Shown: piece after piece, positions 1 to 49,291 of the stretch
How positions within the stretch are numbered: the stretch's first letter is position 1
Layout of the letters: each line of letters begins with the position of its first letter
IMG/VR virus record: IMGVR_UViG_3300016457_000036
Coordinates: 71,253-120,543 of that record
Length of the DNA stretch: 49,291 bases
Strand: one strand, 5' to 3'
DNA from: a virus
Notes under the pieces: model-generated
Told to the model about the DNA's origin: nothing
Seen by the model: only the letters and a program-made list of their open reading frames with translations
The model's database searches: none
Position numbers and translations under genes: made by a program

Positions 1-3000
1 TATTCATAGGATCATCACCGTGTATCTTATTCATAATAGAATCAACAGGACTGAAATATCCTTTTAGAGGTGTATCTAGCCAATCAATGCCAAGTGCTTC
101 TCTAGTTGCTAAAAATAGACCTACACCTAGTGGATTTTTCTTAACGAATGTACCCATAGCAGACAGAGATCTTTCTAAGTATTTCGTAAACATAAGGAAG
201 CCGTTATCATTCGCCCACTTGATCCATTTATTATCGAGGTATGAATAGTTAACAAACATCTTATCTGTCTCACGAAGATCTACACCACCTTCTAGTAGCA
301 TCACACGGTTAGCAATATCGTTCAACTGTGTAAGCTTAACAAGCTTCTGATATGCCCATGACTTATTAGTAAGGAATAAGACATCTGTTACATTTTTAGT
401 GCCTTTAGGGAGCTTAGTAAATAGCTTATCTAACTGTGACGTAATAAGACCATCATCCTTATAAATATCAAAGTCAATATCCTCTAGGATAGAACTGTAC
501 TGCCCATCTTTAAATAGTGAATATGCTCTATTATCTTCTAACTCTCTTTTTAATGAGTCGATGCGATCTTGTGTCACATCTTCCCCCGCTTTTTGAGCTA
601 TTTCTAAACGAATAATCTCACGATTAGTCGCTTGGAAATCGTTTAATGCTTCCCATATACCTGTAAATTCTTTCATATATTTAAGTGGATTAGGCTGTCG
701 TAAACGGATCATAGTTACAATCATGTTCGATACTGTATTATTTTTAATCGTACTGAACATCTTAGTAACAATACTCTTTTTAGCTAGTCCTACAAGCTCT
801 GCCCACCCTTTACCAAGTATCTGTACAGTACGCTTAATACGAGGGCTGCTTTCAAAGATACCGAAATCAGTAACACTTGCATCTTTATATCCTGTAAAAT
901 CTACGAGTAAACTATTTGGAATAGCTATCGAAGCTTTACCTGTCATACGTTCTATTTCTTTACGCGCATAGTCAGGTATGATATTCCACTTATCAGCATA
1001 CTCGTACTCTTTACCTTTTAGACGCTCATTAGGATTAGTTGCACGTAATATCGTAAATTTATCCTCGTTACCGGCATAATTATTTTCAGCATACGCGATC
1101 ATATTATGTACAGAATTGATATTACTACGTATCGCTTCTTCTTTATGTGACAGGTTAGCTGATGTATTTGCAATAACGTGAGCAAGGTTATCATTAAGCC
1201 CTAAGTGTGCTTCTTGATCAGCATAACTAACCTTGATACGATAATCCTTTATCTCACCCGTTATACTTCGCTCAGGAGTCATAAAATTCTCTTCTGCGAC
1301 TATTGCATCGTACTTAGGCTTTTCTTTTGCCATACGTGTCATAACATCAACTATCTCTATCTGATCAAGACCTGCTTCAAAAAGTACGCGTCTAAATGAC
1401 ATACCCTCTGCACGGATCTGTACAGTATTGATAAGACCTTGAGTATATGCTGTTTCTAAATCTGTACCGGCCACTAGAACGTATTCTTCTCCGGTAGCTT
1501 CTTCAAGCGCTGTCAGTAAGCCTGATTTTTTATCCGCATTAATGACCTTCATACCACTTTTTTCTAACTGTACTAACTCTGACTTCTTAACGATATGCTG
1601 TACTTGAGCGGTATCTTTATGTTTAACATGAAAACCTTTTTCCTCTAAAATAGCTTGTGGTCCGACAAATACTTGATCACGCATAGTCTTACGGTCTGCA
1701 TAATACACATTCATACTATTTTGAATAACTCCTACATTTTTAGCGATGGCAGCTATAGTGTTCGTCCTATCTTCTAAACCTGTCTGAGTAAGAGCATATA
1801 AACTAGCTATTTTATCAATATCTGCTACAGCATCTTGTGTTTTGTAGTGCCGCTGAATTTCAGTAGCATTAATGAAACCATTTTTATCGGTATCTACTCC
1901 TGTAACAAGCTTCATGCCTAAACGCTTAGCCGCTAATACAACTTCTTTATCCATGCCTTTCGACAGCTTTTTAATCTCATTAAACGCTAAACTAGTATCC
2001 TCTAACATAGGTACTAAATCTTTAACATTTTTAGTAATAGAAGCATAGTCAATATTCAACAGAGCTTTTTTAAGTGACTGTACAATACTTTCATCGAGTT
2101 TATTTGTCTTAGGATCTTTTGCCATAAAAATACTAAGGCCTTCGTGATTATGCATATCACCTAATAACTTAACAACAGCCTCATGCTTTAATGTTTGAGT
2201 AGCTGAATCCACCTCATACTTAGACTGTCTGAACATGTCATAGAACCATGCTATCTCAGGATCGGCTGTATCACGTAATACTGCTGTAAAAATGTTATTT
2301 CTAATCAGCGTTTGCTTAATACCCATAGTAAGTTTTGAATCTGTAACTCTATCTACCCATGCTGAAAGAGAGTCTGTTTTTTCATTTACAAGAGAGACTT
2401 TACCACTATTTCTAACTTTCTTCTTTTTGCCTTCGGTCATTAGTTTCATAGCATTTACAGTCATCTCATCAGCTTTGTCATAGATCTTCTTAAACTTCCC
2501 ACTAGGCTCAGCAGGGAGTGAACTATTCTTTGAAGCTTGCGCAGATACTTGAAAGAGTTGCATTACAATATCATTCACAGCTTCTTTACCACTTTTATTG
2601 TCTGTCACAGCCGTTGTTACAATTTTATTGAATACTTCGATCATACGATTAACAAAATCTTTTAGTGAATAGCCTAAAGTCTTTTTAGTTCTTCCACGTG
2701 CATTTGTTGTTTTTTCGTTTTCAAATAATCCAAATGTATCATCCTTCTGCTTAACATTTTCAAGCATCTCTTGCATGTACATATTAGTAGATGCATACGC
2801 TAAGAACTCACTCTCAGGGTATGTAGGATTATGGAATACATACTCATAAAGCTTTTTAGCATATTCAACTTCATGACTTGTTGGAGTAGCTTTATCTGTT
2901 AAGAACATCTCATAAGGACGTTTACCGGCCTCTTTAGCTTCTTTACGAGCTTGTCTCTCTAACTTAGTAAGCTCTGCTTTCGTAAGTGGTCTACCCACCT

Positions 3001-5563
3001 TAGCTACTTCTGCTGTCTGCAATTCCGCATAGATAGTGTTAAGCTTAGCTTTCTCAATATATGCAGGAATTTGAGCCGCTGCTGTCTTACGTAATTTACG
3101 TATTTTAGTCTTCATCTTAGGATCAGCCGCAAGTGCTTTTTCGATCATAATGTGCTGTACTTCGTGTAAGAATAATTCTAATGGAGTAGAGAACGTCTGA
3201 TTACCTGTAAGATCGATACGAATATGTCTTGAGTTAAGCTCTGAATCTGCCTTAATAAAGGTATCTTCCCGCTTATTACTAGCATCTAAATAATCTTGCA
3301 TAGTCATCTGATCGGCTGTAATACCTAAATCTTTATACATTTTTATAATGTTTTTCGCCATTGTTTTAAGATGTTCACGATTAGTCTCATACGTTCCCGT
3401 TAAAGCGCCCTTCTCTTCGTGGTCTAACATCTCTTGGACAATATCAAGTAGTGAAGAGTCTAGTGAAAATGTAGCAGGATCTTCGTTGTACTTGATGTTC
3501 TCATCATAGTCACCTGTTTGAGCTTGCTGTGAACCACGTATAGAGTTATCGAACTTAGCTGTATACTTGCCATTGACTACATTTACAGTAGCTTCTGATA
3601 CTTCTCCATCTGTGACCTCTTTAACTGCATCAGGATTAGCTTTAGCATGTGCACCGGTCATAAATGGCTTAATACCATTGTCCTTATTCACATACTTAGT
3701 AATGTGGAAAGGTGTACCTGATGGTTGCTCTGTGAGTACTGTACCATCGGATAGTGTAACCTCTACTACATCGTATTCCATGTCGCTATCTTTGTATGTA
3801 CCGACCACTTTAACGCTAACTGTATCACCTTCTGTACCTGGTATCAATGGCCCATCGCTGAACTTACCTTCAGGCTTGAAGTTATAAGTGATATGTAGTC
3901 CATTATCGAGCTTGAACTCAGAGAACAATTTAATAGGGGCACCTTCTTGTAATGAACCACGTACATCAGCATTTTGAATAGCTGTTACAATATTTTTACG
4001 CTGTGTTTTATTTTTATCAGCCCATACTTCTTTACCTGATTTTTTACTATACAACACGTCATTCTCAGCATCATAGGCATACTCACCTTTGCCGTATACA
4101 ACACTTGGTAACGCATTAAGATTTACAGTAGTATCTACTTTAATAGCAGGTGAGTGTACAGGCGCAGGTCCGGCCATTTCTACAGCAGCATCAAGAGCTT
4201 CTCCGCCTTGCTCAGCAACAGGAGGGTTACTATACTGTCCATTTCCTACTACATAGTTAGTTGTATCAACAGTAGGCTCTGCAGTATCGTTTACAGTAGT
4301 TTCTTGAGGTTTCTCTACAACTGCTTCAACAATAGGAGCCTGTTCTTCATTACGATTTTTAATGAAATCACGAAGAACTTTTGCATGTGTCAGCTCTTTT
4401 TCCTCTTTGAAATAGATGATCTTCTTACCATCTAACTGACCTGCATTAATCGTTTCTAGTATCCACTCTCTACGAGCAGGTTCTACATCTTGATGTGCAG
4501 TACCTTCTAACCACTCTTTAAACATAACACTAACTTCTTCACCTGTACCCATAGCAGGTTGTGAAGCGCCTGTATTAAGCCCTGTGACACCAAACGGATT
4601 GCCATAGTGATAATCAGGGTTAAGTGTGTTATTAAACATTTCTGCGTCGAATACACGCATACCAAATACACCTGCACCAATATTATGAGCATTGGCTCTC
4701 TTCTGCTTAGCTTCTGCTGATTTACCCGGTATTACTAAGATGCCATCGCTATTACGCATTTCATCTGTGATCACATCTGTACTTCTTGCAATTTTACCGA
4801 ACTGAGCCTCGAACATATCACTAATCGCTTTTTTACCTGTATCAGTAATATTTCGAGAGCCTATACCCGCATAATTTTTAGTTAGGGTAGGTGATCCTTC
4901 TTTAATAGGCTTCCATGTGCTAGTCTTGTAGTTCCACTCATACCATTGATTAGTTTGACCATCGTCAAAAATGTAGATAGGTTTACCCGCATCTTTTCCC
5001 ATTTCAATAGCATATGCTGTTCCACCTGAGCCTGTATCTTCTGTTACTTGACTAGTATCACCAGGAGTATTAAAACGTCGAGCTGATTCACCTTTACGTG
5101 TAATAGGAGTAACTGCAAAAATTGCATCTGCATATTTTACTTGTGACCAATTACGAATGATAAGGCTATTTGTGACTGTACCTGTAGGAGTTGTGAGGCC
5201 TGAACGTCTTGCTGCTGCTGTAGCTTTAGACGCGCCTTCTCTGTAATCTGAACGAGTAATAGGTGTGTTTGCATTAGGAGGCTGTGACTCAAGATCTTGG
5301 TTAGTATCGTAATAGTGATTACTACGGAAACCAAATAAGGCTGCTATCTCTCCGAATACTGTATCGGCACCGATCGCTCCCCCACTCTGATTAACGAACT
5401 CTTTACCATCGCTACGATTATTCACCGCTGCTTGGTTTTGTTCTCTAACTATAGTAACATCTTTAAGCGCATCATCGAGCCATTGCTCATTATACACTTG
5501 ACCACTTTTTTCAATGTCCGAGAGAATACTCGCTCTTATCTTACCTAAGTCACATACAGCCAT
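1..5563 (-). CDS. Giant virion-type polyprotein with SLOG domain and HEXXH zincin motif (partial, runs off the left edge)
   Basis: The reading frame is open from an ATG at 5563 to the first base of the window, giving 1854 complete codons without a stop; the C-terminus is missing. A Shine-Dalgarno AAAGGA (5569-5574) overlaps the vRNAP stop codon just upstream. Residues about 58-245 look like a SLOG (DprA/YpsA-like Rossmann) domain: SGGAIGAD near residue 59, a RNW.QVKYADAIFAV strand near 140, a GGTAYAIEMG..AGKPIYIFD strand-helix, and YAGIGSRNIT near 232. H800-E-V-Q-H804 is an HEXXH zinc-protease motif, followed by a conserved-looking ESEFLAYAS segment that could supply a third ligand. The rest is mostly charged and helical and resembles the large multi-domain proteins that phages inject. 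I infer an internal or ejected virion protein with possible nucleotide-binding and protease activities. The domain calls come from motif recognition only. Confidence 0.85.
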   Translation of the reverse strand, partial: MAVCDLGKIRASILSDIEKSGQVYNEQWLDDALKDVTIVREQNQAAVNNRSDGKEFVNQSGGAIGADTVFGEIAALFGFRSNHYYDTNQDLESQPPNANTPITRSDYREGASKATAAARRSGLTTPTGTVTNSLIIRNWSQVKYADAIFAVTPITRKGESARRFNTPGDTSQVTEDTGSGGTAYAIEMGKDAGKPIYIFDDGQTNQWYEWNYKTSTWKPIKEGSPTLTKNYAGIGSRNITDTGKKAISDMFEAQFGKIARSTDVITDEMRNSDGILVIPGKSAEAKQKRANAHNIGAGVFGMRVFDAEMFNNTLNPDYHYGNPFGVTGLNTGASQPAMGTGEEVSVMFKEWLEGTAHQDVEPARREWILETINAGQLDGKKIIYFKEEKELTHAKVLRDFIKNRNEEQAPIVEAVVEKPQETTVNDTAEPTVDTTNYVVGNGQYSNPPVAEQGGEALDAAVEMAGPAPVHSPAIKVDTTVNLNALPSVVYGKGEYAYDAENDVLYSKKSGKEVWADKNKTQRKNIVTAIQNADVRGSLQEGAPIKLFSEFKLDNGLHITYNFKPEGKFSDGPLIPGTEGDTVSVKVVGTYKDSDMEYDVVEVTLSDGTVLTEQPSGTPFHITKYVNKDNGIKPFMTGAHAKANPDAVKEVTDGEVSEATVNVVNGKYTAKFDNSIRGSQQAQTGDYDENIKYNEDPATFSLDSSLLDIVQEMLDHEEKGALTGTYETNREHLKTMAKNIIKMYKDLGITADQMTMQDYLDASNKREDTFIKADSELNSRHIRIDLTGNQTFSTPLELFLHEVQHIMIEKALAADPKMKTKIRKLRKTAAAQIPAYIEKAKLNTIYAELQTAEVAKVGRPLTKAELTKLERQARKEAKEAGKRPYEMFLTDKATPTSHEVEYAKKLYEYVFHNPTYPESEFLAYASTNMYMQEMLENVKQKDDTFGLFENEKTTNARGRTKKTLGYSLKDFVNRMIEVFNKIVTTAVTDNKSGKEAVNDIVMQLFQVSAQASKNSSLPAEPSGKFKKIYDKADEMTVNAMKLMTEGKKKKVRNSGKVSLVNEKTDSLSAWVDRVTDSKLTMGIKQTLIRNNIFTAVLRDTADPEIAWFYDMFRQSKYEVDSATQTLKHEAVVKLLGDMHNHEGLSIFMAKDPKTNKLDESIVQSLKKALLNIDYASITKNVKDLVPMLEDTSLAFNEIKKLSKGMDKEVVLAAKRLGMKLVTGVDTDKNGFINATEIQRHYKTQDAVADIDKIASLYALTQTGLEDRTNTIAAIAKNVGVIQNSMNVYYADRKTMRDQVFVGPQAILEEKGFHVKHKDTAQVQHIVKKSELVQLEKSGMKVINADKKSGLLTALEEATGEEYVLVAGTDLETAYTQGLINTVQIRAEGMSFRRVLFEAGLDQIEIVDVMTRMAKEKPKYDAIVAEENFMTPERSITGEIKDYRIKVSYADQEAHLGLNDNLAHVIANTSANLSHKEEAIRSNINSVHNMIAYAENNYAGNEDKFTILRATNPNERLKGKEYEYADKWNIIPDYARKEIERMTGKASIAIPNSLLVDFTGYKDASVTDFGIFESSPRIKRTVQILGKGWAELVGLAKKSIVTKMFSTIKNNTVSNMIVTMIRLRQPNPLKYMKEFTGIWEALNDFQATNREIIRLEIAQKAGEDVTQDRIDSLKRELEDNRAYSLFKDGQYSSILEDIDFDIYKDDGLITSQLDKLFTKLPKGTKNVTDVLFLTNKSWAYQKLVKLTQLNDIANRVMLLEGGVDLRETDKMFVNYSYLDNKWIKWANDNGFLMFTKYLERSLSAMGTFVKKNPLGVGLFLATREALGIDWLDTPLKGYFSPVDSIMNKIHGDDPMN

Positions 5564-5572
5564 TACAGTCCT

Positions 5573-8500
5573 TTAACACGCATCATTCATGTAGTCTACT
5601 AATTGATCTTGGTAAGCAGTTACCTGTTCTTTAGAGAGATATTTATCTAAAGCTTTATTAATATGCACCACAGCATCATCTTCGGTTATTATATTGTACT
5701 CTATGTTAGCATCTGCTAAGTTCTTAGTGTTTTCAATAATCGTTGTAAGCACTTCTTTAATCTTGCTGTATACATACTTAGTATTCTTTTTAGTATCTTT
5801 TCCTACCCGGACACTAGGTACTGTATCGATCCCTTGTAAGTGGTTTACATCATACTCTTTATTCAAGTTTTCGCTACGCTGTTCATCCATTTCAGTAAGT
5901 ATGCTAAATACTTCATTTATGTCGAAATCTTTATTGATCCGTGATAGACCATCTGATAATTGCTGTGTAAGATTTTGCTCCGCTAAAAACTTTTTAAAGT
6001 CTTTTAATTCTCCATTAGCAATAAGCTCAGAAAGGCTATTCTCTGTTTTAGCTACAGCATTTCCCATAATATCATGAGTACGAGCTGTGTGCAGCACTCC
6101 TCCGTTATATTCACCGTGTGTTTTTACGATTTTATCCATATTAACACCCATGATGTATGCATCATAAATATTCTGAAAAGAGGCACTATCTGAGATACTC
6201 ATAAGGAACGCATCGATCTCGTGAATGTCAATAACACCATTAGCACCAATATTCATGCCTGGTACTTTGTTGTATGATGCCCCACTCTTACCTACACGAT
6301 TTTTAAATGGAATGGCACCGTCACGAAGAGCACCATCTACACCTACATAGTCTCCGGCTTCGTTGTCATACTTCATGTAGTCTTGATTAGCACCTTCATT
6401 AATACTCTGTGAAGTGTACCCATAACCTTGCTCACTTAGCTTTACAAGGATCTTGTTGAAGTCTTCTTTACTAATCTGTACAGTATCCGTACCGGCTTCT
6501 GCTTTGTACTTTTCTAATTCTTGTTTAAGCTTGTACTTAAAAACTGTAAAGTTTACTATCTCAACACTTTTTAGAGCCTCTCTAAATCTATTCAAGAAAG
6601 GGAAAGCCTTATTAAAAGCTTTTTCAATAATATCCCCATATGCATTAGATGTCTGCTTAGCGATACTCGCTTGCATCTCTTGAGATAGTACGAGATTATT
6701 TACAGTATGCATTATACGACCGTCTTCAGGCATCTCATCTTTAGTGCTATAGAAGTCAGTACCGCTCTTGTATGCTTTATACTCAATACCTTGTGCTAGT
6801 TGAGCATATAGATCCTCTAGTGATGGCGTAGTAGTGTTTGCAAACAAGTTTGTATACAGTCTATTGAACTCCTGCCCTTCAGTAGCTTCAGCATATTGTG
6901 AGTTATATGAACGAAGAATAGTAGTGAGCAAAATCTTTGCTTTTTCTCTTTCTACTTTCTGCTCTGCTGTCTCTCCTTGAGGCGCAGAACGCTCTTTCCC
7001 TTGTCCTCTAAAGTTAGGATAGGCTACCATGAATAAATCATGCATAGCCATACCTTTATACTGTCCTAAAGCATTACTGACTGTTTCTACACCGATAGTA
7101 ATACCGGCATTTTTCTTAATTGTGTTGATACTCGCACCATAGATGTAGTACATAACTAAGTACTTCATCAGATTACGCCAATTTTTATCTTTACCTTTAA
7201 TAACAAAAGCTTCTACTAGCTTCTCAATATTAGTTTTACCGTCATAACCATCTCCCGCTTTTTTAGCGTTTCTAATTGCAAGCTCTTCTGCAACGATTTC
7301 AGCAGGAGTACGATAAATATCAATTCCACCTTCATCTAAAAATTGTTGATGAGTTTTAAACTCACTATTTCCTTCACTATCCACAACATAGATACCACCT
7401 TTTTTAAGGTAGTCCATCGCTTCATTTGTACCAATTTGTAATAGTGTTAAGATCATACCTGATGTAACTGCATCCATCTCAATAACAAGACTGTGATCAA
7501 AAGCTTTACCTTCTGCACTCTCGAACTGTGCTAGAGCCGCTACGAGCTGATAAGCATGGAAACGCTCATTTGTCGGCAGGAAGCTGAGATCGATCTCTGT
7601 GCCTTCTTTATAAGCTTCTACGACAGGTTTAATAGGACTGTTCTCAGGATAAGTCACAGTACCATCATTCTCAAGCTTAAAGTATTTTTCTTCTAGCTCT
7701 TTAAATACACTTTCTGAAGTCTCTTTATCGATACCTAGACCTAGTGACTGAGAAGCTGCACCTTTAAACATAGTGATGTGATCAGCATCGTAGCCTTTAC
7801 CATCTTTAGCGACAGGCATTGTACTTTTCATATCTTCCATCTCAACAATAAAACGAGTGATCTTACTATTCTGTGGGTTCATCATCTGATTTTCTATCAT
7901 ATAACGACCTGACACAGTAACGTCCCACGCTAAGTAGAACGGAAGTGTGTCGCCATTCGGCTGATTTACTAACTGATACGTAGTGATCATGTTGTCAATA
8001 ATAAGCTTATTGGCTGCATTATTTTTTACGTCCGTTGCCTGCTTTAAATATGGCTTATTAAGTATCTGCTCTTCACTAACAAGGAGCATGTCATAAAACA
8101 CATCATTGATAGTGATATGATCCTTAGCCTCTGTATTCTTGTTGTTATACTCTACTCGCTCTTTTACTTCTGCAAAAAGTTTCTCGAACTCTGCTGTAAA
8201 TTTACGTGGTAGTTTTTGTTGGGCATTGATATAATCAACTTGGTTTTCTCCGGCAACTTCTATAGACTGTCCACGATAAGTCTTCTTACCATACTCTAAG
8301 TCAGCAGGAGGATCTAACTGTACTTGTGTTCTATCACCATCAATACCTAAATATTCATACGCAGAAGACACTTCAGTAATCAGTTGCACAGTCTTGTCGT
8401 TAAGGTTAGTATTCATTATTCTGAAATGTTTCCCATTTGCAGGCGCATCATCACGTACAGTTTGTACAATTTTACCATCGGCACTAGAATCAGAAATAGT

Positions 8501-11500
8501 TATTGTGTCTCCACTATTAAACGTAGTAGACTCTCTGCCTTCTTGGTGCGTACTATTTTTAACAGCTTCTATAACCATTAATCCTAGTGCTGTAGTAATA
8601 CTATCGGCTAATTTAGCATCCACATTACCTAGAATACTTAATCTCAAAGAACGAAGCACATTTTTACCGGCACTTTGTACGAAAGCTGACTCAGGTACTT
8701 TACCTTCAGTAAGCATATTAGAAAGCTCTGTATATGCAGCATCACTTGGATCTACTCCAAATACATCTGAGATATATCTTTCTCTCTCATCACCTTTTTT
8801 AACACTTACTTCTGCCATACTCCGCATAGTCTGTAGCATTTCTAATTTAATAGCATCTTGAATTTCAGTAGCTATGCCATCAGTAACACGCACACCACCC
8901 TTATTCATCAACTTACTAAGAAGTGCTATTGGATTAGGGAAATATTTCTGTGTCTTATTGCCATCCTTATCTGTCTCATACAGGTCAAATTCAGTCTCTT
9001 TACCATCTGCATCACGTTCTACATACTTAACAGTTACTACGCCTGTAGCCGCATTAGTTTCTACAATAGGGTATACGTTACCGATAACATCTGTATGGTC
9101 TGCAGTAACTCCCACAAGCATACGCTGATCTGTTTTAATCTCAGTATTTTGCATGATAGCATTACCTTTTTGTAAGGCTGCCATGAACGCTAATTTTTCT
9201 TCAGTTGTTCCATTTATAAAGATACGCTCTTTAATACCTTTAGGTAGTAGTGCAAGTATCTGATCTTGATTTACAAGATTACCATTTGCATCTGCTTCTG
9301 TCATCAAATCATTAATAGTCACATCGAGATCGAGAATACTTAATTTACTAGTGTCTTTATTCACTTTCAATAGGTCTGTTATATGGTTCTTTACCATCTT
9401 AACGAACGCAGCTATTTTAGAAGGATCTTTAAAGAGAGGCTTACCATCTGCTTTTTTACCTGCTTGAGCATTATCTTCGATAGCTTTGGCCATCAACTGA
9501 CTACCTGCAAGATCTTTATCCAATTCAGCCTCTAGTTGACGTTTAGTAGTCTTTAACTGCTGTGCACGTTCTAAAACAGCGAGTTCTGTAGTACGTACTA
9601 AAATACGCTTAATAACTTTTTCGATAATCGCATCTTGTTCCGCAATAGCCTTTAGTAATCTCTCATTCACTTTATCTATACGCTTCTGACGCTCTTCTCT
9701 ATTATAAGCATCTTGAGGCAGATCAATATTTGTATCGCGTATCTGCTGAAGTTCGTTAAGTTTATCTGCAGTAGTTTGAAGTACACGCTGATCATTAATC
9801 ATATTAGCAGTATGTTGTTTTATCTGCTTACTAATACCCTCAAAACTTGTTACTCTTTTACGTAATCCGATCAGCTCAGTAACTAGTTGTCTCCACTCTT
9901 TACTGTGCATGAACTTATTGACAAAAGGTTTTAAGCGATTTTCGCTTCCTCTTTGCTGATTATCCGTTCCATCTGTGTCTTGTTCTTGACCAACATCTTC
10001 TGTGCTCTCTGTAGTTTCTTTTGTGTCTGATCGAGTTTCTTCTGTACTTGTGACATCTTCTTGCTCCTGTGCTTTCTGCTCTTCATCATAAAGACGTTCT
10101 AACTCAAGTATATCTTCTACTGAGTACGACTCTTCAACTGCTTTGTCTGTCTTAAATACCTCATCTGTACCGGTAGTATCATCTTCACTGACTTCATTGT
10201 TAGCACGACTTGCTGCCTGTGCCGCCTCTGCCTGTGGATTAGGTTTACGACGATACTTATACTCTGTAGAAGGACGATTATCTGTCATCTCAGCGTACAT
10301 CTCATCGATACGAGTAATTACTTTTTGACTTGCTTTAGTTCCGGCTTTAAGTAGAGCATTTTCTAAAGTTACGCCGTCTGACCATTTACGAATAAACTCA
10401 GCAGGACCTTTCTTAAATGCGCCAATACGTGCTACTAAAGCTTGTACTTTTTCTTTGGTGGTAGTTACTTGTACTGTAGGAGTATCTGAAGCTGTAGGCT
10501 CTACATTAGCAGTAGTTTCAATAGTTCCTACATCTTCTGTAAGAGTAGTTTCTACCGGGATCTCAGTAGTTTCTACTGTCTCTTCATTTACAGGCTCGGT
10601 TTCTTCTACTATCTCTTCCTCAATATCTTCAGCTACTTCGGGCTCAGCTTCAGGAATAGGATGATTAGCATAGCCTTTAGCATAGCCTGCTTCATAGGCA
10701 TCTACAAGCTTAGTAGAGTTTGCCCCATCCATAACTTTCAGATCTTCTAACATTGCATCAGAGGTGGCTTCTGCTTCCGCTAAATCTGTATTTAATTGAT
10801 CCATATCAGGATTAGAAGTATCACGCATCTCAGCTATTATGCCTGATACACTATTACCATGATCAAAACCTCTAGTATTCGCTTCGTCTTCTGTCATGGT
10901 CGCAGGTGTTTCAGTATCTACGACAGGTGCTTCAGTAGACTCTTCTGTAATCAACTCATTATCATCAAAAGGATTAGCAGGTCTTTCAACTCCGCTTTTA
11001 CCCATATCAACACCATTCATAAAGTTTACATCACTACCTATCGCTGTGCTAGAGAAACGAGACAACATACTATCAATCTCTTGTTGTACGCCATCGAGTT
11101 CTATAAGAGCTTCTTGCCGTGCTTCAGGACTAGTATTAGGATCATTTATCTCATCACTCAAAGCTTTGTGTTCTTTACCTAAAGAGTATCCTATATCGTT
11201 AATTTCTTCAGGGATCATATTTAAGTCGCCTGACGTATTTTCATTTGCTCTGTGGGCTTTTTGCTTATCTTTAATCTCTTGAGTATTTTCATCGAGATTA
11301 AGTAGCATAGCTTGTAACTCTGTAGTAGTATCTTGTGCCGCTTTAGAACCACGCTTACTAATAGGCGCTAACATTTCAGTCTTAATAATATCTGCAATAC
11401 GCTCATTATTTTCAATGATAGTACTCATGTGTCTATCTAGCTGATAGTAACTCAATGGTACGGATTTGCCTTGTGCTTCATCCCATACTTCAGTCTTAGC

Positions 11501-14137
11501 TGTTTTTCCAATATTACGTGTCTGAAGAAACGAGTCTAGCTCTGTAAGAGGTTGTTTAGTGCTTTTACCTGTAAGCGCGGCATCAACAATACCTTGTGTA
11601 TGTTCCTTCATAGATAAGCGTCTTCTACCTAAAAACGAGAAACCTGTTTCAAAAATCTCTTTTTCTACTTGGTGAGAATTTTTATTCTTACCTACATCGT
11701 CAAGTCTTACTTCTAACTCTTGAGCTCTTTGTTGGAAATAAGCAAGATCTTCAGGAGTGTACACATCAGTATTATTACCTACAGAGCCCATACGTTGTAT
11801 TACAGCTAGTGCTTTTGCTTTAGCCGAAGTGGATAGACCTTGAATGGCATTACTATCGTCTTCATTTCTAGCCATTTGAGCAAGCTCAGGTCCTAGTGTA
11901 TCTGACAATCTACGTTCATGTAGAGTAATGAGCATATCAAGAACTTTTTGACGATTAATACCTTCTAATCCATCTAAAGCTCTTTCATATGTCTCTTCTA
12001 CTACATCCATAGTTGGAGCTGCATCTTCACCATTTCTAATACGCTCTATAGCTCTGTCATTCAACTTACTAAGTACACCGGCAGTAATCACTCCCATTGC
12101 TTCTTCATCATTAGGGTCAATTTTATTGATACGTGCAATTTTTTGTACGTTCATCTGAAGGTAGTCACGAACAGTATTCTGACCTTGTTCGTATACACCT
12201 GACTCAAGGAAACGCTTAGGATCTGCAAGCTTATTAGTAGTCTCTTCTATAATAGCATTTGTAGCAGCCCCTTGTGCCTCAACAGTATCGAATGTGTCGA
12301 AGATGCCCTCTTCTTCATCAAGAGTCATATCGGCTATTTCTATCACAGCAGAAGGACTGTACTTAGTACGATCACCCTTAACTCTTGTATCTTCTGAATT
12401 AAAAGTATCTTTTCCTAGTCCATACACTTGACCAGGTGCGCCCATGTGAACACCACCTGCGGCACCGGCTAACGTAGCACCTAGCACTTCATCAATGTTC
12501 TCTTGATTTGTAAGAATAGCGGCTAATCCGCCCGGATGTTTTTCAGTACCTAACTGCTCTGAAAGGATCTGTCCCCAATTCTGAGTAAATTCCTGAGCGG
12601 CTTCTGTCGCACCGGCAGCACTAAGACCTGCAGCTGTTTCACCTATCTTAGCTAAGAAGCGTTTCTTACCTATAAGTGTAGATGAACTGAACGCATCTTG
12701 AAGCATACGTTTACCACCATCTAAGCCGGTGATTTTTCCGAACGCAATACGATCAAGACCTAACTCTAAAACCTTCTCAGCAGTAACAGCCATGATCTCT
12801 ACCATTGTAGGTTCTTTGCCGTTATTGTTGATCTTACGTTCTTCTAATGAGTTGTTAGCTTGCTCACCTACGACTGTAAGGAAACCTGCATTACTTAGAA
12901 CCTTATGACGTAAGTTATCAGCAATACCCATACCACTAGCAATCTTTTTATCAATTTTCTCAGCACGTACTATGTTACCCGCTGCTCTTGCTTCAGTTGC
13001 ACGTGAAGCTAGTTTTCCTATTTTAGTAAACTTACCAAAACCTACAAGCATCTCAGCCATCATACCTAGTGACTCAGCAGTGATCTCAGGGTTCTTTAAT
13101 ACCTCTGTGATAGCAGATACATAGTTACCTTGTTTCCAATAGCCTGTAGCCTCTCCTAGCGTCTTGGTGGCATTAACACGATTATACCCCACCCACTTAT
13201 CGATGTTCTCTTGCTTTTTAGCATTATCTAGCCAATCGTTATTACCACCTGGTGTTAGAACATCAAGAACGAAGTCAGCAGAACTTACTCCTGCTTTAGC
13301 AAAACCTGACTGAGCTGCATCAATAACATTGTACTGACCACCATTATAGTTAGCATCGTTTGCATCACTGAGCATTTGAGAAAATGCTTGATTATTTGCT
13401 ATCTGCTCAGGTGTTGCATTTTTATTAAAGAATTGAGTATTGTATATCTCTGTGTAGCCCTTATCTAACTGTGCAGTATCTCTGATACTTTCACCGGCAG
13501 TATTAAAACCTGAGTCGTAAGTACGATCAGCTAAGTTGGCCTTATTACCATGCCACTTATTTTCCCAATCCTCCGCACCTGCGAAACCTTTTTCAGAAAG
13601 GATCTCATAGCCATCTCTAATATATTGATCTTTGTAGCGAGCTGCAGCACTTACAGGAGAGATACCTGTCTTGTAAGTATAAAGAGGATTACCTGCTTCA
13701 TCATAGCCATCATTGAGTCTGAGTTGGTACACTTTAAAACGTGCGTTAGGATCATCTTCAGCAGCATTGTATTGATTAATAAGTTCCTGTCGATGAACAA
13801 GACTTTGTTCCATAGTAGTATCAGAGTCTTCAAAGATCTTATTAGTCATACCGACTTCTTGACCTTCTACATTAGCTGTAAAATCTTTACCGCCCCATAA
13901 GTTATTTACAGTATTCCATGTAGATTTAGCTGCAAGTGTAAGATCTGAGTCACTACCGGCTTGATCGTGCTTAGCAGATAGACGTGCTTTTTTACGTTCT
14001 GCTATTTCATCAAGTGTAAGGTTTTCTTGTAGCATTGGTGCTGTCTTAGCTTCTGTAGCTGCTATAAAAGCATCAATATTATTTTCATTGCTAAAATCTG
14101 TAGGAGTAAATGAGTATGGATCGTATTTTTCAGCCAT
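5573..14137 (-). CDS. Virion-encapsidated single-subunit RNA polymerase (N4 vRNAP-like), 2854 aa
   Basis: In N4-like phages this enzyme is packaged, injected with the DNA and transcribes early genes. The C-terminal third carries the T7/N4 polymerase motifs in order. A DxxxSGR form of the T/DxxGR motif ends at R2078. Motif A is MDAVTSG with catalytic D2222. Motif B is R2321-x3-K2325-x7-Y2333-G2334, the exact T7 spacing. The best motif C candidate is NIYDAYIMG with D2659. Spacings (144, 99 and 338 residues) are in the range for this family with an insertion before motif C. The usual His of motif C is Tyr here. The first 2000 residues include an Ala/Gly-rich amphipathic stretch near 490-570, acidic low-complexity sequence near 1150-1230 and long helical regions, probably for packaging and ejection. 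At 2854 residues it is shorter than N4's roughly 3500. The ATG at 14137 follows an AGAGGG ribosome site partly inside a hairpin. Confidence 0.88.
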   Translation of the reverse strand: MAEKYDPYSFTPTDFSNENNIDAFIAATEAKTAPMLQENLTLDEIAERKKARLSAKHDQAGSDSDLTLAAKSTWNTVNNLWGGKDFTANVEGQEVGMTNKIFEDSDTTMEQSLVHRQELINQYNAAEDDPNARFKVYQLRLNDGYDEAGNPLYTYKTGISPVSAAARYKDQYIRDGYEILSEKGFAGAEDWENKWHGNKANLADRTYDSGFNTAGESIRDTAQLDKGYTEIYNTQFFNKNATPEQIANNQAFSQMLSDANDANYNGGQYNVIDAAQSGFAKAGVSSADFVLDVLTPGGNNDWLDNAKKQENIDKWVGYNRVNATKTLGEATGYWKQGNYVSAITEVLKNPEITAESLGMMAEMLVGFGKFTKIGKLASRATEARAAGNIVRAEKIDKKIASGMGIADNLRHKVLSNAGFLTVVGEQANNSLEERKINNNGKEPTMVEIMAVTAEKVLELGLDRIAFGKITGLDGGKRMLQDAFSSSTLIGKKRFLAKIGETAAGLSAAGATEAAQEFTQNWGQILSEQLGTEKHPGGLAAILTNQENIDEVLGATLAGAAGGVHMGAPGQVYGLGKDTFNSEDTRVKGDRTKYSPSAVIEIADMTLDEEEGIFDTFDTVEAQGAATNAIIEETTNKLADPKRFLESGVYEQGQNTVRDYLQMNVQKIARINKIDPNDEEAMGVITAGVLSKLNDRAIERIRNGEDAAPTMDVVEETYERALDGLEGINRQKVLDMLITLHERRLSDTLGPELAQMARNEDDSNAIQGLSTSAKAKALAVIQRMGSVGNNTDVYTPEDLAYFQQRAQELEVRLDDVGKNKNSHQVEKEIFETGFSFLGRRRLSMKEHTQGIVDAALTGKSTKQPLTELDSFLQTRNIGKTAKTEVWDEAQGKSVPLSYYQLDRHMSTIIENNERIADIIKTEMLAPISKRGSKAAQDTTTELQAMLLNLDENTQEIKDKQKAHRANENTSGDLNMIPEEINDIGYSLGKEHKALSDEINDPNTSPEARQEALIELDGVQQEIDSMLSRFSSTAIGSDVNFMNGVDMGKSGVERPANPFDDNELITEESTEAPVVDTETPATMTEDEANTRGFDHGNSVSGIIAEMRDTSNPDMDQLNTDLAEAEATSDAMLEDLKVMDGANSTKLVDAYEAGYAKGYANHPIPEAEPEVAEDIEEEIVEETEPVNEETVETTEIPVETTLTEDVGTIETTANVEPTASDTPTVQVTTTKEKVQALVARIGAFKKGPAEFIRKWSDGVTLENALLKAGTKASQKVITRIDEMYAEMTDNRPSTEYKYRRKPNPQAEAAQAASRANNEVSEDDTTGTDEVFKTDKAVEESYSVEDILELERLYDEEQKAQEQEDVTSTEETRSDTKETTESTEDVGQEQDTDGTDNQQRGSENRLKPFVNKFMHSKEWRQLVTELIGLRKRVTSFEGISKQIKQHTANMINDQRVLQTTADKLNELQQIRDTNIDLPQDAYNREERQKRIDKVNERLLKAIAEQDAIIEKVIKRILVRTTELAVLERAQQLKTTKRQLEAELDKDLAGSQLMAKAIEDNAQAGKKADGKPLFKDPSKIAAFVKMVKNHITDLLKVNKDTSKLSILDLDVTINDLMTEADANGNLVNQDQILALLPKGIKERIFINGTTEEKLAFMAALQKGNAIMQNTEIKTDQRMLVGVTADHTDVIGNVYPIVETNAATGVVTVKYVERDADGKETEFDLYETDKDGNKTQKYFPNPIALLSKLMNKGGVRVTDGIATEIQDAIKLEMLQTMRSMAEVSVKKGDERERYISDVFGVDPSDAAYTELSNMLTEGKVPESAFVQSAGKNVLRSLRLSILGNVDAKLADSITTALGLMVIEAVKNSTHQEGRESTTFNSGDTITISDSSADGKIVQTVRDDAPANGKHFRIMNTNLNDKTVQLITEVSSAYEYLGIDGDRTQVQLDPPADLEYGKKTYRGQSIEVAGENQVDYINAQQKLPRKFTAEFEKLFAEVKERVEYNNKNTEAKDHITINDVFYDMLLVSEEQILNKPYLKQATDVKNNAANKLIIDNMITTYQLVNQPNGDTLPFYLAWDVTVSGRYMIENQMMNPQNSKITRFIVEMEDMKSTMPVAKDGKGYDADHITMFKGAASQSLGLGIDKETSESVFKELEEKYFKLENDGTVTYPENSPIKPVVEAYKEGTEIDLSFLPTNERFHAYQLVAALAQFESAEGKAFDHSLVIEMDAVTSGMILTLLQIGTNEAMDYLKKGGIYVVDSEGNSEFKTHQQFLDEGGIDIYRTPAEIVAEELAIRNAKKAGDGYDGKTNIEKLVEAFVIKGKDKNWRNLMKYLVMYYIYGASINTIKKNAGITIGVETVSNALGQYKGMAMHDLFMVAYPNFRGQGKERSAPQGETAEQKVEREKAKILLTTILRSYNSQYAEATEGQEFNRLYTNLFANTTTPSLEDLYAQLAQGIEYKAYKSGTDFYSTKDEMPEDGRIMHTVNNLVLSQEMQASIAKQTSNAYGDIIEKAFNKAFPFLNRFREALKSVEIVNFTVFKYKLKQELEKYKAEAGTDTVQISKEDFNKILVKLSEQGYGYTSQSINEGANQDYMKYDNEAGDYVGVDGALRDGAIPFKNRVGKSGASYNKVPGMNIGANGVIDIHEIDAFLMSISDSASFQNIYDAYIMGVNMDKIVKTHGEYNGGVLHTARTHDIMGNAVAKTENSLSELIANGELKDFKKFLAEQNLTQQLSDGLSRINKDFDINEVFSILTEMDEQRSENLNKEYDVNHLQGIDTVPSVRVGKDTKKNTKYVYSKIKEVLTTIIENTKNLADANIEYNIITEDDAVVHINKALDKYLSKEQVTAYQDQLVDYMNDAC

Positions 14138-14140
14138 GTG

Positions 14141-14165
14141 TAAACCCTCTTTGTTATTGGGTTTA
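14141..14165 (-). promoter_or_regulatory. 7-bp hairpin overlapping the vRNAP ribosome binding site
   Basis: The 53-base gap before the vRNAP gene contains a perfect inverted repeat. On the transcript UAAACCC pairs with GGGUUUA around an 11-base loop, ending three bases before the AUG. The Shine-Dalgarno AGAGGG lies half in the loop and half in the stem, so folding could limit translation of this giant protein. No U-run follows, so it is unlikely to be a terminator. The regulatory role is inferred. Confidence 0.4.
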
Positions 14166-14190
14166 TTATAGCTGAAGCAGGCTTAGAAAA

Positions 14191-16035
14191 TTAGTCCCAT
14201 TGTCCTGCATTTTTTCTAGCCTGTATTTCAGCTTTAATTTGTTTTATTTTAAGACTGTTCTCTTCTATATTTTCTTTTTTCTTCAAAGAACTTTTAAGAA
14301 CTGCAAGTTCTTTTTCTAATTGTCCTTTTTGCATTACTTTAACTTGATCTGCTGTCGCTTTTAAACGAGCATTAGTTGTTGCTTCTGCCTTAGCCTGAAG
14401 CACATTATTTGCTATCACATTAGCTGCTTGTGCTGCTTTAACTTGTTCTGTAGTAGATGTAGGATCTGACATTACATTAGAAACATAAGTGTTGTTACGT
14501 GCTATCAACTCTTGATTTGTCATAGGACGTTCTTCACCTGCTACTAAGTAGTTATCGGTATATTCAGGATTATTCTCTACTGTACTATAAAGAGCATCTT
14601 GTTCATCTGTCTGCTGCTTAGTGAAAGCTTTTTCTTTATTTCTATAGTCTTTAATATGGGCTTTTACTGCAGTATCGGTAGTTGCTTGTTTAGTAGCTTC
14701 TGCTTTAACTCTATCCATCTCTTTCTGAGCTTTTTCTAGTTTAACTTTATCTGAGTCTCCCGGAGAAAAAAGGTAATCAAGCACTTTTCCAACTAAACTA
14801 AGTTGTTTAGTGCGTTCTTCTATAGGAGTGTTACGTCTTTTAAGACCTTCATCATATCCCGTAACAGCAGAGAGAGCTTTAATAAAACCGCTTGATGCTG
14901 CTTTATCATCGGCATTATTTATTTTGTACTGCAAAGCTAACTCTTCATCAGTTTTAGGTGTGTCATAACCGGCTGCTGTTTTCTCTCTTTTCTGCTTAGC
15001 TTGTAAAGAAGTAAACTTTCCTACTATCGCTGTTTGCTGTGCAGGATTAAGTTCACGAAAACGTTTTTCCTGTGTATCCGCACCTTTAGTAGTACTCTTT
15101 TGCTGAGTAAGACTAAACTGAGCGTCAGCAAGTTCGGAAGCTGCTTTCTCTTTAGTCTGTATACGTTTCTCTTGAATATTCCATCTACGAGTAAGCTCTT
15201 TCTGCTGTTCGATAGTTTTATTCAGCATTGTCTGACGATATGTAGCAGTACGCGCTTCTCTTGCAACATCGTTTTTATCTTTTAGTTCATCACGTGTACG
15301 TTTATACTCACGTGCTTCTTTAGTCTCTTGCTTATCTTCTATACGATTAGCAGCAGTTAGTTTTATACCTGCTTTATAGCGATCATCGAGTAATTGATTA
15401 CGAGTATCTTCACGTGCATATTGAGAGATCTTCTCTTGTGTTTTAGCATCTCCACCGGAAATCGCTTTAGCACGTAAAGCAGTTGCTTCTGCGTCACGCT
15501 GTGCAATAAGAGGAGTAGCCTCTGCTGCAGCTTGACCTGCTCGTTTTTGTATCCATTGAGATTGCTCTAAAACTACACGTTCATCTTCAGTAGGCTTTAC
15601 ATTAAACTCTCTATTAAGTTTAGTAGTTTCCGCTATGAAGTTATCACGTTCTGCTCCGGGCTTCATACCTGTAGCCGACTCTGTAGCACTTTTTAAAGCA
15701 GTAGCATCTAAACGCTTTTCAATATTAAAAGCATCATCTATGATTTCAGAAGCTTTTGGTGTTAGACCTACTGTACCGGTCTTATCAATAGTGGATGTAC
15801 CATCTTTATACTCAGTAGAAATATCTTCTTTACCATAATCAGGATCTAATGAAGCACGTAAAGCTTCGGCATTAGCCTTATCTTGATCTTTTTTCTCTAC
15901 GTTTTGAATACCTGATTGTACTATAGAAGCAAGATCTCTTCCACCTCTAGCAATAATTTCAGCTACACCACTTTTAATAGGCCGAGGAGCCGGTGCTAGA
16001 TTTATTTGTTGGTATGGATTTCCGTACTTAGCCAT
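14191..16035 (-). CDS. Coiled-coil internal/ejection-type virion protein, 614 aa
   Basis: I do not recognise a named family. The protein is very rich in Lys, Glu, Ala, Gln and Thr, with no membrane segment or signal peptide, and is predicted mostly helical with long coiled-coil stretches near residues 200-320 and 430-614. It starts MAKYGNPYQQINLAP and lies directly upstream of the vRNAP gene, downstream of two small glycine/alanine-rich proteins. That position is where N4- and T7-like phages encode internal core or ejection proteins, which leave the capsid with the DNA. Function is inferred from composition and context only. The start at 16035 is 13 bases after the stop of the 94-residue gene, with an AAGGA-type ribosome site in between. 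Confidence 0.8.
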   Translation of the reverse strand: MAKYGNPYQQINLAPAPRPIKSGVAEIIARGGRDLASIVQSGIQNVEKKDQDKANAEALRASLDPDYGKEDISTEYKDGTSTIDKTGTVGLTPKASEIIDDAFNIEKRLDATALKSATESATGMKPGAERDNFIAETTKLNREFNVKPTEDERVVLEQSQWIQKRAGQAAAEATPLIAQRDAEATALRAKAISGGDAKTQEKISQYAREDTRNQLLDDRYKAGIKLTAANRIEDKQETKEAREYKRTRDELKDKNDVAREARTATYRQTMLNKTIEQQKELTRRWNIQEKRIQTKEKAASELADAQFSLTQQKSTTKGADTQEKRFRELNPAQQTAIVGKFTSLQAKQKREKTAAGYDTPKTDEELALQYKINNADDKAASSGFIKALSAVTGYDEGLKRRNTPIEERTKQLSLVGKVLDYLFSPGDSDKVKLEKAQKEMDRVKAEATKQATTDTAVKAHIKDYRNKEKAFTKQQTDEQDALYSTVENNPEYTDNYLVAGEERPMTNQELIARNNTYVSNVMSDPTSTTEQVKAAQAANVIANNVLQAKAEATTNARLKATADQVKVMQKGQLEKELAVLKSSLKKKENIEENSLKIKQIKAEIQARKNAGQWD

Positions 16036-16048
16036 GACTTATCCTTTA

Positions 16049-16333
16049 TTACCCGAAGGCTTGTCCGTTTTGCCCTGTTGAGGCCCAACTTTTTTGATCT
16101 GCTACTTGTCGATTATCTACAGCAATATTTGTAGTGCCTGTATTTGTAGTGCCTGTATTTTTAGCGTTTAATCCTGCAAGAATAGCCTGTGCAGAAGCAC
16201 CTAAACCTTTAAATGCTTTTGTTGTTCTATTGAATGAAGTAGCATATGTGTTATCTTTTTTAGTTGTTGCAGCAGAACGTGCAAAGTCAAAATTATAAGG
16301 CGATACTATTTGTGGCTCATTCTGAGAAGTCAT
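16049..16333 (-). CDS. Small internal virion protein candidate, 94 aa
   Basis: An unrecognised 94-residue protein, rich in Asn, Thr, Ala and Gly. It contains a short repeat (NTGTT twice, near residues 59-68) and an amphipathic Ala/Gly/Leu helix near residues 42-55. Its ATG overlaps the stop codon of the preceding 256-residue gene by one base (TAATG), which implies translational coupling. Its place among ejection-type genes suggests a minor virion component. No enzymatic motif is visible. Confidence 0.7.
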   Translation of the reverse strand: MTSQNEPQIVSPYNFDFARSAATTKKDNTYATSFNRTTKAFKGLGASAQAILAGLNAKNTGTTNTGTTNIAVDNRQVADQKSWASTGQNGQAFG

Positions 16334-17103
16334 TACTGTTCCTGTGTAGCAGTATTGTTTTGCTTAGCTGCACGTGCACGTTGAGATGCTAGTAATGCAG
16401 CTTTTTTACGTGCATCTGAGGTTGCTGTCATTTCAGCATTGTCAGCTGAAGCACTAGGAGTATTAATTGGACCACCTAAGCCTCCGCCTGATGTTAGCGT
16501 AGTTTCTGTAAGTCCTGTACGAGAGCCTGCGTCTCTTCCTGTAGACTCTTTCATAAGATAGTCAGTAAAATTAGAACCTACTGCATCTCTAGCAATTCCG
16601 ATAGTATTTACACTACCTGGTAGATCGTTTTCAGCGGCATATACAGATGGAGCACGTGAAGTACCTCCTCCACTAAAGTCATTTGCAGCGAGGACTGCCG
16701 GAGTTTCAATTCCTGTCATAGGATTAGTATACGCAGGACTAGCACTACCTCCACCTATCTGATAATCAGACGCAGTGAGAGTACTGTAATCACCTGTACC
16801 TTGTGTTTCTGTACGAGCACGTTCTCTAGCTGCGTCAAGTGCATCATAGTACTCTTGACTATCACGATCTAAAGTAGGATCTATCTGTCCTCTATACCGA
16901 GCTGTTTTACCACCTGTGATAGCGGCTAATCCGGCAAGACGGTTTTGATTCATGTTAAATTGAGCTATTTTAAGACCTGTGTCTTTATTCCACATTTCTT
17001 TTTGCTGTTTTCTAGCTGCTTCAGCTTCTTTTTGTGCCGTATACGCAGCATATGCTGTCGAAATACCGCTAATAGCTCCACCTACTCCTGCTCCAATACC
17101 CAT
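16333..17103 (-). CDS. Internal virion/ejection-type protein with glycine-rich hydrophobic N-terminus, 256 aa
   Basis: The N-terminus (residues 1-25) is a Gly/Ala/Ile-rich hydrophobic segment beginning MGIGAGVGGAISG. It is followed by a Lys/Glu/Gln helix (25-45) and then a Ser/Gly/Thr-rich, probably disordered body. Short internal virion proteins of podoviruses that interact with membranes during DNA ejection often have this layout, but I cannot name a family. It begins 10 bases after the stop of the 816-residue gene and ends overlapping the next start, so it belongs to the same translational unit. Confidence 0.75.
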   Translation of the reverse strand: MGIGAGVGGAISGISTAYAAYTAQKEAEAARKQQKEMWNKDTGLKIAQFNMNQNRLAGLAAITGGKTARYRGQIDPTLDRDSQEYYDALDAARERARTETQGTGDYSTLTASDYQIGGGSASPAYTNPMTGIETPAVLAANDFSGGGTSRAPSVYAAENDLPGSVNTIGIARDAVGSNFTDYLMKESTGRDAGSRTGLTETTLTSGGGLGGPINTPSASADNAEMTATSDARKKAALLASQRARAAKQNNTATQEQ

Positions 17104-17113
17104 CTCAGATCCT

Positions 17114-19564
17114 TTATTCTTGCTTGCTTACAGGCGTTTTAAACCGTATTCTACTCTGTGTTTCACAGTATAGGCTGTACTTATCTTTGTAGAGCATATC
17201 ATTTTTATACTGAACATCTCCTAATGCTATTGAAAATATTTGATTGTAGTCCATTCCAATATTAGTATCTAAATCTTGTAAGATAATTCCTACAATATCT
17301 GTTAGGGTGAGTACAAGATTATTCATATCATCAGTAGCAGATCCTTTGAAAGCATCTTTAAACTTAGCAGCTAGTCTAGCAAGTTCTTCTTCAAGACGTT
17401 TATTTTCTTCCTCCATCTTTTTCTGCACATGGTCAGCATAGAGGTATCCACCTCCGGCTAAGAAAGCACCGATTAGTGGTCCAATCCACCATCCTGCTCC
17501 CCATGTTACAATCGTAATAATTATAGTTACTATCACTAACACAATTTTTATAAAATCTGCAAAATCTTCTGTTTCATAGTATTCTAAATACGTTGCTTGT
17601 GAAGCGTATATTTGTAAGTAAGCGCCACTAAAAAATAATTCTAGTTTATCATTAGCAGACAGCTCTCTTGAAAAATCTATAGAAAGAGGAAATAATAAAA
17701 TTGACTCACTATCAGTTTTTAAAGTAGCGGAGACTGTATCTACAGCATCTACAAGAGGACCTGAGCCATCTTCGTTCTCAGGTACTTTACGTCTAATTAC
17801 AGTGACACCTACAATATCTAATATCACGAGTTTTCTACGTACATGACTACTAAGTTGTTTTATTACTGTAAGAGAATTTTCTGTTCTGTTTACAGACATT
17901 GATACATGATTAATAGGAAAATCATCAGTTGTAGCTTCTGCGTAAATTGTATCTGCAATATGTCTTATATTAACAGAAGAGTTAAAAGTACCTACAGTAA
18001 ATCCATAATAGTAAACATTTGACATGAGTTCAAAACTCACAGGCGGCACAGCCGGAAACTCTTCTGAGTCTGCCATTGTTTTAAAAAACTCAAACGTAGC
18101 GTGAGCTGTACCATTTATGTATTGCTTTTGAGCTGCAGTTGCGTCATCAATTTTAAGTACTGTTCCTCCTGGACCTACTACACCTGGCTTTACTTTCTGA
18201 GCAAGAGGATTAATTGCAAAACGTATGTATCCTCCGGAGATCTTATCTAAATCTTCTTGTCCCCCACATACCATATTAGTAGCTAGATCAAGCGTCATTC
18301 CTAATCCACGTAATACTGCATTAGTACTTACGTATCTGCCATAATTGCTACTTGTTTCTGCAGGTACGGTACTTTCGGGAACACTACATGAGGGTGCTTC
18401 TTCTGCTGTATTATCAATACAATAACTTCCATTAGCGTGTGCTGCTGTATAGGCTTCATATCGTGCATCGCTAATTCCATTTACATTTGCTGTTCCTTCT
18501 CGTAGTCTAATAAGCGGCATCATCTCTAATTCATCAATAGCAATACGTGTAGCAGCACTATCCGGTAAATCATCAAAACCAAGTAACTCTACAAATTCTC
18601 TTCCATTGTATGTAAAATGTGTTGTCACATAGGACTTAGCTTCCATTAAATTATACACCGGAAAAGTAATCAAAGTTGTATCATTTACAGTTGTTTCTGA
18701 GTCACTTATAGTTACAGTTCCTGCTACATCTCCTGCTTCTGTTGGTCTACTAATAGAAGTAGATGAGTCTGATATAGTAGAGTATCCTGTCTTGCTCTGA
18801 CCATGAGCCTGTGTAGCTCTAGTTACTAATGTTCTTGTTACTATGGTAGTTGTATAAGTAACAGTAATAGGAGGTATTTCTCCGTTACTTGTAATTGTTG
18901 TTGTTTCAGTTACAACTGTTCTTGTAAATGTAGTATAGCTATTCCTACCATTTGCCTTCACTTTATTAATAGGCGTATTTCTGATATTTTCAATATAAAA
19001 ATATCTCCCGTCAGAATGTCTTACTAGATCATCTCCTAAATAGTTTTGAGAGGCATCGTGCAGTAACCGATACCAATATACTTCTTCTTTATGAGGATAT
19101 TTTTTCTTAGAGGTAATAATTGTAATCGGAGATAATCCTGTAGTGGACTCTACAATAGGTTTTATCTCAGCAGTATCTACTATCAAGCCTACAAGATTAC
19201 TATGTACATCAAATCCGTCCCATGTCTGATTTTCAGCTAAGTAGTACGGCTTATTCATCTTAGCATTTGCTTCTGCATTACGCTGCTTCATAGGCCCTAG
19301 TAAGTTCTTTTTCTGATTACACGAGTCTGCCATAGATGCATTTAATAGTCCAATAATTGCTTCTTTACGAACTGTTGATATAGGAAATAACTGCTTTGAA
19401 ATTACTGATGCGGTAAGAACTATTTCATCTTCAATACCGAACCATGACATAATTTCTTCTGCTGCAGACTCTTCCCATTCTTGAATTTCATCTAAAATAT
19501 CCCCAATAAATCCGAGATCTATATTACCACCAAGTGAGAGTATGTCTTGTGTAGGTTTAGCCAT
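17114..19564 (-). CDS. Structural/ejection protein with C-terminal membrane hairpin, 816 aa
   Basis: Residues 1-60 are acidic and helical. The middle (about 140-650) is beta-rich with many Thr/Val/Ile strands, including a run of alternating T and V near residues 210-250. Residues about 670-708 form a strongly hydrophobic double segment (IVLVIVTIIITIVTWGAGWW, then a Gly-rich stretch ending GGGYLY), compatible with two membrane passes. A charged coiled coil and a soluble tail of roughly 70 residues follow. A virion protein that inserts in the host envelope during DNA ejection is the best inference; the family is not recognised. The start at 19564 overlaps the upstream stop by 8 bases and has an AAGGA ribosome site, linking it to the ACP/KAS/163-aa group. 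Confidence 0.78.
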   Translation of the reverse strand: MAKPTQDILSLGGNIDLGFIGDILDEIQEWEESAAEEIMSWFGIEDEIVLTASVISKQLFPISTVRKEAIIGLLNASMADSCNQKKNLLGPMKQRNAEANAKMNKPYYLAENQTWDGFDVHSNLVGLIVDTAEIKPIVESTTGLSPITIITSKKKYPHKEEVYWYRLLHDASQNYLGDDLVRHSDGRYFYIENIRNTPINKVKANGRNSYTTFTRTVVTETTTITSNGEIPPITVTYTTTIVTRTLVTRATQAHGQSKTGYSTISDSSTSISRPTEAGDVAGTVTISDSETTVNDTTLITFPVYNLMEAKSYVTTHFTYNGREFVELLGFDDLPDSAATRIAIDELEMMPLIRLREGTANVNGISDARYEAYTAAHANGSYCIDNTAEEAPSCSVPESTVPAETSSNYGRYVSTNAVLRGLGMTLDLATNMVCGGQEDLDKISGGYIRFAINPLAQKVKPGVVGPGGTVLKIDDATAAQKQYINGTAHATFEFFKTMADSEEFPAVPPVSFELMSNVYYYGFTVGTFNSSVNIRHIADTIYAEATTDDFPINHVSMSVNRTENSLTVIKQLSSHVRRKLVILDIVGVTVIRRKVPENEDGSGPLVDAVDTVSATLKTDSESILLFPLSIDFSRELSANDKLELFFSGAYLQIYASQATYLEYYETEDFADFIKIVLVIVTIIITIVTWGAGWWIGPLIGAFLAGGGYLYADHVQKKMEEENKRLEEELARLAAKFKDAFKGSATDDMNNLVLTLTDIVGIILQDLDTNIGMDYNQIFSIALGDVQYKNDMLYKDKYSLYCETQSRIRFKTPVSKQE

Positions 19565-20048
19565 TTTTACATTCCTTAAAACCTAGCAGTTCACTAGGGT
19601 TGCCTCTTAATAAATATCTTTTTGCGATGTACGCAGAACTAATTGTGATCACTCCTGTACTTTCAAACTTTAATTTTTGTCCAGGAGACATTAGACTTTT
19701 AAAGCTACTATGTTCGTTTCCATGTGGCACGAAATTTATTTTTGTATGCCTGTAGATAACGAATGTTAGAAAAAGTAGCTTTTCAACTGCGCTGAGATTA
19801 AGTAGATCCCACGTAGTAGCTATCTTACTATTTTCAAAACTAACACTTCCCTGAGTCCTACCATTAATCTTTATATGGTAAAAAATAGTACTATTCCGAA
19901 CACTATCAGCGTAGGCTTTATCTGCTTTTATACCTAGATTTTTTTCTAGTTTTTGTATGAGTTCTTCTATTATAGCAGTAGAAGGTTCATATGACTCTAT
20001 GATGTACTTCTTACTGCCTGCTTTATTTGTGTAGCACACAGCTTCCAT
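19557..20048 (-). CDS. Unknown protein co-translated with the phage ACP and ketosynthase, 163 aa
   Basis: I do not recognise this protein. It has an N-terminal helical region (about 20-45), strands near residues 65-80, a hydrophobic helix around 88-102 (AVEKLLFLTFVIY), and a C-terminal part with an SPGQKLKFE strand that loosely recalls hot-dog dehydratases. The diagnostic FabA/FabZ motif HFPG..P..PG is absent. The ATG at 20048 sits 5 bases after a perfect AGGAGG (20054-20059), itself encoded inside the last codons of the ketosynthase gene. The gene overlaps KAS by 26 bases and the 816-aa virion gene by 8. It could be an acyl-ACP partner, an accessory protein or a virion protein; the sequence does not decide. 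Confidence 0.75.
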   Translation of the reverse strand: MEAVCYTNKAGSKKYIIESYEPSTAIIEELIQKLEKNLGIKADKAYADSVRNSTIFYHIKINGRTQGSVSFENSKIATTWDLLNLSAVEKLLFLTFVIYRHTKINFVPHGNEHSSFKSLMSPGQKLKFESTGVITISSAYIAKRYLLRGNPSELLGFKECKNG

Positions 20049-20877
20049 AGAAGCCTCCTAAGCCACTAGCAGTACATAGTGTAGAACCTTTAAAGTTTGT
20101 ATCATCTAGTACCATACACAGCTCTATAAGAGCACTTGCTCCTTGTGTATGACCTATTTTACTCTTAAACTCTTTTACATCATCACTTAATACTTTTTCA
20201 GCTTCCGTATTTTGATCTGTACCGGTTCCGTGCCCTTTTACATTATCAGCTATAGACGCTACTTTTTCGTAGCCTTCCGCACTCACATAGAAAGGATTAC
20301 GATTATAGGTATACTCCCATTTAGTATCTGTAATTGTTGCTCCTACACCGTCTTCATTACTTAGGATCACACATGCAAAACCTTCGCCCGGAGTAACATC
20401 TATCTGATGTTCTTTAAATATACGTATCGTATTAAAGCTTGTACGTTCTTCGGAGATGATGATCACATGATCTACTACCCCTGTCTCTAAAAGAGTTTCT
20501 GCTTCATATATGGAGTGCATACTACTTGCACATGTATTACTATTGATATTTGCATATGTAATATTATTTTTATCTATCAGCGCAGTAATATATTTGTGCA
20601 TCATATACGCTGTAAGCTCTTTAATAATCATAGCACTTGGCTCTATCTCAAGACTGTTCTTCATAGAACCTTTATAGTTTCTGCTTTCACCTTGATGGAG
20701 ACTAGCTCCTGAAGCGTACAAAAAAGCTACCTTACCAGGTAACTGTAACTCTTGTAATTCTGCTTTGAACATTTTGAGATATTGCTGTGTGAAATATTTT
20801 GTACGATCTTCGAGAAGTTCTATTCTGTCCTCTTTAGGAACAGCTCCTGCAACATAGAAATAATTATTTATTTTCAT
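20023..20877 (-). CDS. Compact beta-ketoacyl-ACP synthase (FabB/FabF-type KAS), about 284 aa
   Basis: KAS enzymes condense an acyl thioester with malonyl-ACP in fatty acid or polyketide synthesis. Numbering from the upstream ATG at 20886, the nucleophile is C119 in NTCASSMHSI, the first His is H219 in GHGTGT, and the second is H246 in KSKIGHTQGAS, with the conserved Lys at 241. The C-terminal GLGGFYGS matches the FabF GFGGTNG gatekeeper loop. The catalytic set is therefore complete. The protein is much shorter than usual (FabF is about 410 residues): the N-terminus is trimmed and the Cys-His and His-His spacings are contracted. The ATG at 20877 is preferred because AGAGG lies 9 bases upstream of it and directly abuts the ATG at 20886. 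It overlaps the ACP and the 163-aa genes. No reductase or transferase is encoded here, so host FabD, FabG and others would be needed. Confidence 0.88.
   Translation of the reverse strand: MKINNYFYVAGAVPKEDRIELLEDRTKYFTQQYLKMFKAELQELQLPGKVAFLYASGASLHQGESRNYKGSMKNSLEIEPSAMIIKELTAYMMHKYITALIDKNNITYANINSNTCASSMHSIYEAETLLETGVVDHVIIISEERTSFNTIRIFKEHQIDVTPGEGFACVILSNEDGVGATITDTKWEYTYNRNPFYVSAEGYEKVASIADNVKGHGTGTDQNTEAEKVLSDDVKEFKSKIGHTQGASALIELCMVLDDTNFKGSTLCTASGLGGFYGSCVLHK
20054..20059 (-). promoter_or_regulatory. Perfect AGGAGG ribosome binding site inside the KAS gene
   Basis: AGGAGG lies 5 bases before the ATG of the 163-aa gene and is embedded in the conserved Gly-Leu-Gly-Gly region of the ketosynthase. 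It is among the strongest sites in the window and fixes the start at 20048. It suggests the 163-aa protein is made at a higher level than KAS. Confidence 0.7.
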
Positions 20878-21085
20878 TGATTGCATCCTCTATGTTTTGC
20901 CATGTCATATTTTCTATATTGGCTTCACCGAGACTGCCATTAGGAAGGAAAGGATGTTCTGCATCTATATTTAGCAGTACCATTGTAATACCGAAACTAT
21001 CGAGTCCAACTTCGGTAACTTTTTCATTAAGAGATATTAACTCGCCATTTTCTTCTTCGACTAGCGATTGGAAGTATTCTAGCAT
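20864..21085 (-). CDS. Acyl carrier protein, 73 aa
   Basis: This small acidic helical protein has the ACP signature EVGLDSFGI, where Ser30 is the expected 4'-phosphopantetheine site in the Asp-Ser-Leu/Phe position at the start of helix II. Length (73 versus about 77 in E. coli AcpP) and acidity fit the family. The C-terminal helix (NIEDAINENK) matches the usual end. No phosphopantetheinyl transferase is visible, so a host AcpS or Sfp-type enzyme would be needed to activate it. The start at 21085 has an AAGGA site with good spacing. The last codons overlap the start of the ketosynthase, which indicates coupled synthesis of ACP and KAS. The gene follows a head protein gene by 45 bases. Confidence 0.87.
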   Translation of the reverse strand: MLEYFQSLVEEENGELISLNEKVTEVGLDSFGITMVLLNIDAEHPFLPNGSLGEANIENMTWQNIEDAINENK

Positions 21086-21130
21086 TGTAGATCCTTGATA
21101 AGATATACTTGTATTATACCTTATTTTCCG

Positions 21131-21718
21131 TTACGGACATGCTGCCCCAATAGGAGGAATACCGAGATCACAGAATATACTATCAAACACTTTTTCCATG
21201 TTATCTTTATTCATATTATCAGGAAGATTATTCGCTGTAGGAAGTGAACTATATGTAATTCCCCATGTCTCTAGCAGCTTATCATAAGCTTGTTGTTTCT
21301 CATGTTCATCAAAACCTAGTATCTGTCTACGATAGAGATCTGTTTGTGCTTCTTCTTTAGCTACTTGTGCAGGGATAAGATTATCTAGGATGTATTGTTC
21401 TTGTTCTGCTTTTATAACAGCTAACGCAAGTTCTGCTTCTTTAATTTCAAGTTCTTTTAGTGCTATTAAAATTTGAGCGTTACCTAGCTCAATTTCATTT
21501 TCTTTAACTTCTTTATCTAGCTCAAAAGTAACTGCTTCTTTAACCATAGCAGGAAGAGTTTGTACATAAATAGCACCTGCTTCTGCTTGAGTAATACGGT
21601 TCTTAACAATAGACTCGTCAACATGGGCTCCTATAAGCTCAATTAACTGACCTGCATATCCTCCGTCGGCTACTGTACTATCACCTACTATATTGTCAAA
21701 GTCAATTAAATCTGCCAT
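21131..21718 (-). CDS. Head-associated coiled-coil protein, 195 aa
   Basis: Residues 30-65 (TQAEAGAIYVQTLPAMVKEA region) lead into a long alternating Glu/Lys/Ala/Leu helix (65-115). A segment LYRRQILGFDEHEKQQAYDK and the sequence WGITYSSLP follow. This pattern of a helical stalk followed by a (Y/R)RQ..GFD..K.Q.. module recurs in phage structural proteins next to capsid genes as I remember them, but I cannot name the family. The gene lies between a UUCG-loop terminator and the ACP gene. It may be a head-completion or internal protein. Confidence 0.75.
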   Translation of the reverse strand: MADLIDFDNIVGDSTVADGGYAGQLIELIGAHVDESIVKNRITQAEAGAIYVQTLPAMVKEAVTFELDKEVKENEIELGNAQILIALKELEIKEAELALAVIKAEQEQYILDNLIPAQVAKEEAQTDLYRRQILGFDEHEKQQAYDKLLETWGITYSSLPTANNLPDNMNKDNMEKVFDSIFCDLGIPPIGAACP

Positions 21719-21733
21719 GTCTACTCCCTAAAT

Positions 21734-21763
21734 AAATATAAAAGAAGACTCCGAAGAGTCTTC
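21734..21763 (-). terminator. Intrinsic terminator with UUCG tetraloop
   Basis: On the minus-strand transcript an 8-bp perfect stem (GAAGACUC with GAGUCUUC) closes a UUCG tetraloop at 21744-21763, followed by UUUUAUAUUU. It begins 8 bases after the stop codon of the 207-aa gene. Downstream genes must be reached by readthrough, antitermination or a separate promoter. Confidence 0.85.
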
Positions 21764-21770
21764 AATATAT

Positions 21771-22394
21771 TTAGTTTCTAGCATCACGCATACGTTGTTT
21801 AACACCAAGTGCAGTAAGCTCTTTCTGAGTCATACCTTTTACACGTGTGATAACATAGCGATTAGTTTCAATCATCTTGTCACGACCTGTGTCATCTGCT
21901 TCATGAATTGTAAGACTACAGCCTTCGAGGTTCTGAATAGCTCCACGACGTACATACTGTGGTTTACCATCAAGAGCAACAACATCTGTCTTATTACCAA
22001 GAGTACGATTACCCCAATTTACATAAATCGTAGGTTCACGTGTTTGACTTTCACGAAGATCAGTTACGATGATACGTTCTTTACGAAGTAAATCTGCTCT
22101 CATCAAGTCTAATCCTGATGATGCATTAACGTATTCAACTTTACCATCTACGATTACGTGGGGCTCTTCAGTAACTTCTTCAGGATCAGGAGTTTCTGAA
22201 AGTGTTTCTACTTCATCTTCGAGTTCAAGACCATTAATTTCTGCTTGCTTACGCTTGAAAGCATTTAAAGCTGTTACGTATTCAGTTTTGTTAGGCTTTG
22301 CAGGGTTTTTCGCATCTACTGTTAGTCCGAAATCTTCTACTAGCTCAGCAAGCTCTTTATTGGTCATGTCTTCAAATTGTTTTACATCACTCAT
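21771..22394 (-). CDS. Head-associated protein with N-terminal LEM/HeH-like helix pair, 207 aa
   Basis: Residues 8-45 (MTNKELAELVEDFGL, then NKTEYVTALNAF) resemble the small helix-extended-helix/LEM or SAP-like motif common at the ends of phage head proteins. An acidic linker (50-80) follows, then a basic beta-rich domain (85-205) containing RKERIIVTDLRESQ and YVNWGNRTLG. It lies immediately downstream of the major capsid gene, the usual place for capsid decoration or completion proteins. The function is inferred. The gene is framed by two terminator-like hairpins, so it can be regulated apart from the capsid gene. An AAGGA ribosome site precedes the ATG. Confidence 0.75.
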   Translation of the reverse strand: MSDVKQFEDMTNKELAELVEDFGLTVDAKNPAKPNKTEYVTALNAFKRKQAEINGLELEDEVETLSETPDPEEVTEEPHVIVDGKVEYVNASSGLDLMRADLLRKERIIVTDLRESQTREPTIYVNWGNRTLGNKTDVVALDGKPQYVRRGAIQNLEGCSLTIHEADDTGRDKMIETNRYVITRVKGMTQKELTALGVKQRMRDARN

Positions 22395-22417
22395 TGTGTT
22401 TTCCTTATTATATGATA

Positions 22418-22434
22418 GAGGCTATTATAGCCTC
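22418..22434 (-). repeat. Perfect 7-bp inverted repeat with 3-base loop between capsid gene and next gene
   Basis: GAGGCTA and TAGCCTC flank a 3-base loop. The hairpin lies 24 bases before the ATG of the 207-aa gene, and TATAAT (read on the minus strand) sits in its centre. It could be a second stem-loop of the post-capsid terminator, an mRNA-stabilising structure, or part of a weak promoter. No good -35 is found at 15-18 bases. Confidence 0.55.
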
Positions 22435-22442
22435 CATTGCAT

Positions 22443-22459
22443 TAAAAAGCCCGAAGGCT
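22443..22459 (-). terminator. Intrinsic terminator after the major capsid gene
   Basis: AGCC-UUCG-GGCU followed by UUUUAAU, starting about 14 bases after the capsid stop codon. The stem is short (4 bp, GC-rich) but has a very stable tetraloop and is a common terminator form. It probably gives partial termination and helps set a high ratio of capsid mRNA. Confidence 0.75.
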
Positions 22460-22473
22460 ACAGTTAGCTCAGA

Positions 22474-23895
22474 TTATACAATCTTCGCAGTACAAACGAT
22501 CTGACGGATACGCTCTGCACGATAGATAAGAGTTCCGAAGTACCATGCGATACTCATAGAACCTTTCTTACCGAATGGATCGTTGTTCGCGTCAGGCTTA
22601 GGCATTGCTGTCTTGATACGAGCTGAGTCACCTGCGAAACCAACAGTTGCGAATGAGTCTGTACCTACAAATAGGATAGGGAATACATCGTAACCTGCGG
22701 CTGCGGCTGTACCTGGCTTCTGATCTTCTTCACGTCCACTATCAGGAGTATACACAGGACCATCAGTAACATCAGTTACAGAAACTGCACCTGCTGCATC
22801 ACCCATAAGATCTTTGTTAGAAGAATACATAACGCCTGCTGTTGCATCTGCACCGGCACCTGCGTAGTGTTGCATGTTATCAACTTCGATGAAACGGAAA
22901 GCACCAACACGACCAATCTCACCATCAGCTACGTTTCCACGTGCGCCATCATAGTAAGACTCGATAGGCTCCCATACATTAACACCATTATGTTGCATGT
23001 CTTGAAGCGTTGGGTATAGTTGCTGACCTACGTAAACATAGTAAGCTTTACCAACAACAACTGTATCAATGTTCTTAGAACCTGAGATCAGCTTAGTGTC
23101 TTTTGGTACTAGAGCTTGTTTAAGAGCTTGTTCCATAAGACGAAGATCTGCAAATGCAAGGTAGTTTTTATCTGTAAGTGTCTTCAAAGAAGTCGCTACA
23201 TTAGTACCATCACCACCTGCAAAAGTACGGTTAGCTTCAGATGCGTTTAGAAGGTCAGATTGAACCTGTGCTTCAAATACGTCACCTTTAGCTTCACCAA
23301 GATCTTTAGACTTCTGTGCAAGAACACCTACACGTGAGTCCATATCGATTGAGCGTTGAGTAAACTTCATGTGAAGACCGAACTCAGCTACTTGACCTTT
23401 AAGAACGATTGAACGAGCATTAACTGCATTAACGTTTCCGCCCTCTTCCGGTAGTGTAGGATAAGCACCGTCTAGTACTGCAAATTCAGAGTCACCGTTA
23501 AACAAGTTACCTGCACCTGACATAGAAGGACCGGCTGTACCTAGAGAAGCTGCTACTGCATCAGCGATTGCTTCTGAACGATAACCTTGAGCGGAACCAA
23601 CCATTACACCTGCATCACTATACGCATACCATACAGACTTAACAAGTTGTGCAGCATTTGCATTAATACCATTATCGATCTGATTCATTGGGTGGAATAC
23701 CGGGAAGTGGCGTTCTTTAACAATGATGTCACCATAATGTTTAGGTTGTGTTAGCTTGTCGCCTAGCTGTGTAAATACACGCTTACGCATAGCTTCTTTG
23801 ATTGCACCTTTAGACCAAAATTGATCGTTAATCTGCTCAGTAATGTCTGTTGAAGTCAACTTACCTTCGTTAAATCTTGAAATTAAATCACTCAT
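22474..23895 (-). CDS. Major capsid protein, N4 gp56 family, 473 aa
   Basis: The protein follows the N4 gp56-type capsid pattern: a helical N-terminus (RFNEGKLTSTDITEQINDQFW), a basic region ending in FPVFHPMNQIDNG, a central G/V/M domain (VAEFGLHMKFTQRSIDMDSR), YVYVGQQLYPTLQDM near residue 290, the diagnostic GEIGRVGAFRFIEV near residues 323-337, and a C-terminal sequence with TDSFATVGF and DPFGKKGSMSIAWYFG. It would form the icosahedral shell with an HK97-like fold. At 473 residues it is longer than N4's 401, mainly through a glycine/alanine-rich insertion near residues 345-390. An AAAGGA ribosome site precedes the ATG. It follows the scaffold-like gene, as in many phages, and its mRNA is framed by stem-loops. 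Confidence 0.93.
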   Translation of the reverse strand: MSDLISRFNEGKLTSTDITEQINDQFWSKGAIKEAMRKRVFTQLGDKLTQPKHYGDIIVKERHFPVFHPMNQIDNGINANAAQLVKSVWYAYSDAGVMVGSAQGYRSEAIADAVAASLGTAGPSMSGAGNLFNGDSEFAVLDGAYPTLPEEGGNVNAVNARSIVLKGQVAEFGLHMKFTQRSIDMDSRVGVLAQKSKDLGEAKGDVFEAQVQSDLLNASEANRTFAGGDGTNVATSLKTLTDKNYLAFADLRLMEQALKQALVPKDTKLISGSKNIDTVVVGKAYYVYVGQQLYPTLQDMQHNGVNVWEPIESYYDGARGNVADGEIGRVGAFRFIEVDNMQHYAGAGADATAGVMYSSNKDLMGDAAGAVSVTDVTDGPVYTPDSGREEDQKPGTAAAAGYDVFPILFVGTDSFATVGFAGDSARIKTAMPKPDANNDPFGKKGSMSIAWYFGTLIYRAERIRQIVCTAKIV

Positions 23896-23915
23896 AATGA
23901 GTTCCTTTAAACGTA

Positions 23916-23938
23916 GGAGACACCTACTTGATGTCTCC
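23916..23938 (-). promoter_or_regulatory. Stem-loop across the scaffold stop codon, upstream of the capsid ribosome site
   Basis: GGAGACA and TGTCTCC form a perfect 7-bp stem with a 9-base loop that contains the scaffold stop codon. An alternative 5-bp pairing, GTAGG with CCTAC, overlaps it. No U-run follows. The capsid Shine-Dalgarno AAAGGA lies just downstream. It could adjust capsid versus scaffold translation or protect a processed mRNA end; this is inference. Confidence 0.5.
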
Positions 23939-25279
23939 GTTAATCATAGCGTTCATCAACTCATCAAACTCTTCACCTTCAAGCTTCATGGGATCAAATT
24001 TAGCAGCCTTTACAGGTGCCTTTGATTTCCGTTTACTTACAGATGCCGCGTTCTTACGTCGTTCCGCAACTTTAGCGTTCTGTTTATCGGCCTTAGCCTT
24101 AAACTCTGTCTCTTTACGAGACTTAGCAATACGTGCCTTCTCTGTCGCTACATTGTCAGCTTTAGCCTGTTGAGCATTATTCTGACGAGCTTCAGATGAG
24201 ATACGACTAGCTTCTTTAAGAGATAACTCTTGCTGAATGTCTTTCGCCGCTGTACGATACTGCTCTAAAGTGTTCATACTTGAAAAAGTTCCGTTAACGT
24301 CTAGGCGTTTAAATTCCTGAATACGTTCTTGAACATAACCATAAGCACCACTTTGAATATGATCAAGCAAATCTGCTCTAATCTGTCCATCATGTAAATA
24401 CTCATTGAAACTGTCCTGGTCCCAATCTTTTCCGATCACTTGTCGAACTTCGTCCTCAAACCCTGCAGCCTTTGCTGTCTCTAGGCTATCTTCCAAAACT
24501 AACTGCTCTTGTGAAGCGAGTGTATTTTGGTTTACATAGTTGATTTCGTCCATCTCTATATCAAGAGGATCGATCTCTAGGTTTTTCAAGTGCTGCTTAA
24601 TAGCTTCAGGATCACCATCAATAAGCTTCATAGCTAGATTAAACTTGTCAGTATCTTCTAACATTCCACGTTCTTGTAACGGTGCCATATATGGACGATA
24701 CTTTTTAAAGCCCGCCATTTTGTCACTGAAACCACCCGCCATTTGCTGTGCCTGGATAATCTTCTTAGGATCCTTGAATCCATGAGTTTTCTTACCATTA
24801 ACAGTAAATTCCGTAGCTGTTACAGCATCGTAGAAAGCCTTATAGTCGATACCATCAGCTTGCTCAGGAGTCAGATCGACATCTTCTTCCGAGGTTTCTG
24901 TTGTATCTTGGTCTTCATCGTCGAGATCTTCCGTTTCCGAGTCATCTGCTGCGTCAGCATCTTCCTCTTCCTCTTCATCGTCCTCGTCGTTAGACTCATC
25001 GCTATCAGTTTCTACTAGAGTGTCTTCTTCCTCATCGTCCTCTGCGGCTTCGTCCGTATCCTCTAGCTCCCCGTCGGTATCTAGGTTCGTCTCTGACTCT
25101 TCCTCAGACTCTTCTTCTTGGTCTGTGTCCTCATTGTGTGTAACTTCTTCGTCCCCTATTGTAGCATCTTCCGCTTCTGTAGTCAACTGTGAGTCTAATG
25201 TGCCATTTATCATAGCATCCATTAACTCATCGTGTTCATCATCAGAAAGTGTTTCCGGGTTAAATTCTGTCTCAGCCAT
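23924..25279 (-). CDS. Acidic scaffold-like protein with matching N- and C-terminal motifs, 451 aa
   Basis: The gene sits directly upstream of the major capsid gene, the usual place for a scaffold. Residues 30-145 are extremely acidic (long Asp/Glu runs). The middle is helical (TPEQADGIDYKAFYDAV, FKDPKKIIQAQQMAGGF), and residues 340-430 form a basic helical region rich in Ala/Lys/Arg. The first 25 residues and the last 25 share the pattern F(N/D)P..L...E.DELM(D/N)AMING, so the same short helix stands at both ends. Scaffold C-terminal helices often bind capsid protein, which makes the duplicated motif a likely binding element. No protease motif is visible. The function rests on position and composition. 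Confidence 0.78.
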   Translation of the reverse strand: MAETEFNPETLSDDEHDELMDAMINGTLDSQLTTEAEDATIGDEEVTHNEDTDQEEESEEESETNLDTDGELEDTDEAAEDDEEEDTLVETDSDESNDEDDEEEEEDADAADDSETEDLDDEDQDTTETSEEDVDLTPEQADGIDYKAFYDAVTATEFTVNGKKTHGFKDPKKIIQAQQMAGGFSDKMAGFKKYRPYMAPLQERGMLEDTDKFNLAMKLIDGDPEAIKQHLKNLEIDPLDIEMDEINYVNQNTLASQEQLVLEDSLETAKAAGFEDEVRQVIGKDWDQDSFNEYLHDGQIRADLLDHIQSGAYGYVQERIQEFKRLDVNGTFSSMNTLEQYRTAAKDIQQELSLKEASRISSEARQNNAQQAKADNVATEKARIAKSRKETEFKAKADKQNAKVAERRKNAASVSKRKSKAPVKAAKFDPMKLEGEEFDELMNAMINGDIK

Positions 25280-25282
25280 AAC

Positions 25283-25663
25283 TTACTCCTCTTCTTCTGT
25301 AGTCGGTCTTGCTAGTACTTCAGTACGATACACACGGTCTGCTTCGAGTTGATCAGGAGCGTTTTCAGCTTCTCTCATTACGATACCGGGATATTTAGGT
25401 GTACCTACATACTCTTTCAAGTGACGTACAGCTTCAAGTTTAGCCATATTATTTTCCATGCCTTCTCTACGAATAGCGGGAACAGCAGTAAGTGTCTCAA
25501 ATAAACGCTCAGCTTCAGCTTCTAAATAACCTTCTGTGAAAACGAGAATATATCTAGGATCTGTTTTAAGTGATTCGAGTGCTTCACCGCGTTTAATAGC
25601 AGCTTCATTACGGGAGATTGATTTGTCTATATCTTGGAGTTCTTTTAAGTTAGCATTAGCCAT
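25283..25663 (-). CDS. Unknown head-module protein, 126 aa
   Basis: The family is not recognised. The protein is helical and charged, starts MANANLKELQDIDKSISRNE, and has a segment RYILVFTEGYLEAEAERLFE near residues 37-56, ending in an acidic tail (TTEEEE). It lies between the Gln-rich gene and the scaffold-like gene, three bases before the latter, so it is almost certainly co-translated with the head-assembly proteins. The 62-base gap upstream (25664-25725) holds only a weak ATGAT/ATCAT pairing followed by a U-run, too poor to call a terminator. Confidence 0.7.
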   Translation of the reverse strand: MANANLKELQDIDKSISRNEAAIKRGEALESLKTDPRYILVFTEGYLEAEAERLFETLTAVPAIRREGMENNMAKLEAVRHLKEYVGTPKYPGIVMREAENAPDQLEADRVYRTEVLARPTTEEEE

Positions 25664-25725
25664 TGCTTAATCCTTGTGAAAAAATGATCAGCTTTTTACG
25701 ACATCATGATTGGTCGAAGGGAAGA

Positions 25726-26265
25726 CTACTGTCCTTGCCCTTGTAGCATTTGTACAGCGGCCTGAACCATTTGTGGATCGAGTTGTTGTAGTTCTTGGTC
25801 ACTAATAGCACCTGTTTGAATAGCCTGAGCTAGTCCCATTACTTGTTGTTCTGCTTGAGCGCCCTGTTGAGCGCCTTCTGCATAAGCTTCTTGCTCTACA
25901 AATTCTAAGCCTGGATCTGCAATACCTTGACCAGCAGGGTTATTCTGAATCTGAGCAGATTGTACCATCTCTACTGCACGTTGTACAAGCTCAGGAGGTA
26001 ATTGTTGTAGCTCTTGCTCACCTATCTGACCTGTAGCGATAGCTGTAGCTAATTCACCTACCTGTTGCTCTTTCTGAGCTTCTTGCTCTGCATAAGCACC
26101 TTCAATACGATTTTGACGACCTGCCGCTTCATCTACAGAGGCTTGATTACTCATAGCTAATTTAGGGTTAGGTGAAAAGCCACCTTGTTGTTGTGGTTGT
26201 TGTTGTGGTTGTGGTTGCTGTGCTTGAGCTTGCTGTTGCGCTGCTCTTCCTGGATGTACTGCCAT
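25726..26265 (-). CDS. Gln/Ala-rich head-module protein with internal duplication, 179 aa
   Basis: Residues 8-30 are an almost pure Gln/Ala/Pro tract. Two copies of a roughly 38-residue helical unit follow: EQQVGELATAIATGQIGEQE near residue 65 and EQQVMGLAQAIQTGAISDQE near 140. Each is followed by LQQL.P(E/Q)(L/M)VQ.AV.M. The gene starts two bases after the portal stop codon, with an AGAGGAG ribosome site at the portal's end. Small low-complexity proteins coupled to the portal occur in many phages. The role is unknown, possibly an assembly or internal head protein. Confidence 0.75.
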   Translation of the reverse strand: MAVHPGRAAQQQAQAQQPQPQQQPQQQGGFSPNPKLAMSNQASVDEAAGRQNRIEGAYAEQEAQKEQQVGELATAIATGQIGEQELQQLPPELVQRAVEMVQSAQIQNNPAGQGIADPGLEFVEQEAYAEGAQQGAQAEQQVMGLAQAIQTGAISDQELQQLDPQMVQAAVQMLQGQGQ

Positions 26266-26267
26266 GA

Positions 26268-28580
26268 TTATTGTTCTCCTCTGTTTTTAGTAAATTCTGA
26301 ATACTGAGCTTTTCGTAGATCTGCTCTCTCTTTATCCGCTCTTGCCTCTGCATCGTTAGTAGCTTTAAACTCTTCCGACTCCATCTGATTAGATGCTGCA
26401 AATTCCTGGTCTTCTATCTGACGTTTACGGCGTACACCGCTTCTGTCATCTACAAAATTTTGGTCAAGCTGATCTCTTTCAGATACTGTTTTCTGAGCAT
26501 TTGCTGAAGCTAAATTCGCGTTAGCTGCAGCAAGTGCAGTATTAGCTCTTGCTAATTCTGCTTGTGCTATTGATAAATCAGCTTTAGCAGCTTTCATACT
26601 CATATCAATCTCATTCTCTTCAGAACGGCTAATACGCTCGATGATACGACTATCAGCTTCTTCAAGATCTTTCATAAGTTTATCATTCTCTAGCTTAGCG
26701 TTCTGTAACTGTAAATTTAATAACTCATCTTGACGTGGATCTACTTGTGGTTCGTAACTTTCGACCGCTTCTGCAAGACCTGGCATTTTCCATAACTCTG
26801 CAATTTTCACGTAGTGCATCTTAGCTATAGCAGGATCCATATTGGCCGCGTTAGTCTGCATGAGTGTCATAAGCTTATCTGCTGTTTCGTTGTCCTTCTC
26901 AGGAGTAGATACATCAATAATAAGATCAAAATCACCCGCTAGATCATCACGACGTACAGTTACAAATTCTTTATTAGTAACACGTACAACTTCTTCCTCA
27001 CTTAGGAACTCCTGGTTCATAGCAATAGTCATACGCCCCATATCAACAAATAGCTCACTCAATCTACGTAGTACACTTAGTTCACGTTTAGCTGTTGCAT
27101 CCATCGCTGAACGTACACCTGTTGCTGTTGAGTTGAGTGCTGAGCCACCTGCGCCTGTATTAAATGGACGAGTACCTGTAAGTGCTTCTGCATCTGCTGT
27201 TTGCATAGCAATCATATCACCTACACTATTAGGAATATCATCTACAGCTTGTTTAAAGATAGCAGTCTTTGCACTCATACCGCCACGATGGTATACAGTA
27301 TTACCCTTCTCGTAGTTGTTCTTCTGAGTAGGGCTTGGAAAGAAGTTTTCATCAATGAATGTCTGACCGACCGCTACAGATGCAGTAATATCTTGTGCTG
27401 CTCTTGTCATACGTCCGATAGTTTCTTGATTTTCTAAAAGGATCTCTGCATCAGGCTCACCGTGTATCTCCTGTTTGACAGGCATGTATACAGCAAGGCT
27501 AAATGGAATACGATTATGTGGAAAAGGATTTTCACTCATACGTACCATGATATTGTTAATGTAAGTAGCTACGATACTAACTAGCTCACCGGTGCCATGA
27601 ATGTCCCAATAACCCCAATACTCATAAGCACGTAATTTCTTACGGGCTTTATCTTGGTAGTTAAAGTCATTAGCTCCATCTGACATAAATTCATCGTCGA
27701 TAGACTCAGGGCTTCCACCCTCTTTAAGTCTGTTAAGATTATGGTAGAAACCACTTTCTTCGATAACTTCGTCTCCTGTTTCAGGATCTTGTGTTACTGT
27801 TTTAGTGTATTCATCTTTTTTAAGTGTTGCCCAATCCATATCATATTCGTGTACTAAGAAGTTAGCATTAGCCATAATACCTTCACAGGTAGGATCAATA
27901 GTAACATTCGCAGAGATACATACTTCATACGAAGGCTGATTTACAACAAGCGTCTCACGCTCTACATAAACCTTCTCTGTGCCTTTTTGCATAGGCTCAC
28001 CCATCTCCATACGAGCTTGAGCTTCTTCTTCTGTCATCTGACCGGCTTGAACAGCTTCTTGCATCATTTGTAGAGACTCTTCAGGAGTAGCAAAAACAGG
28101 CTGCTCTTCTTCTACTACTTTGATACCGTATTCAGATTCCCATCCTGTCTTAACAATAACAGTACCTTCATCTACATCACACCGAACAATATCGCCTACT
28201 AGTTTAACTTTAGGTACTTTTGTAGCCCATTGATAGTTAAGTAATAGGCTGTTTTGTTTAGCTGCTTCTATATCCTCGAATGTACGTGGTTGTACATCAT
28301 ACATGTCTGCAGTATTTAAGAAAGGTTCTTCTAGTGCGGGATATTTCCACTCGTTCTGCTTACGAACTACAAGTGGTCGAGAGGTACTCTTACCGGGCTT
28401 GGAAGCAGTGATTTTTTTACCGCCCTCTCTAGTGAGTTTCCACCCTCTAAGATTATCGCGGAAATCTTCCTGAGCAGACTCAGCTTCTTTTCTATCGTAA
28501 TCAAGATCACTTACACTTGGTTCGTTTTTCCACTCAGTAATTTGACTACTTGTAACCGATGCATCAGCTGACTCATTCAT
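26268..28580 (-). CDS. Portal protein, N4 gp59-like, 770 aa
   Basis: The portal is the dodecameric ring at one capsid vertex through which DNA is packaged and ejected. Length (770 versus about 763 in N4) and layout fit the N4 type: after a charged N-terminus, residues 85-118 read EPFLNTADMYDVQPRTFED and then LLNYQW. A core follows with INNIMVRMSENPFPHNRIPF and PVKQEIHGEPDAEILLENQE. The sequence GAGGSALNSTATGVRSAMDA near residue 485 precedes the crown. The C-terminal third (about 625-730) is a long Ala/Glu/Lys coiled coil. The ATG at 28580 follows AGAGGAGG. The gene heads the head module downstream of the promoter at 28908-28937. Confidence 0.9.
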   Translation of the reverse strand: MNESADASVTSSQITEWKNEPSVSDLDYDRKEAESAQEDFRDNLRGWKLTREGGKKITASKPGKSTSRPLVVRKQNEWKYPALEEPFLNTADMYDVQPRTFEDIEAAKQNSLLLNYQWATKVPKVKLVGDIVRCDVDEGTVIVKTGWESEYGIKVVEEEQPVFATPEESLQMMQEAVQAGQMTEEEAQARMEMGEPMQKGTEKVYVERETLVVNQPSYEVCISANVTIDPTCEGIMANANFLVHEYDMDWATLKKDEYTKTVTQDPETGDEVIEESGFYHNLNRLKEGGSPESIDDEFMSDGANDFNYQDKARKKLRAYEYWGYWDIHGTGELVSIVATYINNIMVRMSENPFPHNRIPFSLAVYMPVKQEIHGEPDAEILLENQETIGRMTRAAQDITASVAVGQTFIDENFFPSPTQKNNYEKGNTVYHRGGMSAKTAIFKQAVDDIPNSVGDMIAMQTADAEALTGTRPFNTGAGGSALNSTATGVRSAMDATAKRELSVLRRLSELFVDMGRMTIAMNQEFLSEEEVVRVTNKEFVTVRRDDLAGDFDLIIDVSTPEKDNETADKLMTLMQTNAANMDPAIAKMHYVKIAELWKMPGLAEAVESYEPQVDPRQDELLNLQLQNAKLENDKLMKDLEEADSRIIERISRSEENEIDMSMKAAKADLSIAQAELARANTALAAANANLASANAQKTVSERDQLDQNFVDDRSGVRRKRQIEDQEFAASNQMESEEFKATNDAEARADKERADLRKAQYSEFTKNRGEQ

Positions 28581-28606
28581 GCTGCCTCCTCTTAAAATTT
28601 TGTTGT

Positions 28607-28873
28607 TTAGCAGAGGTGGAATATGCCACCGACAATTTGGACATCCCCATAATACCCATAGTCTTCTCCTGCTATAGCATCAATAAGTGAAGGAACACCA
28701 CCACTCGCCCATAACAAATTAAAGCTTCCATCTTCTACACAATGAATTACACCGTTAGTATGATATGCACCCGCTCCTAGATTGACTTTACCTTCAACTA
28801 AAGGCACAGCCTGTATATCTTTACCGGCTACATCTGACTCTAGTCCTATCTGCGGTATTCTTGGTAATGGCAT
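28607..28873 (-). CDS. Small head-module protein, 88 aa
   Basis: This unrecognised protein is rich in Gly, Val and Ile with predicted short beta strands: QAVPLVEGKVNLGAGAYH, then NGVIHCVEDGSFNLLWASGG, ending in VGGIFHLC. It has no membrane segment. It is the first gene after the promoter at 28908-28937 and precedes the portal by 26 bases, so it is probably expressed with head proteins. It may be a small virion decoration or assembly protein. An AAAGGA ribosome site supports the ATG at 28873. Confidence 0.7.
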   Translation of the reverse strand: MPLPRIPQIGLESDVAGKDIQAVPLVEGKVNLGAGAYHTNGVIHCVEDGSFNLLWASGGVPSLIDAIAGEDYGYYGDVQIVGGIFHLC

Positions 28874-28907
28874 AGTATTTCCTTTTAAAATATATTATAT
28901 TTACTCG

Positions 28908-28937
28908 ATTATAGCATACTCTAGTTTAAGCTGTAAA
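28908..28937 (-). promoter_or_regulatory. Sigma70-type promoter with extended -10 ahead of the head module
   Basis: Read on the minus strand: TTTACA (28937-28932, five of six to TTGACA), an 18-base spacer, and TGCTATAAT (28916-28908), a perfect extended -10. Transcription should begin near 28902, about 30 bases before the ATG at 28873. The -35 lies inside the last codons of the endolysin gene. N4 late genes are read by host sigma70 RNA polymerase, which fits. Confidence 0.7.
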
Positions 28938-29336
28938 AGTTACTAAAGTTTCTTCATTTCGTATATCTATATGTACCCAACTTGTTCCGAGTTCTAATCC
29001 TTTAATAGTAGGATACAACCCAGGATTTTCTAATATGTCTGAGCGTACTTTATTAGAGCTATACTCACTAAACTTCATGTCTACTGCTCTCATAAAACTG
29101 TGCATACTTGTAGGGGAGTAATAAGAACTATCCGGTGTACGCAGTCCTGACCACTGTCTACTCCCACCCCATACATAGTTATTGATCGTAATTGTTCCTT
29201 TAGGAAATCGCTCTTTAATAGTATCAATAGCCTTTATAAGATCTGCAGGAATATACCGCCAAGCACTTTCACCTTTTTTCTCATATATAGCTTTTGATAC
29301 TAACTCATGGATTTTAAAATATTTACTTACTTGCAT
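28926..29336 (-). CDS. Endolysin, M15-type peptidase (D,D-carboxypeptidase/L-Ala-D-Glu peptidase-like), 136 aa
   Basis: The peptidase M15 zinc-site pattern is visible: S77-M-H79-x4-A84-V-D86 corresponds to SxHxxGxAxD, and WVHID near the end supplies H122. Upstream, SGLRTPDSSYYSP resembles the sequence leading to this motif in phage M15 endolysins. The family cleaves peptide stems of peptidoglycan. One deviation is Met82 where Gly is usual. There is no signal peptide, so it would need the holin to reach the wall. It overlaps the preceding membrane protein gene by 10 bases and closes the lysis cassette. N4 itself uses an unrelated glycosidase at this location. Confidence 0.8.
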   Translation of the reverse strand: MQVSKYFKIHELVSKAIYEKKGESAWRYIPADLIKAIDTIKERFPKGTITINNYVWGGSRQWSGLRTPDSSYYSPTSMHSFMRAVDMKFSEYSSNKVRSDILENPGLYPTIKGLELGTSWVHIDIRNEETLVTFTA

Positions 29337-29653
29337 TTTATTCCTTTAGGATGTGTTTTATTTGTTTTATAGTACTCTTCTTTAGTGAGATAGTGAGAAT
29401 TTATTCTAATCACTTTCTCATCAAGACGAATAAAATTATGCCTATTTTCTACTATCCATTTTACCTGTTCTTTGTTCTGTTCTTTATTTTGTGTTCTGAA
29501 TTGCTGTGTAGCATCTCTGTACTCTTCAGATTTAGCCCTATCTGCAGTAGTTGTCACATACAGCGTAAATAAGCCCATCACAGTAATAAGAACAATAGTA
29601 GGCAATACTTTGTTTACAAACCAATCAGTAGCATCATTTAATCCATTACTCAT
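29327..29653 (-). CDS. Single-pass membrane protein in the lysis cassette (holin or antiholin candidate), 108 aa
   Basis: One hydrophobic segment (residues about 15-35, KVLPTIVLITVMGLFTLYV) is followed by a charged, Gln/Asn/Glu-rich coiled tail with basic residues at the end (GIKCK). It overlaps the outer spanin stop codon (ATGA) and the endolysin start. A single membrane span with a soluble tail occurs in class III holins and antiholins. It could also regulate the other holin candidate (30186-30392). No SAR-type endolysin feature is visible. Confidence 0.7.
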   Translation of the reverse strand: MSNGLNDATDWFVNKVLPTIVLITVMGLFTLYVTTTADRAKSEEYRDATQQFRTQNKEQNKEQVKWIVENRHNFIRLDEKVIRINSHYLTKEEYYKTNKTHPKGIKCK

Positions 29654-29880
29654 CTACATACCTTTATTTTCTCTTCATACTCACCTATACATCTTACTAA
29701 TTCAATAATAAGATCTTGATCAGTCATATCCTGTAATTCAACAGGAGTTCGTTTACAGTGTACTTCCGGTACGATACATGGAACAGTGACTACAACTTCT
29801 TTAGGAACAATGATTTCTCTAGTCGCACATCCACTAAAAACCATGAGTACGAATACTGTCAATAATAGATGCAGTTTCAT
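29650..29880 (-). CDS. Outer-membrane spanin lipoprotein (Rz1-like), 76 aa
   Basis: The protein has an N-terminal signal (residues 2-16) ending in the lipobox FSGC, with Cys18 as the predicted lipidation site. The mature part is short and rich in Val, Pro and Cys. It overlaps the inner spanin gene by 47 bases in another frame, the classical Rz/Rz1 arrangement. O-spanins sit in the outer membrane, bind the i-spanin across the periplasm, and fuse the two membranes at lysis. This implies a Gram-negative host. Confidence 0.85.
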   Translation of the reverse strand: MKLHLLLTVFVLMVFSGCATREIIVPKEVVVTVPCIVPEVHCKRTPVELQDMTDQDLIIELVRCIGEYEEKIKVCR

Positions 29881-30184
29881 TACATTGCTCCTTAGTAAGA
29901 TTATGCTCTCTATAGACCACCTTTAAACGCTCGACCACTTCGATCTTGGTGATTATCTTCACTTCTGCTTTACGTGTCTCATAATCGATCTGAAGTGCTC
30001 TATACTTAACGTTTTGTTGCTCTAATGATAGCAGACATGTCTCTACATTAACAGTCGAAGCTAAATAATCTCTTGTTAATTCTTTAATCTCTGCTCGGTA
30101 GAACCATATAGCGATACCGGAAACAACTAAAAGTGTTCCAAGTACTGCTGATAGGTACATAAATAATTTACCGAGCATAGTCAT
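29834..30184 (-). CDS. Inner-membrane spanin (Rz-like), 116 aa
   Basis: One N-terminal transmembrane segment (residues about 6-28, FMYLSAVLGTLLVVSGIAIW) is followed by a periplasmic helical domain with coiled-coil character (EIKELTRDYLAST, then ETRKAEVKIITKIEVVERL). This is the standard i-spanin plan. Its 3' end overlaps the predicted lipoprotein spanin gene. A second ATG at 30178 is possible. The gene begins one base after the holin candidate stop codon (30186). Confidence 0.83.
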   Translation of the reverse strand: MTMLGKLFMYLSAVLGTLLVVSGIAIWFYRAEIKELTRDYLASTVNVETCLLSLEQQNVKYRALQIDYETRKAEVKIITKIEVVERLKVVYREHNLTKEQCNETASIIDSIRTHGF

Positions 30185-30185
30185 T

Positions 30186-30392
30186 TTAAGTATCCTGTGG
30201 AGTAGTGAAGTAGTTAGCTACTCCTAAAGATCCTAAGTATCCGATCACACCTGAAAAGATAGGCCAAAATGATACTACCTCAAATCCTCCTACATGAAAC
30301 CCAAACATAACTACAGAAAATATAATTACATATACATAAGAACTTATAAATACTGCTTTTCTTAGTCTGCTTTTACTTGCTGCTGTTATCAT
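30186..30392 (-). CDS. Holin candidate with two transmembrane segments, 68 aa
   Basis: A basic N-terminus (SKSRLRK) is followed by hydrophobic segments at about 13-33 and 39-60, and a short acidic tail. Small size, two membrane passes and position just before the spanin genes match a class II-type holin, which opens the inner membrane to release the endolysin. The neighbouring 108-aa single-pass protein is the alternative. Confidence 0.72.
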   Translation of the reverse strand: MITAASKSRLRKAVFISSYVYVIIFSVVMFGFHVGGFEVVSFWPIFSGVIGYLGSLGVANYFTTPQDT

Positions 30393-30395
30393 TTA

Positions 30396-30677
30396 CTAAG
30401 CCTCACTAAAATTAAGTACTGTGTAGACGGGATAATTTCCATCACTAGGTATATCTGCTAATTCTAGCACATCCCATTCTGCATCTGTAAATATTTCTAC
30501 AAGGTCTGTAATCATACCTGTGTCAAGTTTCGTACTTAGCACTATATCAATACTGTTATCAAGTTTAATAGGCTCTGACGCAAGCTTATTGTTAATAACT
30601 GCTACCCAATTCCATAGCAAGTTTTTAGCTTGCTGTCTCTGTGCGATAATACTCGGCTTTAATACTTTGTTACTCAT
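30396..30677 (-). CDS. Unknown small protein between fibre and lysis genes, 93 aa
   Basis: I do not recognise this soluble protein. It starts MSNKVLKPSIIAQRQQAKNL, with a helical first half and a more acidic beta-containing second half (TDAEWDVLELADIPSDGN). It lies 9 bases after the stop of the 2278-residue fibre gene and 3 bases before the holin candidate. It could be a fibre-associated protein or an assembly helper. No membrane segment or catalytic motif is visible. Confidence 0.65.
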   Translation of the reverse strand: MSNKVLKPSIIAQRQQAKNLLWNWVAVINNKLASEPIKLDNSIDIVLSTKLDTGMITDLVEIFTDAEWDVLELADIPSDGNYPVYTVLNFSEA

Positions 30678-30686
30678 CTTTTATCC

Positions 30687-33600
30687 TTATGGAAATATAG
30701 TGTTTTCTACAATCATCACTACTTGATGTGGTGTGATCGCCTGATACTTATAAGGCCCTAAGAAGAACACGTCTCCCGGTGCATAAGTAATCGAGTGATT
30801 GATGATAGGAAGACCTAGTAAGATCTCTACTGTCTCTCCTGCCACTACCGCTGTTTTAGCATTTCCAATATAGTTGTCAGTACGAGTAGCAGAGCTATCT
30901 ATGAACGTAATATCGTTCTTATTTACTGTGTCACCATTCATCATTAGCGCATAAGTAGCTCCAAAAATAACTGCTACTAACTGTGTTACTGCTGTATTAC
31001 TTGGTATAGTAGCAGTACTTGTATATAGCTTATTATAGTCAGAGGAAGGCGATGTTCCTTGTTCCCATATCTCATATTTATCTACTGTATTACGTACCAC
31101 ACTATAACGTAGCCCTGAAGCCGATTGCATAGTAGTCGCAGCTTCACCTAATAACGTACCCGGTGTACTGTTGTATTGGCTAATACTTCCACCTGGTGAA
31201 TAAGTAGCTGAGAATGTTTTAAATACACCCGGAGAAATTTCTACTTGGCTTATTAAAGTTCTGTTAATAACACTGAATCCTGCTAATCGTTCAGCTGCAA
31301 TAACAAACGAAAGAGAATTAGTCAGGTCATCATAACGTCCTGTACCAAAAGTAGGTTTATACCATGAGGCTTCTCTCCAATAGCAGGAGTAAGTTTCAGT
31401 AATCATAGCAATAACTATATTGTCACCTTCACTTCGTACTTCTATTTTAGATGGAACTGAAGCAGGTGTCATGTTAATAGCATTATAATCGTTAGTATCT
31501 AATTGATTACCGTTAGAGATCTTTCCATAGTTATTGTAAACATTTCCGTCTGTTTCAATCCATGCCCATACAATGTGATGTTCTCCTGAAGCATATGCAA
31601 TACCACCGGATATAACATTGTTAGAATCTCTTGGTAAGTACTGAGAACCACTTGATACAGTAATACCATCACTATTAAGAATATGCGTATGGAAATAACC
31701 ACTAGCTGTTACCCATGCAACAGCTACATATGTACTATCAATCTGACAAGTTGAAATACTTATTACATTTCCGGCAGTCGGTATAACTGCTTCAGTACCC
31801 CATACTATGCTACCATTGGACTGAGCAGCGCCTGGCTTATAAAAGATAGTATCTGCAGTTGCATCCGTATAAATAACAATACCTACGTTTCCTGCAATAA
31901 ATACCATCTCATGTAACTCTACGTTTCTAGTAGTGAACTCACTCGCGCCTTCGCCACCTGTCGCCGGATATGCTTGAGCTTGTCCATTAATATCTAAAGA
32001 TACCTCAGCAAACTCTGCAAGTGACGTACTAGCAATAGTACTTAATTTATATTGTGGAACAAGTCTAAAATCTACATCTTCATAAGGTTTTAACTCTACA
32101 ACTACATTTTCTTTGCCGGCTATTTCTACATTTTCCATGTTAAAACGTAATTGTGTATTGTCATCATTATGCACATTAAAGTTATCTTGATGGAAAGTTC
32201 CACTTGCTGTCAATGATCCAACAATTCCTGTCTTACTTTCTCTGCTATCTGAATAGTCTTCATCTGCAGTAGGTTTAACAATTACTGCTTTTCCACTATT
32301 GGTATAGCTATCTAATGTATGGAAAATTACTGAACCGATAGGAGTAAAATATTCATAACTTGGAGTACGGCGAAGCATGAAAGCAACTTCAGCTAATGCT
32401 CCGTTTCTAGCGTCTTCTGCTGTAGGATAGTAAGTATCTCCTGCTACTCCTACAATAGGATAATCAAGACCAACAGACGCAAAGTAATGATAACTTACGT
32501 ATGTATCATTAGGTGCCTCTACTAGGTCCCCTATAGTACCTGTAACAGGATTATACGCTATACGCTCTCCTGCATAATCAGTACCTACTGAACCATTTGT
32601 AATGATAGGAAGAGAAGTAGCCGCTGAAATTTTACCTGCCGTGTTAAGCCTATACAGAATAGGTATCTCAGCTATTGGTGATAACACTTGTGAAGTATTT
32701 GCTGTGGCATGTGAATGATTAGCTAGAGCTATTATTCCATCTTCTACACTGAACTGTAAGTGAGTATCAGATGTACCGTCTTGATCTGCTAAGATATTTT
32801 CTAGGGCTAATCCATTTATATATGATGCACCATTAATATTAATGAATGACTCTCTTGTAGAAGCTGCCATATCATATGGGTATCGTAAGTCTGATACATG
32901 CACAATATTTCCGGTAGCCGGATCCTTAAGTATTCTTGCTACAACAGCAGTGTTAAACTTAATCGCTTGATCCAAGTCAAATATCGCTTCTTCAATCTCT
33001 ACTAAATTACTTGCTGAGTCTAGTACGATTAAAACACTTTCAGTAGTTAGTGTACAAGTTATCGTTTTACTTGCAGTAACAACTTTTTTAACGCTATATG
33101 TGAATACAGTATATTCTGCGCCTACCGGTGCAAGCGTAAGTTCTTTAGTACCGTAGTTAAAACTAATAGCAGCATCTGCCGAATTTTCAAAGCCTGAAAT
33201 AATTTCATTCTTACCATCGAGAGATCCTATAAGGTCAGCTTGATTTTCAAGTGATCCTCCTACATTACCCCAATCAACAGTTGGTACTTTAAAGACAAGA
33301 CCAAGTTCATCCGCACTTACAGTAGGTACTTGCTCTGCATGGCCTGTATAGTCAGTTGGTGTGTCAGTGAGCTCTAAGAACGTACTTGCTGATGCAGTTG
33401 CTCCTGAGCCTCCTGTAGCTTCTATGACACTAATGAAACGTGCTCTGCCTTCTGCCCACTCACTACGAGTTTTTTCTGCCACTATATAACCAAGTAAGAT
33501 AGAGTTTCCTAAGAGCATCGGTACATCAGTATTTGCATGGTCAATACCAATACTTGCTATAGCTGTATCAAAGTTATCAAGCAAGTTCTGCCCGTACATA

Positions 33601-36600
33601 ATCCAAAAATTATCGCGTTGATCAATATATAAACGCTGAATAGTAGTAGCTACTGAATTACCTGGTACTGCTACAACTCCTGTGCCGTCATCATACATAG
33701 ACGGATCCATAAGAGTAGTCTCAGCAGATACAACAGTGAAGTCTCTGTTTGTATATCTAAATGGTAATGCAAGAACTTCAGCAAAAGATTCTCTGTGAGG
33801 ATCTTTCTTATTTACATGCCAATTACGGTTCATTTCCCATACAACACCTGCTTCTCTATCAAGTTCAAATACTCCGCTTTCTGTGACTTTACCACCACCT
33901 TGTGTGAATGATGGCCCTATAACCATCTTAATGAACTCAGTAAGAGACGCTGCGGCATTATTTACAACAACCGGTGCAGAGATTTCTCCCCATGTTGTAC
34001 CATTAAAAATAGCGTATCCTAAGTATACTTCATCTCTTGCTACTGAGGGAGACGGAGTAACCGCATACTGTTTAAGAAGCGCAAGATTAGTATTAACTAT
34101 AGGTCCTACTGAGCCACTATCTGCGAGTGTAAAGTGAACTGTTTCTCCTGCAGTAGGAGCAACTGTAACGATAGGTGCTTGCAACGTATTCCATGAAAGA
34201 CTTATTGAAGTTGGTACAGCACTTGGGACAGTAAAAGAATCAATAATAACACCTTGTCCTGCTATGACCTCAATATCAAGTCCTCCGTTTACTATGTTAA
34301 GTTCGCCACCATCACTTAATCCTGTAGGCTTAGCCTCCGTTACCTTTGATGATTTAGGAGTAAACTCAATAGCATCGCCGGCTTGATTTATACTCAGCAT
34401 TTTATCTGCTGCATCTGTGTAATCTACCGGAGTATCTTGTAAACTTGTAAATGTGGCGTAGGTAGTAGCTATAATTTTTTCATCTAGCACTCTACCTTGA
34501 TTAGCAGACAACGCTGCAAATGGATCAGTAGAAACTAGGTTATCAATTACATCTAATGTAGGTGATGATGAGCTTCCACCGGAACCTGACTCAGAAGTAG
34601 CTACTAAGTCCCAATCACCACTAACTTCTGCATGTTGAAACTGTAGATCAAAACCATATGCGTTAGTCTCTTTACCTGCTTCAGATACTCCATCAAATTC
34701 TAGGAAACCAACAACAGTTGCAAATGAAGGAGAGATAGCCCATGTGTTAGTTTCTTCTACATATTGAGTAGCTTGTGCAACCGGTACAGTTATTTCAGTA
34801 TTTGTAGCTTCAGAGACTAGAGGAATACCTATAGCACCTGAACTAATTCTAGTGACAACATACTGTGTAAAACCTGGAGCGGATAAATCAGGTGCTCCCA
34901 CTACACGAAAGGTAATTGAACGATCAGGATTATTTGTCTGTACAAATTGGAATGTACTTTCAGGAATGACACCCGCTAACTCTGTTGTTCTATCCACACT
35001 ATCAAGATCTGTGTTATGAATACGTAGTAATGTTTCTTGAGAATTTGTATTCCACCCATTGAAAAGAGGTAAGTTATTATTATCTTTACCTTCGTATATC
35101 CATCCACCTGTTGCTGTAGTCTCTGAACCTGTATTTATAGCTTCGATAGTGAGTTTTAAAATAGTACCGGCTAAAATAAGGTTCATTCCCATTGCAATAT
35201 CTACCCATCCATCAGCAAATATACTAGTAGTCTCATCTGTTCTGACAAGAGGATTAGCAGGATCTGTAATGTCAGCCACAATAAATCTATAGTCAGTAGT
35301 AGCAGTTACTTCCGGTAGCCACACACGTAGTGATTTAACCCATCCTGCTTGTGTAAACGTGTAAGTCTGCCCTGAGTGTACAGAAGAAACATTTTGAAGA
35401 GTATTCCATAATGGAATATCTTTTAAAGAGAAAACAGGATCACCATTAGGCTGTGGAGCAGGTCTAGTAGTAGTTGTTTTATTAGCTATTGTAGTCCATG
35501 CTCCGTCACGTACTAAATCATTCTTGTTATACTCTGCAGATACCCATATACCGCGCCAAATAATTCTTGTTTCTATCTCGGTCTGTGCGGCAGTGCTGAC
35601 AGGCTTATTCACGTCTGTTGTATTATCCACTTCACTAAGCCCAACTTGAGTCTTAGTAACGACGTGAGGGTTTGTAGTACTTCCTGTGTGAGCAGTAAGT
35701 GCTGTAACATCCGCTTTTAGATCAAGAGCAGTTTGCCCTGCAAAACTTACAGGTTTGTTTATATCACTTGTATTATTTACATTACTAAGCCCTACCTGTG
35801 TTTTTGTCACGACATGAGGATTAGCGTTATCGTTGAGATGAGCAGTAAATTCTGTATCATCTACTTTAAGATCGAGTGCAGTCTGTGTTTCTGTAGAAAC
35901 AGGCTTATCTGTATCACTCGTATTATCTACTTGATCTAATCCTACCTGCGTTTTTGTCACTACATGGGGATTAAGTGTAGATGTTTCGTGTGCTGTAAAA
36001 ACAGAATCATCTGTTTTAAGATCTAGTGCTGTTTGAGTAGCAGTACTTACCGGTTTATCTGCGTCAGCTGTATTGTTCGCTACAGACAAGCCTACTTGAG
36101 CTTTTGTGACTGCGTGAGGATTACCTGTATTGTTTTCATGTGCTGTAAGATCAGTACCATCAGCTTTTAGATCTAACGCAGTTTGCGTAGCTGTCGATAC
36201 AGGTTTATCAGCATCACTTGTATTATCTACTGAATCAAGTCCTACCATGTCTTTATTTACAGCATGGGGATTACCTGTAGTATCGGCCATGTGTACGTCT
36301 ACATCAGAACTATCGTAAATTGTATCTGTACTACTGATAATAGGATTAGCTGCATCTGTCTTATCTATTGATACATTAGTACCTGCTACCACATCATCAA
36401 GCTTACTATCTAGTGCTGCTTGTAAATCCGTTTGATCGGAAAGAGTTCCATTAATAACACCCCATATACTAGGTCCTTCAGGACCGATTGGCCCTTGTAT
36501 TCCATCTGAGCCTTGTGGTCCAATAGGACCTATAGGACCTGCTATTCCTTGTATACCTTGTGGACCAATAGGACCAACACTTCCTTGAGCACCTGTCTGA

Positions 36601-37523
36601 CCTGGTACACCTTGTGGTCCGGCAACAGTAGAGTCTGCTCCTGTGTCACCTTGTGGGCCGATAGGACCGGGTACAGTAGAGTCTGAGCCATCTGCTCCAT
36701 CAACACCTTTAGCACCTTGTTGTCCTATTTGTCCTTGCGCACCTTGAATACCATCGTTACCTTGTGGTCCTTGAATTCCTGCAGGACCTGATGGACCGGT
36801 ATTTCCTGTTTCGCCTTTAGGTCCAACAATAGGTCCTATGTTAGTCCAATTAGCAGGACCTGCTCCTAGTCCATTCGAGACGAAAGCATCGTTCTCTTTA
36901 TAATCATCAGGAATTGTTCCGCCTGTCTCATTAACAAGCCAAATATCTCCTGCTACACCTTCAGTAGTCATGATGTCATAGTAAGTATCTATCCCGACAA
37001 TAATAATACCTGCTCCTGCGTCACCGTCTTGACCATCTTCACCGTCAGGTCCTTGTGGTCCAGGGTATCCTTGAATACCTGCAACACCTTGTGATCCTTG
37101 CTGTCCTTGGTCTCCTGCAACACCTTGTACGCCATTAGAACCATCCGCTCCGTCAGTACCTGTATTACCTGTATCACCTTTAACACCACGAATACCACGC
37201 TGACCTTGTGGTCCTTCTGAGCCTACCACACCTTGAGGTCCTTGTACACCCTGTGGACCTTCAGGACCTATTGGACCGACTATACCGTCATTAGGAGTAA
37301 TATCTTGCCACATACCTGCAGTCTTTTTCCAAATACGTTCTTCTGTTCCGTATTGACTATAAAGATCACCATCTTGACCATAAGTATTATTAGGGGTTGT
37401 AGTCCCTTTGAACGCTACTTTATCTTCAACTATTGTTACTTCATCGTCAGTAGTAACACCGCCTAAGTTAATGTTAGTAGCCTCGCCACTATTTAAGTAT
37501 TCTTGTATATCTCTTGAAGCCAT
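30687..37523 (-). CDS. Giant tail fibre/appendage protein with collagen-like and NPH-QVGL repeats, 2278 aa
   Basis: Modules in order: a short N-terminal virion-attachment part; collagen-like Gly-X-Y repeats at about residues 78-169 and 228-354; five tandem 50-residue repeats of the form AH....NPH.VTK.QVGL..V(D/N)NT.D..KPVS (about 405-650); a module from about 650 shared with the 1847-aa protein (IWRG.W, then [16 protein letters not shown], ending in [12 protein letters not shown]); [13 protein letters not shown]; long beta-rich domains with parallel-strand character; and a C-terminal receptor-binding candidate. It would form trimeric fibres contacting the host surface. The ATG overlaps the upstream TAA by one base (TAATG). 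Confidence 0.87.
35570..36306 (-). repeat. Five tandem ~147-base repeats in the fibre gene
   Basis: Each unit encodes about 50 residues with the core NPH.V.K..VGL, NT.D..KPVS and QTALDLK. The units are similar in protein and DNA. This is a known phage tail-fibre repeat type and gives an easy site for recombination that changes fibre length. Confidence 0.85.
36460..37290 (-). repeat. Two collagen-like Gly-X-Y repeat tracts in the fibre gene
   Basis: Tracts at about 37290-37015 and 36840-36460 encode repeated Gly-X-Y with frequent GPQG, GPIGP and GADG units, separated by a short globular segment. Collagen-like tracts form triple helices and act as rigid shafts in trimeric phage fibres. Confidence 0.85.
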
Positions 37524-38542
37524 TATGCTGTCCTTTCAGGTAGTAGTTGTGTCGAGAGTGGTACTCCGTTGCCGTCTACTAATGTATATCCTAATCCGTC
37601 CTGAAGTGGCTGTGTTAGCGTTCTTTGAAGATAATCATATGAGTTTTGTACTTGTACTGCTGTCAGTAAAATTGTATGTATTTTAAAGTATCCGTAATAA
37701 GTATCTACTGCATCAAGATGCCCTATAAGTGAAGTAGAATCTAAAATAGCTTCAACTCCTAATGGAACAACACTTGGATAACTTTGTAGCACACCGTTAA
37801 CATAGTATTCTTCTGTACTTCCAATATCTACTACTAGTACTCTATGCTCAGCTCTTTCTGTAAATGTGCCAAGGCCTACTCCGAGTGCGTCAAGATCTTC
37901 AAAAGCTCCTTCAATAACACATTCTAGTGTGTATGCATAGTCAGGAAATTCCCAATCAGTATTCAGACTTGCTCCATTTTTAACATAGAGTTGACCGGAA
38001 ACTAGAGGACCTACAAAACTAGAAATCACTCCATCGTGTAAAGGGGAAACTTTAGCGACATTATTTTTTATAATATCACCTGGCAATACTTCTCTGAAGT
38101 CATAGCGAATTAGGTTTCTAGGGGCTGCTGTAAGTTCTAAACAAAATGTAGCGGCTAAAGAAGCGGCTAATGCAATATCATTAAAGATGTAGCATAATGC
38201 TGTACTATTCCATACAGCTGAGTATTTAACATCATCTATTGTAAGAATATAATTATTTACAGCTACTCCACTTCTGTTAGTTAGTTGTAAATCTCCTGTA
38301 GCACCAAAGCCTATTTCAAAATTGCCTGTAGGTTTTTCCCATACAAATTTGTATATAAATATACCCTGCTCAGTAGTATCCGGATCTAGTGTACCAAATG
38401 TACCAGGTTGTGTTCCTGTTCCATCATTTTGATACCCTTCCCATGCTCCGATGCCTTCGCCCACAGCAGTCACACAGAACTTACCTAAATACCCGGCATC
38501 TTTTCCACCTTGTAATAAGCCAAAATTAAATCCAAATCGCAT
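37523..38542 (-). CDS. Tail-fibre-associated or receptor-binding protein, lectin-like, 339 aa
   Basis: The protein is beta-rich with no signal peptide. It starts [20 protein letters not shown]. The first half has a sandwich-like pattern ([20 protein letters not shown]). The second contains [20 protein letters not shown] and a terminal helix [16 protein letters not shown], an arrangement typical of concanavalin-like/LamG-like adhesion domains. It lies between the PLA2-like gene and the giant fibre gene, so it is probably a fibre tip or adaptor. The family assignment is tentative. Confidence 0.72.
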
Positions 38543-38569
38543 CGCATTACCCTCTTATTAATTCTGTTA

Positions 38570-38578
38570 AGTATACCA
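38570..38578 (-). promoter_or_regulatory. Possible extended -10 (TGGTATACT) upstream of the 339-aa gene
   Basis: In the 39-base gap after the PLA2-like gene, TGGTATACT matches an extended -10 (TG, one base, then five of six to TATAAT). No -35 is evident at 16-18 bases. It would start transcripts about 22 bases before the ATG at 38542. Weak call. Confidence 0.3.
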
Positions 38579-38581
38579 CAT

Positions 38582-38959
38582 CTAAGCTATTAAATCAGCT
38601 TCAGTACGTTGCTCTTTAGCGTAGTAAAAAGCTTTAGCGCCTCCGAGTCTTACTGCTTCGTAATATGTTTTAGCCCATGTTTTATACCACATACGCTTAA
38701 CAAACCAATAGTTACGAGATGCTATATCGATCTTCATCATGTCATAAAACTCTTTATCAGCTTTTTCTCTATACTTTTCAGTAGCTCCTCGCCAATAGTA
38801 AAAATCATGCTGATTGCAAGAAGCTTTAAAGAGAAAATTAGGCACTTTTATCCAAGAGCCTTTAGCTCCGCATCCGTTTGTGATCTCTTGTTTTTGAGTA
38901 GGAGTTAGCTCAGAATAGTGTAACATACTAAGGAAGTACTTGCCATAAATCAAGAGCAT
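38582..38959 (-). CDS. Phospholipase A2-like protein, 125 aa (or 114 aa from the second ATG)
   Basis: The sequence has the PLA2 signature: a glycine/cysteine loop N28-G-C30-G, then C48-N-Q-H51-D52-F-Y-Y55, which fits CxxHDxxY with the catalytic His-Asp pair, followed by a helix KADKEFYDMM. PLA2 releases a fatty acid from the sn-2 position of phospholipids. Such domains occur in some phage and parvovirus virions, where they help breach membranes. There is no signal peptide; the N-terminus is slightly hydrophobic. The ATG at 38959 overlaps the upstream gene by 32 bases; an in-frame ATG at 38926, one base after that stop codon, is an equally good start. Neither has a strong ribosome site. Placed among fibre genes, it may act in adsorption, ejection or lysis. 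Confidence 0.8.
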   Translation of the reverse strand: MLLIYGKYFLSMLHYSELTPTQKQEITNGCGAKGSWIKVPNFLFKASCNQHDFYYWRGATEKYREKADKEFYDMMKIDIASRNYWFVKRMWYKTWAKTYYEAVRLGGAKAFYYAKEQRTEADLIA

Positions 38960-40292
38960 TTACATTAATAGTAGTACCTGTAGAGTACCCTCCACTATAG
39001 AGTTTGACATACAAGTAGCCGTTTATAATTTCTGCTTGGTATATTTCCATTTCTGCTGCTCCACTTCTTACTCCTAATGGAGTAGTAGTCCCTTTTCCAC
39101 TATGAAATTCAAAGACACCTTGAACTGCTACTGTATTAACAGTATCAAAAGCTTCTACATAGTATTTTCCTGTGGGAGCCGACTGTAAGTTTACAGCAGT
39201 ACCGCTATAAAGGCCGTACTCTACCCATCCATAAGCCTGAGAAGGATGCGTGACTTCCACCCATGCTCTATCTTTACGTACATATATTTTCCCGTCTAAA
39301 TCAGTGTCTAAGACTACGGGTTCATCTCCCATAGGATATGCCTTGTCCCATGCAATAATATCACCTGCTAGTGTTCCGTTAAACATGAAAGGCATAGGAG
39401 TAATACTACCTCCCACTCCTAAGAAAGTCGTAGAGTCATAGTGGAAACCGCTACCTGGATAATTTAAACCATCTACAAGAACAATGTCTGTAACTGCTTC
39501 TAAGTGGGCAGGATATAAATACACTTGAGACTTACTTATAATATTTACCATAGTATCAAAACCATTTATATTTAAAGTGCCCATCATTTTTTCAGTATCT
39601 AGTACTGACTCGTAACTTGAATTGTGCAACTCAAACATTATTTTTGTTGTAGGAGTAGTCCCCGCATTTATCCATATATAATCTTGACTACCGCCTGATA
39701 AAATTTTACAGTTATCGTTTGCTTCAACAATAGTGTCTGCTCCTGATGTAACATCAAAGCCTTTGCCATCAAGAAATAAAACACAAGAGTTATACATCTC
39801 TATGGTTTTATTTACTGTAATACTTCTGTCCACATGCCAAAATGAATTTCTATACATTCTCATTCTGCCTGTAGTAGCTATGATAAATTCTACTGAAGTC
39901 TGCAGGTAGACATTAAGCATATCAAAACCGGTAGTTAAAGTCACTGTAGTAGCAGGATCTACATACTCTATTAAAATTGTTTTGTTACGTATCCAATAAG
40001 AGTCAAAAAAACCGCTTTCAGTTTCACCGCTCAGTATGTGATCTCCCGCATGCAATAAAATATAGAAAGAAGTTGCGCCACTATTCATAATATCTGTCAT
40101 AGCTAAGCCAAGATTATCCCACTCAGTTGTGCCATTCATATCTACTTCATACATCACAGAAGATGCAAAATTATCCACATACCCTTTAGAAGCAATATCA
40201 AGAGGAACTACAGGAATATACCCGTTTTCTAATTGTGTATTGTCCTTCGTGAGGACTCTATCTAATGTTGTCGTGATACTTTTGTTACTCAT
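38928..40292 (-). CDS. Tail fibre/appendage protein with beta-helix-like body, 454 aa
   Basis: An N-terminal VP(L)DIASKGYVDN segment, typical of phage fibre attachment regions, is followed by a body with repeated short strands (MYNSCVLFLDGKG, IVEANDNCKILSGG, MFELHNSSYES) that looks like a right-handed parallel beta-helix. DGKIYVRKDRAWVEVTH near residue 330 matches a linker motif also present in the neighbouring 1847-aa fibre protein (YARKDGAWSVV). A beta-rich C-terminal domain follows. It is probably a trimeric fibre or tailspike; no catalytic residues of a glycosidase can be named. Confidence 0.78.
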   Translation of the reverse strand: MSNKSITTTLDRVLTKDNTQLENGYIPVVPLDIASKGYVDNFASSVMYEVDMNGTTEWDNLGLAMTDIMNSGATSFYILLHAGDHILSGETESGFFDSYWIRNKTILIEYVDPATTVTLTTGFDMLNVYLQTSVEFIIATTGRMRMYRNSFWHVDRSITVNKTIEMYNSCVLFLDGKGFDVTSGADTIVEANDNCKILSGGSQDYIWINAGTTPTTKIMFELHNSSYESVLDTEKMMGTLNINGFDTMVNIISKSQVYLYPAHLEAVTDIVLVDGLNYPGSGFHYDSTTFLGVGGSITPMPFMFNGTLAGDIIAWDKAYPMGDEPVVLDTDLDGKIYVRKDRAWVEVTHPSQAYGWVEYGLYSGTAVNLQSAPTGKYYVEAFDTVNTVAVQGVFEFHSGKGTTTPLGVRSGAAEMEIYQAEIINGYLYVKLYSGGYSTGTTINVNALDLWQVLP

Positions 40293-40302
40293 AACTTATC
40301 TC

Positions 40303-43300
40303 CTATGAAATTGAATATTGGTGTACTACATTATCTACACCGGTAATAATGTAAAATTCGTGACCTTGATTAGCAAAGTTTAAACTCTCAATAGCCGATG
40401 CTGCTGCTTGAAATTGGAACGTATCTTTCAATGTAAGTGTGTCTACTTTATAAGGAGTACCAAATTCGTACTCATATACAAGATTAGTATTACCGTTAGC
40501 CATCATCATACGTTTGCCATCTTCTGTAATGTATACGTCACGAGTACTTCCTACCATCAGGAATGATCTACCTGTATAAGTACTTGTAGAAATATCTCCC
40601 GAAGTAGTCATCTCATACTCAAATAACTCTCCTGAGTTACTGTAATCAGGTAAGTACATCTTAGAGCCATCAAGACTTACTGTCATACCTTGTGCACCTA
40701 TTGTAAGTTCTGAGTCATACGCCATAGATCTACCTGTATAAGCAAGAGTAGAAATATCATATGGAATAGTAAGGATGTACTCAAATACACTCTTAACTGT
40801 GTACCCTGCTACCAACATACCTAGACCGTCGTTTGTCCATGCTATAGCGTTCATACTTGTTGCTTCTGCCATTGTCTTAGTGATACCTGTGAAAGTGGCT
40901 GTAGACACTAAGTACGGTGTACTGAGTGAATACTCTGCAAGACGATCTTGATTACCGTCAATAGTAATCATTTTAGTTCCATCAGGAGTAAGTAATGCAT
41001 CAAACGGAGCCGGACCTTGAGGACTTAAATCATATGAAACAAGAGGATCAGTAGCATTTGCTAATGTGTACCCTGCAAGAGCTTCTACGAAGTCTGCTAC
41101 AAATTCAAGTACCGTACTCTTATCGCTTACACATGTATACTTAAACACATTATAAGCATTGAACTCGTCATTAAGCTCAGGCTGATTACCTGCCGGTGGA
41201 ATGAATGTACCTTCAAACAGCATTGTATTACCTACAGAAGCCTGTTTTACAACAATCGTACCTGTGCGTCCTTTATTACTATTAAGTGTGTCTATGGTGC
41301 TGTTAGCGTTAAGTGTAATTTCAAAATAGTTGCCTGTAGATAAATCAACTGTATACGCAGTTTTACCTGAGTCTTCAATAACATCAGGAAGAGTTTCCTC
41401 GGTAGGATCATATGAAACTATCCATGTACCATCTATACGTGAATATTGTTTATGGTCTTCAGGAGCCTCTTCTACAAATGGTTTTCCTATTTGACGATTA
41501 TCTACATAGAGACTTCCTTTTGATGATACTTTATTGAATACAGTTTCTTCTGTCTCTTCGACTGTAATAGGAATTGTTACAGTATCAAAATCAATTTCAT
41601 CTCCATTGTACGTCGTAGTTCCATTGAGTAGAACAATACCATAGTTACAATATCCTATGACTAAATTACGAACAATTAGGTCTACGTACTCTAAAAGGAT
41701 AGCAGGCACATCATCATCAAACCATGTAAGATTACCTCCTATTCTAACGTCCGACAATACTAGTGTTCCTAGTCCCATTTCTATAGATGTGTTATAAAGA
41801 TCAGCTGCCATAATATTTAAGTTAGAGCCATACATTGCTTCTATTGCACAGTCAGGCTCACCTGTTATAAGTAAGTCATTAGGAAGAACATCTGTACCTA
41901 TTAAATAAACATCTGTACCAAATCCAAATCCGAGAGCTACATTTTTAAGTGTGCCTGTAATCTGTATAAAGCCTAGCATAAATTGAATTGGCACTATCAG
42001 CTGAGAAGTAATATTTATACCTATATTCTCTAGTGAAAAATCACCATAAAAACGAACAGTCTCGCCTCTACCTGAAAATTTTTCCGGCACTACGAAATCA
42101 ATAAAACAATCGCCTGCGCCGCTGTGATAAAAGTAATAATCATTTTGATACATAGTCGTATGATCTGTTACTGTATGTGTGTGAGTAATAGCTGCTAAAA
42201 ATGTTACTTTAAATGCAGCTCCTACAAATCCTTGAGAGTATGTCATGAATTCATCGAATGTCATCTCTCCAGGCTCAGTACCTATAGTAACATTCGTAAC
42301 ATTTTGCTTAGCATCTACATACTCTTTAGTAACAAGTGCTCGTGCTGCTAAAATTTCTTCCTTAACAGCTGATGGCGCAAGTATCTGTCCATTCTCTTTA
42401 ATAGCAAATGCATTACTACGTAAAAGATTTGTACCATTTCCGGCTTCAAATAGTGAATCTGTTTCACCTAAGTTAAACTCACCAATAGCACCTGAATGAG
42501 GTCTTGTTGTCTTTACACTATATCCGACTAGAAGGGAATATTCAGCTGCTATCTCAGATGTCTCAGCAACAATTAATGCGCCTTCTTCAGCAGTATTACT
42601 TGCTGTATGATTATCATTCTGTGCTGCAATTACAGAGTATTTACTAAACTGAGGAATTAGATCGTACTCAACGTATTCCGGATCATTCCAATTACTCTGA
42701 AATACTACGTTATCTGCTACGATAATAGCTGAGCGACTATCCACATTTTTGGCATCGACTACATACTCATCACCAACAGCAATAAGTTCTGTTTCATCGG
42801 CAGGATTCTGTACTACTTCAATAACACGATCAGCTGTATACATAAACATTTTAGAGTTTGCATAATCACCTTGCCATTTAAGACCACCAAAACCGATAAG
42901 CTTAGGATCTGCGCCTTTAGCTACTGTGTATGTAGTACCGTCTGTTCTATACACTTTTCCTGAATACTTAGAACGCATGCCTTTACCATCAGGCATTTCA
43001 ACAAACATAGATGTCTGTGAGTGTTCTCCGGTTACTGTATGAGTACGTTTTAGAGTGAGTGAGTCCCAATCATATATACGTAATTCAGTACTTGTTTGCA
43101 TGTAGTAGAACTCTTTATTTAGCCCATCTACACCACAACCTGCCTGACTTTTACGTCCTGTAAAATCACGCGCTTGATCAAGAACTGCATCGTATAGCTG
43201 ACATGAAATACCTTGTCCATAAGAACTGTTTACTGTAGTAGCCCAATATCTACCATCAGCAGAGACTACAGCTTGATTAGCTGAGCGATTATATCCATCA

Positions 43301-45846
43301 ACATCATGGAAAACATGAACTGTAGTTGTAGTACGGTTAGGATTAAGACGAATAATCTCTGTATGCGGTGTTCCTTGTGCTTGACGTGTCCAATATTTAA
43401 CAAAGTATTTTCCATCAGCAAGTCGTGCACAGTGTTCCATACCACCTACATAGATATTACCTGTAACAACAAAACGCAAGTCAGAAGTGTAGTACTGTGC
43501 AGAGTCAAGAGCTTTACCTCTTTTAACAAATGTACCCGCTATTCCGCCGGTGATCACCATACCATCATCAAAATGTTTTTTAGTAATGATTGCTTGATCG
43601 CCCGCTGCTTCGATAGCTGCGCTGTCCCATGTAGAATCCATAAGTACTGAACCGTCTGACTCAAGATTACCTGTACCACCTGATACTGTAGTAACTACTG
43701 ACCATGCACCATCTTTACGTGCATACTGATTACCGTTAACAGGAGCTTCCGGAAAAGGTTCTTTAGGTTCATAACTTGCTACTAGGTCCCAATCAGGAGA
43801 TACAGTAGCTTCTTGTAACGTCAAGTCAGCACCATAAGCATTTGTAATTAAACCTGGTGTACCTGTTCCTGACGCAAAGTAGAGGATAGCTTCTACTGTA
43901 GCAAAAGAACATGGATTAGTTGTCCAATAATTATCTGCTTCATCGTACTCAACTGCAACAAGATCAAATACCTTAGCATCCATTGTAGTCATAGAATAGT
44001 CAATAGGGTGATGAGCAATACCATGAGCGACATGAAGCACATCAATATCAATGTAATCTCCACCATCAGTAGGTGCTCCAAGAACAGTAAATTCTACGTT
44101 TTTATCGGACTCTGTGTTCTGTGTAAATTTTATAGATGAGCCAACTTTAAGTGTAAGCAAATCTGCTGTTCTATCTACGTGTGCATCATCAAACTTATTA
44201 ATACGAAGTCGTGTATCGTGTAGGTTAGCTACTACTTGACCGATAACAGGTTCTGTTGTATTGCTGTCAGGAAGCATTGTCCATTCACCGGTTACATCTG
44301 TATGAGTATTATATGCCTGTGCTTCAATATAGACTTCAAAAATAGTACCTACGCGAGCTACTTTTTCTCCAAGTTGTACAATAGTAAACTCACCCGGAAC
44401 TAAGTTAGGATTAGTAACTACTTTAATAATAGGATTGAGAGGATCTGTATGATCCACAGTAATAATGCGATAATGTGTTTCAGCGTCTACTTGAGGAACA
44501 CGAATACGTACACTTGTCAGCCATCCGTTTTTAGTCATTGTAAATTTAGTACCTGAATAGACAACAGCAGTAGCGCTCTGAGTTATAAACGCAGGTGTTG
44601 CCATACCATCTACAGGGTTTCCTACTAAGATAGGTGCAGCACGTTCTGAGGTCTGTTTATTAGCGATTGCTAAGTATCCCTCGTCTAGGACTTGATCATT
44701 TTGATCGTAGGTTCCTATCGCCCACTCACCTTTCCACTCTACTTTAGTGGCTAAATCAATAACCGCTACATCACTAATAGGCTTATCAGCATCTGAAGTA
44801 TTATCTACTACACTTAATCCTACTTGAGCCTTAGAGACAGCGTGAGGGTTATTAAAGTCCCCAATGTGAGTAGTAACATCCCCACCAATATCTTTTACTG
44901 CGAACTTATAATGTAGTGCTGAGTATGTACCGAGTTCATTATAACTAAACGTGCCATCGCCATTTGAGTAGTAATCACGTACAAATTCTTCGTATGGCTG
45001 ACTTGCTTGACTTTCTGCTGTAAGTGCTTCGGCTTGTGCCGCCCACATATTAAGTTCAGAGGTATCCGCAAAACCTTCGCTTACTAATGCTCTTTCAGCA
45101 CTTGCTTCAGCTTTTATAGCATGATGTTTAGATGAGTATTTACCTGGCTCAATTTCCATATCTTCTTGATACTCTGCCCATTGTTGTGCCGAGTCTCTAT
45201 ATGTCTTAGCTTCACCGGCTTTAGCAAATGCTAAGTCGGCATTATTCTTAGCGTTGAGAATATGACTATAAGTGGCTGTCATGTCATCATAGATAGTATC
45301 AAGAATAGCATTTTCTGCCATTCCATTTTTGATAGTGTTAAGAGTTCCTGTAGGATCTCTAAGTTCATTACTAATCTCGATGATTGTACTGTTAGGATCA
45401 AGAAGATCATTACCAACTTCTTCAATAATAGGCATAGAAGCAATTACCATTTCAAGAGCAGTCCAATCGATCTGATTAAACATAGCTGCAAATTCAGTAT
45501 AGTCAGCTTGAAAGGTAGCGTATTTTGTAAGGAAGTCATTGTACTTAATGAGAAAGTCACCATACACACCGGGATTACCGTTATGATCGTCTACTGTAAG
45601 ATCTTCATAAATTGCAATGAGTTCGTCATATAGACCTGTTGAATTAGTATCAGCAGGTTCCCCAAACAACTCTGTATACATGCTTAATACAGCACCATAC
45701 ATGCCACTTTGTCCTGTAGGAATAAGATGTTCTATGTATGTAGGATTAAGGGCTATTTGGTAATAGTACCCTTCTGACGGGAGTTGTCCGGGAACACCCC
45801 GACCTCTTACTTCTTGTAGTATGTTTAATAAGTCGCTAGATGCCAT
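40303..45846 (-). CDS. Giant modular tail fibre protein with coiled-coil, fibre repeat and beta-propeller-like C-terminus, 1847 aa
   Basis: Residues 1-320 begin with an attachment-like segment and continue with an Ala-rich coiled coil (ADLAFAKAGEAKTYRDSAQQ) typical of phage fibre necks. At 322-370 there is one [20 protein letters not shown] repeat. A module to about residue 720 is paralogous to the 2278-aa fibre (VEWKGEW, then TNAYGADLTLQEA..S.DWDLVA). Next come a mixed beta region, a beta-helix-like stretch (about 1200-1420), and a C-terminal region (about 1595-1847) with four repeats of the type LTPDGTKM...Y.LSTPYLVSTA, which resemble beta-propeller blades. It would be a long appendage with an adhesive tip. 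The 87-base gap upstream contains TATAAT (45904-45909) without a good -35. Confidence 0.85.
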   Translation of the reverse strand: MASSDLLNILQEVRGRGVPGQLPSEGYYYQIALNPTYIEHLIPTGQSGMYGAVLSMYTELFGEPADTNSTGLYDELIAIYEDLTVDDHNGNPGVYGDFLIKYNDFLTKYATFQADYTEFAAMFNQIDWTALEMVIASMPIIEEVGNDLLDPNSTIIEISNELRDPTGTLNTIKNGMAENAILDTIYDDMTATYSHILNAKNNADLAFAKAGEAKTYRDSAQQWAEYQEDMEIEPGKYSSKHHAIKAEASAERALVSEGFADTSELNMWAAQAEALTAESQASQPYEEFVRDYYSNGDGTFSYNELGTYSALHYKFAVKDIGGDVTTHIGDFNNPHAVSKAQVGLSVVDNTSDADKPISDVAVIDLATKVEWKGEWAIGTYDQNDQVLDEGYLAIANKQTSERAAPILVGNPVDGMATPAFITQSATAVVYSGTKFTMTKNGWLTSVRIRVPQVDAETHYRIITVDHTDPLNPIIKVVTNPNLVPGEFTIVQLGEKVARVGTIFEVYIEAQAYNTHTDVTGEWTMLPDSNTTEPVIGQVVANLHDTRLRINKFDDAHVDRTADLLTLKVGSSIKFTQNTESDKNVEFTVLGAPTDGGDYIDIDVLHVAHGIAHHPIDYSMTTMDAKVFDLVAVEYDEADNYWTTNPCSFATVEAILYFASGTGTPGLITNAYGADLTLQEATVSPDWDLVASYEPKEPFPEAPVNGNQYARKDGAWSVVTTVSGGTGNLESDGSVLMDSTWDSAAIEAAGDQAIITKKHFDDGMVITGGIAGTFVKRGKALDSAQYYTSDLRFVVTGNIYVGGMEHCARLADGKYFVKYWTRQAQGTPHTEIIRLNPNRTTTTVHVFHDVDGYNRSANQAVVSADGRYWATTVNSSYGQGISCQLYDAVLDQARDFTGRKSQAGCGVDGLNKEFYYMQTSTELRIYDWDSLTLKRTHTVTGEHSQTSMFVEMPDGKGMRSKYSGKVYRTDGTTYTVAKGADPKLIGFGGLKWQGDYANSKMFMYTADRVIEVVQNPADETELIAVGDEYVVDAKNVDSRSAIIVADNVVFQSNWNDPEYVEYDLIPQFSKYSVIAAQNDNHTASNTAEEGALIVAETSEIAAEYSLLVGYSVKTTRPHSGAIGEFNLGETDSLFEAGNGTNLLRSNAFAIKENGQILAPSAVKEEILAARALVTKEYVDAKQNVTNVTIGTEPGEMTFDEFMTYSQGFVGAAFKVTFLAAITHTHTVTDHTTMYQNDYYFYHSGAGDCFIDFVVPEKFSGRGETVRFYGDFSLENIGINITSQLIVPIQFMLGFIQITGTLKNVALGFGFGTDVYLIGTDVLPNDLLITGEPDCAIEAMYGSNLNIMAADLYNTSIEMGLGTLVLSDVRIGGNLTWFDDDVPAILLEYVDLIVRNLVIGYCNYGIVLLNGTTTYNGDEIDFDTVTIPITVEETEETVFNKVSSKGSLYVDNRQIGKPFVEEAPEDHKQYSRIDGTWIVSYDPTEETLPDVIEDSGKTAYTVDLSTGNYFEITLNANSTIDTLNSNKGRTGTIVVKQASVGNTMLFEGTFIPPAGNQPELNDEFNAYNVFKYTCVSDKSTVLEFVADFVEALAGYTLANATDPLVSYDLSPQGPAPFDALLTPDGTKMITIDGNQDRLAEYSLSTPYLVSTATFTGITKTMAEATSMNAIAWTNDGLGMLVAGYTVKSVFEYILTIPYDISTLAYTGRSMAYDSELTIGAQGMTVSLDGSKMYLPDYSNSGELFEYEMTTSGDISTSTYTGRSFLMVGSTRDVYITEDGKRMMMANGNTNLVYEYEFGTPYKVDTLTLKDTFQFQAAASAIESLNFANQGHEFYIITGVDNVVHQYSIS

Positions 45847-45933
45847 CTCAACCCCTTCCTTTTATATCTCTCTTGATTTTACCATATATTTTTATATAGT
45901 AGTATTATATCTTAGTAAAGCTGTGGTAGCTAA

Positions 45934-48258
45934 TTAGGTAGAAGGAGCTACTGCTACTCTGCCAATACTGTAGTAGTCTATAGTACTCCCGCCTGGAGGT
46001 CCAAATGATGTTCTTCTGAGTTTACCTATTGTATACTCATAACCATCACCCGGTGATACTGTAGTACCGTATGTGCCACTATCAGATATAGCTACTTGTA
46101 CACCATCCCAATAAAAGAAAGTGTTATCTGTCCATCCTACATTATCATCTCTAAGTACATAAAATTTAGGATCTGTAAACCAAAAATATTGGTTATTCCA
46201 TACAGTACCAGGATCACCTATTAGTATATATGCAGTACCGTTATTTCCTGAATAGTTAGATTGGATGTCTACTATTTGAATAGATATTTTTCGTACTGTA
46301 GAGAGTGCATGTGAAACAGTAGTAACAATATCGTTACGATTAAAGTGAGTACTATATGCAGTTGTCTGAGGACTCCATAACGATATTTTAGAAGTATTTG
46401 TAAGATCGATAATACGTTCAATACCACCATTACCATAATTAGATCCTGCAAAATGGGATCCATTATACTCTTGAATTAACGTGCCTGCAGCATTATAAAA
46501 ACGCATAAACGATGCAGTTGTTGAAGTATTACTCCAAGTATCTACTACTTTACTATTTTCAATTCTACCTAGATAGTTGTTAGCACTATCAAATAATCTT
46601 AGGATAACAGAAGCTCTGTCAGGGTTCCAATTAAAATGATGTGTTTTGTAATCAATTACACCTGCTCTAGCGAGTGTAATTTTTGCTGTTTCAGGCTCAG
46701 GAATATTATTAGGCCCTTGTGTATATCTATACCATGTTGCAAGTTTGCTTTCAGCACCGTAACTAGGAACTTGTTTAGGATCATCATAAGCTTCTACATA
46801 GGTATAGTTATGAAAAGCAAAGAACATATTAACGCCTACTTTTTCTACTACTTTTATTTTATGGCGAACAAGTGTCGTGTTTCGAGAAATGTAGAACTCA
46901 TCATTAAATCCTACTTTCACAAATAGTGTTGTGTAAATACCTTGTCCTGTTAGTAATACAGTGCCACTATCTCCTGAAGTGAGATCAAAAGGAACTGCTA
47001 AATTATACATCTTCACATCGCCATCAGATAATGTAAAGAACCGTTTTCCATCGCTACTCATGTCAGCAGATCCAGGTGTATTCACACTTCCTGAGATAGG
47101 GAACGGACTTGACACAGCATTAATGATAAAAGGGTAATTTGTTATATCGTGTGTATCTCCTATATATGTCCAATATTTGTATTTATAGAGAATACTCGCT
47201 ACATCTCCTGCGGAGTTATTAAGGAGTGCTGTAGTCGAAGGATAGTACCCTGTAGTAGTTGCCATTCCTTGACTATCAGAAGCTATAATACTCCCTAATT
47301 TATCGTTTACAAAATCCACTCTTTGTATTGCTTTATTCCAACCATAAGAAATCTTTTCAGCATCGTGTGAGATAGAAGCAGATGCTCTATTTGAGTACAC
47401 GACCTGTGTTGACGTAGTAGCTGTGTATGAGTTAGATACAGCAGCCGCTGACGTTATCTGAAAAGGAATAGTTAAAGGGTGTCGTTTAAATACAGCCGTA
47501 GAACCTGCTGTAACAATATAAGCAGCGCTTCCATCTTCTTTTATACGAAAGATAGGACTACCAAGTGTATGAGTATCGTCATCTATAATATTAACAAGTT
47601 GATCATTTATCTTACGAGCATTGACAGCTTCTACATAAATTGCATCTATATCAGCAAGAGAAAGATTACCTACATTTGATACTACAGGTTTATTTATAGA
47701 GCCTGAAGCAAATTCCCATGTATTACTACTTGAAGAACCGAATACCGCATTATAAGTTGAAGAATCGCTCATATTTATACTACCCGCAGATCTACCATTG
47801 ATATACAATATCTTAGCACCGAAATCAAATATCACGTGATAGTACGTATCTGCTACTACAGGAGTAGAGTAAATATTTCCCCCGTTGGAGACTTGCGCTC
47901 TAAAATTACCGTCTCTCACTTCTACTGTATACTGCTTATTTACATCAGGTAAGCTACCAAATGCAATGTATTCTAAAGTGTTTGTAGTAATTTCTCGCAC
48001 ATATACATCAAGATGAACTAGTCCTATATTCTCTGTTGTACTGTAATTATCAGGAACAAGAGAATAGAAATTATCGCTAAATGGTCCTATCCCCATATCA
48101 AAGTGCTCGGTATCACACACATAGTTACCGACCCATGAAAAGTCTTCTATCTGCACACATGGTGTCTGACTCCATATAAGTTCAGTACCTTTCATGATAC
48201 GTTGAACTTGGGCTGAACCGGCTTTAAAGTTGAGTATATCTAAAGTACCTTTTTTCAC
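45934..48258 (-). CDS. Tail appendage/adhesin-like protein with lectin-like domain and blade repeats, 774 aa
   Basis: The N-terminus MKKGTLDILNFKAGSAQVQR with KGTELIWSQ is a short phage structural lead. Residues about 55-195 show a concanavalin/LamG-like pattern (IGLVHLDVYVREITTNTLEY, TYYHVIFDFGAKILYINGR). Residues about 225-490 hold repeated FRIKEDGSAAY and SSDGKRFFTL units with PLTIPFQITSA linkers, similar to the propeller-like repeats of the 1847-aa fibre. A beta-rich C-terminal domain follows. It probably binds host surface glycans. The start at 48258 lies 9 bases after the upstream fibre gene. Confidence 0.78.
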   Translation of the reverse strand: MKKGTLDILNFKAGSAQVQRIMKGTELIWSQTPCVQIEDFSWVGNYVCDTEHFDMGIGPFSDNFYSLVPDNYSTTENIGLVHLDVYVREITTNTLEYIAFGSLPDVNKQYTVEVRDGNFRAQVSNGGNIYSTPVVADTYYHVIFDFGAKILYINGRSAGSINMSDSSTYNAVFGSSSSNTWEFASGSINKPVVSNVGNLSLADIDAIYVEAVNARKINDQLVNIIDDDTHTLGSPIFRIKEDGSAAYIVTAGSTAVFKRHPLTIPFQITSAAAVSNSYTATTSTQVVYSNRASASISHDAEKISYGWNKAIQRVDFVNDKLGSIIASDSQGMATTTGYYPSTTALLNNSAGDVASILYKYKYWTYIGDTHDITNYPFIINAVSSPFPISGSVNTPGSADMSSDGKRFFTLSDGDVKMYNLAVPFDLTSGDSGTVLLTGQGIYTTLFVKVGFNDEFYISRNTTLVRHKIKVVEKVGVNMFFAFHNYTYVEAYDDPKQVPSYGAESKLATWYRYTQGPNNIPEPETAKITLARAGVIDYKTHHFNWNPDRASVILRLFDSANNYLGRIENSKVVDTWSNTSTTASFMRFYNAAGTLIQEYNGSHFAGSNYGNGGIERIIDLTNTSKISLWSPQTTAYSTHFNRNDIVTTVSHALSTVRKISIQIVDIQSNYSGNNGTAYILIGDPGTVWNNQYFWFTDPKFYVLRDDNVGWTDNTFFYWDGVQVAISDSGTYGTTVSPGDGYEYTIGKLRRTSFGPPGGSTIDYYSIGRVAVAPST

Positions 48259-48267
48259 TTACTGTCC

Positions 48268-49291
48268 TTACGATGTAATAATATAGAAAGTTTCTGAGTC
48301 GTATGTTCCTAGAAGGTTGTAGTCAGTTGAAGAAATAAATACCTGATTACCAACCGGAGTAGCCCCTGCAATACCTGTAGCATCTGTAGTTGCCTTAGTC
48401 TCATTTAGGATCTTACCTTGACCTGCACTCAAAGCACGGTGAGGCGCTGTACTATTAAGATTGTCTATTGTGTACAGTTCCCATAGTGCAGGGTTTAGCG
48501 ACGGTCGCTTATCTACATTACCTATCTCACTCATAGAAATGTAAAAAGAGTTATTCTCAGTAACAAGACTTCCTACCATATATTCTGTGCCGGTATTCCA
48601 TGCTTCTCGTCCACCTGCTCTGTAGTACAGCCATGCTGCGGCATCTGTGTACGGATCAGCATTAATACTAGGAATTTTAGCCATAAAAGTATCTTTACCT
48701 TTTGTAACTAAAGCACCTGCTAAATAGCTAAATGAATCGTTCCATATCTGACCACCAATATCAGATGCAGCAGGTCCTGTAGCACCTCGAAGATCACCTG
48801 TAGCGAAGCCTAGTCCGTCATCTGAAAGGAATGTAACAACACCTGAAGCAGGATCGTACTCACCGGCAGGATTTACTTTCCAACCTAGTCCGTCAGCACC
48901 TCGAAGATCGTCTGTACTAAATGTGAGGCCATCGTTTGAATTAAATGTAACAATACCTGTAGCCGCATTGTATGTACCGTTAGTCCAACTCGCACCTTTA
49001 GGAATAGTGAAGTCGAAAGTAGCTGTTACATTATCACCTGTATTTGTGACAGTAGGGGTAGTTCCAAAAGGAACTGACGTAGCCACACCTGCAGAAATCG
49101 TAGCAGCTTGACCACGCAGATCGGCAGTGTTAAATCCTAGTCCGTCACTAGAGTCGAAGATAACAACACCTGATGCAGGATCGTAGTAACCGTTAGTCCA
49201 ACCAATACCATCTACTCCACTTGCACCTGTATCACCTTTATACCCTGTAACACCAACCGGACCGATATTAACGAAGTGAGCACCTACACCT
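48268..49291 (-). CDS. Tail fibre protein with GW-LRG repeats (partial, N-terminus beyond the right edge)
   Basis: The frame continues without a stop from 48268 to the window edge. The possible GTG at 49086 is internal, since the upstream codons encode another copy of the same repeat. Three repeats of the form G.GW...G.YDPASG.V.F.S.DGLGF.T.DLRG are present, with collagen-like Gly-X-Y between them. NSTAPHRALSAGQGKILNE follows, a motif shared with the 2278-aa fibre ([12 protein letters not shown]). The C-terminal part contains YMVGSLVTENNSFYISMSE, a small carbohydrate-binding-like repeat seen in phage fibres. It is probably an appendage base or shaft. Confidence 0.82.
   Translation of the reverse strand, partial: GVGAHFVNIGPVGVTGYKGDTGASGVDGIGWTNGYYDPASGVVIFDSSDGLGFNTADLRGQAATISAGVATSVPFGTTPTVTNTGDNVTATFDFTIPKGASWTNGTYNAATGIVTFNSNDGLTFSTDDLRGADGLGWKVNPAGEYDPASGVVTFLSDDGLGFATGDLRGATGPAASDIGGQIWNDSFSYLAGALVTKGKDTFMAKIPSINADPYTDAAAWLYYRAGGREAWNTGTEYMVGSLVTENNSFYISMSEIGNVDKRPSLNPALWELYTIDNLNSTAPHRALSAGQGKILNETKATTDATGIAGATPVGNQVFISSTDYNLLGTYDSETFYIITS

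Follow-up and report, generated by a model that had tools for sequence, protein, structure and literature searches.

A conserved acyl carrier protein-ketosynthase module embedded in phage virion operons, with a possible role in acylating a tail plug or ejection protein

What would an acyl carrier protein (ACP) and a ketosynthase (KAS) be doing among the structural genes of a phage? The locus that raises this question lies in a stretch of 49,291 nucleotides (the window), bases 71253-120543 of an IMG/VR virus record of 120.5 kb. The minus strand of the window carries an N4-like virion operon in the order portal, scaffold/tape-measure-like protein, major head protein, a 207-aa protein, a gp54-family protein, ACP, KAS, a small protein that we call X, and a gp53-family protein (Table 1). 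The N4-like major head protein, portal, gp54 and gp53 homologues occur in the N4 order, as in the Schitoviridae, and the major head protein gives tblastn matches in 471 phage records. The families phrog_2220 and phrog_2050 correspond to N4 gp53 and N4 gp54. N4 gp53 is the tail plug (PMC12633501), and the tail tube of phage DEV is gp75 (PMC10925440), which we read as the counterpart of N4 gp54. A sequence-only reading of this DNA had described an ACP with its attachment serine, a KAS with Cys, His, His and Lys in place and a 163-aa gene, all translationally coupled to one another and to a virion gene. The open reading frames are as that reading described them, with overlaps of 23 nt (ACP/KAS), 26 nt (KAS/X) and 8 nt (X/gp53-family gene) in a cluster spanning 17114-21085 of the minus strand. 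Its assignment of the cluster to the virion operon also stands, whereas the position it gave, between head and internal virion proteins, has to be corrected to the junction between the gp54 and gp53 homologues.

Table 1. Features of the window that bear on the module, in window coordinates
Feature	Position	Strand	Evidence
ORF, 2854 aa, at the place expected for the giant virion RNA polymerase	5573..14137		no match in PHROG or Pfam
N4 gp53-family (tail plug) protein, 816 aa, proposed substrate	17114..19564	-	phrog_2220, E=8.6e-10
Gene X, 163 aa, PH...FKS motif	19557..20048	-	profile homologue of V19/R22Y X
Short KAS, 287 aa; C119, H219 (HGTGT), K241, H246 (GHTQGAS)	20023..20886	-	
ACP, 73 aa, Ser30 in GLDSFG	20864..21085	-	profile matches; DS invariant in 94 relatives
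N4 gp54-family virion protein (tail tube), 195 aa, immediately before ACP	21131..21718	-	phrog_2050, E=1.1e-14
Major head protein, N4-like	22474..23895	-	phrog_1357, 4.3e-72
Portal protein, N4-like	26268..28580	-	phrog_1216, 3.6e-165

The HMM check that had been proposed for the KAS and the ACP gave little with the window proteins taken singly and succeeded with profiles of their relatives. As a single sequence, the window KAS matched Pfam ACP_syn_III at E=1e-4, under the cut-off of that model. The ketoacyl-synt N- and C-terminal domains were matched by 20 of 21 aligned KAS relatives (best 1.6e-20), and a nine-member KAS profile matched both FabF-type and KAS III entries of the PDB. All 112 distinct KAS sequences keep the active-site Cys, the two His and the Lys; since the degenerate DNA patterns used for fetching loci each include one active-site His, the unbiased columns are the KAS Cys, the KAS Lys and the ACP Ser. 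The profile matches and this invariance make the identity firm: judged by its sequence, the window protein is a KAS I/II-like ketosynthase with an intact active site. In a tree with long branches, whose outgroup was a thin sample of a few bacterial KAS from a genome scan, the phage sequences grouped in a single clade (57 rows, 100/100) that excluded the sampled bacterial KAS, with the window protein inside a nine-row N4-type clade (100/100).

In single-sequence searches of Pfam, neither the window ACP nor the window X matched any family, PP-binding (PF00550) included, and the ACP of the cultured Alteromonas phage V19 scored 20.7 bits against the PF00550 cut-off of 20.8. A ten-member phage ACP profile matched PDB ACPs at 3.8e-5, and the profiles of N4-type and P22-type ACPs matched one another (hhalign 98.1%). 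The attachment serine, within an Asp-Ser-Leu/Phe motif, is kept in all 94 distinct ACPs and is Ser30 in the window; on the strength of this motif, we regard the phage ACP as a putative phosphopantetheine carrier. The ACP is the component common to every lineage of the module. The phage proteins share the catalytic residues and the ACP serine with FabF/FabB-type KAS and AcpP, but the phage KAS is very divergent and much shorter than the FabF/FabB-type enzymes (287 aa compared to about 410 aa), and the genes lie in a virion operon instead of a fab operon.

The first relative was found in MW202545, an environmental phage sampled at Manatee Spring whose tail gene set is of the P22 type; there, a 93-aa ACP (DIDSLD), a KAS and a 146-aa protein are followed by large virion genes. 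Its KAS led to 51 IMG/VR loci, and an alignment-based KAS scan of IMG/VR returned at least 514 relatives. Unannotated records matched by the MW202545 KAS resembled bacterial contigs. Among annotated phages, tblastn with ACP and KAS turned up almost no isolates. In the fetched loci, the ACP lay directly before the KAS in all 97 with enough upstream sequence, X directly after it in 75 of 89, leaving 14 of the 89 without X at that place, and a large ORF began at the stop of X in 54 of 64. The ACP-KAS-X-virion arrangement is found in N4-like phages and in unrelated phages of the P22 tail type, plus a third tail type. In five pairs, dN was 0.05-0.4 and dS mostly about 0.5-2 (one dS being saturated), and dN well below dS indicates purifying selection. 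Homologues that had lost their catalytic residues, or a lack of the trio in every relative, would have spoken for a chance, decaying insertion; both were looked for, and the idea of a functional module survived. The intact residues in 112/112 KAS and 94/94 ACPs, a dN far below dS and the more than 500 IMG/VR loci with a related KAS rule such an insertion out.

Among the N4-type relatives, L055, L154, L155, L157, L158 and L160 have the order ACP-KAS-X-gp53-like, while in L135 ACP-KAS-X is followed by a different virion gene. A window-type KAS is also encoded in L143, which comes from a Sulfurospirillum metagenome-assembled genome, a weak clue to the host. Two cultured schitoviruses of Alteromonas, V19 and R22Y, carry an ACP and a homologue of X at the gp54/gp53 junction as the window does but, unlike the window, have no KAS there, suggesting that ACP and X can work together. 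Both V19 proteins are annotated as hypothetical. The R22Y ACP (gp30) was published as a fatty-acid auxiliary metabolic gene (AMG) in a paper that describes the ACP alone (PMC11705849). The same junction has no insertion in N4, DSS3P2, K479, RHph_X3_15, phiAxp-3 and MS02. In Vibrio phage SBP1 a homing endonuclease occupies it, and the junction may thus be one that tolerates insertions. A phospholipase A2, sought as a conserved fourth partner, was absent from the 14 related records searched.

A PH...KS motif is invariant in window-type X, and profile comparison shows homology to the X proteins of V19 and R22Y (hhalign 97.2%), a pair that found no IMG/VR relatives when used as scan query. For P22-type X, the AlphaFold model (42-sequence alignment) has a pLDDT of 94 and the GNAT order of elements, and the top Foldseek matches in the PDB are all GNATs with a probability of 1.00; from this model, a GNAT fold is confidently predicted. 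The canonical CoA-pyrophosphate loop (R/Q-x-x-G-x-G/A) is replaced in these proteins by a conserved N-A-D-T-x-x-N-F, as expected if the donor is something other than CoA. In a viral structure library, Foldseek matched P22-type X to phage proteins including a member of DUF2824. The AlphaFold model of the window X is poor (pLDDT 42.5) and hhalign gave no link between P22-type and window-type X, so we infer from position that the two types form one family and that the window X is the counterpart of P22-type X. No X had a Pfam match to HlyC, to the autoinducer synthase families or to PF11039 (P22 gp14/DUF2824), and hhalign found no similarity of P22-type X to P22 gp14 or T7 gp13.

The gene coupled to X differs by phage type, yet the encoded N-termini look alike (MSAVV/MGAVV, amphipathic). 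An N-terminal profile built from 57 P22-type downstream proteins was searched against the 408 ORFs in 15 N4-type regions, and its four best matches were all gp53 N-termini of module-bearing phages, L160 at 5.5e-9, V19 at 1.8e-4 and L154 and R22Y more weakly. With 1000 shuffles of each, the score was reached by none for L160, V19 and L154 and by one for R22Y. An N-terminal extension is present in 9/9 gp53s of module-bearing schitoviruses and in 0/7 of module-less ones, these phages not being independent samples. When the L160 gp53 was used as query, V19 and R22Y alone among the best 20 records listed aligned from residue 22, the others starting at 212-251. The same association is seen in Caulobacter phage GB2A, where a protein that shares its C-terminus with the P22-type downstream protein has neither the module beside it nor the N-terminal segment. 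In the window, gp53 has an extended N-terminus that lacks hydrophobic character and gives no match to the profile. An N-terminal Met-Gly as a myristoylation-type signal was considered and rejected as evidence, the gp53s of the module-less phages N4, DSS3P2, K479, RHph_X3_15 and phiAxp-3 also starting with MG.

The sequence-only reading had linked acyl chemistry to the virion operon, and the conservation, the intact residues, the GNAT-fold P22-type X and the coupling in two unrelated phage types all favor such a link. It had offered three roles, an acylated virion protein, a lipid or polyketide carried in the particle and late remodeling of host lipids. The acylated virion protein fits best because the extra N-terminal segment occurs only with the module, and late lipid remodeling stays a candidate. 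We thus consider ACP-dependent acylation of the downstream virion protein the best explanation, one that we hold with somewhat less than even confidence. ACP, KAS and X would form a late-expressed acyl-transfer module within the virion operon. The ACP would be activated by a host phosphopantetheinyl transferase, and the KAS, given its intact active site, could extend or supply an acyl chain on the ACP from host malonyl units. X, for which the GNAT fold is predicted in the P22-type only, may then transfer the acyl group from the ACP to a protein amine. The likeliest substrate would be the tail plug or ejection-type protein encoded directly downstream, probably at its module-associated N-terminal segment, and acylation might enable the plug or the DNA-ejection machinery to engage membranes. 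No phosphopantetheinyl transferase was found in the 15 related records searched, and neither a FabG-type reductase nor FabD in 13, so the module would rely on the host for phosphopantetheinylation and for its malonyl and acyl supply. A wider proposal, that unrelated tailed phages share a dedicated virion-acylation cassette of ACP, KAS and GNAT-fold acyltransferase which lipidates the N-terminal segment of a tail plug or ejection protein, is possible and is put forward with greater reserve.

Several lineages break the pattern and keep both lipid remodeling and small-molecule synthesis alive. In the L067/L073 lineage, ACP-KAS has no X and adjoins ORFs that we read as replication-type, in L061, L063 and L064 a diiron, acyl-ACP-desaturase-like protein takes the position of X after the KAS, and in L060 and L107 ACP-KAS adjoins the portal gene. 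The KAS lineage beside replication-type ORFs is the reason for keeping host-lipid remodeling as a candidate: ACP and KAS may be AMGs that redirect host fatty-acid synthesis late, for membrane remodeling, lysis or lipid supply, with X an unrelated neighbor. The presence of the ACP in every lineage and the desaturase-like protein would also suit this reading, and phage acpP and fabF have been read as AMGs in the literature (PMC8224337, PMC11705849). We nevertheless judge it unlikely, as FabG-type reductase, FabD and phosphopantetheinyl transferase are absent from the 13-15 related records, the overlap in most phages is with X and a virion gene and not with metabolic genes, and the phage KAS form their own deep clade apart from the sampled bacterial KAS. 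The desaturase-like partner also resembles chain tailoring, which would suit a small-molecule product such as an acyl-amide signal, a lipid or a short polyketide, made by LuxI/FeeM-like chemistry, that would travel in the particle or be set free at lysis. LuxI and FeeM have a GNAT fold, an acyl-ACP donor and KAS-derived acyl chains; synthases of acyl-homoserine lactones and N-acyl amino acids work with just such a set of KAS, ACP and GNAT-fold enzyme. The phage module differs in overlapping a virion gene instead of a regulator and in matching none of the autoinducer synthase families of Pfam, and we think a product of this kind quite remote.

A structural role would make X an assembly factor comparable to P22 gp14 or T7 gp13, with ACP (and KAS) as nonenzymatic partners or hitchhikers. 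P22 gene 14 and T7 gene 13 encode small proteins and sit directly before ejection-protein genes as X does, Foldseek ties P22-type X to a DUF2824 protein, of the Pfam family of P22 gp14, through a GNAT fold common to both, and the canonical CoA loop is missing from P22-type X. Against this, X has no sequence similarity to gp14 or gp13, and scaffolding does not need the invariant Cys, His, Lys and His of the KAS or the Ser of the ACP, which makes the structural reading improbable. T7 gp13 has a family of its own, and the annotated surroundings of P22 gp14 and T7 gp13, unlike those of the phage module, hold neither ACP nor KAS. By extension of the lipidation proposal, gp14-like and gp13-like proteins could be ACP-less cousins of the cassette.

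The proposed acyl transfer has a parallel in HlyC-type enzymes, which are small and GNAT-like, take the acyl group from ACP and modify a protein encoded next door, the RTX toxins. By analogy, a small GNAT-like X would be expected to use the acyl group of the ACP on the protein of the neighboring gene. The phage module differs in adding a dedicated ACP and KAS, in having a tail-plug or ejection-type neighbor and in lacking Pfam similarity to HlyC. In the open-access literature, we found phage ACP and fabF described only as AMGs, with no virion-operon acyl module and no ACP-acylated phage virion protein. The module therefore appears to be undescribed as a system, while each of its proteins is a member of a known superfamily or similar to one; if the AMG reading is right, the module is far less new.

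How the ejection proteins of podoviruses are accommodated in the capsid and how they then become inserted in the host envelope is poorly understood, as is the role of the small proteins encoded beside them, such as P22 gp14 and T7 gp13. A conserved ACP-KAS-GNAT module coupled to ejection-type genes offers a concrete lipidation hypothesis for these questions. If it is true, phage acpP and fabF would sometimes be virion-maturation enzymes and not always host-metabolism genes, and the module would represent a posttranslational lipidation system serving phage DNA delivery.

In some viral contigs the pair of genes for acyl carrier protein (ACP) and beta-ketoacyl-ACP synthase (KAS) has other neighbours. 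In some, L064 and L061 included, the next gene encodes a diiron ferritin-like protein bearing an EEFRH...DEARH motif. In L073 the pair stands apart from virion genes and no homologue of X, the third gene of the module, was detected with it. In Alteromonas phage V19 both the ACP and the X homologue are annotated as "hypothetical protein".

Features discussed in this part, with coordinates
Feature	Locus	Coordinates	Strand	Remarks
2854-aa ORF	window	5573-14137	-	lies where N4 has its giant virion RNA polymerase
256-aa protein	window	16333-17103	-	N4 gp52 position
Prokaryotic phospholipase A2-like protein, 125 aa	window	38582-38959	-	PF09056, 4e-7, over cut-off
ACP and X homologue	V19 (L137)	24951-25229 and 25198-25701
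Diiron ferritin-like protein after ACP-KAS	L064; L061	8912-9721; 5561-6367		acyl-ACP-desaturase/rubrerythrin similarity
ACP-KAS pair	L073	6326-9062		adjoins helicase-like ORF
Homing endonuclease	Vibrio schitovirus SBP1 (L164)	3817-4317		gp54/gp53 junction

Within the window, the 2854-aa ORF had no match in PHROG or Pfam and may be either a very divergent virion RNA polymerase or another ejected giant protein. The 256-aa protein shows a weak match (E=0.005) to ejection proteins of the T7 gp14 family. The phospholipase A2-like protein carries the active-site motif CNQHDFYY and its gene is surrounded by tail-fibre genes; it was not found among 14 related module-bearing records.

Since in SBP1 the boundary between the tail tube (gp54) and tail plug (gp53) genes, where the window carries the module, is occupied by a homing endonuclease, this junction may be a site that tolerates insertions.
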